The notes under the pieces: generated by a model
What the model was told of the DNA's origin: nothing
Database searches by the model: none
The model's input: only the letters and a program-made list of their open reading frames with translations
Program-made: the position numbers and the translations under genes
DNA from: Mytilus galloprovincialis
Taxonomy: Eukaryota; Mollusca; Bivalvia; Mytilida; Mytilidae
DNA: 64,000 nucleotides
Assembly (NCBI RefSeq): GCF_965363235.1
Contig: NC_134842.1
Span: 7,281,112-7,345,111, forward strand
Reading direction: 5' to 3'
Part shown: piece by piece, positions 1 to 64,000 of the stretch
How the letters are laid out: each line of letters begins with the position of its first letter
Position numbering within the stretch: position 1 is the stretch's first letter

Positions 1-1380
1 GTTTTTGATTTTAATAAAAAAAAAAAAAAAAAATAAGGTTTCAACTTTTTCAAGCAAATTCACATTAGATGGATTTTACTATTTGTTAGTGGGTTTTTTT
101 TTATTACATAGATCTTCAACTGTTTTCGTATATCCTATACACCCTTGACTTTTATATATCTGGCTGTATTTGTCCGTTAGAATGTAAATCCTAAAAATGA
201 TAAAGTGCTGTTTTCCTTCGTTGCTTCTTTCAATAAAGACCAAACTCATTAGAGAAGGCAATTCTATAAAATAAAAAGTGGAACAATTCAAACGAAGATA
301 CAGCAACCTGATTAAATATAAATACATAAAATTGATATTTATTTTATAGATCCAAATGTAAAATAAACCACACTCACTGATAGGTCTATCATTATTGTTG
401 CCATATAACCAGCAAAATATGCAAAAAGGATTATATTTGCTGTTTTCGTGCAATTTCATCTTTTAACAAATGGCAAAAAAATCATGAACGGTTCAATATA
501 TTCAAAAACATAAGTGTGCGGTTATTTACATCACTAAGGTGCAACAATGTGCCAAATATGAACTCATTTTGTAAAAGTGACATTCCGTCGCTTTTGCATG
601 GTTTTCCGGCAGATTGGAACATGATGCATCGAGAAATTGACAGTGAGCACCCGTTGATAACAAAACTTTAGATCAAAACTAAAAAGAGGACCATAATATT
701 CCCATTCTCAAATAAACATGTGTTTGTAGAAATCTGCGTCATAACCATCTGCATATTGGTTTTATCTCTAAAATATATAATGAACAAGGGATTTGTCTGA
801 GACATTTTTGTCCTTTTTCAAAAATATTCCACGGAGAGTACCAAGACCTATTAATAAATATTCAGTGTCTACTTCACAATTAATGTAAGTTGGTCTTCAG
901 TTATTGATTATTACTGAAGTTGTATTTTTTTGCTTTACAGTTTTCCCTTTGTTTGTCTTTTTGTGCTATTGAGTTTTTTATCTCATGATTAATGACGGTA
1001 TTTATGCATAACGCTGTTATGGTTTTCTTTTAATAACGGCAGTCCCGGTTCAGGTTCAGGTGGGTCCTGATGAACTATAAGGAAAAAAATAGGGATTTAT
1101 TTGTGTTTTGTTTTTTACAGTGTCGTTTCTATTCGTTTTACACAATGTAATTTTATCTGCATCCTTGTCCCCATACTATCAACTACGAAATCTTTTATTT
1201 GCGTCTTTCGAAGATTTAATTGTACGTGTATTTGCATTTTTTGTCAGTTGTAATGCAAGGTAATATGATATTGACTGCGTATCCCAATTATCGTTACATT
1301 TACATGACTTATTCGATTGGTCTCCCAATGTTGTCAATGTAACAGAAATATAAACAAGTGTTATTCATGTGGAAATTTTA
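1..1380. other. gene-free AT-rich stretch
   Basis: No gene is supported here. There is an A-run at about 17-34. Around 285-315 a short minus-orientation piece resembles the dispersed family seen best at 21780-21980. The 126-residue minus ORF at 79-459 has no domain, splice context or compositional support. Confidence 0.5.
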
Positions 1381-2402
1381 GCTAGCTAAAAATCAGGTTG
1401 TATGTTTTCCATGGGCAGCAAGTGTGCCTCTTCAATGGCAGACATGTACCTTAGCTAGCTATAAATCGGGTTGTATGTTTTCCATGGACAGCAAGTGTGC
1501 CTCTTCAATGGCAGACATGTACTGTTGCTAGCTATAAATCGGGTTGTATGTTTTCAAAGGACAGCAAGTGTGCCTCTTCAATGGCAGACATGTACTATTG
1601 CTAGCTATAAATCAGGTTATATGTTTTCCATGGACAGCAAGTGCGCCTCTTCAATGGCAGACATGTACTGTTGCTAGCTATAAATCGGGTTGTATGCTTT
1701 CCATGGACAGCAAGTGCACCTCTTCAATGGCAGACATGTACTGTTGCTAGCTATAAATCGGGTTGTATGTTTTCCATGAACAGCAAGTGCGCCTCTTCAA
1801 TGGCAGACATGTACTGTTGCTAGCTATAAATCGGGTTGTATGTTTTCCATGGACAGCAAGTGCGCCTTTTCAAAAGCAGACATGTACTGTTGCTAGCTAT
1901 AAATCGGGTTGTATGTTTTCCATGAACAGCAAGTGCGCCTCTTCAATGGCAGACATGTACTGTTGCTAGCTATAAATCGGGTTGTATGTTTTCCATGGAC
2001 AGCAAGTGCGCCTCTTTAATGGCAGACATGTACTGTTGCTAGCTATAAATCGGTTTGTATGTTTGCCATGGACAGCAAGTGCGCCTCTTCAATGGCAGAC
2101 ATGTACTGTTGCTAGCTATAAATCGGGTTGTATGTTTTCCATGGACAGCAAGTGCGCCTCTTCAATGGCAGACATGTACTGTTGCTAGCTATAAATCAGG
2201 TTGTATGTTTTCCATGGGCAGCAAGTGCACCTCTTCAATGGCAGACATGTACTGTTGCTAGCTATAAATCGGGTTGTATGTTTTCCATGAACAGCTAGTG
2301 CGCCTCTTCAATGGCAGACATGTACTGTTGCTAGCTATAAATCGGGTTGTATGTTTTCCATGGACAGCAAGTGCGCCTCTTCAATGGCAGACGTGTACTG
2401 TT
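1381..2402. repeat. 73-bp tandem array, 14 copies
   Basis: A minisatellite of 14 head-to-tail units of 73 bp fills 1022 bp exactly. Each unit starts GCTAGCTATAAATC and ends GACATGTACTGTT. Units differ by scattered substitutions (GGGTT or AGGTT, GCGCC or GTGCC or GCACC, GGACAG or GAACAG). Because 73 is not a multiple of 3, the frame rotates at every unit, which gives overlapping 60-68 residue ORFs that are artefacts. Every unit holds a TATAAAT string. Confidence 0.95.
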
Positions 2403-2626
2403 AGTAATCACAGTTTATGACCAAACTCAGTAAAGACCCGTTTAAATTCCATTTAATTGATAAATCCTGCACCACTTATCTTTATTATGGTAATACTTAC
2501 GGTGAAAAGGCGTGTCATTTTGATGCTGATAATTCCGTGGGACAAAACAAAAATAAAACTAATTAACATTATTTGTTGTGGAGGTGCGCAAAGGATTATC
2601 ACAAAACTACTAATTTGCATTTATGA

Positions 2627-3148
2627 TTGCTGGGCACACACAATGTTTATGTGACGCATGTTTTGGCATGCTTAAAAAAAAATTGGAAGTCGGACGTAAA
2701 CACTGTATCACAGCTGGTTAAAATTGTGTACAATTCTGCCAAATGCAATAGGTCAGAAGTTTATAATGAAAATGACTATGACGAAAACAGCTTGAAGTGG
2801 TACAGATGGGATAATTTCTTAACTAAATATTTTAAACCACTCAGAGGTATAGGAAAATTCCATCACTTCAGATTTACCATTGATGAAGTAGAAGTCGTTT
2901 TTGCGAGAGAAACTCTTGAACAACCAGAGAAAATACTGGTACTCCTTAAGGAAAGCTCAAACGTACCGGAGTTGCTCACGACACTTACAGAAGTTTTTCA
3001 GCCAGCAGGATTCACAGAGGAGAGAAGGCGTTATCTGTGCAATGAAGTCCGTCCTTTTGTTCAATTTAATTTCCGTGACAATTTTGTCCTCGTGCTTCAG
3101 AGGAGTAACATTTTACATAAACTGGTTAAAGTTGGATTGAAAACTTGA
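2627..3148 (+). other. 173-residue ORF of unknown function, likely part of a repeat
   Basis: I do not recognise a named family. The ORF follows a tandem array and ends just before a Penelope-like reverse transcriptase fragment, in a different frame. A central segment (KWYRWDNFLTKYFKPLRGI, then KFHHFRFTIDE, about residues 57-85) has the look of a folded domain that recurs in uncharacterised bivalve proteins. That is memory, not a search. No signal peptide or membrane segment is visible. It could be a fragment of a host or transposon gene caught in the repeat, or an exon of an unrecognised gene. Confidence 0.35.
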
Positions 3149-3804
3149 GAATCATGTATTGTTTCATTGTAACATGCTATAATGACGACTTCAGTATGTA
3201 TACTAAAGAAATTTATCCTGTAGAACTTACTTTAAATAAAGCTAATGATAACAATGACCACTGCCCTTTCCTCGATCTTGATATCTATATCATAAACGGG
3301 AAGCTTAATACAAAAATTTATGATAAAAGAGATGATTTTTCATTTCCTATTGTTAATTATCCATTTTTAGATGGTGACGTTCCCTTGTCACCATCTTATG
3401 GTGTTTATATATCTCAACTTGTACGATTCGCTCGTGTATGTAACAATGTATTAGATTTTAGCGAGAGAAATTTATGTATTACTGAAAAATTATTATACCA
3501 GGGTTTTCGATATCACAAACTGGTCAAAACATTTACTAAATTTTATCACCGGTATAAGGAAATAATTCGTAAATATAACTCAACATGCAGACATCTTATA
3601 CGTTCAGGTATTTCACATCCAAAATTTTATGGAAATATTCTTTATAAAGCACAAAAATGTCAGTATTCTCCTCAGAAACTAACAAAACCTTTAAATAGAC
3701 TTATTAAAAGGGGATATAGTTACGATACTGTGGTCAGGTCATTAAAGATTGCATATTTTGGCTTTAACATTGATTCACTGATAGGGTCTTTGCATCGGAA
3801 CTAA
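3145..3804 (+). pseudogene. Penelope-like reverse transcriptase C-terminal fragment
   Basis: A 219-residue ORF reads as the C-terminal part of a reverse transcriptase of the type common in bivalve Penelope-like retroelements. Landmarks are FLDLDIYIINGKLNTKIYDK (about residues 43-62), PFLDGDVPLSPSYGVYISQL (about 73-92) and FRYHKLVKTFTKFYHRY (about 119-135). The catalytic palm with its YxDD box is not present, so this is an incomplete and probably inactive copy. It is followed by about 450 bp of untranslated 3' sequence shared with a second insertion at 53735-54205. Clade assignment rests on recognition of the FLDL-NGKL-T-IYDK pattern. Confidence 0.65.
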
Positions 3805-4445
3805 ACACATTTATTTCTAAAAAAAACAGTTGTTGGCATGACACGGGTTATGTTCTTCTCATATATTTTATGATAGTATGATACTAAACCCCTAACGGGA
3901 GGGATTGTACCTGATATTCATATGACGAAGACATAATCTTTCAATCAGTTTAATTGAGGTCTGGAGCTGGCATGTCAGTTAACTGCTAGTAGTCTGTTGT
4001 TATTTATGTATTATTGTCATTTTATTTATTTTCTTTTGTTACATCTTTTGACATCAGACTCGGACTTCTCTTGAACTGAATTTTAATGTGCGTATTGTTA
4101 TTCTTTTACTTTTCTACATTGGCTAGAGGTATAGGGGGAGGGTTGAGATCTCATAAACATGTTTAACCCCGCCGCAATTTTGCGCCTGTCCCAAGTCAGG
4201 AGCCTCTGGCCTTTGTTAGTCTTGTATGATTTTAAATTTTAGTTTCTTGTGTATAATTCGGAGTTTAGTATGACGTCCATTATCACTGTACTATTATGCA
4301 TATTTTAGGGGCCAGCTGAAGGACACCTACGGGTGCGGGAATTCTCGCTACATTGAAGACCCATTGGTTGCCTTCGGCTGTTGTTTGCTCTATGGTCGGG
4401 TGGTTGTCGCTTTGACATATTCACCATTTCCTTTCTCAATTTTAT
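3805..4445 (+). mobile_element. 3' end of Penelope-like element, copy 1
   Basis: The noncoding stretch downstream of the reverse transcriptase fragment is nearly the same as 53735-54205 over about 470 bp from about 3980. Shared landmarks are the GGTATAGGGGGAGGGTTGAG box and a tail running CTACATTGAAGACCC to CATTTCCTTTCTCAATTTTA. Two independent insertions sharing one 3' end is the signature of a retroelement 3' terminus. Confidence 0.7.
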
Positions 4446-4879
4446 TATAAATTGAATTAAATATTGTATACAAATGTATACATGTATTTCCATGTCTCTC
4501 TTTATTACGAGAAAAGGACCTATACAGAATAAAATTCATGCACGATAACGTTAATTTCACCACGTTGTCGTGAGATTCTGATGTTAAATATATACATGTA
4601 TGTATCCGTCAAAACTTTAAAATGGCGAAACTTTGTAAAGAAGAAAGTTAGAGTAAACGTTTTTGTTGTATTCAAATTGTATGACTATAAGCAAAATTGA
4701 TATGAACAAAACTCAAATTGAGATTTCTATTCGACGCGGCTCATTTGTAGATAAATAATAAAGAATTTTATAAAAATAATCGATAATAACTATCCTTTCT
4801 TAGTTCAGATATTTCAATTATACACGAGAAAATATACACTAAAATATACGACCATAAGGGATGGTGTTTGTTCCCTATT

Positions 4880-5100
4880 GTTAATTTCTATTTTTAGGAC
4901 TACGGTGATGTTCCTTTGGTACCAGCTTACGGTGATTATATGATCCAAACTGTTCGCTATGTCCGTGTTTGTTGTGACGTTTCTGATTTCAATGAACATA
5001 ATATGTTTATAACTGGTAAAATATTAAGTCAAGGATTTCGTTTCTACAGATTTCTTCTAACCTTTACTAAATTCTTCCATTGATACAAAGATTTGGTTTT
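4880..5100 (+). pseudogene. second, older Penelope-like RT fragment
   Basis: Translation of the plus strand gives a diverged copy of the same segment as at 3145-3804: GDVPLVPAYGDYMIQTVRYV, then VSDFNEHNMFITGKILSQGF. It is decayed and no longer one open frame. It lies in the same orientation as the first fragment and about 700 bp upstream of a hammerhead ribozyme motif. Confidence 0.6.
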
Positions 5101-5537
5101 GAAGTTCTGTTGTTCTTGATTCAAACAAAAGTAGCACATCATAAGTTTACGATTATATTATTTACCGAGCCATGAAATTTATGAGAGCTCCAGGAAAACT
5201 TATAGATCCTTCTAATTAGTTTTTCTGAAAGGTAACCAATTCAACACTATCAATTGTAATCTTTGAAATATTTATTTTATATTAGAAATATTTAATATTT
5301 TATTGCTATCAACATTGATTATTCTATTAGTTAATTTAAATCAATTACTTTTATATAGATACAGTTATAAGAGGCAAATTCATGGCTCTTGAATCTGTCG
5401 ATACCTGTATCGTGACATTGCACAATGTCATCTCTTTTTCTGACTGTTAATGATGTATTTATGCTAAATCCATAAGATGTTGCATGTGTACTTATTAATA
5501 CGTTTATCTTAGATGCATGAGTTTTATTTGTTAGTCG

Positions 5538-5900
5538 TTATTGGCTTTGAACTAGCTGTAAGTAACTGCAAGTACTCTCACAACTATATGTAAAACCTTT
5601 AAAGTGTGGGGTGGATAAGTACCAGTCTTCGACCGCTCTGCGTTTTCTGTCAACAAAACTTTGAATTTTTCGAAAACCTAAGGATTTTATTATCCCAGGA
5701 ATAGATAACCTGAGCCGTATTTGGCACAACTTTTTGGAATTTTGGATCCTCAATGCTCTTCAACTTTGTATTTGTTTGGCTTTATAACTATTTTGATATG
5801 AGCGTCACTGATGAGTCTTATGTAGACGAAACGCGTGTCTTGCGTACTAAATTATAATCCGGGTACCTATTCTTGCTGTTTTTATATTTGTATCCATCTG
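5538..5900 (+). mobile_element. dispersed retroelement segment carrying the hammerhead
   Basis: The sequence around the ribozyme (from the GTAACTGCAAGTACTCTCAC region through CTTTATAACTATTTTGATAT to the AATCCGGGTACCTATTC region) has the look of a bivalve dispersed repeat. Orientation with the upstream Penelope-like fragment suggests both belong to one decayed element, but continuity between 5100 and 5540 is not proved. The 71-residue minus ORF here is a shadow. Confidence 0.45.
5800..5847 (+). ncRNA. hammerhead ribozyme motif (minimal, retroelement type)
   Basis: The conserved hammerhead core is complete. CTGATGA lies at 5808-5814, stem II GTCTTATGTAGAC at 5815-5827 (GTCT pairs AGAC), GAAA at 5828-5831, and a very short stem III ACGCGTGT at 5831-5838. 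The expected cleavage site is GTC, ending at 5839. Stem I is formed by GCGTCA (5802-5807) with TTGCGT (5840-5845), including wobble pairs and one mismatch. The layout matches the short-stem-III hammerheads of schistosome satellite DNA, Penelope-like elements and animal retrozymes. The weak stem III would need a dimer or a helper stem to cleave well, as is usual for that type. Confidence 0.8.
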
Positions 5901-6229
5901 ATGGGTTCAGCCCTTTTCAACTATTTTTTATAGTTTGTTCTTATGTTGTACTATTACATCACTATCCTAGGTAAGGGGCCATCAACTGAGTATAGTCCCG
6001 CCTTATTTTGTATGTTCCTGTCCCAAATTAGGATCTTGTATTGCAGTGGTTGACGTTTGTTGCTGTGTAACATATATGTTGATCGTTTATTAATTCCACA
6101 TAAATTATGCTATTCGTTGTCTCGTTAAAATTGTTTTAAATTTGTCTGTTTGGGTTCTTCTGTCACTGACTATGAAATATGGATTAGACCGTAAGTTTTC
6201 CTGTATGAATGGTTTTACACTAGTTATTT

Positions 6230-6650
6230 GTGGGGGTCCTTGTTGTTCCGTTTGAGTTAAGGACCCATGTTGAAGAACGGTCTTTGACCTATGATGGTTT
6301 ACTTTGACAAATTGTTACTTGGATGGAAAGTTGTCTCATTGCCACTCATACTACATCTTCTTACATTCATTTGTTCATTGTTGAAAACCGTACAGAGACC
6401 TTTAGTGTTAATTTCTGTATCATCTGGTCTCTTTTGGAGAGTTGTCTCATTTGCATTAATATCATGCATATCATGTTCTTATTTTTTACCCACCATTTTG
6501 ATCTGAAAATGCAAATTCAAAGTCGGAAATATGACATTTGCTTTTCACTCATTCCGTTGATTGATAACATTTGATGTAATCTGTTTTGAAGGACTCCCCC
6601 TTTTTGCATTAACACTGGAGTTCAGTATTTTTATATTTTTTTTGGTACAA
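6230..6650 (+). repeat. composite of two dispersed repeat tails
   Basis: Two pieces of the GTTGTCTCATTGGCAATCAT tail family sit at about 6313-6365 and 6405-6460 (AAGTTGTCTCATTGCCACTC and GAGTTGTCTCATTTGCATTA). They are followed by a piece of another family (AAAGTCGGAAATATGACATT, GGAGTTCAGTATTTTTATAT). The small ORFs at 6291-6746 fall in these repeats and are not supported as genes. Confidence 0.55.
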
Positions 6651-7349
6651 TGGCTTAAGATTTCTATCATGATTTTGAATAAGATGATTTATTTTTACAA
6701 AAACATTACTTCACCAAAAGTTCCTGATAGAAAACATGAATCATGATATCGAACGTGTTATATTTGACACCATGATGCCTGACCATGACTTGTTTAGTTG
6801 ATAATTACTGAATATCGATGTTACAGCCCTCCTCTTTTCTTTGTACGTGATGTATAACCGGATAAGATTTATCATAATAACTCCATTTCAATTTTTCGTG
6901 TGGTGTGTATTTCTTCGATGTTAAGTATTTGCTGTCCTTTGGGTTAATTTGTTTGTTTGTCTAAATTGAAGGCAAAGGAACTTTGTTATATGATATGCCA
7001 TTTGTCAATCGTAGGAGATGGTAAATTGACCAAAAAGACGTCTTCGTGCTATTGAGAATTTATTTCATTGACGTTTTCCCAATCATCTTTTTTTTATAAA
7101 AACATATTCCTTTGTTAGAAAATATGGTTGTCGTGTCACTCTTGTATTGGTGAAATGAGAACTCACAAACACATTGAATCCAGCCCTAGTCGTTATTCGT
7201 CTTTCCTTAATCACAAATGCACAATTTAGAAGCTGCTGCTTCTTACAGTCTGATCGTTTTCTATTTTGATTTATGTGTTTATAACTTTTATGCCCTACTA
7301 ATAAATTACCATCATTATGTTTTATTCATTGAAGAATCCTTATAAAAGC

Positions 7350-7680
7350 AAAGAGGATGTTAATGAGACAACTTTCCACAAGATACCAACTGACACAGAA
7401 ACTAACAATTATAGGTCACCGTAAGACCTTCAATAATGAATAAAATCCATACGGCATAGTACGCTACATGTTTGAAAGGCCCAATATGACAATTGTAAAA
7501 CAATTCAAACGAATAAACCAGCGGCCTGATTTATGAATAAAAAAAAGAACATCAAAAAAATATATGTTATACAGGCATTACGAAAACTACTGAATTACAG
7601 GCTCCAGCCTTAGGACAGGAAAATGCAGAATGTAGCAGGGTTAAACTTGTTTTAATTCGCGGCAACCCTCTACGGGTCTT
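7350..7680 (-). repeat. dispersed SINE-like repeat, minus orientation
   Basis: The complement matches the family best seen at 21780-21980: AATGAGACAACTTTCCACAA, then GGTCACCGTAAGACCTTCAA, ATGGCATAGT-like text and CAATTCAAACGA. It then runs into sequence shared with the CCAAGTCAGGA family in reverse. It lies just downstream of the methionine/glycine-rich gene's 3' end. Confidence 0.6.
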
Positions 7681-7814
7681 AATTTCTGATAATGGCAAGT
7701 GTTTTACTGTAGAGAATGACATGTTATCATTTTAACATCAATCAAAAATCATATATAAAATAAATCATATTGGTGATTAATATCATGAGTAAACGATCAA
7801 GGTATGTATAAACA

Positions 7815-7820
7815 TTTATT
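7815..7820 (-). terminator. poly(A) signal of the Met/Gly-rich gene
   Basis: AATAAA on the minus strand, about 53 bp past the stop codon at 7873-7875. It is the first canonical hexamer after the stop, which supports the short last exon. Confidence 0.55.
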
Positions 7821-7872
7821 ATATATTACAATGATGAAATGTTTCTGACTAATCCAATCTAAATGATGTTGT

Positions 7873-10134
7873 TCAATAGTCGTATGAATAAGAATCTGAA
7901 AGAAAGAAAATGGCAACATAAGTAAACGACAATAAAAAAATAACGAAAGGTGTATATCAGTTTTTTTTTCCTTGATATGTACTTTTGAGATAAAGTTAAT
8001 CGAGGAAAATAAAAGTTTAAAATAATTTTCATGTACAATGTAATTGATTAAATAGAATATAACAATGACTACATTTCGAGTTTTAAATGAGAGGCTAAAA
8101 ATATATGTAATGTCCTCTATTTGCTAACACGCATTTGTGGAGATGCCACGTTAGGTGATCAATCAATCAATCATCCAACCCTTCAATCATTTAATCACTC
8201 AATCAATCTTATTAAGATGCAAAGTATTCGAGTAGCACTGACTATTACACGACAACGAACGTTTTCTTTAGTGTGGATTCTTTTGATTTTCGTGGGTTCT
8301 AATTTTCGTGGATTAAGGAAACTTGCATTTTCGTAGATATTTAGTTTCGCGGATTGCCAAAGAATAGAAAATTTTTAGTTCGTTGAACTGTTAGTTCCAT
8401 AGTTCACTCGACCCAGCAAATCCCCGAAAATTGGTACCCAACGAATATTGATGAATTCACAGTACTTTAATTTGCAGAATTTAAGAAATTATGATATTCT
8501 TTTAGATAGAAATAGATGGCGAGTTTTACGTACCAGTGGCTCTTCTGTATCCTGTAATTAAAGAAATATATTTATAAATGGAAGTCGTATAGGTTTGATT
8601 AGTTGAATATTAGACATAAGACAAAAACAAATAAATAAAATTTCACTATAAATCTAGAGAAGAGAATTTTAATTTTTTTTAAATTATGTTTTAAATACAA
8701 AACTAAAATCAATGTCAAAATACTCAAAGACTATCAAAACATTCAACATATAAAGGAGATGTGGTATGATTGTCAATGAGACAACTTCGTCAAAGTTCAA
8801 ATGAAATAAATGTCAGCAAATATAGAACATTCTCACAAAGTAAAGCTACAATAAACAAAGACTTACTTTTGCCACCTCCCATTTTACCGCCCATTCCTCC
8901 GCCCATTCCTCCGCCCATTCCACCACCCATTCCACCGCCCATTCCTCCGCCCATTCCTCCGCCCATTCCTCCTCCCATTCCTCCGCCCATACCTCCCATC
9001 ATTCCTCCGCCCATACCGCCCATCATTCCTCCGCCCATACCTATATGAAAAAAGAGACATATAACAAATATCATAACAAGTCAATAAATAATATTAACAA
9101 TAAAGATGTTTTTTGTTGTTATTATAGTAATATGTGTATTTCTTTTTCTTAAACATGAAATATATCAATGTATAACTTTCGATGTTTGAATTTGAATTCA
9201 AATTACTTTCAAGTACTATATATACACATGTAAAAAATAATTAAAAGTGATGTCAATAGTATTACACAATTTACATTCGAATGTTCACAAATAAAAGTAA
9301 CCCAACCTTATTCTTTATAAATGATAGCATTTTATTCAGTAGAGAAAGACATAAAAGTTCAGCTTAACTTTTGCGGCATTAATAAAATTGAGTTGAAATT
9401 TTGAATGTCACACCAAGAGCGTGCTAGACATATTTGTGAGTTATTTGTGTATTTAGTGTTTGTTTTTATGTTAGCGGTAGTTGTGTATTCCTCACGTTCA
9501 TCAGGCAAAACATTGAATGGAATAAATAGTTAAAAGTAAGAAAACAATATTAGTTCAACTTACCTCCCATCATACCTCCCATCATACCACCTCCCATTTT
9601 TGGCATTGGCATTGGCATTGGCATTGGCATAGATTTTGGCATTGGCATTGGCATTGGCATCGGCATTGGCATCGGCATTGGCATTGGCATTGGCATTGGC
9701 ATCATCATCTTACCCATACCACCCATACCTCCTCCCATACCGCCCATACCTCCTCCCATACCGCCCATACCTCCCATTCCACCTCCCATTCCTCCGCCCA
9801 TACCACCGCCCATCATCTTACCCATACCCATACCACCCATCATACCACCGCCCATACCTCCCATCATACCACCACCCATACCACCTCCCATTCCGCCCAT
9901 CATTCCACCGCCCATCATCTTACCCATACCGCCTCCCATGCCACCACCCATCATACCACCTCCCATACCACCACCCATCATTCCCCCACCCATACCGCCC
10001 ATCATTCCACCGCCCATACCGCCTCCCATTCCTCCTCCCATACCGCCGCCCATACCGCCACCTTTTCCATAACCAGCACCATTAACTGTGACGAAGACAG
10101 CAATAAATGTGACAACGGTCTGAATTGGATTCAT
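7873..10134 (-). CDS. secreted methionine/glycine-rich repeat protein (four coding exons)
   Basis: Coding exons are 9564-10134, 8867-9040, 8534-8551 and 7873-7895. All junctions are GT/AG and all introns are phase 1. The 786 nt give 261 residues. A hydrophobic signal peptide (MNPIQTVVTFIAVFVTVNG, residues 1-19) leads into long MGGG, MMGG and GKMM repeats, then a run of alternating Met-Pro with one KS break, and more MGGG in exon 2. The short tail is basic then Tyr/Asp-rich, ending DSYSYDY. About one third of the mature residues encoded by exon 1 are Met. The make-up suggests an extruded structural or shell/byssus matrix protein, in the spirit of methionine-rich nacre proteins; Met could also act as an oxidant sink. 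The function is inferred, and no close named match is recalled. Exon 3 is an 18-nt microexon. A splice acceptor 10 bp before the ATG implies an upstream 5' UTR exon. Confidence 0.8.
8265..8465 (+). repeat. dispersed palindromic repeat (TTTCGTGGATT family)
   Basis: The segment alternates TTTTCGTGGGTTC, TTTCGTGGATTAAGGAAACT and, inverted at its right half, CCGAAAATTGGTACCCAACG, ending ATGAATTCACAGTA. Related copies lie at about 48350-48560 and 62990-63195. The near-palindromic form suggests a MITE. It sits in intron 3 of the Met/Gly-rich gene. Confidence 0.55.
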
Positions 10135-10143
10135 AATGAAAGA

Positions 10144-12304
10144 CTGAAATATAAAAAGGGAATTTTGTCAGTAAAACAATCACTCAGTAGCATTCTTTTT
10201 GTGTTTCCGAAAAGTATTTCAAACGATAACGATGTAACATCATAAAAACAAGCGTGATTCTGTAGATTCCTTTTGTTTTTGTATAATTTATTAACACTTA
10301 TAAATTGGCAACACGTTTTTTAAACATAATCTTTATAAAAATATGAAATGAATCCTATAATCTCCCCTATAAGGCAATATATGTCACGTAAATATCATTT
10401 CTTAAATATATTTGTTGTTTAGTAGATGACATTTATTATGAAAAGAATTTATATTAAGGAAACAGAAATTAGCTCGCACAGTAGGAGAGGAAAATATTCA
10501 ACTAAATATGAAAAAAGTTTACTATAACTTTAAAATTAAGTGTAAATGTTATACAAAAATAGTAGCATGTTTACTTTATTCCATTTACAAAATTTAATGT
10601 TATCATTTTATGTCATTCCAAAAAAATATATATTGACTCTTTCTCTTTCTTATAGCGACTATAGGAGTGATAGCTGAACATATTGTCCCTGTACGTTTGT
10701 TAGCGTAAAGGGAATAATAATCACTTAAATACTTCAAACCTGAATATTTTACCATTGAAATATTCTTCTTTTAAAAAGATTTACAGAATAAAATAAGAAC
10801 AAAATGAAATGTATGTAATACGAAAATGTGGCAACAATTAAAGACAAAACATAACTGAATGATATTTTCAAATCTGTATACATGGTGTTTCGGTGTTTTG
10901 TTAAATTATTGAATCAAACACATCTTTTGATTCGTATTTTAAAAAATTTAGTAAAATTATGTACAAATCTTTATTGATATTTATTTTTTTAATTCAATAA
11001 ATTGCTCAAACATATTTGCTAAATATTTCAATACATTTATTTTTTTTTAAATAATAAAAATATAAGAAGTATTGAAAATATATATTAGGCAATTAAATTA
11101 TACTTCGACAGCATTTTTTATGTTATTGCTTTTCAGCTGTGTTAACGACAATGAATTACCAAATGTATGATATAAAAAATATATAAATAAAATATATGAA
11201 GCTGTTTGTGTATCGAATAGTAGTTCCCTTTAAGTGATTTAGCTTCTTACGTATATTAGAGCTAGCATTTTATTGGTTTTAAGATTAGGGGTTGAGGGAT
11301 ATTGATAAGAGTAAATGGCGAAAAATCGTCCTCCGACCCATCGAATTTATAAAGCGTAAATTTCATTTTTTTAACAATATGCAAGTGACAGTTTCTAAAA
11401 CAAATTGTTTCAATATACACAAGACATTAAAAAAAAATTATTTCACAAATATTTTATTAATATTATCTATTCGACGTAATCCTATAGGAAGACAAGGGAT
11501 CTCAAAAAACATTCACAAAGGAATGAGATATTAATAACAACGCAATGTTAATCGTAAATTCATAAGTTTGTTTCCTATTTTAATTTTGTTAACGTAAATA
11601 ATAGAATTGTGTCGAACTTATTACAAACATTTTACAAGCATTTTTCAAGGTAAATAATATAATATTGATTGTTTTCTGTGCATTGCAAAATCATATGAAC
11701 ATTTATCCAAAATGAAGTAAATACGTCATCGAGTTTAATTCGTGATAATTCTGACTTTGTATTTGCAATTCAAAACGCTAAAATGAAATCACTTTTTAAA
11801 TATTTCGCATTTTGGTCTGTTTTGTTCAACACAACGAAAAGAAATATAAATAATTCATAACTGGTCTTCCCAAAGACTCTTTTTGAAAATACAATGTCAA
11901 AGATTATTTAAGATTAAAGATTTAAACAGAAAACTGATGATTTCATCAGAATAGAAATTATAATCAAATGCTTAAGCAGATGCACGTGTTCAACACATAG
12001 ATTTAAAATGAAATTAAGTTAAAGTGTTTATATCAGAAACAAGTGTCGGTTTCGTTTAACTCTTTATATTCAATACTGAATAACAAATTAAAAAAACACT
12101 GTATTAATGTATGTAGTGACGATCGTTCTGGAATTGTCTTCACCAGGAACGTTTAAAGCCGAAAACTTGAAAGCAAATGATGTTTAGAAACAAAACACGC
12201 AAAGAGCAATATGACTTAATAATAACAGCCAAATTCTTCTAAAGTTATTATAACATTAGTTAAAAGGAAAAACGCAAATCCTAATTTACTATAATACAAC
12301 ATAC
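10144..12304 (-). other. probable 5' UTR intron of the Met/Gly-rich gene; otherwise nothing seen
   Basis: AT-rich DNA without supported ORFs. It is bounded on the minus strand by a good donor (AAAG then GTATGT at 12304) and by the acceptor TTTCAG at 10144-10146, just before the coding exon. The intron is inferred from those sites and from the promoter-like sequence upstream of the donor. Confidence 0.4.
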
Positions 12305-12358
12305 CTTTAACTGTAGCAGTGAGAGGGTATAGTATGCAAGGAGGACAAGACAAGTTGT
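12305..12358 (-). other. candidate 5' UTR exon of the Met/Gly-rich gene
   Basis: About 54 nt between a predicted start site 31 bp downstream of a TATA box and a strong donor (GTTAAAG then GTATGTTG). It has no start codon in frame with the coding exon. The 121-residue ORF spanning this spot (12216-12581) reads through both promoter and intron and is not taken as coding. Confidence 0.4.
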
Positions 12359-12381
12359 GGCTAAACTCAGAAGCTGGAAAT

Positions 12382-12389
12382 CTTTTATA
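12382..12389 (-). promoter_or_regulatory. TATA box (TATAAAAG) for the Met/Gly-rich gene
   Basis: A perfect minus-strand TATAAAAG with a CCACAAC start-like site about 31 bp downstream and a splice donor 54 bp after that. A TATA promoter fits a strongly expressed secreted structural protein. The link to the gene 2.2 kb downstream is inferred. Confidence 0.4.
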
Positions 12390-13209
12390 CGGATTTACCA
12401 CAGGAAGCAGTAAATTCAATTTTAACAATTCGTAAAAGAGAAACATGCTACAACATAAGTTATATCTTTTTATTATCATGTTTAATTTGTACCTGTTAAT
12501 TTGATTGTAAGTTTGAACATGTTGAACTAGTTTTTTGTAACCTATGTCGATTGATGTTACCTTGGTCATCGATTGTAACACAATGTTACCGGAACACGAT
12601 CGTTCTATATACCTTGTACATCAACATTTTATTCATTTCAGTGTGAAACGTAAAATGAAAAGAAGAACATATGATTTATATCATGTTTTTATATCTATAT
12701 TGGATACATGTCACAGTTAGGTGTTTTAAAACATTTTTATGTTCTTTAAATGTAATCCATTAAATGCTTTTCATTTCATAGTGAACATCGAATGATTTGT
12801 AAGTTATGCAAAATGATTTTGTTCTGACAATATTTGTAAAATTCATATTCCTTTTTATCCAGGTTTAGATTAGTTGCGCGGAATAATAGTTTGTAAAGGA
12901 TATGAAAATTGTTTTAGTCGGTAGACTAAAATTTCAAGATGTTAATGTTAATATTAATGCTTTTTAATTACGATTATCACTTTTTGGAACCGCCATTGCT
13001 GGTCTATTTGAAGCGCAAGAGTTTCCATTTGGTTTTTGTTTGATGTTCAATCCTAGTTTTCTTATTTAGCTGTCATTTTTTATGGTCACCTTGGCATCCA
13101 CCTTTATTCTACATACAATGTGAATAAAGAATGGGAATATTTTGAATAACAAGATTTGTTGTATTAATAATATGCAATGATCGCTGCAATTATACTTGGG
13201 AAGAAAAAT
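12390..13209. other. intergenic stretch, nothing recognised
   Basis: Upstream flank of the Met/Gly-rich gene. AT-rich, with no ORF or repeat I can name. Confidence 0.4.
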
Positions 13210-13212
13210 TTA

Positions 13213-13591
13213 GGCCGCATTTCTTTCTTACCACAATTTTGTAAACGTTGTGCCGCGTTTGTTGGTTTTTCCTAACTGCTACAAAAGTAGAAACAAATAC
13301 ATCGTGTAACAAGTCTTTACTGACCCTGTTTGAACTTTCAATAATGCATGCACATGTTGTTGGTAAACAGACTTTTTACAAACGTAGATACAAATACTTC
13401 GTTAAATCAGATTGAAGTTAGAAGCAAATGTAGTGTTTGCGCTAACAAACGACAAACTGCAGACGCATTTTTAGCGTTTGCATAGTTTGTCAAAGTTTAT
13501 GTAAACTTTGCAAACTTGTGTTTGAAAGAAATGATCAAAATATGTGCGCGCTTAGCCGTTTGCATCGTTTGTGTTAGAAAGAAATTCGGCC
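13213..13591. mobile_element. PIF/Harbinger-like MITE, 379 bp
   Basis: The ends are inverted: GGCCGCATTTCTTTCTTACC at the left, and the complement of the right end reads GGCCGAATTTCTTTCTAACA. Similarity continues to about 38 bp. A TTA triplet flanks both sides (13210-13212 and 13592-13594), which fits the TWA target duplication of PIF/Harbinger elements. There is no transposase, so it is nonautonomous. Confidence 0.7.
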
Positions 13592-13675
13592 TTAGTCTTA
13601 AGATAAGGCGAAATATCATATATAAAATTTAGCATAAATAAATATCAATATTTTTTATTGGAGCGTTATACGTTT

Positions 13676-14876
13676 ATGTTCCGGACCATATGAATATTGG
13701 ACCATACGCGTATGGTGATGACCATATGGGTATACACTCATATGGTCGGGTTAATTAACACTCTGTTACAGTTTACTTTTAATACTTCCAAACTCTTCAT
13801 ATGGTATGAATAAAGGCAACAGTAGTATACCGCTGTTCAAAACTCATAAATCCAGGGACAAAAAACAAAATCGGGGTAACAAACTAAAACCGAGGGAAAC
13901 GCATTAAATATAAGAGGAGAACAACGACATAACACCGAAACGTAACACACACAGAAACGGACAAAGCATCAGACAAAACACCACGAGAATAACAAATATA
14001 ACAAGAAAACCAAATACATGAATTTGGGATAGACAAGTACCGTGCCACCTCTGATCTCAATATCTATTCAATACCGTTCATTAGAAAGACGATATCATAT
14101 AGTTAATTTTATTATTATATTATATTAAAAAGATAAGCTAAATAAAAATTAAAGGTTCACAAGGTTAATTTTGCTTATTTGTCAAATTCATAGTAAACAT
14201 ATTTTATACCGATGGTCATTAGCGATTTGTTATTACGAGTGAATTGTAATATGTCGACTAAAAAAATTCCAAAGTTTTCTTAATGAACTGTTACACAAAA
14301 AAAATCAGTGGAAAGTAACATAGTTTTTTTAAAGTTGTCTTGTGAATATGGTGTATTGAAGTCATTTTACGATATTTGAGATCTATAGCTTCTTAAAAAC
14401 ACCGTAGAGATCCGAATGGTTAAAGACCTCGGTTTCACTGTACGCAACTGCATAAAGGCTAGATTTTCACTCGCAAACAAAAGGTGTAAATGAAAAGGAT
14501 CGTGCACTAATTTCTTGCACTGCAACAAAGCTATGATACCGTTTGGAAGTGAATGTCACACCAAGCCTACATGCAAGAATGTAACCAGCGATGAAACTAA
14601 CTATGGCATCAATATTTAATTTTTAAGTAGTTTTTGGTTTATAAAATTAATAAACTCTCGTGTAACCATCACTGGTTGTTTTAGATAAAGTTTTTGTATT
14701 ATTGAAACGTTTATACTGTAGTTTAAAAAACAAATACCTTTATGGTCAAAATAATCATATGGTCCGGTCCGTTAATAACCAAACGAGTATTATACTCGTA
14801 TGGTCGAACCATATGAGTATACGCATATGGTCATGACCATACACGTATGGTCCAAATACTCATATGGTCCGGAACA
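13676..14876. mobile_element. 1.2-kb element with long inverted ends made of palindromic CCATATG/CCATACG blocks
   Basis: The left end begins ATGTTCCGGACCATATGA and the right end closes TCATATGGTCCGGAACAT. The inverted match runs about 70 bp and contains serial palindromes such as ACCATACGCGTATGGT (13699 region). No clear target duplication was found, so the family is open. The interior holds a reversed fragment of another dispersed family (13805-14060) and no transposase. Confidence 0.65.
13805..14060 (-). repeat. dispersed repeat fragment nested in the 1.2-kb element
   Basis: The complement of 20930-21260 is recognisable: GGCAACAGTAGTATACCGCT, AAAATCGGGGTAACAAACT, GAGGGAAACGCATTAAATAT and AAGAGGAGAACAACGACA. 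It is a partial copy in opposite orientation to the other one. Confidence 0.65.
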
Positions 14877-14956
14877 TGTACATTACACATTTAACATTAA
14901 ATTGTACATACGAAACAATAAAAGTTTTTTAAAAAATTATTCAAATTCAGTCTTTC

Positions 14957-15652
14957 TTAAATTATACTTTCATAAAACGCTTTGGCTCTTTCGATGCATG
15001 ACCCATATTCATAAAGAGGTTTATATCCAAGCATAGTTTTCGCTTTGTCGTAAGTGACATAGAAAGTCGTATTAAGAAAGGCTAAACTACCAAACGAAAA
15101 ATGTACTGTCGGCAAAGTTATTCTCAGGAACCGTAAAATAAATAGTATACAGAAAAACAGAAACATTAAAGACATCGCAATCCAATATGGAACATGCCAT
15201 TTAGAGGTCTTAGTACCAAAATGGTTAAAAAATGGTTTCATTGTTTCAGGATATGAGGCTGGTGGTGTATCGTCGGCGGCAAAGAAAAAATGTCCTCCAA
15301 GCGACGAATTATTAGGTAAAGCTTCTGCTGCTGTGACGAACATCATTGCAGTGTTTCCAACATAACTGAACTGTACTGTAGCATCCATAGGTCCAACCAC
15401 AGGGAATGTTTTACCCTTGAATGGGCGAACGGCAAGAGGTATCTGTACGTTGTCCAATTCCCCAAACATAGGCAAAGGTAGAATTGCAAGAGTTCTCAGA
15501 ACATTTCCTGCCATAAATAATACAGTTAATAAAATATATGTTAAATGTTATATTAATTTATTTGGGAATAACCAAAGTTTTAAATCTGTCAGTCTTATTC
15601 CTTAATAATATCATGATATATTTCATTCTTAAAAACATTAAGTTATCTTTTA

Positions 15653-15684
<32 letters not shown>

Positions 15685-18600
15685 CGATATTATTATTATT
15701 ATTATTAAATTAGAGGTCTTAAATATGTGAGGATCGATTTTTCGAATACATGTCCTCCTCGTGACGTCTGTTAAAAGAAACATGTGTCAATCAAATTATA
15801 ATTTCTAAATTTGGAATTCTGTATTCTCGGAAATTACATTTATTCCTCCGGATTCATGTTGATAAAATGCATACATGGCTCACTTAGTCAAACATAGTGT
15901 ATGATCTCAAACGACACATGCAATTCAATTGCATCAAGCTATAGTTTAGTACAAAATTTATATTTTGGGGATGCTGAGGACCACCTTCGCGTTTAGGATT
16001 TTCCTGCTGCATTGCCTGTCATCTGTATCTTCCCCATTTCCATTCTCAATTTGAGTTGTTCCTTTTTTCTACTTAATTGTTGAACATAATACATATATCA
16101 CTACTATTCGGTCAAATTTTTAAACATGGCGTAAGTACTTACCATTATTCAATTTAGAACCATTGGCAGATAAGACCATATCTTGTGCTTTAGCTTTAGA
16201 CGAGGCATAGGCTTTATAATAGAATCTAGATGGTTGTGAAACAGATGTTTCTGTTCCGTCCATCACAGCCTCCGGACCAAGATATAATGAACTAGAACTA
16301 CAGTAAATAAGGTACGGCACATTCTCCTCCCGACATGCATTCAATACGACCTCTGTACCTGTTGTGGAAATGTTAACAATACAAATTAGATGGGTTTCAA
16401 AGCATTAAGAAGTTTTACTGGGATACATGCATAGCAGAAGATGCTTTTTCGCTAGAAATGCTCTTCACCTCGAGTTTGATTTGTCTTTTTAAAAACGCCA
16501 CTTTTGAGTCAAATTAAAGCAAACTTGGGGGTAGAAATGAACTTTACCATTAGTCGTCAAACTATCATTTTCAGCTACAGTTAGCGTCAAATTGATTGAA
16601 ATGTTACACTGATTCGTCTAAATATTAGGGATGGCAACGAGTACTCGAGTACTCGGGTACTCGCTCGGAAGGCCGAGTACTCGAGTACAGTTTTAATACT
16701 CGGATACTCGTTTGCCTGTTATACATCTTTCACATTTCCACTAACTTTAACTCCATTGAAATATCCACTTCGTAAAACTAAATAAAATTAATTAACAATA
16801 TAAATCTGTTTATCCTGAGGCTACTATTTGTTATAGTAGTCCCATCAACGGCCTTTCCTTCCGCGAGGGAAGGTTTTCATCTGCACTACTTGTAATACTT
16901 TCATGAATTAAAAATAAACTCATCACAAGCCGTAAAAATTTCTTTTGTTTGTTAATCAAGAATTCTATGTAAACGTGATTGGTATGAGATATACATTTAA
17001 ATTAATTAAGATTACCCGCATGCGATTATGCGCAGACACTGCCTAACAGAAACACTGCATCCCACCTAAAAACTAAACTTTTCAATAGACGTTTTAGATT
17101 CATCCGAGTACTCGCGAGTACTCGAGTATCATGACCGAGTATCCGAGTATTAAATTTCAGATCTTTTGACATCCCTACTAAATATCCTTATCGTGATTCG
17201 TCAGAGGTCTAAAAAAAATTATCGTTGCGGTTTTTATTGGAAAAATCTAGCGTCGTCATTCGAAAAAAAATCAATAGATTTTTTTATCGCATAGAATAGA
17301 GTACATTTTATTGTCATGAATCATAGATTACCGTTAACGTCATTCGGCAACAATTTTTATAGTTATTCGTCATGAGGGTATGCCTATTACGAGCATCAAA
17401 CATGCGTCCTGTGTAATGATTCATAATTTTGTGTTTTTGATAATTTTCACGATGATCAATCACCCGATCTCCTTTCATTTTGAGTTCATGCCATTCCATC
17501 AAATTTCTCTTTCATTTGTGAACAAAGCCAATTACAAGGTATGACTAAGACAACTACATGCTTTTCGTTGTCCAATTTGTCCCCATAAAGATTTTTGACG
17601 ATATGGAGGCAAATAAGGTCATCATCACAAAAAATGGTATACTGTCATAAACGAAAACATTGAATGTCTTTAACTAAATGTTGAGCTACCTTGAAATAGA
17701 TTTATTAGGTCTTCATAAATTTGTTCTGTTCATTTATATATTTCTTATTTAGTGTGACGTCCATTCATATCACTGAACTAGTACACATTTTTGTTTAGGG
17801 GCCAGCTGGAGCACGCATCCGGGTGCAGGATTTTCTCGCTGCATTGATGACCCATTGGTGGCCTTCGGCTGTTTTCTTTTTGGTCTGGTTCTTGTCTCTT
17901 TGACATATTCTCAATTATCATTCCCAAATTTAGTTAGTCTTATAAATGAAGGCTACCTTTGACATTAACTTCATTTAGAATGGCTTGGTTAGGGAACTGG
18001 TTGTAGTCAATAATGGACGCAACATGTAAAACAATATCAACCCCATGGCAAGCTCGTTCTACTAAATCTTTGTCTGTTATACTACCGGTAAATGTTTGCA
18101 TTGGCTTCTTAATCTCAAATTCTAAAAAATGAATTAAACACAATAATATCTTACATAACAGCGTTAATGTACATATTTTTCATTGGTGATACATACACGT
18201 GCATCCTTTTCATTATTGTCATCATCTGAACGGCATTGGACTAGCTTTCGGTAACTACAATTACTCTCAGATGTGTGTATTTAAGGGTTGATAATTTATT
18301 TTTGGTGTTTTGTATCGTTCTAAGGAGATATGTACTTATCAAGTACTTGTTATAATAGTGTGCTCTTACGAAAATGTCCCAGGGGATTGGATGCCCGCAT
18401 CCATATATAATATAGTATTCTGTGATGCCTTTACTAGTATGTAACTCAGGGGTAATCGTTTGTTCTTGTTCATAATATTGTTTTTTCGCTTATTGGTTTG
18501 TAAATCAATCAGGTCGTTAGTTTCTCTCAATAGATATAAAAAGAAAAGCAAGTTATAAAGGGATTTAAACTGTTTTAATCTGTCCTCTCGGTGACTTTTG

Positions 18601-19004
18601 AAGCTTTCTCTGCATTATATGTTTTGTTCATTGTTAAAGGTCATATGGTGACCTACATTTCTCAGTCAATTGATCTCATGTGGCCAGTTCTCACATTGAC
18701 AGTCATACCAATTCTTCCTATTTTTTATATTGCAGTGCGTGGTTGATCTATAATTTCTTAAATACAGCTGTAATTAACTGTATATTCAATTCTACATATC
18801 AAACCGATACACCACTGTTGTCTCATTTTAGTAAAAATAACGTTGTTAAAAGTATCAGTATATATATTTACCTAGCTTTTGCTTATAGTCGACCACATCT
18901 AACACTCTAATTTCTTTAACATTTTCTCCATAGAGTTGTAAGTGTTTCACAACATGCTGACCAAGAAATCCACTCCCGCCTGTTACCAAAACAACGTGTT
19001 TCAT
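14957..19004 (-). CDS. 3-beta-hydroxysteroid dehydrogenase-like protein A (SDR, membrane)
   Basis: Coding exons are 18872-19004, 17957-18121, 16143-16358 and 14957-15507. All introns are phase 1, and the 1065 nt give 354 residues. The N-terminal NAD(P)-binding motif TGGSGFLG lies at residues 8-15. The serine run YCSSSS is at about 118-123 and the catalytic YASSK at 150-154, close to Tyr154/Lys158 of human HSD3B1. The family motif LRTLAILPLPMFGE follows at about 175-188. A membrane segment (PYWIAMSLMFLFFCILFIL, about 278-297) precedes a C-terminal tail with FLNTTFYVTYDKAKTMLGY. Family members oxidise 3-beta-hydroxysteroids or sterols in the ER; the substrate here is unknown. An acceptor 9 bp before the ATG suggests a 5' UTR intron. 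Introns hold a hAT-like MITE and repeat tails. Confidence 0.9.
15655..15707. repeat. (ATT)n microsatellite
   Basis: TTATTATT repeats interrupted once by CGAT, in intron 3 of gene A. Confidence 0.9.
15962..16050 (+). repeat. decayed 3' tail of a Penelope-like or related retroelement
   Basis: GGGGATGCTGAGGACCACCT to CCCCATTTCCATTCTCAATT is a diverged copy of the tail at 4310-4440. In intron 3 of gene A. Confidence 0.5.
16626..17177. mobile_element. hAT-like MITE, 552 bp, with 8-bp target duplication
   Basis: Ends are TAGGGATGGCAA and, at the right, the complement TAGGGATGTCAA. The 8-bp CTAAATAT occurs at 16618-16625 and again at 17178-17185, flanking the element exactly; 8-bp duplications and TAGGGATG-type ends mark the hAT superfamily. 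Just inside both ends lie clusters of GAGTACTCG and its variants, likely subterminal transposase-binding repeats. There is no coding capacity. It lies in intron 2 of gene A, between exons 2 and 3. Confidence 0.85.
17750..17925 (+). repeat. retroelement 3' tail fragment
   Basis: The segment from TGTGACGTCCATTCATATCA through GGGGCCAGCTGGAGCACGCA to CTTTGACATATTCTCAATTA matches the tail of the 3805-4445 element. It sits within intron 2 of gene A, close to exon 2. Confidence 0.65.
18620..18730 (+). repeat. short GTTGTCTCATTGGCAATCAT-family fragment
   Basis: TTCATTGTTAAAGGTCATAT, then GTGACCTACA and TCTCACATTGACAGTCATAC match the better copy at 21780-21980. In intron 1 of gene A. Confidence 0.45.
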
Positions 19005-19009
19005 GGTTG

Positions 19010-20400
19010 TTTCCTGTGCGAAAACAAACAAAACATTTGCATAAATTTTCTAAAATTGTCCCATTTTAATATTTGCATCTGCACAAACAAAAATCATAAA
19101 AACTACTTCTAGTGTGTTCATGTTAGAAAAAAATCTGGTTCAGAAAGAGACATTTATTAATTTTCCAAGGTTTGGAGAACCATGGTCATTGAATAAAGAA
19201 TATCTGTTTTTTACATAAGCAATACGACAAGTATTATAAGAGGAGTAGAAATAACTGACCTTACCAATGCAACAGAGTTCACCCTCGGTATTTCGTGAGT
19301 TTCATGTTGACTATACTTTTGGTTTCTGTATTAATTGTTGTGTGGGCTTTGAAATGTCTGTTTACCTTTTTATTAGGCACGGTGTTTTGCTCTATTTCGT
19401 CAACTCTTTTTTTTAAAGTCTTCTAATTAACTTTTCCACTTTGCAACTACTTACCCAACAGATGTCATGTACTCCTTGTCTTCGTTTTTGTATAACTATG
19501 CTAACTTGCTGCACTTCACTTTTATCAATTGTCAATCAGGTTATCACCACAATATTTTATCAGTCTAGACCTTGTAGTTGTTATCAGTTATTTACATCCC
19601 GGTTTGTGTTATTGCCAATAAACAAATTGTGCACAGAAAATTGAAAATAAATTATTAGATAACAAACATAAAAGAAGTCGAAAACTTTTAATTGAAGAAT
19701 TGCAATAATGAAATAAGTGCATTTTAACGTTATAAACCATTTTGCATTTGAAGTTTTTTACGATCGATCGGGCAACAAAAAATGTATTCTTTAATTTGCT
19801 ATTCTTCATAACGGTCATTTTTAAATGGATTGTATTGTAATGCTTCAACAAATGTTTTATTTTGGTTGATGCAGTAAGACATGATTTCTGTTTGTGGCCT
19901 ATCTTTAAAGGAAACATAACTGTGGTACAGCATGTATGATGTCACAAATCTCGACTCTGATTTGACGAAATTTTGGACTTGAATAATAACTCACAAAAAA
20001 AACTGCATATGTTACAACAAAAGGAAAACATTCATGATATTACGGACATAAAATCAAACATAAAAATGACATTATCCAGATGAATGAAAATAAATTGAGA
20101 TAAAGAAGGTTTCATTATCACCACTGTCATAATATTTCGTGGGTTTGTTTTCGTTTATAATGCCTTTTATATATATATATGTTAGTATTTTAATATCACC
20201 GACAGGTCATTAGATCTGCAAGGTCAATGAACTAGGCTATTAATAGCTCGAATGCTATAAGTAAATATCTTATCTATTTTGAGTACTTAAAAGTGCAGTC
20301 CACAACTTCGAAGGCGTAATAATTACCTCAAATAGTTACAGATGATACCTCGCTGAAGTACGTCAATTATTTATATTCATTATTCAAAATTCAATCATGT
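19010..20400. other. intergenic stretch between paralogues A and B
   Basis: Upstream of gene A on the minus strand. No supported ORF. A minus-strand GTAAGGTCAG at about 19255-19265 may be a 5' UTR donor or a nuclear-receptor half-site. Confidence 0.35.
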
Positions 20401-21265
20401 ACATAGCTAACTATATGGTATGGGTTTTTTCCATTTCTGAAAACCGTAGTGTTTGCTATAATTGCTAACATCAACTTCATTTGATTTTTTTTTTTGGATA
20501 GGTGTCTCACTGGCAAGTATACCACACCTCCTTATTTTTTTTATATAAACTTTCATGCCGACTGAGACCTTACGATTTATTCAACTTAGTAGTGACTCTG
20601 CAAGAATATAAAAAAAAATACCGAGCTCCAAGGACAAAAGGAAAACACCGGTCATATTCTTGACTTGGTACAGGCATTTCCTAGAAATGATGGATTAAAC
20701 CGTATTTAACAGCTAGCTGACGTCTCTATTGTATGTGTTTCTTTGCCTAATACGTTCTCCTATTTATTTGTATTGTAGTCCTGTAATATTATGTCGTCAT
20801 TTTAATGTTATATTTAACATTGCCATTTAAGTGCAAGGTTTGGCATGCCACAAAACCAGGTTCAACCCACCATTTTTTTCTTCAAAAATGTCCTGTACCA
20901 AGTCAGGAAAATGGGCATTGTTATATCATAGTTCGTTTCTGTGTGTGTGTAACATTTTTACGTTGTGTTTCCGTTGTGTCGTTTGTTTTCTCTTATATTT
21001 TAGTGTGAATTCACATTATACTATAAGACGTGTCATGGTACTTTTCTTTCCCAAATTCATGTATTTGGTTTTGATGTTATATTTGTTATTCTCATCAGAT
21101 TTTGTCTATTGTTTAGTCCGTTTCTGCGTGTGTTACATATAAATGTTGTGTCGTTGTTCTCCTCTTATATTTAATGCGTTTCCCTCAGTTTTGGTTTGTT
21201 ACCCCGATTTTGTGTTTTGTCCATAGATTTACGAGTTTTGAACAGCGATATACTACTGTTGCTTT
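20400..21265 (+). repeat. stack of dispersed repeat fragments
   Basis: In order: a GTCTCACTGGCAAGTATACC tail fragment (20405-20570); a minus-orientation CTTGACTTGGTACAGGCATT piece (20630-20715); a plus-orientation CAGGTTCAACCCACC to CCAAGTCAGGA piece (20820-20950); and a long fragment ending GAACAGCGATATACTACTGT (20930-21260), the reverse partner of 13805-14060. ORFs at 20805-21371 are in these repeats. Confidence 0.6.
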
Positions 21266-21417
21266 TATTTGTATAACAGTCTTTATCGCTATTTTGTGCA
21301 TTTTTCCTCTGATCATTTTTGTGATATTTTTCATATCATTCTACTCGCTTGCGATGGAAAATTGTAGCTAGAAGCAAAGGAGTCACGTGGCGTTGCTAAC
21401 GAAATTGACATGAAATC

Positions 21418-21499
21418 GAATCGCCGACCAATCGTGGGAAAACTGGAAAGCCGGAGTGACCTGCATGAATCGCCGACCAATCGTGGGAAAACTGGAAAT
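21418..21499. repeat. 32-bp direct duplication
   Basis: A block GAATCGCCGACCAATCGTGG continuing GAAAACTGGAAA occurs at 21418-21449 and again at 21468-21499, separated by 18 bp. It appears to be a recent short duplication. Confidence 0.85.
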
Positions 21500-21779
21500 A
21501 GTGGCATATTGAATGATTTAACATCATAAGTAATGTCATGCATATAAACTACGCAACACAAATTATAATTCAACTTTTATAAAATAACTAACAACAGAAA
21601 CGATTAAAATGATGTATGACATTTTTTTTGTCACCCAAGTAATGCATTAATATAAGAAATCATGGAAAATATTAAATAGCGTCTATAATCCATTGTGGAT
21701 GTGGTGAACAAGTGACCAATAGCCTCATCCATCCAATGTCAAGGATACATTTACTTTTTTATTTATTTTTTATTTTTGT

Positions 21780-21980
21780 TATGTGTCGTTAGTTTTCTCG
21801 TTGGAATTGTTATACATTGTCATTTCGTGGCCTTTTATAGCTGACTATGTGGTATGGGCTTTGCTCATTGTTGAAGGCCGTACGGTGATCTATAGTTGTT
21901 AATTTCTGTGACATTTTGGTCTCTTGTGGAGAGTTGTCTCATTGGCAATCATACCACATCTTCTTTTTTTTTTATATATA
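21780..21980 (+). repeat. best copy of the GTTGTCTCATTGGCAATCAT dispersed family
   Basis: About 200 bp: GTCGTTAGTTTTCTCGTTGG, GTGGCCTTTTATAGCTGACT, ATGTGGTATGGGCTTTGCTC, GTCTCTTGTGGAGAGTTGTC, ending in a T-rich tail. Fragments recur in both orientations at 6313-6460, 7350-7550, 8752-8800, 18620-18730, 20405-20570, 35815-36020, 50600-50680 and 50895-50945. The T-rich end suggests a retroposed SINE or LINE tail. Confidence 0.65.
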
Positions 21981-22223
21981 CTTGTGTATTTATCAAAAAT
22001 GTAAATATAGTATAGTATTTTTAGTATAACATACAAAAGAGATTTTTGCACAGTATGATTTACAATGACTACCACTTGAATTCTTTTGACAGTTAAACAA
22101 ATTTAAGAACTTACAGAATTACAGTAAAGTCGTCGTTAAATCATTGCGAGACAGTAGTATACATGGAAAGATGAGTGTTTGAATTCAAAGTCTTCAGCAA
22201 AAAATATTAAACAGTATTTTATT

Positions 22224-24658
22224 TCAAATTATCTTCGAATAGAAGGTATTTGATCGTCTGACTGCAGTATCATAGTCATAGATGGGTTCGTATTCTAGCA
22301 ATGTCTTGGCTTTGTCGTAAGTAACATAAAAGGTTGTATTTAAAAATGCTATGCTCCCGAATGTGAAATGCAAATTTGGCAAGTTGACTGGTTTAAACAG
22401 ACGAACTATATAAAGTAAACAATAAAATAAAAACATCATAAACATCGTAAACCAGTAGGGTATATACCAGGTTGATGGTCTGGAACCTACTAGATCTAAA
22501 AATGGTTTCATTACACCGGGCAATGTATCTGGTGGAGTGTCGTCTGCAGCAAAGAAAAAATGGCCGCCAAGAGCTGGATTGTTCGGTATTGATTCTGCTG
22601 CTTTCACAAACATCATTGCTGTATTTCCAACATAGCTATATTGTAAAATGGCTGTCATACGACCGACTAATGGATAAGTTGTTCCTTTGAAAGGCCTTAT
22701 TGAAAGTGGAATAGCCATATAGTCCAATTCGCCGTACATTGGTAACGGTAGAATGGCAATTGTTCGAAGCTGTTTTCCTAAAATGATAAGTTAAACTGAT
22801 TGTTTTATTTTGAAAAGAAATTGATTTAATTGCTTTAAATTATGTGTAGTGTTAAAGTCTCCATGTTCCAGACATTTTACCAGAATAAAACTCAAGGTTT
22901 TTAAAAAATAAATCAGATTGCGTGTTTCTGAAGAAAAAAAAACAAACAAACACACACATACTTTCATTACTGTTTTAACTCTCGTTTTTTCTTTTCAGAT
23001 TTATCTCAATATCTAAAACTACATCAATCGTATTTAAGCATATTTTTATGAATTGTACAAGAATCTTCATGTGTGTTTGAAAATACCTTTTCCAAGTCAG
23101 GAAAATTACAGTTATTGTCCATTCGTTTGATGTGTTTTATCATTTTGCCTTTTGGTTAAGATCTTTCCGTTTTGAATTTTCCTCGGAGTTTGTTATTTTT
23201 GTGATTATACTTTTTAGTTTTTTTGTCTGTATCAGTATCAAAGAGAAGATTTCCTAAGTTCAAAAAACTTGTATCTGATCCATGATTTCTAGGCTTTAAA
23301 CAAAAATATACTAAATGTTATGCAACCAATTCTCTCATAATTATAGTATGATGTAAAAAATATAATAACGAATATATACCATTGCTTAGTGTTGTTCCGT
23401 TTGCAGATATGACTATGTCTTGTGCTGTAAGTTTTGAATACGCATATGCATCAAAGTATAATTTTGATGGATGTTTTACTGTCGTTTCCGTTCCTCCACG
23501 TGACTCCTCCGGTCCGGCAAAGATACCACTGGAACCACAGTATATTAGATAAGGAACATTCTCCTCTCTACACGCTTCAATAATAGTCTGTGTACCTTTA
23601 TAAAATATGAGTTGAACAGTAAATTATATTTTATATGAGATACAATGAATGAAATGCTAGTGTTATATACTAAAGAGCATTTTGTTTCTTTCAATTTCTT
23701 TTAGTCAAAATGTATGTTTTTTCGTGTGTTAATTGCTCTGTGTGTTTATGTTAGAATTGATTGTTAATGTCTGTATCATTCTAAATGTTGTTTCATTTTT
23801 TTTTTTTTTCGTGAGGATAATTATGTGTAATGACTTTTTAAAGGCTGAGTTTTGTGAGATTTAAGTAGTTTTCATTTACGTATGAGGTTTTGCGACGGTT
23901 TTTTTTTTAATTGTCGTGTCTTCCGTTACAATAATGCCTGGCTTGTGTTATATCATTATGCCTTATTAAGTGTCGAAGGACAATAATGTCACGCATTCGA
24001 AAGTCAACCCAATAATGAACACGCACAATGCTTAGCAAAATAGTGATTTTACCTAATATATTTACTTCATGTAGAATCTTTCTATTCGGAAATAATGACC
24101 AGTCAATCATAGAGGCTATATGTAGAACAATGTCAACACCACGACAAGCTTGCTGGACAAGTGCCTGGTCGGTTATACTCCCTGTATACGATAGTATGCT
24201 TTGCTTTGCTTCAAATTCTACAAATAAATCCGAAATTCGTATCATTTGCATCCGTTTTCTTTCAAATCAAATAATTTCATAAGGTACTGAATTATAATCA
24301 TGAAATATAATTAAAAAATAAGCATTTTGTGGTTTCCGTTTTAATGTAGAAAACTGATAGTTTCAAACGATTTTTGCAACTGAATTCATATTTCATGAGT
24401 AAAAACATTATCATGAATGCCAGAATCGTCCACGGTCATACTTGCCTGAGGTAATTGCAATCTTAGTTTTTACATAATGTTTTTAACTTAAATTTATACT
24501 GGTTAATTATAAAAACCAATACCTAGCTTTTGTTCATATGGAACCTTGTCTAAAACTCGTATTTCTTTGACGCTATCACCATACAGCTGTAAATGTTTCA
24601 CTACATGTTGTCCGAGAAATCCACTTCCACCCGTTACCAAGACAACATACTTGCTCAT
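22224..24658 (-). CDS. 3-beta-hydroxysteroid dehydrogenase-like protein B
   Basis: Coding exons are 24523-24658, 24053-24217, 23380-23595 and 22224-22777. The 1071 nt give 356 residues, and exons 2 and 3 have the same lengths as in gene A. The start MSKYVVLVTGGSGFLGQHVV carries the Rossmann motif. The catalytic dyad is in DAYAYSKLTAQ, one residue later than in gene A. The serine cluster reads YCGSSG instead of YCSSSS, so the substrate pocket or proton relay may differ. LRTIAILPLPMYGEL and a membrane segment (WFTMFMMFLFYCLLYIVRLF) follow. I chose the internal Met because it aligns with A and C and because an intron acceptor (TTTTCATACAG) lies 15 bp upstream. Likely ER-bound sterol or steroid oxidation; substrate unknown. 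Confidence 0.9.
23085..23220 (+). repeat. CCAAGTCAGGAAAATTACAG-family fragment
   Basis: TTTCCAAGTCAGGAAAATTA, then GTCCATTCGTTTGATGTGTT and TTCCTCGGAGTTTGTTATTT match the copies at 41060-42360. In intron 3 of gene B. Confidence 0.55.
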
Positions 24659-24789
24659 CTTGCATAATTCATTCTGTATGAAAAAATGTAATAAAATGTT
24701 TGTCATCTAAAAGGTGCGACAAACGTAGTTATAATACTTGGAAAAGTTGTTAGTGGTTGATATTTGATGGTTAATATTTAACACCACTA

Positions 24790-24975
24790 TCAGCACTCCT
24801 GGCTAAATCATAGGTCAATTTGTTGAGTGAGTTTTCTCAACCGACCTATAACAGGAAAAGGGGCAATCTTATTCAACTGAGATCGAAATCGAGAGCATCT
24901 TGCCCGAAGTCGGGTTCGACATCATAACAGAAGTGTTAGCAGACCAGTAATCACTGAAGATGGACCACTTCGAGA
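24790..24975 (-). repeat. tRNA-derived SINE, minus orientation, degraded
   Basis: The complement shows GATTACTGGTCTGCTAACAC then GTCGAACCCGACTT, which looks like a tRNA B box, followed by GATGCTCTCGATTTCGATCT. The same order occurs at 38910-39140 on the plus strand. Confidence 0.45.
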
Positions 24976-26039
24976 ACACACACCCCTCCCCCCTCCCAAC
25001 ACCACCCATCCTCGTTGCTATAGGCAATCTGGTATGATCTCAATATCCACTATATACCTAGTAATAATTTTTACATTACAATTAAATCAAAGTCCTTTTA
25101 AATTTGTTCTAGATGCTGTCCTAAGTTAACTGTCGTTCATGTTATTTTATTAATCAAATATTTAATTGAGTCTTAACACTATCTCTTTATCTAGACAAAT
25201 ATTTCAAGCAGTTCTAGCTTAAATGCATGCCTTTTTTTTAAATCAAGAAAACAATGTATACATTATATAATGATGCAACTACTACTTACAAACTGGATCT
25301 ATCAATACTATACTAGACGGTCGATGTCCAACTGTCTATCTTAGAATCAGTATAAATATATCAAATTAATATAAATAGTCATAATATTTAAATATATTCG
25401 TTTTTATTTATATGAGATAACATTTTACACGTATCGATATTAAATTCAAACACCTGTGCCACTTTGTAAGAAATTGAAAAACTAATAGAATATATTTCTC
25501 TAAAAAGTAACATTTGAAAATGAATAGGATAAACTCGGATGAGAAAAAAACCTGTGAACTATATTTGTTCCATTGTCAATCTCAATAAATGAACTCGATT
25601 GATTTGAATGATGTCGAAATTTAAACATAGTTTATGCGAAATATGCAGCTTATTTTTTTTTTGGACTGAAAAAAAGAAGACAAAGAGCATTGCTGACTAG
25701 GGACAGGCACATACAGTTATTGTTAGATTAAACTACTAGTTTTTTTTAAATCTCAAATAAGAATTAGAAGATACCAAAGGGGAGATACAAAATCGTCAGT
25801 AGAAGAGAAAATGAAAATATTACTGAAAAAAAAAACTAAAATCAAGGAAAACGTGGTAAACTGAAGACTTTGCAACACGCACTGAACTAAAAAAAAAATA
25901 CACTCATCATGTCTTTCAAGAGGTATAGGAACGAGAACTCAAAATAATCTGATTTTTATTTTCATAATAATGTTTAATAGACTTATTTTTATATATTTTT
26001 TTTAAGTCTGAAGTTTTATTACTAGCAATTTGCGTCCTT

Positions 26040-26195
26040 CTAGACATATTATTAAAGTAATTCATCGGAAATGGGGAATGTATCAAAGAGACAACAACCC
26101 GACCATAGAGCAAACAACAGCAGAAGGTCACCAACAGGTCTTCAATGCATCGAGAAATTCCCGCACCCGAAACGTTCTTCAGCTGGAATACATGC
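26040..26195 (-). repeat. retroelement 3' tail fragment, minus
   Basis: AAATGGGGAATGTATCAAAG, ACAACCCGACCATAGAGCAA and TCTTCAATGCATCGAGAAAT are the complement of the tail at 4310-4440. The ORFs here are shadows. Confidence 0.65.
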
Positions 26196-26470
26196 ATACA
26201 TATGCATACATGTGTGGTCAAAAGTTTGACATATCAAATTAACTGTCAAATACTGCAGGCTTGAGATGAAAAAGACGATATTTATTAATAAACTTCAAAT
26301 AAATGAATAATAATATACTAACTCTCCAATCTCAATTTTATTAGTTATAAGTTACAAAATTAATGAATATAGAAAATAGTTTCATTCTACTGCACTTTGT
26401 ATAGATTTCTATCGGGACTTTAATCATTCATTATTTAAATAGTGTCAATGCGTGATAAATGTGATAACAC

Positions 26471-26491
26471 AAGGTCACGTGGGTTATAACT
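26471..26491 (+). promoter_or_regulatory. candidate promoter block of gene C (AAGGTCA, E-box, TATA-like)
   Basis: AAGGTCACGTG joins a nuclear-receptor half-site (AAGGTCA) to an E-box (CACGTG), followed by GTTATAACT. It lies about 60 bp before a likely 5' UTR exon end (donor AACAAAG then GTAAGA at 26549). NR5A and ERR receptors bind extended AAGGTCA half-sites, and NR5A controls vertebrate HSD3B genes. Use here is inferred. Confidence 0.3.
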
Positions 26492-26896
26492 AGTTCACTA
26501 GTTTACCATAGTACTTAACTACTTTTAAAAATATCACACATAACAAAGGTAAGAATGTAAACTATTTTTAACATGTTTAACTTCCTGTTTTTCTTATATA
26601 CTAGTATTATTGGACCGAGTTTATTTTATATAGCTAGCATGATGGTTGAATAGATCATTCATCATCTGGAATTTATAAAAACTACATTATAGTAGAATTT
26701 GGAAAATACGTAAATGAGACGAGAAACACTGTTTATTTTTTTTTATAAAAAGATGGCCATTGGAACCTTATGTTATTATGATTCAAGCTTAAGTAGGCCT
26801 TAAAAAATTATTATGCAAGTTCACGTTTTAAAAAGAAAATTGTGTTAACATTTCCCAATCTTTATTATGTGAAACAGAAGACAACTCAAAAGAAAG

Positions 26897-29800
26897 ATGG
26901 CTAGTGGTGTTGTCTTGGTAACTGGTGGGAGCGGATGTTTAGGACAACATATTATCAAACATTTACACCTTCTGGGAACTGATGTCAAAGAAATTCGTAT
27001 TTTAGATGTTGTGAAATACGAACAAAAACTAGGTATGGCCTCATAATAATATTTCATAATTCCTTTGACAAATGCATCATGAACATTGAAAGTTACATGT
27101 GATTTATCTTAACTGTTACAATGTTTTTTTTTAACATGTGTAATAAAGTTTAAGAAAGTCGCCATATCAAGAATAAGTAATATTTATTTAAATGTTTTGA
27201 ACTTTGTGAACTTTATTCTCACAAAACTACATGTCATAGTTACAGAGAAAATATATATTTACAATTACATATATGATTTTATAAGCATGCACATGTGTGA
27301 ACAAATAACGTAACTTAACTTGGAGGACTGACTTTCACCAGTATTGTTTTTATAAACTTACATAATTTTTCTAAAATGATAATATTGTCTGAATTAAATA
27401 AACTATCAAATTTGTATGTATTTGGATTTTTACAGCAATATTCAGGTAGAAATTTCTTTCTCTCTAAATGTAAAGATTTACAAGTCATTATATAATGATA
27501 TTCGTCACCGATTTCACTTGAATTGCATAGATGACAAAGTCTGTCGTTTCGTGACAAGCCTCGCCATCTTCCCGTCTCAATTGGTAAACGGTGACTACCG
27601 CATCTAAATTTGCAGTATACAAATAATAAATTATTAGGCAATATGTTGAGATAATTCTCAAATTTCAGATTATTTTTAAAAATTCTATAACATAGACATT
27701 TAGGTAAGGTTTCTATCTGTGACAAACATAATTGTGTGAACTGATCTTTAAGCTTTTGTTCCACACTTTTTGATACCCATTTGTCAGCAAAATGAAGGTT
27801 CCAAATATTAGACATTCCACAATTATTAAAAATATTTTTAATATAAATCAACCATTTACTTTCAAAACCATAGTTATTTAAATTTATAAGTAATAGTTTA
27901 TAAAGAACATGAGCAATTTTATACTCTTTACCGTTTATAATTCTGCCCCAAAAATTTATCATACGAACTTTTGCATAAAGAAATAATGGGAATCTGCCCA
28001 GTTCTGCATAAACTATACAATCTGGGGTTGATTGCTTCAAATGTAAAATGAGTTTACAAAATTTTAGGTGTACTCGCTCTAACAAGTCAAAGTTTTCAAA
28101 CCCCCAAATCTCTGATCCATATAACAAAATAGGTACAACAGCCTTATCAAAGAGATCTAGTTGACATTCAATAGATAAGTTATTAATTCTACTTTTCTTC
28201 AAGATAGAATACATAGCCTTTATTCCTTGATCTCGTAAGTATTTTCTAGTTTGTAAAAAAGAACCACTTTTAGAAAAAAATATTCCTAAATATTTATAAT
28301 TTTTAACAATCTCAATTTCATTATCATTAATAAAAAAATTCAAATTTTGTGGAAGTCTGCCATTTGCAAAAACAAGAATTTTTGTTTTATCAACATTTAC
28401 CTTAAGTTGCCATTTGTTACAATATATGGCAAAATTGTTTAACATATTTTGTAATTCAGTGCTACTATCCGCTAATAAAACAGTGTCATCAGCATATAAC
28501 AGTAAGAAAATCTTAAGATACACATCTAGTTCATTTTCTAGGTCTGCACTTATTGACTGTAAACCTTTTGAATCTAACTCTTCTAAAAATGCTTGTAAAT
28601 CGTTTAGATATACAGAAAACAGAGCAGGCGATAGATTTTCACCTTGCCGTACACCAATTTCGCAAGGGAAGAAGTCAGATTTCTCATTATTGAAAACAAC
28701 ACGGGATTTTATATCATTATACATATTTTGTATAACTCGGAAAAATTTTCCGTTAATATTATTATTCAACAGTTTAAATAAAAGGAGATTTCTTTGAATA
28801 GAATCAAAAGCTCTCTGAAAATCAATGAACGCACAAAATAACTTTTTCTTCTTTAATTTCAATAGCTCGAAAAAGGCATAAATAGCAAAAATATGATCAT
28901 TTGTGTTGTATCCTGGTCTAAAACCTGCTTGGTTTTCTTCTAAAATTAAAAACTCATCTAAATAATCACCAAGTCTACTGCTTAAAATGGAAGTAAATAT
29001 TTTACCTAAACTTGATAGTAATGTTATTGGCCGATAGTTTTTCGGTTCCCTTTTACTACCTTTGTTTTTAAACACTGGAATAACATTTCCTAAAAGCCAT
29101 ATTTCAGGTAAAAAACCTGTATCAAAAATTAAATTGAACATATATACATATATATCTAACATCAATTCAGAAGATGATGAAATATACTCATTTATTATCA
29201 AGTCGTCACCAGGTGACTTATTATTTTTAACACTTTGTATACCTTTGATAACCTCGTCTCTTGTTATTGTTTTGTTCAAAAAATAATTTGATCTATCACC
29301 ATCAAAATTGTTATCTAGTTCAATATTTGCTCTGTTAAGAGTATCTTTATTCATTTCTTTAAAAAAATCATAAAACTGTTTGATATCAATGTCATTATTC
29401 ACTGGACATTTAAACTTATTAAAAAATTTCCAAAAATCACGTGGCTTTTTCATACGTAATTCTTTCATTTTCTTCTTCAAGTCATGATTATAGAGACGAA
29501 TGCTATCATCCATAGTTTTTTTATACATTTTTTCACTATTTCGTAGTCTAACTTTGAAAATATTAGAACCGTAATGTTTATACAATCTTAATGACTTTCT
29601 ATAATCTCTTCTACTATTTTTACAATCGTGATTAAACCATTCTTTATTGTTATATTCTTCTTTTGAATTACTACAATCTTTCGTAACTACACCAAAAGTT
29701 TTTTCTGCTGAATCAAGCAAAATTTTAGTAACATTGGTAACAATTTCATTTACACTGTTTTGATCTACTTTACTTATATCATCATGTATTTCTAAGATAT

Positions 29801-32800
29801 GTGACAATAAATCATTAACCTCATCTCTGTTTATGTTACTTTTAAAATCAGTACTCTTTTCATGTTTCCATTTACCTATGTATTTTTCATTATTTCTGAT
29901 ACATGTATTTTCTTTTAGCATATCTGTTTTTACATTACAATCTAATTTTAAAAAGATTGGTTTATGAATATCCGAATATAAATTGCTAAATTGCATTATT
30001 TCAAAATCAACAATTTTCTGAAATATATTTGCCGAGCCCATTACGTAGTCAACTACGCTTGAGTTACGACTTGTCGGGTTACCAACTTTGTCAGATAAAA
30101 ATCGACCGTTCAATATAAATATGTTGTTATTTTTACAAAAACTGATAAGCTTTCTGCCATATGTATTAACTGTTTGATCTTGAGAATTTCTTTTCCTCGG
30201 TATACCAAGGTCGTCTAAAATGCCTATTTCAGAAAACTCATTAAAATCAATCAATTCATTTACAAATGTATCATCAAAATCATCTATATCATAAAAATCA
30301 GCTAATGTACCAGTACGACTATTAAAATCGCCAAATAAGCAGACATATTGTGAATCTTTATACATATTATGCAGTTCTATTTCTATCTCAGATATAGCAT
30401 CATCTGCTGTATATAAAGTATTAATAGGTGGAATGTAAATAACACCACATATTAGATCTTGTGGTAACTGTACTAATTTCTTACAAATTTTAAACCAAAA
30501 GACAAAAGGACAATTTGAATCAATTGGAGTGATATAATTGTTTAAAGAACTTTTATGTCCAAAAGCTAAACCACCTGATCTATAATTTGAGATTTTTTTT
30601 CTATTTTTACAATAAAAAGTAAAATTTTCTAAAGATATATCATCTAAGTCATCTAATTTGGTCTCTGAGAAACAAACAATATCATGCTCTTGTAATAAAT
30701 TTCTAAATTCTGGATATAAGAGTTTAGACTTTAAACCACATACATTTAGTATCAATAATTGTAATTTATTGTTTTCTTTAGAAGTAAAGTCAAGACAAGT
30801 CAAGTTTATTAATACACTCAGGCACATATTGTGTGCAACAAGAGCAGCATTATGTAGTATACAAAATAATAAATTGCTCAATAAATATTACAAATAAAAA
30901 ATAACGCAAACCTTTTATCACTACGGGTGAAAAAGAAGTTTTCAGTATCTGTGAAATAAGTTTAGGATAGTACTAGCGTAGAAATAATTTTTCAAGATAG
31001 ATTATTGATAGAGTTCATGCACTTCGCACTAATTTGTATAGGCCAGGCTTTAAATTACGTATCAGGTTCGTCAGAATTAATTCTATTCCGCTTCAGCATT
31101 TCCCGCAGATTTGGTATCGGACGATTCCATGAGTTAAAATCACTGGGTCGGGTCGAATTAATTAATGGACATTTATCCGATAATTCATCGGCTTCAAAAA
31201 TTTGGCTGTTTCTGTTCGGTATTTCCTTGCGATCCATGTATTTTGATACTCTGTCATCGTTTGTTTTGTACAATTCTCCTTCTATGAAAAGTTTATCTCT
31301 TATCAAAACAGCTTTCTTTCGGTCTTTCTTTGCCTGCTTTAAAACAGGATATAGGCTTTTCCTCTTCTTTTCAATTTTTACAGGAAATTGTGCGCGGACA
31401 GAAATGTTTGTCCCCTTTAATTTGTGACAGTTCCTCATGACTAACTGTTTATCTTTCAAAGATACAAACTTAATCATTATATATTGTCTTTGCTTTCCGA
31501 AACGATGTACAGAAACGAAATTCATATTTTCAACGATTCCGAGTTTTTTGCGGATAAAATCCCTTACAATGTTCTCTGTATCCCAATTTGGCTCGTGCTT
31601 TAATCCGGATATAATGATATTGTTAGTCATTGATCTCCATTGTAACTCTTCGACATCGCTCTCCATATTTGACAATCGGTCATTGACGCATTTTATATCG
31701 AATGTGTTTTCTTTGTTATCTTTTGCTTCTTCTAGCAATGATATTTTCGACACATTTTCTTTGCAGCGATCTATAATTTTATGCACAACCGTACTCATTT
31801 GTTCTCCTTTTTCTTCGATCATTTTATTTCGGTTCAACACAATTTCGCACTTCTGTTCCACGTGTTCAATTCTTGTTATCATTGCGTCTAATTTCCCCTC
31901 AAATTGCGATATCCTTGAAACTTCCCGCTCAAGCTTTCCACATTTTGTCTGGAGATCTGCCACGACAGCAAGTACAGAGTTTAATATAGAGATAGTTTTG
32001 GTATCAAGTGCTTTGTATTCCGACATTATTATTCAAAATATATATAATAAAGTTATTGTTGTTGCAATTGAACGCCGAGAGAACAATGGAGAACAATCAA
32101 TCTCCACTAACAACCCGACGACGTTAGCAACATTAGCATTAGCTACAAATCTCTTGTAGTAAACGAAATATTCAGAATATTTTTCATTATTGTCGTGAAA
32201 TCTGTAAAGTTGTTGAAAAATTAATTTTACCGTTCGAATAAAATCCTCAAAATCTATGACTCCATTCCATTTGTTAAGTTTATATGCTGGCCTAGATCTT
32301 ACTAGTTAGAGTTTTTGCCGGAGCAAAAAAAGCATGACTGTCCTTGCCAGTACTTCCGCCAATCAGTGAATAGAATTAACACTTTTACTACGGTGAAAAT
32401 CTGTTCCGCTTGAGTAATTTGGTTGACAACAACTGTTCTTTAATCCTCCTTGACCTCCTTAACTTGGGGTTTGCGATTTACGGGGGTCTCGACCAGTGTT
32501 TCTTGTTTGATTATTAAGACCGTGGATGGAAGTTTTCGGGCGTGCCCCTCGTCCAATATATAGTTGTCTTTCATTTGTCTCCATTCTTGCCTCGTCGCTT
32601 CTGTCAGGTGGGATGAATTCAGCCCCGTCAATAAATAAACGATCCTTTTTTAAATGAACCTTCCGTTTTTGACTTTTGGCTTCTTTGAAGTAGGGCCACA
32701 GTATCTTTCTCCTGTCATTAATTTCTTTGGGAAATTGTTCATTCACTCCAAAATGGGTCCCTTTCAACGCCGAAGCAGCGTATCGAACTTGCTCCTGTCT

Positions 32801-35800
32801 TTGAAGTTTTTGAAACGACAAACTATCGGTCTAGTATTGTATAAGTTTCTATTTTGTCGGTCTTTAACAGAAGATTCCTTTCCAAATCTGTGTGCCCTAT
32901 GGAAATCGATAGCGGAGTCCATTTTCATCTCATTTCTCATGAATTGTCTCAGTAAGTCCTCCGTATCCTCTGTTTCATTGGTCAGGGGTAGTCCAGTAAA
33001 CACCAAATTCTCCCTCATAGATCTGGTTTGCAGATCTAAGTGTTTATTATGTAGGTTACTGAGATCAGATTTTAAATTATCAACATCAAGTGACATATCA
33101 TTAAACCCAGCTTGTAACTGAGAGACTGAAGAGGTGACTGTCGTATGATCTGTTTTACTTATTTCAAACTGTTCATTGACAAATTCCATGCTTTTTTCGA
33201 CATCGTCCATACGTTTAGAAACTTTATCAACATTTTTGACGAGATTATTCATGGTTGATTCAAATTTACATAGTTTTTCATTAACTTTATCTAGGGTTGT
33301 GAGTTTTTCAAAAATCTTATCTACTTTGAGTACTAGGGCCTCTATTATACCCTGAGTATCGGTACCTTGATTCATAGTAGATTGCATAACAGGTTGCATC
33401 ATATTAGGGAAAGGACTGGAAGTAGTGCCAGTAAAAAAATCTGGTGATCTCTGATTGAACATCTGCATATTAGACTGTGGTATTTGCATCTGTTGCACAT
33501 TCGGTGACATACAATAGGTATTCATATTCATCTTTTTTTGTAGATAGGTTGTCAACAGAAGTGGGTTTTCCCTCAGACTTTGATTTATTTACTGTTTTTA
33601 TTTCATTTACATTGTTTGTTTTTTATTTCTAGCGTGAGCACTGTTCGTCGTTAACTTACTTGGGTTTTCTCCACTGTCATTTTGTCCTTTCGATTTTTTT
33701 CGTTTCGTCCCAGATTTGCCATTTTTCTTCGAATTCATGTATTACACTAATATGATCATTTTATGGAGTAAAAGAGAATCTCACATAAACCACTATAATG
33801 TTAATTAATCCATTTTTTTTAAATTTTCAGACAGAGAAAAAATGTATGCCTCTTATTTCTCGCACATGCGCACCCACTGTTTCATAATTTCTTAACAGAT
33901 GAATATACATACAAGTATACGCAAATGTGCGAAGCATGAAGAATGTCTTGATCTCCCTTTTAATATTTGGTTTGTTCAACTTGAAATTAATAACATACGA
34001 TTTACACATGAAAAACATCAAACTCATGTTTCCTTCGATTTTCAACAGAACTTATGATTAAAAGGGGATATGGGGTATATGTCTTGAGTTCATCTGGCAT
34101 AGATGGCAAATACAGGGTAGGTTAAGGTAAAGGTGGCAGCAACACAGTTTCATACAAGATAGACCTGTAGGTTCTTTGAAGTATTTATAACCCCTTATTT
34201 TTCGGTATAACTCCGTGAATTTCGGCACGGGTTACATCAAAGTCTGTAGGTCTATAATTGACACTGTGGCTGCTTTAAACGCAAGGCCGTATACAATAGA
34301 TACAAATTTATTAACACAAGTTTACAGCTTGAAAGCTAGGGGAAGACTGCCACAGCAATAGTTTACAAAACATACAAAAATTCATTAATCCCAAGTTAAG
34401 GACCTTAAGAACATTATAAAAGGCTCTCATGCAATATATCTTTCATTGTCTAATCTTTTGCAATAATAAACGGATTATTGTCCTCCGGCTTAACTTAGCA
34501 AAATAGCGATCATTGCATCTTTTGAACGGTTGAGTATAAGTTTCGCACTTTTGACAGCCATCGGATTCAATAATATTTATGGTTTATGGTACCGGATAAG
34601 ATCTTTCCGAGCACTGAAGCTGAGAGAGGAAGAAATATTTTGTCTTACAACAGGCCACTTAAGGACCACTCTAGGAGTTGTTATACAAATATTTTTTTGC
34701 GTTCAGAGAGCACGTTAATCAACCTATTACATGAAACTTCGGATTAAATGTCGTCTCCATTACGAACAAAAGTGTCTGCGTATGTGTACATCCCACACAA
34801 CCTACTATATACCACACTTTAGCAAGGGATGGGAAATCTTTAGTATGAAGAGTTAACCCGTGTTGAAACCAATATTAATTCTAGTCCCCAATAAATTATT
34901 TCTTAAATAACCCACAATGCCGTACCATATATAATGCTCGAGGTTACAAAAGTACTTTATCACTGATATCATAGCAGCCTATGATCATCATTTCTACTAT
35001 CAATAGCTGTCCTTCACATTTAATGTCATATAACAATGTCACAAACTGACATTAAGACACCGCCTGTTTTAATGCAGAGAAAAAAAACTGTACAAATTTT
35101 GAAAACAGAAAAACAAAAAGAACATTTTGATTATTTCTTTTCCGGAGCATCTAAGATCACCTTAAGGTTTTTGGTTGAATTGATGTTGCTCCGTCATATA
35201 GTTATTTTTTATGTTGTGTTTTGTGTACTATTGGTTTTGTCTGCTGGTCTTATTCTATTTATAGCCATGGCCTCGTCAGTTTATTTCGACTTAAGTGTTT
35301 GGTTATCTCTTTGGTATATATATATCGCATGTCTTTAATATCGCTTTAAACTCTTTTAAATTGGTTAATTGATGCGCACCCAAAATAGATTAGATAATCT
35401 TTATGTATAAAAGTCCTAATAATGTTGATTGGTGAATGGAATAAATCTAGTGAAGATTACCAAAAGTTTGTAAAGCATAAATGTTTCGTTCATAAATATA
35501 TAATGTTCTTACATTCGTTAAACCATTTCTTGTGCATGTCTGTTTCAGATTTTGAAAAAAGTAAACCAATGAAAATGTTTGTTGGAAGTATCACTGACCA
35601 ATCAGTGGTCAATGAAGCATGTGATGGCGTGGATGTTGTTCTTCATATTGCATCACTGATAGACTGGAGGTTATTTCCTAATCATAAGACTTTACACGAG
35701 GTTAATGTCACAGGTAATGGTGAATAGACAAAAATAAATTCGTGCCGCGAAATTGTGTTTCAGTTTAGAAAAAAATGGTAAAAGAAAAAAAAGTACTTCT

Positions 35801-38330
35801 TATTTGGTGTAAAAATAAGAAGATGTGATAGGATTGTAAATGAAACAACGCTTTACACAAAAGACTAAATGGCATAGAAGTCAATATAACAGTATAGGTC
35901 ACCGTATATATGAAATAAGAAGTTGTGGTGTAATTGTCTATGAGATGAACAAAATCCATATAGCATAGTCAGCTTTAAAATGCCCCGAAATGATAAATGT
36001 AGAACATTTCAAACGATAACATGTACAAACTCAGTATATTTCTCGGTAAGTATTGTATGCAAGTCCAATCAAAGAAGAATCCGAATCTACATGGCTACAG
36101 TTATTCTAGTATAAACATGTAATGCAAATGATAACACACTTGGAATAGGGAATATCTATAACCTTTAATGAGATCTGTTCAACTTTATAAGACATATACA
36201 TGTATTAGCAAACATCTTTAGATATTTTAACCCTGCTTCGTACTCGACTGATTTACTGAATCGTTTTTTTTAACGGCCTAGTTTAAAGGGTAGTAAGAAT
36301 TAAGTCAACTGAAAGCTATGTCACATTTATTGTGGTTATATTCGTTATACAAATTATTCTGATTTCGAGCCGGCTAGCCTTTGCTCCTTTATGTCGTGTG
36401 TTAAGCGGAGAACCGGCAAATACCAACTTTAAAGTCTTTCGTTTGATATGACCGGGTTTCGAACCCATGACCTCCTGCACTTGAAGGGAACACGCGTCCA
36501 TGAAACCATCGAATCGGTTACGTAACTATAAGATATTTAAGCAGCCTGAGGGAAACCGCGAGAAGAGAAAACGAGTACTCCTTATATTAGGCAAAAATTT
36601 ATGTTATAAATACATTATTCTATTTTTGAACTGCTTATATTTTAGTGTGCTTCTCCGGCCCCTATGCCTTTGCTCATATCTTGAATTTGCACCTCCATGC
36701 AGTCAATATATAGTGGAAGTTAGTTACAAAGATTTGAGCTGGTTGATCAAATGCAGACAAAACTACATAGAAACATATCTAAAATGTACTTAATCTGATT
36801 GTAATTTTTACTTTTTATTTGAAGGAACGGAAACTATTATGAAGGCATGTAAGGATAAAAATGTACCATACCTAATCTACTGCAGCTCTCTTAGCATATT
36901 CTATGGTCCACGGGAAATAAAGGCGGGAACTGAGACTTCAGTGCAACCACAGACTAACTTGTACTTTGGAGCATATGCTAAGTCAAAGTCAAAAGCTCAG
37001 AAAATGGTGTTAGGAGCAAATGGAAGTAAACTCAAAAATGGTAAATAATACATGTACATGTAATGTGTAGTATCCAGTCGACAAAGTACTCATTTTAAAC
37101 AAATTAATACCTTACACAGAGTAAAAATATCATTTTGATTACCAATCTTTGGTACAAGATTTTGAAGTGAACGATATTTTTTGTCTTCGTGTTACGATTT
37201 TTATTATAACCTATAAAACAGTTTCCTACATATTTCAAAATGATGTTAAACAATCAAAATAACAACTTTCTGTAAGCGTACTACATTTATTACAAAATAA
37301 CATGGAGGCCAAATTAATGCATTATATATATATATCTGGGAACATAAAATTATGTTAGTCAGCTCAAGATTTGTTTTAATCACTAGCGTTACACAGTTTA
37401 TTGTTAGTTTGTACTAACGAGTACTCCTTATATTAGGCGAAAATTTATGTTATAAATACATTATTCTATTTTTGAACTGCTTATATTTTAGTGTGCTTCT
37501 CCGGCCCCTATGCCTTTGCTCATATCTTGAATTCGCACCTCCATGCAGTCAGTAACCATAGGAATAATTTGGAAGTATTAAAGAAGCTGTAACAGTAAAA
37601 ACCAAGCAACTTATGAAGTTCAATTTTGAATCATTGTATAAAATTTTATAACTTGAAGCACTATAATACAATAATATCTTAGCGTCTGTAAGGTCGGATT
37701 TATAAATACAACAGTATCAATGCTAAAGAAAATATTTAAATTGATTATTAATTGGTAACTCATGATTTTTATATAGGAAAGTCTTTAAGAACATTAGCAA
37801 TCCTGCCACTACCACTATATGGCGAACTTGACTACCACAATATTACACCAAGTGTTCAACCGTTCAAAGATAAAACGTACACTCTGATTGGACCAATGAC
37901 AGCACGTGTACACTATAGTTATGCTGGTAACTGTGCTTATGTGTTTATCAAAGCAATAGAAGCTATTCAACGGAACCCAGAAGTTGGAGGTGAATATTTC
38001 TTTGCAGCAGACGATACACCACCGAACATATTCCCGGAAACCATCAGACCATTCTTTGAACAGTTTAATGTCAAAACGTCATCCTGGCATGTACCATACT
38101 GGTTAATAATGTCATTTGTATTTATTGTTTATTGTGTATTTTATGTTATACGATTCTTTACACCTGTAGATTTAGTAAATTTAGGATTCACAACCGGAAG
38201 TATATCGTTTCTGAACACCACGTGTTACGTCACGTACGATAAAGCCAACACGTTACTGGGATACAAACCATTATACGACTACAAAACTTCTATTGAAATG
38301 TCTAAACAGTTTTACGCAAAAGTTGTTTGA
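26897..38330 (+). CDS. 3-beta-hydroxysteroid dehydrogenase-like protein C, with a LINE in intron 1
   Basis: Coding exons are 26897-27032, 35549-35713, 36825-37040 and 37777-38330; all junctions are phase 1 and the 1071 nt give 356 residues. The Rossmann motif is TGGSGCLG, with Cys where A and B have Phe. The catalytic dyad lies in GAYAKSKSKAQ. LRTLAILPLPLYGEL follows, then a membrane segment (YWLIMSFVFIVYCVFYVIRF) and FLNTTCYVTYDKANTLLGY. Intron 1 is 8.5 kb, against 0.3-0.75 kb in A and B, because of an antisense LINE. Exon 3 is flanked by near-identical 136-bp direct repeats. A 5' UTR intron is likely (26549-26877). The frame is open throughout, so the gene looks functional despite the insertions. 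Confidence 0.9.
27315..30881 (-). CDS. LINE ORF2: AP endonuclease plus reverse transcriptase, 1188 residues
   Basis: This enzyme nicks target DNA and copies the element RNA in place. The endonuclease domain shows SETK (72-75), GDFNSRTG (184-191), VVDY (276-279) and SDIHKP (303-308). The reverse transcriptase shows NYRPITLLSSLGKIF (about 615-629), QAGFRPGYNTNDHIF (651-665), FIDFQRAFD (685-693), GVRQGENLSPALFS (743-756) and catalytic YADD (796-799). The C-terminal part has a CHLC...HYIMTC cysteine/histidine cluster near residue 1115. All catalytic landmarks are present. The true start may be downstream of the first Met, since conserved sequence begins near residue 41. It is antisense to the host dehydrogenase gene. 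Confidence 0.93.
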   Translation of the reverse strand: MSNLLFCILHNAALVAHNMCLSVLINLTCLDFTSKENNKLQLLILNVCGLKSKLLYPEFRNLLQEHDIVCFSETKLDDLDDISLENFTFYCKNRKKISNYRSGGLAFGHKSSLNNYITPIDSNCPFVFWFKICKKLVQLPQDLICGVIYIPPINTLYTADDAISEIEIELHNMYKDSQYVCLFGDFNSRTGTLADFYDIDDFDDTFVNELIDFNEFSEIGILDDLGIPRKRNSQDQTVNTYGRKLISFCKNNNIFILNGRFLSDKVGNPTSRNSSVVDYVMGSANIFQKIVDFEIMQFSNLYSDIHKPIFLKLDCNVKTDMLKENTCIRNNEKYIGKWKHEKSTDFKSNINRDEVNDLLSHILEIHDDISKVDQNSVNEIVTNVTKILLDSAEKTFGVVTKDCSNSKEEYNNKEWFNHDCKNSRRDYRKSLRLYKHYGSNIFKVRLRNSEKMYKKTMDDSIRLYNHDLKKKMKELRMKKPRDFWKFFNKFKCPVNNDIDIKQFYDFFKEMNKDTLNRANIELDNNFDGDRSNYFLNKTITRDEVIKGIQSVKNNKSPGDDLIINEYISSSSELMLDIYVYMFNLIFDTGFLPEIWLLGNVIPVFKNKGSKREPKNYRPITLLSSLGKIFTSILSSRLGDYLDEFLILEENQAGFRPGYNTNDHIFAIYAFFELLKLKKKKLFCAFIDFQRAFDSIQRNLLLFKLLNNNINGKFFRVIQNMYNDIKSRVVFNNEKSDFFPCEIGVRQGENLSPALFSVYLNDLQAFLEELDSKGLQSISADLENELDVYLKIFLLLYADDTVLLADSSTELQNMLNNFAIYCNKWQLKVNVDKTKILVFANGRLPQNLNFFINDNEIEIVKNYKYLGIFFSKSGSFLQTRKYLRDQGIKAMYSILKKSRINNLSIECQLDLFDKAVVPILLYGSEIWGFENFDLLERVHLKFCKLILHLKQSTPDCIVYAELGRFPLFLYAKVRMINFWGRIINGKEYKIAHVLYKLLLINLNNYGFESKWLIYIKNIFNNCGMSNIWNLHFADKWVSKSVEQKLKDQFTQLCLSQIETLPKCLCYRIFKNNLKFENYLNILPNNLLFVYCKFRCGSHRLPIETGRWRGLSRNDRLCHLCNSSEIGDEYHYIMTCKSLHLERKKFLPEYCCKNPNTYKFDSLFNSDNIIILEKLCKFIKTILVKVSPPS
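31055..32026 (-). CDS. LINE ORF1: coiled-coil RNA-binding protein, 323 residues
   Basis: The N-terminal about 130 residues are heptad-like and charged (QTKCGKLEREVSRI, EGKLDAMITRIEHVEQK), predicting a coiled coil. They are followed by an RRM-like segment (NNIIISGLKHEPNW, then FVSVHRFGKQRQYIMIKFVS) and a basic C-terminal domain (AQFPVKIEKKRKSLYPVLKQ). This is the layout of L1-type ORF1 nucleic-acid chaperones, which coat the element RNA. It lies 173 bp upstream of ORF2 on the same strand. Confidence 0.85.
   Translation of the reverse strand: MSEYKALDTKTISILNSVLAVVADLQTKCGKLEREVSRISQFEGKLDAMITRIEHVEQKCEIVLNRNKMIEEKGEQMSTVVHKIIDRCKENVSKISLLEEAKDNKENTFDIKCVNDRLSNMESDVEELQWRSMTNNIIISGLKHEPNWDTENIVRDFIRKKLGIVENMNFVSVHRFGKQRQYIMIKFVSLKDKQLVMRNCHKLKGTNISVRAQFPVKIEKKRKSLYPVLKQAKKDRKKAVLIRDKLFIEGELYKTNDDRVSKYMDRKEIPNRNSQIFEADELSDKCPLINSTRPSDFNSWNRPIPNLREMLKRNRINSDEPDT
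32027..32439 (-). other. spacer between the two ORF1-like regions, possible internal 5' UTR
   Basis: About 400 bp with no ORF of note. If the downstream ORF1/ORF2 pair is a separate LINE, this is its 5' UTR; if the whole is one element, it is an inter-ORF spacer. Confidence 0.4.
32440..33738 (-). pseudogene. second ORF1-like coding region of a LINE, interrupted
   Basis: It opens with a basic N-terminus (MNSKKNGKSGTKRKKSKGQ at 33738), continues in another frame with a coiled-coil part (33555-32764; NEKLCKFESTMNNLVKNVDK, DKVSKRMDDVEKS) and an RRM-like part (ENLVFTGLPLTNETED, FHRAHRFGKESS). It ends in a third frame with NEQFPKEINDRRKILWPYFK and KKDRLFIDGAEF (32821-32459). At least two frame changes break it. 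The C-terminal part is clearly related to ORF1 at 31055-32026 but well diverged. It has no ORF2 of its own in this window. Confidence 0.75.
33761..35250. other. rest of gene C intron 1, nothing recognised
   Basis: AT-rich DNA between the LINE and a small repeat fragment near exon 2. Short ORFs have no domain or splice support. Confidence 0.35.
35255..35335 (-). repeat. reversed fragment of the GTCAAAGAGGGACGAAAGAT family
   Basis: AGCCATGGCCTCGTCAGTTT and GGTTATCTCTTTGGTATATA are the complement of the start of the repeat at 39215-39500. This explains part of the 100-residue plus ORF at 35036-35338. Confidence 0.5.
35815..36020 (-). repeat. dispersed SINE-like repeat, minus, in intron 2 of gene C
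   Basis: AGAAGATGTGATAGGATTGT, TATAGGTCACCGTATATATG, then GCATAGTCAGCTTTAAAATG and CATTTCAAACGATAAC match the complement of 21780-21980, with an internal duplication. Confidence 0.6.
36340..36530 (-). repeat. tRNA-derived SINE, minus orientation
   Basis: Read on the minus strand, GGTTTCATGGACGCG precedes GGAGGTCATGGGTTCGAAAC, with a perfect Pol III B-box core (GGGTTCGAAACCC). A nontransfer tail runs to GCTAGCCGGCTCGAAATC. It does not fold as a complete tRNA. In intron 2 of gene C. Confidence 0.5.
36570..36705 (+). repeat. 136-bp direct repeat, left copy (before exon 3 of gene C)
   Basis: Pairs with 37416-37551 at constant offset 846 bp; only two substitutions were seen over 136 bp. It begins AACGAGTACTCC and ends CATGCAGTCA. 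Confidence 0.95.
37416..37551 (+). repeat. 136-bp direct repeat, right copy (after exon 3 of gene C)
   Basis: Partner of 36570-36705 in intron 3. Together the copies bracket exon 3 (36825-37040). Confidence 0.95.
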
Positions 38331-38549
38331 TGAATATAATTTAGAAACGGATGTGTCAGTGAGATTTTTTTTTTTTCTATAAGTATGACTTTTTAGTATG
38401 GCATGATATTAATACATGTAATTCAGCAGTGATTTTCGTTGTTAGTTTATCATACATGTTGTTATGGTTACTTGGAACATTTCTAGATGATTATATACTA
38501 CATTAGTAACTAAGTAAAACAAATTATGCATCTACTTTATCTGATCATT

Positions 38550-38555
38550 AATAAA
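38550..38555 (+). terminator. candidate poly(A) signal of gene C
   Basis: AATAAA on the plus strand, 220 bp after the stop codon of gene C. Confidence 0.4.
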
Positions 38556-38909
38556 TTTGATGAGTAGTCTTGTACCTAAAAATCATTACGGACGTTGGTG
38601 CAGAACACCACTGCTTGCATATTATATTTCAACATCTGTCTGTTTTCTTAATCATAATTCATATGCTGTCTAAATTAAATGTCAATGTTTTGCGTTGTAT
38701 ATGTATACATTTAAAATTTAACATGTTTAACACTGACTAACTTTTTTTTTAAATGTTCATTAATTAGTATAGTGATTATCTTGGTAATGTTGTGTGCTCT
38801 TCTTTCTGTTTATTGGTGTTTTAAGGATGTTAATCTTATTCAAATAACTGTATCTTTTGCGCCTTTTTTTTTTTTTGCATCAGTATAGTGATGCTTGTGT
38901 ATGGATCTG

Positions 38910-39140
38910 TTACCGATTGATCTGAGTAATTTAATCTTCAGTAATCACTGACAACACATTGGTTGTGAGTTCGAACAACACACGTGGCAGGAGCGTTTGA
39001 TTTCGATCCTAATTGACTAGGATTGTCAGATTTCCTGACGAAGGTCGGTGGTACTCTCCAGAATCATTCATCAAAAGAAAAACGACCTCCATGATATATA
39101 ACAAAACTGTTGAAGTAGGGTCAAACACAATCAATCAATA
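38910..39140 (+). repeat. tRNA-derived SINE of bivalve type
   Basis: GTTGTGAGTTCGAACAAC resembles a Pol III B box. It is followed by GATTTCGATCCTAATTGACT and TGACGAAGGTCGGTGGTACT, a tail common in bivalve SINEs, and ends with an (AATC)n tail (CACAATCAATCAATATAG). Confidence 0.55.
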
Positions 39141-39214
39141 TAGTGTTTGGTAAATCTTCTTGATTAGAAAATCTTGTTACGAATGTTGCTAGTTTGTTCA
39201 ATTTCAACATTGAT

Positions 39215-39500
39215 TTTTATATACGTCAAAGAGGGACGAAAGATCCCAGAGGGATAGTCAAACTCATAGATTGAAAATAAACTGACAACGCCATGGCTTA
39301 AAAAAAAAAAAAAAAATAACAGACAAATAATAGTACAGAAGACACAACATAGAAAACTAAAGACTAAGTAACACGAACCCCACCAAAATCTAAGGGTGAT
39401 AGCAGGTGGTCAGGGAGGGTAAGCAGATCCTGCTCAACATGTGGCATCCGTCGTGTTGCTTATGTTATTACAAATCCGGTAAATAGTCTAATTCGGTAGG
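39215..39500 (+). repeat. GTCAAAGAGGGACGAAAGAT dispersed repeat
   Basis: Text runs through CTGACAACGCCATGGCTT, an A-rich run, ACACGAACCCCACCAAAATC and CCGTCGTGTTGCTTATGTTA to CGGTAAATAGTCTAATTCGG. This is a dispersed bivalve repeat, possibly part of a Penelope-like element. A reversed later segment may occur at 41880-42060. Confidence 0.5.
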
Positions 39501-41050
39501 GCACATTCGTAAAAATGAACGTCTATCTTTCTAACTTTCCGTCAAACATGTCAAACTAAATTATCATAAAACATTATGATAATAGTGAGAGGATGGTTCA
39601 ATAAATCGATGGCACTCTCTCGACTGTTGTATCAAAGCCATTATTGGCATCCACAGCATACTCATACAGATGTAGATATTATTCAAAACGTTTCGTCAAA
39701 CGTCTACAAAAACCCGATGTAGTCACAATTCAATGGCAGCAGAAAAATGATTCGTATATCAATCTGATTGAAGGCAGACAGAGATTAAAATAATGCTTTC
39801 ATGTAAATATGTACACCAGAAACGACAACGACACAAATTACAATACAGTGCATATTTGTACCCTTTCGTCACTTGCCATACACTGCAATACAGTCAAATT
39901 ATCGAAGTTTAAAATAAACAATTTCGCTTGTACAAATGTATTTACCAGCGGACGGTAAAGCTATAGACGAAAAAGACGAACTAACTAACTAAATGGTCAC
40001 AAATGGACGTGTGTGTTTCAATGATGAGTCAGATTCACAATTGAACCAAGGAAAAGGAAGATATCGTTCAATTAATTTGATAATTGGTATATATAATTCT
40101 TTATTCGGCTGATATTATATAGCAGGTACTTGTTCCACCTAGTGTACAGAGCACAACTGTATATCCCTTGAGAAATGGCAATGCTATCATTGTTCCGTTT
40201 TGAAGATTATCTCTTACTAAAGAATCTTTCATACCATTAACTATTAGACTATAGAATCATACCAATTTGTCCCTTCGAAACTCAGACTCTATATCAAAAT
40301 TTAAAATCTAAGTAAAAAGGTTAAATACCACAAATAAAGATGTACCTAAGCACTTTCTATATGCACCGAGGAAACTAAATATGATTCTAACACAATTCAG
40401 ATGCTACTCATCTTTCTTGAACTATGACTTGTTTAGAGTCAATATAATTGCTGATCCATTTTGTTTTTGTTGATGCAACATTGAGACTGTACCCCATGTC
40501 CTTTTCGACTGTTCTTTATATACACATCAGAGAGAAATTCTGATGAACAATCTAAGATGGTTTCCTGATGACCTTATAATGAATGTTAGGTTACTAACAT
40601 CTGGTAAGCCAATCCTCTTGTATGAACAAGACGTGAATATATTTTAACATGTATTCGAATTTATTAAAAGTCCTGAGAGATTTCTTGGTATGTAGAAAAA
40701 GTGTATTTGCAGTACATTCACGTCATCATCATCTTCATTACAAATTTTTACGTTATTTCGATTTCATCTTTTCAATTGATAGATTTGTAAAGTATCGTAT
40801 ATTTTCAATTATTGCATGCTCATATTAATATTGTATTGTAATTCATTGTTATTCGGAGCGGACTTCATAAGTATGGCTTACTTGTGTCCAATCAGTTTTA
40901 CTTTGAGTAAATAAAATATGTTTAAACTAATAGCAGGTACTTGGTTTTATTTGTGAAAAAACACAATCTTATTTTCAATAAAATATGTCTATCATTTCAT
41001 CCAACTGTATGAACTGATTTAACGTGTTCAGCTGCATTGTTGTATTCACT
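39500..41050. other. intergenic, nothing recognised
   Basis: No supported gene downstream of gene C. No splice-consistent ORFs. Confidence 0.4.
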
Positions 41051-41059
41051 TACTGCACG

Positions 41060-42370
41060 TGAGAGGTTTAGCTAGCTATACAACTAGGCGTATTCCGCCA
41101 TTTTTTACAAGAAAATGTCTATACCAAGTCAGGAATTTGACAATTGTTGTCATTCGCTGGTGTGTTTGAGCTTTAGATTTTGCCATTTGAATCAGGACTT
41201 TCCGTAATGAACTTTCCTCTTGAGTTCAGCATTTTTGTGATTTATTTTTTCCCAATATCACCCCTCTACTAGCTACACTGGGGCTAAATAATAATAAAAA
41301 AACAACACTTTATGGTAACAGTCTTGAATGGACATAATGTCAGATTTTTTTCTCTTTCTGGTTCAGAATACCGAAAATTTTTCCTTTTCTATTATTATTA
41401 TTTAAAGCTATACTTGATACAGAGATTTTTTCTGTGTGTTTTTTCTCCAACTATATCTCACATATCCTACATCCCCAATGAATGTGGTTGTTAAATTTGA
41501 TAGATGCTTTTTGAGCTTCTTTTTTAAATATTTGTTTGGTTTGAGATTGTGACAGTGATGACTGCTGTACCCATATTTTGACAGTTTTACCTTTTATGTC
41601 TGTTTTGTTCACGCATCGTTGTAAATGTAATGGAATTTGATGTGTCATACAATTGAGATATTTAGCTCTATAAAACCAGGTTCAATCCACCATTTTCTAC
41701 ATAAGAAAATGCCTGTACCAAGTCAGGAATATGACAGTTGTTATCCCTTCGTTTGATGTGTTTGAGCTTTTGATTTTGCCACTTGATTATGACTTATATC
41801 TAGAAATTGAATATGAGGGTCGGTTGAAAACAAAACTTTACAACAAAAGAGATGATTTCAGCTGCCCAATGGTGACCTGTTCAATTTTAAACCAAGAGTT
41901 TAGTTAACTTAAATCATCATTTTGTAAATTTTACGAACTTAGCACGAGTTAATTGACCGTTATGGACTATCTGTTATAATAGATGATATCGGATATGTTC
42001 CTTATGTCGTAACTACAATCCTGTTCCCTTTTCACAAATGTGACCTACTAAATTAGACTACTTACCCCTATTTGTGACATTTTTACTTATTGTGTCTGTT
42101 TGTTTCGTTCACGCATCATTATTACTATTATAAAGGTTGATGCAACTGTCATACAAGTGAGAAGTTTAGCGCAATAAACCCATGCTCAATCTACCATTTT
42201 CTACATTTGAAAATGCCTGTACCAAGTCAGGAATATAACAGTTGTTGTCCATTCGTTTGATGTGTTTTATCATTTTATTTTGCCATATCATAAGTGACTT
42301 TTCGTTTTGAATTTTTCCAGAGTTCAGTATTTTTGTGATTTTACTTTTTTTCCATATATCCTACATCCCC
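41060..42370 (+). repeat. three clustered copies of the CCAAGTCAGGAAT dispersed family
   Basis: Copies begin near 41060, 41570 and 42075. Each carries CCATTTT-x-TACAAGAAAATG-like text, CTGTACCAAGTCAGGAATAT, a TCATTCGTTTGATGTGTTT-like block and GTTCAGTATTTTTGTGATTT. Two have a longer upstream part with TGTTCACGCATC. The close same-strand spacing (about 510-590 bp) suggests local duplication or preferred insertion. Confidence 0.6.
41790..41875 (+). pseudogene. tiny Penelope-like RT remnant
   Basis: Translation gives EIEYEGRLKTKLYNKRDDF, matching the DLDI-NGKLNTKIYDKRDDF segment of the fragment at 3145-3804. It links the surrounding repeat family to a Penelope-like element. Confidence 0.6.
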
Positions 42371-42559
42371 ATTTAGAGGAGAAAAGATTATAGTGACATA
42401 ATGGCATAGTTATGATTGACTTTTGATGATTACATAAAGCGTTTGAGTTACTGTCCGACATATTGACAGGTGGACTACAATATACAAAAAGAGTTCCTGT
42501 AAACAGAGCCATGTTTACAAACGATGTTTCCCATCTACCTTGCATAGAATTAAATAAAT

Positions 42560-43110
42560 CAGAATATGTAGTGTTGTTTGTTCCTCTTAAGTTTTATCAT
42601 AAGTTTGTATCACCTAATGTATAGTTTCAAAAGAAAATGTTTCTAAATGTCCTTCTTTTCATCTGTCCTAGTTTGATCAATATCTCAATATTTCTGATTC
42701 TGATGAAACATGTGTGTAGGCACCTCATTAAACAAATTGGTAAAGTTTCCTTTGTGTTTGGAAACCCTGCAAGGTGTAAGAATTAATAAATTAAATGAAT
42801 AAGTTGAATTTCAAGTAAACCAACATCTTCCAAAATTTACTGTTACAACCAAAATTAAAGAGTAACATTGAACTTTATACTATTACCTCTTAAATTGATA
42901 CATGTCATCCTCTTACCGATATCTTCTTTCATATATCTACGTTTTATTTCAACTAACTTACAACCTGGAAACCAATTTCCCCCAATGTTTTTATTTATAT
43001 TAACAGTGCATTGGACTTGTTTCATTCTTTCATATATTAAAAGGCTTCTTTTCTTATCTATATTTTCCATCTGTTCAAATGTCATTCCAATCAGACAGGG
43101 GAAAATCACA
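42560..43110. other. intergenic, nothing recognised
   Basis: Opposed ORFs at 42855-43196 overlap the start of the 2-kb element and lack support. Confidence 0.4.
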
Positions 43111-43116
43111 TTAAAA

Positions 43117-45172
43117 CCAGATGCTCCGCAGGGCGCAGCTTTATACGACCGCAGAGGTTGAACCCTGAACAGTTGGGGCAAGTATGGACACAACATTCAA
43201 GCTGGATTCAGCTCTAAATTTGGATTGTGATTAAATAGTTGACACAGCATAGGTTTCTGACACATAATGAATGTGGTCTAATGAACTTAAAATTTTTTTT
43301 GCCTTTGAGCAATTCACTATGCTGTTGAATATTAATCCTCTCAAAAAAATGTTTGAAGAAATTTTTTTTTTATTTATGATATTTGAAATGAAAAAAAATT
43401 GAACCCCCCCCCCCCCAATTTTTTTTTCACATCCCCCTTTCCCTTATTCCAAAACTGATCTCAATTCAAATTTCTAATGGAGTTTGCAACAATAACTACT
43501 CATCTAAATACATATTAAAATGTAAAAAAAGTGCTTGTTATCACTGAATGGTAAAGATTGTTTTAATTTATCAGTTGGTAGTAAAAGTGAATATACATTG
43601 TATATTGTATAAAGCAATGATTTAAGTTGATTCAACTACTATTCTGGACAAAGAAAGATAACTCCAATTGAAAATATGAAAATTTCTTGCTATTGCACAA
43701 TATTGTGCAATTAGATATTTCTTGTTATTGTGCAATACTGTGCAATTGAAAATATTTGCTATTGCACAATACTGTGCAATTGAAGATTTCTTGCTATTGC
43801 GCAATACTGTGCAATTGAAAATTTCTTGCTATTGCACAATACTGTGCAATTGAAGATTTCTTGCTATTGCTGAATACTGTCCAATTGAAAATCTCTTGCT
43901 ATTGCACAATACTTAATATAATAATTTTGGATCCTGATTTGGACCAACTTGAAAACTAGGCCCATAATCAAAAATCTTAGAACATGTTTAGATTCAGCAT
44001 ATCAAAGAAGCCCAAGAATTAAATTTTTGTTAAAATCAAACTTAGTTTAATTTTGGACCCTTTGGACTTTAATGTAGACCAATTTGAAAACAGGACCAAA
44101 AATTAAGAATCTACATACACAGTTAGATTTGGCATATCAAAGAACCCCAATTATTCAATTTTTGATGAAATCAAACAAAGTTTAATTTTGGACCCCGATT
44201 TGGACCAACTTGAAAACTGGGCCAATAATCAAAAATCTAAGTACATTTTTAGATTCAGCATATCAAAGAACCCCAAGGATTCAATTTTTGTTAAATCAAA
44301 CTAAGTTTAATTTTGGATCCCCTTGGACCTTAATGTAGACCAATTTTAAAACGGGACCAAAAATTAAGAATCTACATACACAGTTAGATTTGGCATATCA
44401 AGGAACCCCAATTATTCAATTTTTGATGAAATCAAACAAAGTTTAATTTTGGACCCTTTGGGCCCCTTATTCCTAAACTGTTGGGACCAAAACTTCCAAA
44501 ATCAATCCCAACCTTCCTTTTATGGTCATAAACCTTGTGTTTAAATTTCATAGATTTCTATTTACTTATACTAAAGTTATGGTGCGAAAACCAAGAAAAA
44601 TGCTTATTTCGGCCCCTTTTTGGCCCCTAATTACTAAACTGTTCGAACCTCAACTCCCAAAATCAATCCCAACCTTCCCTTTGTGGTCATGAACCTTGTG
44701 TTTAATTTCATTGATTTCTATTTACTTATACTAAAGTTATTGTGCGAAAACCAAGAATAATGCTTATTTTGGCCCTTTTTTGGCCTGTAATTCCTAAACT
44801 GTTGAAACCAAAACTCCCAAAATCAATCCCAACCTTCCTTTTGTGGTCATAAACCTTGTGTCAAAATTTCATAGTTTTCTATTTACTTAAACTAGTTATA
44901 GTGCGAAAACCAAGAAAATTCTTATTTGGGCCATTTTTGGCCCCTAATTCCTAAAATGTTGGGACCAAAACTTCCAAAATCAATCCCAACCTTCCTTTTG
45001 TGGTAATAAACCTTGTGTTAAAATTTCATAAATTTTTATTCACATTTACTAAAGTTAGAGTGCGAAAACTAAAAGTATTCGGACGACGACGATGACGACG
45101 ACGCAGACGACGACGCCAACATCATACCAATATACGACCAAAAATTTTTCAATTTTTGCGGTCGTATAAAAA
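43117..45172. mobile_element. 2-kb pearl-like element, copy 1
   Basis: The left end is CCAGATGCTCCGCAGGGCGC then TTTATACGACCGCAG (43140). The right end closes TGCGGTCGTATAAA (45157-45170), an inverted match of 14 bp. Inside lie a 35-bp palindromic minisatellite (43676-43920), GGACCAACTTGAAAACTGGG-type units (about 43925-44460), about four 160-170 bp units with AACTGTTGGGACCAAAACT and AACCTTCCTTTTGTGGTCAT (44460-45070), a GAC-rich run and a terminal hairpin (TATACGAC with GTCGTATA). Tandem core plus GC-rich microsatellite plus hairpin end is the layout of bivalve pearl elements, linked to Helentrons. Noncoding. A poly-C run lies at about 43405-43418. Confidence 0.8.
43676..43920. repeat. 35-bp palindromic minisatellite inside the 2-kb element
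   Basis: About seven units with starts near 43691, 43726, 43761, 43796, 43831, 43866 and 43901. Each centres on ATTGCACAATACTGTGCAAT, an 8-bp inverted repeat. Copy 2 (60790-60965) has fewer units. Confidence 0.85.
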
Positions 45173-45299
45173 TGAACAATCCCCCATAAACCTTCAACAG
45201 TGATGGAGGAAAAATATATTAACAAAAGTACAAAACTCCGAAGGTATTCGTTATAGAGAAAGTCTGATAAACCTGATAAGATTGAACCCTTGACTAGAT

Positions 45300-45400
45300 C
45301 AACCACCTGATTGATTGGAAAACAAGTGTCATATTTCTGACTTGGTATAGGCATTTTCCAAGAAAAGAAAGGTTTAATCTGGCTCTACAGTCAGTTAAAC
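45300..45400 (-). repeat. reversed CCAAGTCAGGA-family fragment
   Basis: TGTCATATTTCTGACTTGGT, then AGGCATTTTCCAAGAAAAGA and CAGTTAAACCTCACATT are the complement of 41570-41700. Confidence 0.5.
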
Positions 45401-48400
45401 CTCACATTTATACGTAAATAACTTGAAACAAAGAACACTGAATATTTTAGTTGCTGTTGTAGTTTTTGGAAGTTTATTTGTAATGGGTAAGAAATGTGCT
45501 TTTATAACAATATGAAGTCATAATTTGAAAATAAAACATCTGGTATTTACTTTATCAAGTTATTTAGTTAGACATTACACATGTATAATGACCAAATATG
45601 CCTGCTGACCTTTTATGTACAGATAGAATAAATAGCCAACACAAATAGTATAAATGCTCAATTAAACTGAATACAAATACAAAATATTGAAATATTTTTT
45701 CGTCACTATAACAAAAGCTACACTCTTATAACTACATTACAATAAAATTGATTCATCAACTCACAATAAACATTAGATTATAAAAATAAAATATTTTGTC
45801 CTATCTGGTTACTCATAAGAACTGGTTCCTTTCCATTTTGCCAAATAAATATAAGTCCCCTATCCTACACTAGTATAATATACACAGGATGATAATGAAT
45901 TTATGTTAAAAAAAATGTTATCTAGATATAAAAAAAAAATCATAGAAAGGCCTTTAGAATACAAAAAATCTCTGGAATAAAAAAAAGTAAAAAGTCCAAA
46001 TAAAGTAGGAAACATAGGAGCATTGAAGACCCAATATTCCAAAAGTTTTTGTCTAAACCAGCTACACTTATCTACTCCTGGGGCCATCATCTAAAGCATT
46101 TCTATAATTCAAGTTCTCTTCTAAAAGTTTATTTTACAGCCTATATTTAAAGTTTACCGTTAATCCCAAAGATTTACCAAATTTGCTAATTTTGTTCAGT
46201 ATTACTGCGAAATATTGATTGTCTCTAGACATATTCTCCTGTTGTTAATAAAACATATTAAAAGTTTCTTGTCTACAGGCTAAAATATTCAACCAAAATC
46301 ACTCTAATGTAATATAACACTTGATAAGTTTGTCCAAGTGCTTTCATGTATACCTTTATGAGGAACACTCAACCCAAAAATTAGAAAGCGAATAATGTAT
46401 AAAAAATACCTTAATATGGCCTGAGATATATAAACAAAATAAACAAGAGTGAAAATGAGTCGCCAAATTCATCTAAGGTAAGCTGGACCTGAGTGAGTCG
46501 GAACCTACATTTCATAATAATTTCTTAATTTATCAACAAATTTACTGATTAAAATAAATGGCTAAAACAATAATGAAATGTTTATGGAATGTGTGACATG
46601 ACTGTAAACAAAAACAAGTAAACATCCCCACAATAAGTTGTATTTCTTTATGAACTGCTTTTTGGCATTAATCAGTTAAACTGACTTAACAAATAAATAT
46701 ATAACTACTATCAAAACTATCAGAATTAAAAGCTAAATTGATGATTATTTTATGATTCCTTCATTCGACCGCTCATTAACATAAATCAATTACAGTAATG
46801 GATAACTTATACAAATATGCAAATCATTATACCATAAATTCAGAAAATAATGCTTGAATTTATTATAATTAATCCTTAACTCTTGCAATAATGCAAATTT
46901 TAATTATGTGATTGCTAAAATTTAATGAAGAAAAATCGTTGCAGATATTTTGAATGGGTGATTTTATTGAATTCATGAAACATTAGCATATTTTGTATTA
47001 ATAAAAAAAGCAATAATATCTGAATTAACAGTAGTTTTTGATTTATGCATTGACCTTTCTGGATAAAATATTCACAACATGAAAAATTTATATCAACTTA
47101 AAATAATATTAGTTCTTTCTCAAGATTGAAAATAATAATGTACATGTATTTCATCTTACCTTATAGATAAAAATATAAATAAAATCAAAATCATAAAAAC
47201 ATTTAAAAATCTGTTTTCTGAAATAAATTTTTTACAGCACTATGTCTTAGAGACTTACAATATAAAAATATACATTATATTGTGATTTGAGCTGAAAACA
47301 CCAAAGTTTAATGTGAATAAATTCACAGTTACAACATATACAAATAAATCTGATTTAATTGACAAACTTCTGACATAAGGATGTGAACATGTGAAGGTGT
47401 ACACAGGAATGATTTATGAAAGTGAAATGTTATAAATATTTCATATCACAAATCTCACTTAACCTCTCACCAGCTCATCTGTCACTTCACCTGTCAATGC
47501 TGTTTCTACATGGAATCTCATACTACATGTTTATGAGCTACCATAAAGCCTTTATTTATCAAATTTTTTTGATCTTCACAACTTTACACAAATAATGGGT
47601 TACTTGTTAATACTTATAATAAACAAGAGGTGTACAAATGACAGCAAACTTAGTTTTCCTTACATTACATTACATTACACTATCAAACAAATCGATTGAC
47701 ATTGGAGACTATAATTTTTTCTAATGGAGAGATTCGTTTCACCCATTATTTAAATTTTTGAAATAGGTCCAATTGAGAACAAATCAGTGGTCTTAATAAT
47801 TTACATGCCTTTTTGATAAAGTTGAAATTTAGGTCATATTTTGCCAAAAGTGAAAGAATTGTTTGGACTATTTAAACATTATAATATGGAATTAAAGCAG
47901 CATTGAATATATGTCTGGGAACTGATTATCACAAAATGTTTATACAGATATGATTATGGAATATTTAAAGTTATTTTCTATGTATCATCCACCTTAAAAA
48001 CATAAACAAAATATATCAAATATACTAACTATCTATCCTTCTACCATACACAAAAACATGGTTTTGCAAATTTTGAGGTTATATATCATCAAATTATGCT
48101 GTAAAATGCTGATTTCAAGTATTTGAAAACATTTCTCAAAATAGCATGAAAGCTACAAAAAACAGTAAATTCTAGATACTTAAATTCTACATTTAAACCT
48201 AGTCTACAATCAATACATTAAACAGACTACATACAAAACACAGATGGATAGTGCTTCAATGAATGCATTAAATGTATGAGACAAAAACTGATGTATAGAA
48301 TATATAAATGAATATGCTGTTTCATGATATTATGCATAAAATGAATACTGTGGATTCATTATTATTCATGAAATACCAATTATTGTGGAATTTGTGGGTA

Positions 48401-48937
48401 CAGGTGAGCAACTAATCTAAATATTCAATAAGTTACAAATTTTCTATAGGCTTGTATGGAGACTTTGGCGAATCCTTGAAATCAATTATCTGTGAAAATA
48501 CTAGTTATCCTCAATCCACTTGGTACCCAGGAAAATAACTGAATCCTAAGTAGTATGAGACATCTCAGTATTTCTGAATGTTTTGATCTACTTGTCAACA
48601 TGGTCAATGCAGAAGTAATAAAAATGACAATGAAAATATTTAAAATAACAATTTAAGGATGTACTCTTCTGACTTTTCTATTAATATCATTCCTTTTCTA
48701 TTCTTTTCATCAATCTAATGTCATATTTTCAACTGTTCAAAGCAGTTAACTGGGCTATTTGAATATATATCTTATTGTTTAACAATTTTCCTTGTTGTCA
48801 CCCTTCAACAATAGATATTTCATAACAAATTCATTAACAAAACAAGTACATATAACTTTAGCTGCCATTTTCATTTGAAACTGGTGAATTCCACATTTTC
48901 ACAATTTACTGTATTTTGACTAGAGGTCTTTCCCTTT
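45400..48937. other. gene-free 3' flank of the phosphatase gene
   Basis: AT-rich. It should hold the 3' UTR of the minus-strand phosphatase gene, whose poly(A) site I could not fix. A palindromic TTTCGTGGATT-family copy lies at about 48350-48560. Small ORFs are unsupported. Confidence 0.4.
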
Positions 48938-51900
48938 TCAAGTTGTATCAAGTCGAATCATTCTGAGTTTGAAATTGTCCGCTAAAACACAAGCTGCCTC
49001 ATTAGATCCACCACAATATCCCGAGGAAGAAAAGACAGTTAATAATTTACCCTGTTGCTGAACCTGAAAAATAAAAATGATTTATGAATGAAGTCCAGTG
49101 GCAAATATTTCAGGCATATTAAAGGGGGAAATATAATAATGTGATATAAAGATGTTTTGTAGTCTGCACAAAGACATGCCAACTACAAGACAAGTTATAT
49201 TATTCTTTGAACTTTCTATTAAAGTGTGTATGTTGGCAGAGCATGCACACCAGCAAATATTCATTTGAAAGTCTTTGGTTTGACTGGGTAAAGTCATTAA
49301 AAATCAAATAATGGTCATTGGGATCCATTGCAAACCAATTTTCTGGTAGTTCACCATTTATTTAGTCTCTTGGTTTTCACCAAAAAACTAAATACAATAG
49401 CAACTGCATGTATGAACTAGTCAAGAATTATTTGAGTATTTTTTTTAAACCTCTGTTTTCTAACGCCATACAATGAAAAGTACTTTTTGAACCTCTATTA
49501 CCCTTGCACTATTTACTTAAGTGCATTCCACATTGAACAGGATTAAATTTGGATAACTGAATAAATGAGCAGAATATAACAATCTACAAGAAAGACATAT
49601 TGTTTAAAAGACTGCCAATTGTTTCCTTCACAGTTGTAACCTTTACTGTTTAAAAATCTTATACAATGTTTAATAATACTGTTAAAAGAGTATACTTTTT
49701 TTTAGATTTCAAGCTACTTCTTTTATGCTTGAATAACTTATTTTTCATTCACAAAATGAAATTAAATGAAAAACAAGAATGTGTTCATAGTACAAGGATG
49801 CCCCACTCGCACTATCATTTTCTATGTTCAGTGGACCGTGAAAATTGGGGTCAAAACTTTAATTTGGAATTAAAATTAGAAAAATCATATCGTAGGGAAC
49901 ATGTGTACTAAGTTTCAAGTTGATTTAATTTAACTTCATCAAAAACTACCTTGACCAAAAACTTTAACCTGAACTTCGCACTATCATTTTCTATGTTCAG
50001 TGGACCATGAAATTGGGGTCAAAACTGTAATTTGGCATTAAAATTAGAAAGATCATATCATGGGGAACATGTGTACTAAGTTTCAAGTTGATTGGACTTC
50101 AACTTCTTCAAAAACTACCTTGACCAAAAACTTTAACCTGAAGCGAACGGACGCACAGACGGACGAACGAACGAACGGAGGCACAGACCAGAAAACATAA
50201 TGCCCCTCTACTATCGTAGGTGGGGCATAATAAGCCAACATTATTGATGCCATGATTTACCTGAAAACCTGCCTCCTGTACTTCATGTGCCCTGATGACA
50301 TGTGATAGTCCATTTATATCTAGAAATGAGGTTAATGCTTCAATACTAAAGAAATGTGCCGTCCCTCTCCGTGAGTTATACACATAACCTTTCTGTTTCT
50401 CTAACTCCTCCTTTAACTCTGGTGTAACTTGCTCTACACTGGAAGTCACAAAAATAATGCAATTAAAACAAATTCCTAATGAACACTTTAGTATAAGATT
50501 TTGTAAAATTCTGATATAAAAAATTCAAATTAATTGTTTAATGTGTGGATTTTCAAAATTAAAAACAAGACAAGACCATACTTTGATTTAAATATAATAG
50601 TTTACTTTTATAAATTGTTACTTGAATGGAGAGTAGTCTCATTTGCACTCATACCACATCTTCTTATATCTATTGTACTAATTTTTAAGGACATGTTCCA
50701 TCAATTCTTGTTATCAAGTTATGTGTTTCTAAAACACAGCTAAGAATGTTTCCAGGGTTAAATAAGTAAATAAAATTTGAATATCAATCCTTGCATTCTC
50801 ATTTTCTACCAAATATAGCAAATGCAAAAGCACTGAGCATCTCACAATAAAGAGCTATATCAAAATATCATAATTTTTCTCAGAATGTGAAAGGTTGTTA
50901 CCTTCTGTGTCATTTGGTCTCTTGTGGATAGTTGTCTCAAGAAAATGTCCACTAAACAATGTTTGAAATATGATTAAGGGATAAAGCTCAATACAAACCT
51001 GATTGGATCACTCCACATTATTTCCCAAGCTAATGGACTTTCTATTTCTGGGTCTCTCAGTGGACAAGGTACTTTGTTAATGTTTTCTATCAAACAACTT
51101 TCTGATTCAGGCCCTGGTATACCTCCATGTACACAAAATATCTACAATGTTCATTGGTCAGTTATAACTACTGTATTACTGTATTAGGTCAAGATAAAGG
51201 ATTGCATCATGTATTACTCACTTTACCAAGTATCTAAACAGAGGACTTTAGTATTTTTGCAATTGGAAGTCTCCCTCCAAAAATGATATTGGTTGATGGT
51301 TGATACAGCAATTAATAAAATGTACTATAAACTATTGATTCTTCAAATTAAACCAGATCGTTAGGTTATTCTTTAGTCTAATTATAAAATGTCATTCAGT
51401 AGGTTTATGTTTTTTTTCCTCCCATTTCATATCTTGGCATACAATCAAAGCATTCATTTAAATAGTCTACATACCCTATCATCTACAGTAGCTGCTATTG
51501 GCATACAATCAAAGCATTCATTAACAGCATCCCAGATCTGAAGACCAATACTATCTCCAAATTTAGCAATACACTCACTGTAATACAATATTAGGACACT
51601 ATAGCTAGTAGTATTTATTATGATTAGACCATCAGCACAATTTAATTTTTTCCTTCAACACTTCATACATGTACTGTAAATTCAGAAATTATTTCTTGAA
51701 TTATTGTTGCAATTTTGAAATGACCAATCAATATTAGAAATTTATTATTTCAATTTTTGAAAATGCTGAATTCATTTTATATTTTTCTGATGTGTTAATC
51801 TTTGCAATATTAGCTTTACAAAACTTTATAGACTTAGTTGGTGGTTGGTGTTTTACCATTTAATATTTTTGTTTATGAATCTAAATATCCTTTTTTTTTC

Positions 51901-54900
51901 AAAATAAATTACAAAATGCCTGTTTATTTCTATCTTTGTGGCCTTCCACATAAGTGACATTTCCAAATAAGCTTTTTTTTAAAAAGTAAATGAATTCAAT
52001 AGTGTGGTAATTTTTAATATTGGAATTTATAATCATTTCATTACAATCATACACCTTTTAACCCTGTTTTGTAGATTATACTTACGTTTTAAACGAGAAC
52101 ATTTCTTGAACACTTCTGAGTTCATGGTTACCTCTTAGAAGTACAAACTTTTCTGGTGCTAACAGTTTCTCAGCAAATAAATAGGAAATCACCTGAATTC
52201 AGATATGAAGTTAATGAAAGACAACTTTGCAATTTCTTCATTTTAAATATTAAAACATGGAGAAATTTTAAGGAGGATTTCTTATGCAATTTAAAAACAT
52301 TCTTTTCCAAGGACGAATGTAAGACATTAACAATTTGATAAAAATAAAACTAGATCTGTGTTCGTTTTTTTTATCTGCAAGTTTTCATGAACTAATTTCT
52401 TTAGGCAGAAAAGGATGTCTCTGGATTTTTAAATTGAGATGTATGTCAAGAAATGATTAAAAATATGGAAATATCTAGTCAGAAAAAATAGTTTTACCTC
52501 AACCCCATATTCTCCTCTATCTACATAATCACCAAGAAACAAGAAAGAGGCTGGTGTCAACATTGGACCCATCCTCCACAGGGCTTTCTCAAAACACACT
52601 AAATCTCTGTAGTTACCATGGATATCACCTGAAACAGAGGAATTTCAAAACTGAACCAATCATAATAAAAATTAAGAAAGGACATTTCAGTGAAAAGAGT
52701 TCTGAATGCATGCAAAATAATGGCTTATTTCTTTAAATATTATATTAAAGGTTAAATTGATATATTCTAAACTTCATAGTCACATTTTTCACATTATTTT
52801 GTGATTTTATTTAATGATACCCTTTTTGATTATATAACTTTTGACATATTTCAGGTCTTAAACATCCTTGGCTTTCATATTTTATACACTGAGGCCCTAG
52901 ATTGTTAATCCAGAAACGCACTTTGGACACATGAATTTTTTTTGTTTTATACATAATGCAATTGGCTTTATTTGTTATTAACAGCAAATCATGTCTTCAT
53001 TTAATGAAAAATGTGAACTGGATTTTCTGAAATTAAAACGGCAAACCAGCAATACAAAAAAAGGACAGTTAGTTTTCTTTTATACAATTTGTTCCGTATA
53101 TAAAACTGCACAATATTTTGTATCAAAAGTCTTTGACTGAATAAAAATATTAAATTGTATTGTATCAACTACAAATAAATATGATACCTAAAATATAAAC
53201 AGGGGAGGTCAGTTTGACAAGCCTTGGTTCATCAGATAAGATTTCTTTGGTTTGTCGACATAAGGTTAGAAGGCATTTAGCTAAAGCATTCTTTTCCACT
53301 TGTCCCCAGTCAAAAGCTTGCTGCAAAACAGAACAATAATAAATTAATGACAATACACATCTCTACTTTGACGGCAGCATTAATATAATTTTGTATCATT
53401 TTGAGTAGGTTATTTTATCACATGAATTGTTAAGAAATACTGTGATTCCCTTGTCAAATAAAAAAAGATATATATTTCAAATTTGAGTTAAATCCTGAAA
53501 ATTTTAACACCATACAACAAAATGATGTTGTCAAAGAAGTGAGAATACATAGAAAAAGATAAAGACAGTGCTCATGCACAATGCCCATTTATGAATTAAG
53601 GTGTTGTTCTGTCACTTGTTGATTTTTTTTTTATTCATTTGAGTTTTTGAATTAGTTATTATGGAAGATTATTCTGATAAATGTAAGAACATTCTACAAG
53701 GACAAAATAACCAAAACATATATATATATATAACTGCTAGTAGTCTGTATTTATGTATTATTGTCATTTTATTTATTTTCTTTTGTTACATCTTCTGACA
53801 TCCGACTCAGACTTCTCTTGAACTGAATTTTAATGTGCGTATTGTTATGCAATTACTTTTCTACATTGGCTAGAGGTATAGGGGGAGGGTTGAGATCTCA
53901 TAAACATGTTTAACCCCGCCACAATTTTGTGCCTGTCCCAAGTCAGGAGCCTCTGGCCTTTGTTAGTCTTGTATGATTTTCAATTTTAGTTTCTTGTGTA
54001 TAATTCAGAGTTTAGTATGACGTCCATTATCACTGTACTAGTATACATATTTTTTAAGGGGCCATCTGAAGGACGCCTTCAGGTGTGGGAGTTTCTCGCT
54101 ACATTGAAGACCCATTGAAGGCCTTTGGCTGTTGTCTGCTCTATGGTCGGGTTGTTGTTGCTTTGACACATTCCCCATTTCCTTTCTCAATTTTATTTTA
54201 TACATTAGTTTATGCATTTCCAGTACCAAACAAATCCATTTTTTAAAAGAGTTACTAACAATTTCCTTCATATTTAAGTCTTCATTACATTCTGGATCAA
54301 TTTAGTGTTTTTATTTTAAACATTCATTTATGATTTATTGCCAATAACAAAAGATCAGTGAAAGATTCATTTGTCTTAGAATAAACGATATAATATTATA
54401 TTTGTCATCTCAATAAGAAAGACAAAACACAACATAAAATGTCAATTACAGTAATCCATTTCTATTGGTTAAAACTCTCACCTTAGCAGGACTTCCATTA
54501 TCTCCCTTTAAAGCTCTTTCAAAATATCTTAGTCCTGTCAACATTTCATTTGGATGTGACCTCTATCAAATATAAATATACAAATATAGAGAAAAAATAT
54601 TGAAAGAACTAAATATCTTCATAATTTAATATGCTGTGTTCAAAATGTTCACTTTTCTATTTTGGTTTACCAAAATAAATACATACCAAAAAAAATATGT
54701 CAACATGAAAATTAAGCTCCTTTTTTAAAACAAGAGTGCACACGCTGAAATGTCTCGCCTTCTATACTAATCATTGATATTATGTTGATAGTCCTAAGTA
54801 TAAAGCTTAGTTTTATTACAACTGTCTCATAAACTTAACATTAACCAAGATAACTAAACAAAGACCAATGAACCTTGAAAATGAGGTCAAGGTCAGATGA

Positions 54901-57900
54901 ACCATGCCAGGCAGACATGTACAGCTAACAATGCTTCTATACAACATATATAGTTGACCCATTACTTATAGTTTAAGAAAAATAGACCAAAACACAAAAA
55001 CTTAACACTGTGCAATGAACCGTGAAAATGAGGTCACCGTCAAATAAAACCTGCGCGACTGACATAAAGATCATAAAATATTTCCATACACCAAATATAG
55101 TTGACCTATGGCATACAGTATTAGATAAAAAGACCAAAACTCAAAAACTTAACTTAGACCACTGAACCATGAAAATGAGGTCAAGGTCACATGACATCTG
55201 CCCGCTAGACATGTACACCTTACCATCATTCCATACAACAAATATAGTAGACCTATTGCATATAGTATGAGAAAAACAGACCAAAACACAAAAATTTAAC
55301 TATAACCACTGAACCATGAAAATGAGGTCAAGGTCAGATGACACCTGCCAGTTGGACATGTACACCTTACAGTCCTTCCATACACCGAATATACTAGCCC
55401 TATTGCTTATAGTATCTGAGATATGGACTTGACCACCAAAACTTAACCTTGATCACTGATCCATGAAATGAGGTCGAGGTCAAGTGAAAACTGTCTGACA
55501 GACATGAGAACCTTGCAAGGTACGCACATATCAAATATAGTTATCCTATTACTTATAATAAGAGAGAATTCAACATTACAAAAAATTTGAACTTTTTTTT
55601 CAAGTGGTCACTGAACCATGAAAATGAGGTCAAGGACATTGGACATGTGACTGACGGAAACTTCGTAACATGAAGCATCTATATACAAAGTATAAAGCAT
55701 CCAGGTCTTCCACCTTCTGAAATATAAAGCTTTTAAGAAGTGAGCTAACACCGCCGCCGCCGCCGGATCACTATCCCTATGTCGAGCTTTCTGCAACAAA
55801 AGTTGCAGGCTCGACAATAAATTAGGACACAACAATTTACATCCTATGAGCTTTCTCAGTCAAATTGCAAATATTTTCAGTGTCACATGTATAAAGCCAT
55901 AAAAGCTAATGAATGACAAATATTCGTAGTTACTGTATGTCCTATGATAACTGAAAAGTTTATTGTTTCTATTATCTGTAGTCACAATAAATACGAATAA
56001 AAATTGTCCTGAAGCTTAGTTTCTTTAGCTCATACATGTTTAAGAACAAAAATAAAGATGACATCCCCACATAAATATAAATTTAAAATTTAGAGTCTTT
56101 AACATTAACTACGTGCTTCTTTTGAGCTATGAACATTAACATTTAGTTTATGGCATACACACCTGGTTAAATGAGTCGATTGATCCCATCCTCTGAAATC
56201 TGTTGATATCACCCTCTAGATGACTAAAAGCACTCCCAGATACTGCTGTTGTGCCTAAAAAGTAAAGAAATAGATAAATAAGGTATGCAGAAAGAATACA
56301 ATAATCAAATTAAATTCCTACTTTATTATGCAAGGCATGCTGATTTCATGAAAAAGTTTCACCTTAAGGTTATCGCAAATGCTACAAAACTCAGCAAATT
56401 TTTACACATGACAGAATGTTACTTTGTATTTCTTTGGAGGCTACCTTCCATAGATGTCTACGCAAAGGCCATAGTTGATGCAAATAAATAAGAATTTTCA
56501 ATGTTCATGTTTTATGACCAAGGGTAATAATTTTTCAACTTTAAACTTTAAGGATCTTACCTTGTAAATCCCATAGCTTGACCACATCAGCCAGTACACC
56601 TGTTCTCCTGACTTTGATGGTATGGGTAGCTAATTCATATCTAGGTAATTGGGGATGTTTCGCAGATAATGGTCTAACATCTGGTAACTTAAATAATTCA
56701 CCATCTGTATCTGAAATTTAAGAAGTAAAAAGGTTCATAATTATTTTACAATTGTAAAAGAAGTGTTATTGGCACTCATTACTCATCCTCTTATATCTAT
56801 TAACATAATATTTTATTTCAATAATCCTGTCTGTCATTCTGTAATGAAAAATTAAGAACGAAAACTACTGATCAAATTCACAGTTGAGTATAATAAACAA
56901 AATTTACACTTTTGGTATTTAGCTGTATTGTGTCTCCAAATGACCTGTAAATACGTCATAGCAATTTGTAAAACTGAACCAAAACTTCCAAACTTTAAGC
57001 TTGTGACTGTGAACCCACATGTGTAAACATTTTGATGTCAACAAGTTGACCTAACATTGTCTTTTAATGTTTATATGTACAACTGGGTGTTCCTAAACTC
57101 CATGTAAGCCAAACAAAGTCTGAATTTACAAGCATTTTGAAACTAGCTCAAACCAAGTGTAACAAAAGTCTCAATACTCAAACTATTTTGCACAAACTGG
57201 GAAAATTGAATTCAAAAACTTTATATAATTTGATAATAAATGAGAAATTTTCAATGAATAAATGAAATTTGACAATAACCTTGATAACTCATAATTTTTC
57301 AAAGTTCAAATTTCATACAGTATATAACATGCATAAAGCATTTTTTTTTAATTTATCAGCTCATACAATCTTTTTAAATATGTAATTTACAAATGATTAC
57401 TAAGAAAAGATTAATTCATGCATATACAAGCTTAAGAACAACCATTAAAAAGTCTAATGCAATTCTGCAATAATTTTATACTAAAATGATAAAAATGTCA
57501 TTCCTAAAACAGTTACTGTAAATTCAGTAATTATTGTGTGCATTTAAAAATTGCAATTTTGTCATTTTAGACTTAAATGCAATTTTAATTATTACGATTT
57601 TGAGAAAAATCCTGTTTAATTCATTTAAAACATTTCAAAATGCGAGTTTAAATTATTGCGTTTACAACTCTGTCGCATTTTTCGCAATAATAAAAACCTC
57701 GCATTAATTTCTGAATTTACAGTAAATGATTCATGATTATCTACTCTACATAAAATCACAGACAGCATATCAACTTTTGAGACTTCAATAAATGTGCATA
57801 TATTCATTTTTTTCGACTGATTTTATATCATTTTAAAGAGTAATGCTAATTTTTCAAATACCTTGCTTTTCATTAATTTATATAATGGGATTCCAAAAAT

Positions 57901-60900
57901 AGGGCCAAGAATATACTCTGAACTTGTCACACCAATGCATGGTTGTGCAAAATTCCCATATTTTGTTTTCAAATTTACAAGGGAAATCTCTTTTAAGTGA
58001 CTAGAAAGAAAACTATCTGTAATTCTGAAATAATTTATATGCTGATAGTTCTTAATAAATACAAACAAAATTAAAGCATAAAAAGTGTTTACAGTACAAA
58101 ATGTACTAATTTTCTTGGTGCCTAACAAAATTGATCAAAGCCAACAATCAATCTATTGTTTGAATAACCTACCTTTATTATAAATAACATATCATTTTAT
58201 ATAAATTTTCCTAAGAAATAGTGCATAGCTGTATAAAAATTTATTAAGTTATGTAAAAGTCCACATATGACATTTGTAATCCATGATCATTGCAGAATGC
58301 CACATATGACATTTGTAATCCATGATCATTGAAGAATGCCACATATGACATTTGTAATCCATGATCATTGCAGAATGCCACATATGACATTTGTAATCCA
58401 TGATCATTGAAGAATGCCACATATGACATTTGTAATCCATGATCATTGCAGAATGCCACAAATGACATTTGTAATCCATGATCATTGCAGAATGCCACAA
58501 ATGACATTTGTAATCCATGATCATTGCAGAATGCCACAAATGACATTTGTAATCCATGATCATTGAAGAATGCCACATATGACATTTGTAATCCATGATC
58601 ATTGAAGAATGCCACATATGACATTTGTAATCCATGATCATTGCAGAATGCCACATATGACATTTGTAATCCATGATCATTGAAGAATGCCACATATGAC
58701 ATTTGTAATCCATGATCATTGCAGAATGCCACAAATGACATTTGTAATCCATGATCATTGCAGAATGCCACAAATGACATTTGTAATCCATGATCATTGC
58801 AGAATGCCACAAATGACATTTGTAATCCATGATCATTGAAGAATGCCACATATGACATTTGTAATCCATGATCATTGAAGAATGCCACATATGACATTTG
58901 TAATCCATGATCATTGAAGAATGCCACATATGACATTTGTAATCCATGATCATTGCAGAATGCCACATATGACATTTGTAATCCATGATCATTGCAGAAT
59001 GCCACATATGACATTTGTAATCCATGATCATTGCAGAATGCCACATACATTGTTTTATCATATACTCAAAAGTTAAATTATCATTGTCAAATTATGACAT
59101 GCATAACAAACTGTATAAATCAAAATAAATTACAGTAAATTTCTAATGGCTCAACAATTTAAAGTTTAGGAGGGCATTAAAAAAAAAAGAACAAAACAGA
59201 AAACAGGTTCATTTGAAAATGAAAACTAAGTAAGAGACATTCAAACATTAAAACAAAATATGCATTTATAAATGTCTAAATATTAAACATATTGTACTGG
59301 TAAATATAGCCAAATAAAATAAACTGCATTTCATTAGCATATCATTTTTAAATGAACTACCAAAAATACCAGTCTTCGTAAAATATCTGTTCAACTCGTC
59401 CATAGACAATTCTGTAATCATAGGTTTACCAGGGATGACATTCATAATATAAACCAAAGAAAGAGTTATAGGAAGAGAAGATGAGTTCAAACAGTTTCAT
59501 TAAAATTATAACAAATGAAAAGCTTAAAAAGTTTATAGTGAAGTCTGATCTAAAATGATGGTTTCAGTCTTATCTTCCTAAAATAGTATAGTTCTATAGT
59601 AAGGTGATCAGTCGCACTCGCTTATAAGGAATTATACAATCTATACAAGATAGCAATGTATATTTTCAATTTGATTGCTTCATAATTTGTGTTTTTTTTT
59701 AATATCTTCACCTATCTTTTTTTATTGTTTTGAAGTTAAGGTTTTATGATTTTATTTGAAATTGCATGTTTCTTCCTGGAATTTTTTGGAATTTTCACCT
59801 TTAATGTTTCATAGGATTTTCTATAGACATAAACCTAGGTTATTTATTTCATATAAATATGTTCCCATTAAATATAAATAAAAAACTATTCAAACACCAA
59901 AACTAAGCATACAAACTATGTGCAAACCAAGTGTTGCTCACCATACAAATCATATTTATATCAACACCTCTAAATACATAGAGCAGTTATTTGATAAACT
60001 CCACATTTACAGTGACTCAAAAAAAAATCCCCTCTTTTTAAAATATCAATCACTCACCACTGGTTACTATATACAAATATGTAAATGCAAAATGTTCTGT
60101 TATTCAATCACTAGTTTTAAAAATATGTTCAAAATGGGAATGATTCCTTTGTTTAAAATATGTCTATACCATTTTAAAACTTAATCTTATAATTAAGCAG
60201 TTAAATAAAATAGTATTATCATATTTCATACAGCTGCTAACCAGATGCTCCGCAGGGCGTAGCTTTATACGACCGCAGAGGTTGAACCCTGAACAGTTGG
60301 GGCAAGTATGGACACAACATTCAAGCTGGATTCAGCTCTAAATTTGGATTGTGATTAAATAGTTGACACAGCATAGGTTTCTGACACAGAATGAATGCGT
60401 TCTAATGAACTTAAAATTTTTGTTTTCTCTTAGAGCAATTCACTATGCTGTTGAATATTAATCCTCTCAAAAAAATGTTTGAAGAAATTTTCTTTTTTAT
60501 TTATGAAATTTCAAATGAGAAAAATTGAACCCAATTTTTTTTAATCACATTCCCCTTTCCCTTATTCCAAAACTAATCTCAATTAAAATTTCTAATGGAG
60601 TTTGCAACAATAACTACTCATTTAAATACATCATAAAATATTAAGATGTAAAAAAACTGCTTGTTATCACTGAATGGTAAAGATTATTTTAATTTATCAG
60701 TTTGTAGTAAAAAGTGAATATACATTGTATATTGTATATAACAAAGATTTAAGTTGATTCTGGACAAAGAAAGATAACTCCAATTAAAAAAAATCTTGCT
60801 ATTGCACAATATTTTGCAATTAGATATTTCTTGCTTACTATTCTGGACAAAGAAAGATAACTCTAATTAAAAAAAAATTTGCTATTTCACAATATTGTGC

Positions 60901-63399
60901 AATTAGATATTTCTTGCCATTGCGCAATACTGTGCAATTGAAAAGACTTGCTATTGCACAATACTTAATATAATAGTTTTGGATCCTGATTTGGACCAAC
61001 TTGAAAACTGGGCCCATAATAAAAATCTAAGTACATTTTTGGATTCAGCATTTCAAAGAACCCCAATATTTCAATTTTTGTTAAAATCAGACTAAGTTTA
61101 ATTTTGGACCCTTTGGACTTTAGTGTAGACCAATTTGAAAACAGGACCAAAAATGAAGAATCTACATACACAGTTAGATTTGGTATATCAAAGAACCCCA
61201 TTTATTCAATTTTTGATGAAATCAAACAAAGTTTAATTTTGGACCCCGATTTGGACCAACTTGAAAACTGGGCCAATAATCAAGAATCTAAGTACATTTT
61301 TAGATTCAGCATATCAAAGAATCTAACTGATTCATTTTTTGTCAAAATCAAACTAAGTTTAATTTTGGACCCTTTGGACCTTAATGTAGACCAATTTGAA
61401 AACCGGACCAAAGGTTAAGAATCTACATACACAGTCATGACAGTTAGATTCGGCATATCAAAGAACCCCAATTATTCAATTTTGATGAAATCAAACAAAG
61501 TTTAATTTTGGACCCTTTGGGCCCCTTATTCTGTTGGGACCAAAACTCCCAAAATCAATACCAACCTTCCTTTTATGGTCATAAACCTTGTGTTTAAATT
61601 TCATAGATTTCTATTTACTCATACTAACGTTATGGTGCAAAAACCAAGAAAAATGCTTATTTGGGTCCCTTTTTGGCCCCTAATTCCTAAACTGTTGGGA
61701 CCTAAACTCCCAAAATCAATACCAACCTTCCTTTTGTAGTCATTAACATTGTGTTTAAATTTCATTGATTTCTATTTACTTAAACTAAAGTTATTGTGCG
61801 AAAACCAAGAATAATGCTTATTTGGGCCCTTTTTTGGCCCCTAATTCCTAAACTGTTGAAACCAAAACTCCCAAAATCAATCCCAACCGTTCTTTTGTGG
61901 TCATAAACCTTGTGTCAAAATTTCATAGATTTCTATTAACTTAAACTAAAGTTATAGTGCGAAAACCAAGAAAATGCTTATTTGGGCCCTTTTTGGCCCC
62001 TAATTCCTAAAATGTTGGGACCAAAACTCCCAAAATCAATACCAACCTTCCTTTTGTGGTCATAAACCTTGTGTTAAAATTTCATAGATTTCCATTCACT
62101 TTTACTAAAGTTAGAGTGCGAAAACTAAAAGTATTCGGACGCAGGACGACGACGACGACGACGACGACGCCGACGCCGACGCCAACGTGATAGCAATATA
62201 CGACGAAAAATTTTTCAAATTTTGCGGTCGTATAAAAACCTGTAGGGGCATAGAAAAAAAGTTTTTGAAAATTTTGGAAACTAATTTTATACATGTATAC
62301 AGAAAAGTAACGAATGAGAAATAAGTTTTAGAAGAAAATATTGAGAAAAAAAAATATATTTCTCTGACAACAAATTTCCAGTTATTTTAAACCTGATATT
62401 TCTATTACCTGTCATATTTAATTTTCTGGGAGGAGAGTTCCTGATAGAATCTAACATCTTTGGACGAAGTCTCTTTGATGATGGTGGTTCCATACTTTCG
62501 TCTTTCATAGGTGAGGAATTCTCAACTGGTTTTTCTAATCTAAATCATAAAATAAATACTTTTTGATTCTTGCTCTTAGCGTCTTAAGTAAATACAGTGG
62601 AGTCTATATGTGCACTTACTTTCAGGCAAACAGAAACTGTTATATTTTCTTCAATTCTTCTATCTATATTGTTATCATGTATATGTATGATGGATTTTTT
62701 TTAACTGGAGGAATTTTCAACCCATATGGTTCAATTCTTGGGGTATAACATGAGATTAAATTTTCTTTAACATCAAACAACCATTATCAGAACCACCCTT
62801 TATACCGACAAACGCAAAAAAAAGATGCCCCTTCATTTTTTGTATGACCATATTTCTTCGTTATCCCTTTTTTCATATATATATCCAATGTAAAACCTCA
62901 AGAATAAAACATGGAAAATAAATACATCCTTTGTGATAAGACATGCAACTAGTTTTTCATACAATACTGCACTTTTAAGTTACTGTGACTTCATTAATTT
63001 TCGTTTGTACCAATTTTCATGGATTCAGTAAAACTTGCATTTTTATGTATACTCAATTTTGTGGTTCATCAATTTCTGCATATTATCATATACAAAATTG
63101 TATTTCTTTGCACATTTGAATTTGTTGTTCGCCTGTTTATACACGACATCCAAAAAACTTGGTATCCAACCAATAATAAAGAATGCACAGTATATCAAAA
63201 GCTGCATTTGCTAAATTTTGAAATATAAAAATCTTATTCAAACAATTATTTACTTGCTAAATAAACTTACAATTTTAATGATGTTGTAGATGAATGTTGA
63301 AGTCTGAATAGTACTGATGTTCCTCTAAACTTCAATTGTCCTACAGCCTGTAAAAACTCTCCTAATGGTAACTTATTCTTACTCTCAGCTCCAAATAAT
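48938..63399 (-). CDS. PPP-family serine/threonine phosphatase, 13 exons, 5' end beyond window
   Basis: Exons: 63271-63399, 62409-62539, 59361-59411, 56561-56710, 56163-56254, 54482-54562, 53188-53320, 52498-52628, 52086-52192, 51475-51577, 50999-51141, 50261-50438, 48938-49063. Phase is kept at every junction; 1555 nt give 517 visible residues. Catalytic landmarks, in visible numbering: GDIHG (256-260), GDYVDRG (288-294), RGNHE (319-323), VHGG (His374), WSDP, RAHE (His468) and a C-terminal [12 protein letters not shown] where PP1 has SAPNYCGEF. These supply the two-metal site for Ser/Thr dephosphorylation. The 255-residue N-terminal part is unlike PP1, PP2A, calcineurin, PP5 or PPEF as I know them; it has [20 protein letters not shown] at its start and a basic SSKRLRPK that may be a nuclear signal. 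Subfamily not named. Confidence 0.88.
49793..50232. mobile_element. small pearl-like element with hairpin end (intron 12 of phosphatase)
   Basis: It starts GGATGCCCCACTCGC and ends with hairpin ATGCCCCTCTAC-loop-GTAGGTGGGGCAT. The core is two units of about 175 bp (CACTATCATTTTCTATGTTC, TGGACC, ACATGTGTACTAAGTTTCAA, ACTACCTTGACCAAAAACTT). These precede a GGACGAACGAACGAACGG microsatellite. No coding capacity. Confidence 0.75.
50895..50945 (+). repeat. tail fragment, GTCTCTTGTGGATAGTTGTC
   Basis: A short piece of the dispersed family best seen at 21780-21980; another lies at 50600-50680. In intron 11 of the phosphatase gene. Confidence 0.45.
51672..51790. repeat. half copy of the TACTGTAAATTCAG palindromic repeat
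   Basis: TACTGTAAATTCAGAAATTA matches the terminal part of the MITE at 57514-57724. In intron 9 of the phosphatase gene. Confidence 0.5.
53735..54205 (+). mobile_element. 5'-truncated Penelope-like 3' end, copy 2
   Basis: About 470 bp, nearly the same as 3980-4445, including GGTATAGGGGGAGGGTTGAG and GAGCCTCTGGCCTTTGTTAG. It carries no coding part. It is preceded by (TA)n and sits antisense in intron 6 of the phosphatase gene. The ORF at 54038-54271 is a shadow of this tail. Confidence 0.8.
54725..55820. mobile_element. pearl-like element with 147-bp tandem core and terminal hairpin
   Basis: It starts CAAGAGTGCACACGCTGAAA. Six units carry ATGAGGTC at 54881, 55028, 55175, 55322, 55468 and 55624, so the unit is 147 bp (last one longer). 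Most units hold GAGGTCAAGGTCA or a variant. A (CCG)n run is followed by a hairpin at 55781-55815: GTCGAGC pairs GCTCGAC and CTGCAAC pairs GTTGCAG around an AAAA loop. In intron 5 of the phosphatase gene. Confidence 0.8.
57514..57724. mobile_element. palindromic MITE, 211 bp
   Basis: The ends are inverted: TACTGTAAATTCAGTAATTA at the left, TACTGTAAATTCAGAAATTA read from the right, with further AT-rich complementarity inward. Noncoding, in intron 3 of the phosphatase gene. The superfamily cannot be set without a clear target duplication. Confidence 0.65.
58261..59045. repeat. 39-bp satellite array, 20 copies, with 7-unit higher-order repeat
   Basis: Exactly 20 units of 39 bp (58261-59040) plus a partial one; the unit runs CCACATATGACATTTGTAAT then CCATGATCATTGCAGAATG. 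Two sites vary (CATATG or CAAATG; TTGCAG or TTGAAG). Units 3-9 and 10-16 carry the same seven-step pattern, a 273-bp higher-order repeat. The unit is a multiple of 3 and has no stop in two minus frames, giving spurious 268- and 270-residue ORFs. In intron 3 of the phosphatase gene. Confidence 0.95.
60237..62238. mobile_element. 2-kb pearl-like element, copy 2
   Basis: Same order of blocks as 43117-45172 and same ends (CCAGATGCTCCGCAGGGCGT to TGCGGTCGTATAAA), in the same orientation, with indels in the minisatellite and tandem units. A GAC/GCC run lies at about 62143-62183. In intron 2 of the phosphatase gene. The ORFs at 61104-61418 and 60965-61201 come from its tandem units. Confidence 0.85.
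62990..63195 (+). repeat. TTTCGTGGATT-family palindromic repeat
   Basis: TTCATTAATTTTCGTTTGTA, CATGGATTCAGTAAAACTTG, then the inverted half TTGGTATCCAACCAATAATA, ending GCACAGTA. In intron 1 of the visible phosphatase gene. Confidence 0.5.
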
Positions 63400-63514
63400 C
63401 TGTAAAACAATATGAATGTAATAAAAATACATTGTGAATTGTAAAATGTACCCATATGAACATGATGAAAGCATTTGCTGTTTAGTTAAATCTTATGCAT
63501 GCTGAAGGATGTAT

Positions 63515-63625
63515 CATGTAGGAAATGGAGCTCTCGCTGCATTGAAAACTCATTGGTGGCCTTCGGTTGTTTTCTGTTCTTTGGTTGGGTTGTTGTCTCT
63601 GTTTCCATTCTTAGTTCTTTTGTGA
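63515..63625 (+). repeat. retroelement 3' tail fragment
   Basis: CTCTCGCTGCATTGAAAACT, CATTGGTGGCCTTCGGTTGT and TTGGGTTGTTGTCTCTG match the tail at 4310-4440. It lies upstream of the first visible phosphatase exon. Confidence 0.6.
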
Positions 63626-63739
63626 TTTAAATACAAAATGTACCTTTACTCTTGCATTTGCTGTTTAATATGTTTCAATCTCATGCATACTAAAGGATGT
63701 GTCATGTAGGAAAGAAGAGCTGTCAGTATATTTTTAAAT

Positions 63740-64000
63740 AAAAATTAGCTTTATATTTAGGACCAGATCTGTCGATCTTGGTTCAAGATAGGTTATTAAT
63801 TCTACAACATCATAATGTACATGTGTACTTAGTTTCAAGTTAATGTAACAACAAACTCCTTATAAACTACCTTAAAAACTGTAACCCTAAAAGGGACACA
63901 CTAACAGACTGACTGAATGTCTGACAAACAAAATATTGGATGGAAGAAAGATTGGACAGATAGAATATCAGACAGATGAACAGACCAGGAAACATTGTGT
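63740..64000. mobile_element. partial pearl-like element at window edge
   Basis: ATGTACATGTGTACTTAGTT, CAAGTTAATGT and ACTACCTTAAAAACTGTAAC resemble the core of the element at 49793-50232, followed by GACAGACTGAC-type simple repeats and CAGACCAGGAAACAT. The right end is outside the window. Confidence 0.5.

Follow-up and report, generated by a model that had tools for sequence, protein, structure and literature searches.

Introduction

Which kind of element left a hammerhead ribozyme motif in this stretch of Mytilus galloprovincialis DNA (64,000 nucleotides, hereafter the window), and how was that element copied into the genome? A preliminary description, made from the sequence letters, assigned the motif to a decayed Penelope-like element with a reverse transcriptase (RT) remnant just upstream, and proposed that the ribozyme had processed the RNA of that element. 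The mussel is also the host of a non-LTR retrozyme (Cervera & de la Pena 2020, PMC7229834), described there as a set of ~5000 type I hammerheads that fall into two similar families, within repeats of ~350-390 bp whose transcripts self-cleave and occur as circular RNA. A cloned mussel repeat is reported in the same paper to cleave itself at ~0.1 per minute, a figure that belongs to that clone and not to the window copy. Here we compare the hammerhead of the window with its relatives across the genome, most of which stop just past the ribozyme, a pattern that hints at how the element is copied into DNA.

Results

A minimal type I hammerhead in the window

Read directly, the letters at the locus give CTGANGA, stem II, GAAA, stem III and NUH in this order, with stems I to III pairing (Table 1). 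The complete core that had been claimed is thus borne out, by this reading as well as by the family model and the shuffles given below, and the proposed cleavage position, 5839/5840, agrees with it. Both marks of decay that had been noticed are present: a G-U pair in stem III, where ACGCGCGT has become ACGCGTGT, and a mismatch in stem I, where TGG has become TTG and gives C.U. The "two-turn stem III" of the same description was wrong, since this stem would have 2 bp around a 4-nt loop within one molecule, and as many as 8 bp if it forms between two. As a ribozyme, the window copy is probably weak or inactive.

Table 1. Coordinates of the hammerhead, its repeat and neighbouring features in the window
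Feature	Position	Strand	Remark
Type I hammerhead ribozyme motif	5802-5845	+	RF00163, 24.6 bits; own-family model, 78 bits at 5799-5853
Stem I, 5' strand, GCGTCA	5802-5807	+	Read from letters
CTGATGA core	5808-5814	+	Read from letters
Stem II, GTCT / AGAC, loop TATGT	5815-5818 / 5824-5827	+	Read from letters
GAAA	5828-5831	+	Read from letters
Stem III near-palindrome, ACGCGTGT	5831-5838	+	ACGCGCGT in most copies read
C before the cut	5839	+	Predicted cut between 5839 and 5840
Stem I, 3' strand, TTGCGT	5840-5845	+	Read from letters
Partial retrozyme unit, 5'-truncated	5643-5868	+	226 of ~354 bp (body, hammerhead, first part of tail); blastn
Tail after the cut	5840-5868	+	Homology ends at +29, before the common end at +39 to +46
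RT-like scrap from a separate dispersed repeat, outside the element	4898-5110	+	One in-frame stop
1188-aa ORF	27315-30881	-	Endonuclease- and RT-like motifs by eye
ORF1-like frame of long non-LTR retrotransposon	31055-32026	-	

In a local search of 401 bases, the Rfam model RF00163 aligned to the motif over all 45 of its positions, two pairs being non-standard, at 24.6 bits (E 8.9e-4), and no Rfam family reached its gathering score when the entire window was searched. The preliminary description had counted a score under the threshold as grounds for rejection, and taken literally the motif fails, with 24.6 bits against a gathering score of 34. However, the copies in L003, L019, L029, L031 (four matches) and L048, which lack the two stem changes of the window copy, also stay below it, 8/8 matches scoring exactly 33.0. 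The gathering score therefore cannot decide on this hammerhead, and the retrozyme family as a whole lies just short of it (33.0 vs 34). A model of the family itself, R1, built from 20 genomic copies with the window copy excluded, finds the motif at 78 bits (E 7.4e-21, at 5799-5853), the next-best match in the window being 14.3 bits (E 0.13).

A chance resemblance would be favoured by how little the shortest form of the motif demands: the bare pattern CTGANGA-N4-20-GAAA occurs three times in the window with 2.5 occurrences expected, and is by itself no proof. The 25-nt core, in contrast, has one match in the window (up to three mismatches) and a mean of 0.00 in 100 shuffles, and the core, the stems and 226 bp of context are all common to a large family, which rules chance out and leaves it a negligible probability. 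As far as sequence comparison reaches, the hammerhead of the window is confirmed as a real, minimal type I motif of retroelement origin, slightly decayed.

A dispersed repeat with a ~354-bp unit

The motif lies in a fragment that blastn aligns with one genomic unit at 92.5% over 226 nt (E 1.5e-91). Six other copies are 93-95% identical to the window copy (5-7% different), and positions 5640-5880 match at least 40 other places in the genome at 93-95%, counted among the matches listed (2103 candidates). The exact 25-nt core is found 5650 times on the forward and 6058 times on the reverse strand of the 1.385-Gb genome, and a reversed-pattern control 0 times. The 354-bp unit disperses both singly and in tandem: several loci have units spaced 353-356 bp apart, the window copy consists of one partial unit, and the 25 elements picked by core alone comprise 20 with one core and five with more than one within ~1.5 kb. 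Two similar hammerhead families are present in the genome, a main one and a second to which L001 and L021 belong. Positions 5643-5868 are free of ORFs of at least 150 aa, and from this and the size of the unit (~354 bp) we take the repeat to have neither LTRs nor coding sequence. A search of a plasmid collection gave no match.

Metazoan non-LTR retrozymes are characterized by a type I hammerhead in a repeat unit of ~170-400 bp that is frequently tandem, by many dispersed copies (here 11,708 exact cores) and, where target duplications are present, by a length of these above 4 bp. The repeat resembles the published mussel retrozyme (PMC7229834) in its type I hammerhead, unit size, thousands of copies, two families, tandem and dispersed arrangement, low G+C and in that no ORF is noted. 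It differs in abundance, with 11,708 exact cores here against ~5000 copies there, numbers that come from different assemblies and perhaps from different species. Unit size, ribozyme type, abundance and the two families fit what the text of that paper describes, so the kind of element is already known, and the window copy is most likely an ordinary decayed member of the known mussel family, a likeness drawn from features as described. Plant LTR retrozymes (PMC7229834, PMC11722881) are likewise described as non-autonomous, hammerhead-bounded and present as circular RNA, but differ in their LTR structure, type III ribozyme, length of 600-800 nt and 4-bp target duplications. Elsewhere in the window, a weak and old trace of retrozyme body is seen at 46018-46082 on the minus strand (74% over 65 nt).

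The hammerhead and the upstream RT segment

A reading with some appeal makes the hammerhead part of a Penelope-like element, with the RT remnant just upstream belonging to the same element and the ribozyme processing its RNA. The RT segment lies on the same strand ~0.7 kb away, and Penelope-like elements are reported to carry minimal type I hammerheads (PMC7229834, PMC11167929). An older hammerhead on the strand of the RT piece is also present in one other RT locus, L075.

The link is not borne out by the remaining copies of the RT segment. A close hammerhead is found in 0/29 of them (L063-L091, ~1.5 kb read on each side), and the older hammerheads that the family model detects in 4/29 loci are, apart from that in L075, on the strand opposite to the RT match (L082, L084, L085). 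Rfam returned no hammerhead in the 20 of the 29 loci that were searched, a weak control that missed the diverged ones in L075 and L082. The retrozyme fragment starts at 5643, more than 500 nt past the RT scrap, its ~354-bp unit is too small to hold an RT, and the constant association with an RT and GIY-YIG ORF that marks a Penelope ribozyme is not seen. The dispersed repeat to which 4898-5110 is similar shows RT-like motifs by eye (GIPMGTNCAPLIADLFLY, YRYLDD). Protein searches did not confirm the scrap as Penelope-like: two fragments matched 0 Pfam families and a longer relative had only two weak, non-RT matches; this relative matched 0 NCBIfam families and gave four weak PDB matches, none an RT, and a relative of the scrap compared with one GIY-YIG protein gave a best E of 7.5 over regions that may not correspond. 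With no close hammerhead at the other copies and the older ones mostly on the opposite strand, we reject an assignment to the upstream RT element, which we consider hardly credible; judged by their copies, hammerhead repeat and RT segment are independent repeats. Further upstream, at 3145-3804 (+), lies an open frame of 219 aa that belongs to the same RT-like kind as the scrap.

Most sampled insertions share their 3' end and scatter at their 5' end

We chose 51 separate elements by hand from loci L001-L061, avoiding overlaps; L004 was dropped because it has no recognisable core, leaving 50, of which 48 could be evaluated at each end (at the 3' end L007 and L010 extend beyond the locus, as do two others at the 5' end). 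Loci L001-L031 had been found by likeness to the window copy, one of them by RF00008, and L032-L061 by the core alone. Because the elements were found through the ribozyme core, short inserts that lack it are missed.

The insertions end at +39 to +46 nt past the ribozyme cut in 40/48 evaluable elements, 20/23 among L001-L031 and 20/25 among L032-L061. The other eight end at 18 (L039), 20 (L040), 26 (L001), 29 (the window copy), 36 (L051), 49 (L008), 333 (L042) and 380 (L037). Judged by eye, some of these outliers are alignment effects: the changed tail of L037 continues as far as about +41 in the unit that follows, and that of L001, a member of the second family, reaches the homologous site, as in L021. 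An internal deletion of ~9 nt just before TATT would, again by eye, explain the end of the window tail at +29. The second, diverged family (L001, L021) also shows, by eye, the constant end beside a stem-loop. The four bases that follow the conserved AACTA are mostly T (35/43), T (34), T (27) and A (22); the unit itself continues TTTA, so these bases may be element sequence, target homology or both.

The 5' ends, by contrast with the constant 3' end, are evenly spread over the unit (KS vs uniform, p 0.78), and 2/48 lie within 5 nt of the cut. Short duplications at the ends average 3.60 compared with 2.93 in shuffles, a mean reached by 1/300 of them; duplications of 6 or 7 bp occur in 4/43 elements against 1.66 in shuffles (reached by 22/300), and the window copy has none longer than 3. 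A looser test of duplications was not significant (reached by 43/500 shuffles). The duplication test used 43 of the 51 elements, leaving out L001, L004, L007, L010, L021, L028, L039 and L042. Constant 3' ends with scattered 5' ends look as if reverse transcription had begun at a fixed internal site and broken off at random toward the 5' end, on RNA that was uncut or re-closed at the hammerhead. We did not find such a constant end described for animal retrozymes in the literature searched (main texts, with few subscription papers), and the text of PMC7229834 makes no mention of it for the mussel retrozyme.

No excess of insertion starts seen at the ribozyme cut

Exact tails are preceded by GTC at 5327 places and by a base other than C at 283, of which 176 keep GT, leaving 107 candidates for an end at the cut. 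Among the first 20 places listed, which we read, five start exactly at the cut (L098, L107, L108, L110, L114), L098 continuing into a full unit and the other four being short pieces. The remaining 15 are hammerhead copies with an altered or shortened GTC, five of them derived from one insertion by copying at the DNA level. The control position, +9, has 239 places, and 3/12 of those read have an exact start (L119, L120, L126), while L116 is an inverted junction. The cut-site and +9 patterns differ in length and base make-up, which makes the comparison rough; in these small samples, no excess of 5' ends at the hammerhead cut was seen (5/20 vs 3/12). Priming at +42 on a cut monomer would give a piece of ~42 nt, and such pieces exist. 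The copies sampled above, on the other hand, span the cut site because they were found through the core, and their templates must have been uncut or re-closed there.

Two arrangements were met among these loci. In L116, two retrozyme pieces in opposite orientation are joined within a few bases (1-82), and L097, L100, L101, L105 and L115 have a common 3' flank, marking one insertion copied at the DNA level, probably inside another repeat.

Paired changes in the ribozyme and in the stem-loop domain

The preliminary description had called for a comparison of copies for a kept core and pairing, and the hammerhead passes it: in 22 copies, 95.5% of cells pair, and 4/14 pairs have changed on both sides, a number reached by 1/500 shuffles; the six slid versions, with 0 to 2 such pairs, all fall short of it. 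All four of these pairs come from a single diverged copy, in L082 (3090-3144, -), which has matching changes in stems I, II and III and the stem III palindrome AUGCGCAU for ACGCGCGU. The pattern supports selection on the ribozyme in active elements, where it perhaps acts as a dimer through stem III.

The fixed 3' end adjoins ACACC and a stem-loop domain (+43 to about +125) with a folding energy of -37.5 kcal/mol (106 nt, one unit). RNAalifold, given 46 sequences of the domain, has 1/18 pairs changed on both sides and a covariation term of 0.03. In the named stem-loop structure, 5/30 pairs are changed on both sides (46 sequences), which 7/500 shuffles reach, and the score is 0.071 compared with 0.017-0.043 in slid versions, the -3 slide also having five such pairs. 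Covariation in this domain is weak to suggestive.

The discoverers of retrozymes name LINEs or Penelope-like elements as the helper, with Penelope-like elements a strong candidate. The genome contains at least 147 GIY-YIG matches. No sense hammerhead was found at the four GIY-YIG ORF-start regions read, nor was retrozyme sequence common to these Penelope-like ORF starts; the exception is a decayed antisense hammerhead with its tail upstream of the GIY-YIG ORF in L093, which looks like an ordinary insertion. Past the LINE ORF of the window, 1.1 kb of sequence has only short motif matches and no retrozyme-like tail, so that neither the GIY-YIG ORF starts nor the end of the window LINE identified a helper element.

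Discussion

The fragment in the window is probably an animal non-LTR retrozyme of the mussel kind, now decayed and truncated at its 5' end, that was reverse-transcribed from a fixed internal site. From the insertion ends, which are observed, we infer priming, template and enzyme. The reverse transcriptase of another element would be primed on nicked DNA and would start at a fixed internal site, 39-46 nt past the hammerhead cut; copying would then proceed upstream through an uncut or re-closed hammerhead, sometimes for several turns, and stop at random points, giving the scattered 5' ends. Target-primed reverse transcription of circular or uncut multimeric RNA would account for the fixed start, the random stop and the several turns. 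The window copy would be one such insertion, later worn by point changes (the stem I mismatch and the stem III G-U). Against this account stand the eight 3' ends that lie elsewhere, the looser duplication test and the origin of all four paired hammerhead changes in L082; 5/20 loci also start at the cut, as a cut linear RNA would give, with 3/12 at the control position.

The closest parallel is PAc of Anolis (Frangieh et al. 2024, PMC11167929), a Penelope-like element whose purified enzyme is described as starting internally, downstream of its own hammerhead, within an AC-rich stem-loop 111-118 nt into the ORF; its hammerhead cuts at 26. This enzyme prefers ATT and uses ribozyme-dead RNA, and genomic copies of PAc end at the start sites. 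The mussel copies likewise end at a fixed site downstream of the hammerhead, in or next to an AC-rich stem-loop, with an A/T-rich target and the use of RNA uncut by the ribozyme, the start being deduced here from the ends. Unlike the mussel repeat, PAc encodes its own enzyme, and its start is 85-92 nt past the cut (111-118 minus 26), compared with 39-46 here. By analogy, we tentatively suggest that retrozymes live on Penelope-like enzymes by way of an internal start site of their own: the enzyme may bind the stem-loop between +43 and about +125, prime at a T/A-rich nick and copy uncut or circular RNA through the hammerhead, so that the ribozyme would make the template and not the ends of the DNA. 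The analogy with Penelope-like elements is good, and a LINE enzyme is possible.

With a LINE-type helper, synthesis would begin at the 3' terminus of an RNA that is itself made to stop at +40 to +43, and the constant end would mark that terminus rather than an internal start; this too we entertain as a tentative possibility. LINEs and SINEs equally leave constant 3' ends and truncated 5' ends as their signature, the window itself has a long open non-LTR element (27315-32026), and duplications at the insertion ends exist, though short. However, the 3' ends inspected by eye carry neither poly-A nor a tail of short repeats, and the 1.1 kb past the LINE ORF of the window is without a retrozyme-like tail. 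Unbroken tandem units moreover pass the +40 to +43 point, so the RNA must at times continue beyond it. Spread as DNA only, by satellite-type duplication and DNA-level copying with the ribozyme as a passenger, would account for the tandem arrays and for the common 3' flank of L097, L100, L101, L105 and L115, but is very unlikely given constant 3' ends at many sites with unrelated flanks, random 5' ends and short duplications at these sites, and the circular RNA reported from mussel (PMC7229834).

The 3'-end pattern thus bears on which enzyme moves animal retrozymes. With a constant 3' end, copy counts and an enzyme assay can address both the template, for which uncut or re-closed RNA is favoured over cut monomers, and the helper, a Penelope-like or a LINE enzyme.

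Other features of the window

The long open non-LTR retrotransposon on the minus strand, at 27315-32026, comprises the two frames given in Table 1. Three similar ORFs, at 14957-15514 (-), 22224-22739 (-) and 37752-38330 (+), resemble by eye what we take to be exons of the hydroxysteroid-dehydrogenase type. A 194-aa ORF at 9550-10134 (-) has a signal-like start followed by Gly/Met-rich repeats and lies over 12-bp and related tandem arrays. Similar composite arrays at 43677-45116 and 60757-62187 have ~35-, ~135- and ~160-bp repeats in the same order, with GAC-rich short repeats at the end. A 73-bp array occupies 1381-2402 (14 copies, 94% matches), and a 39-bp array at 58261-59047, with ~20 copies and 98% matches, is open in at least two frames on the minus strand.
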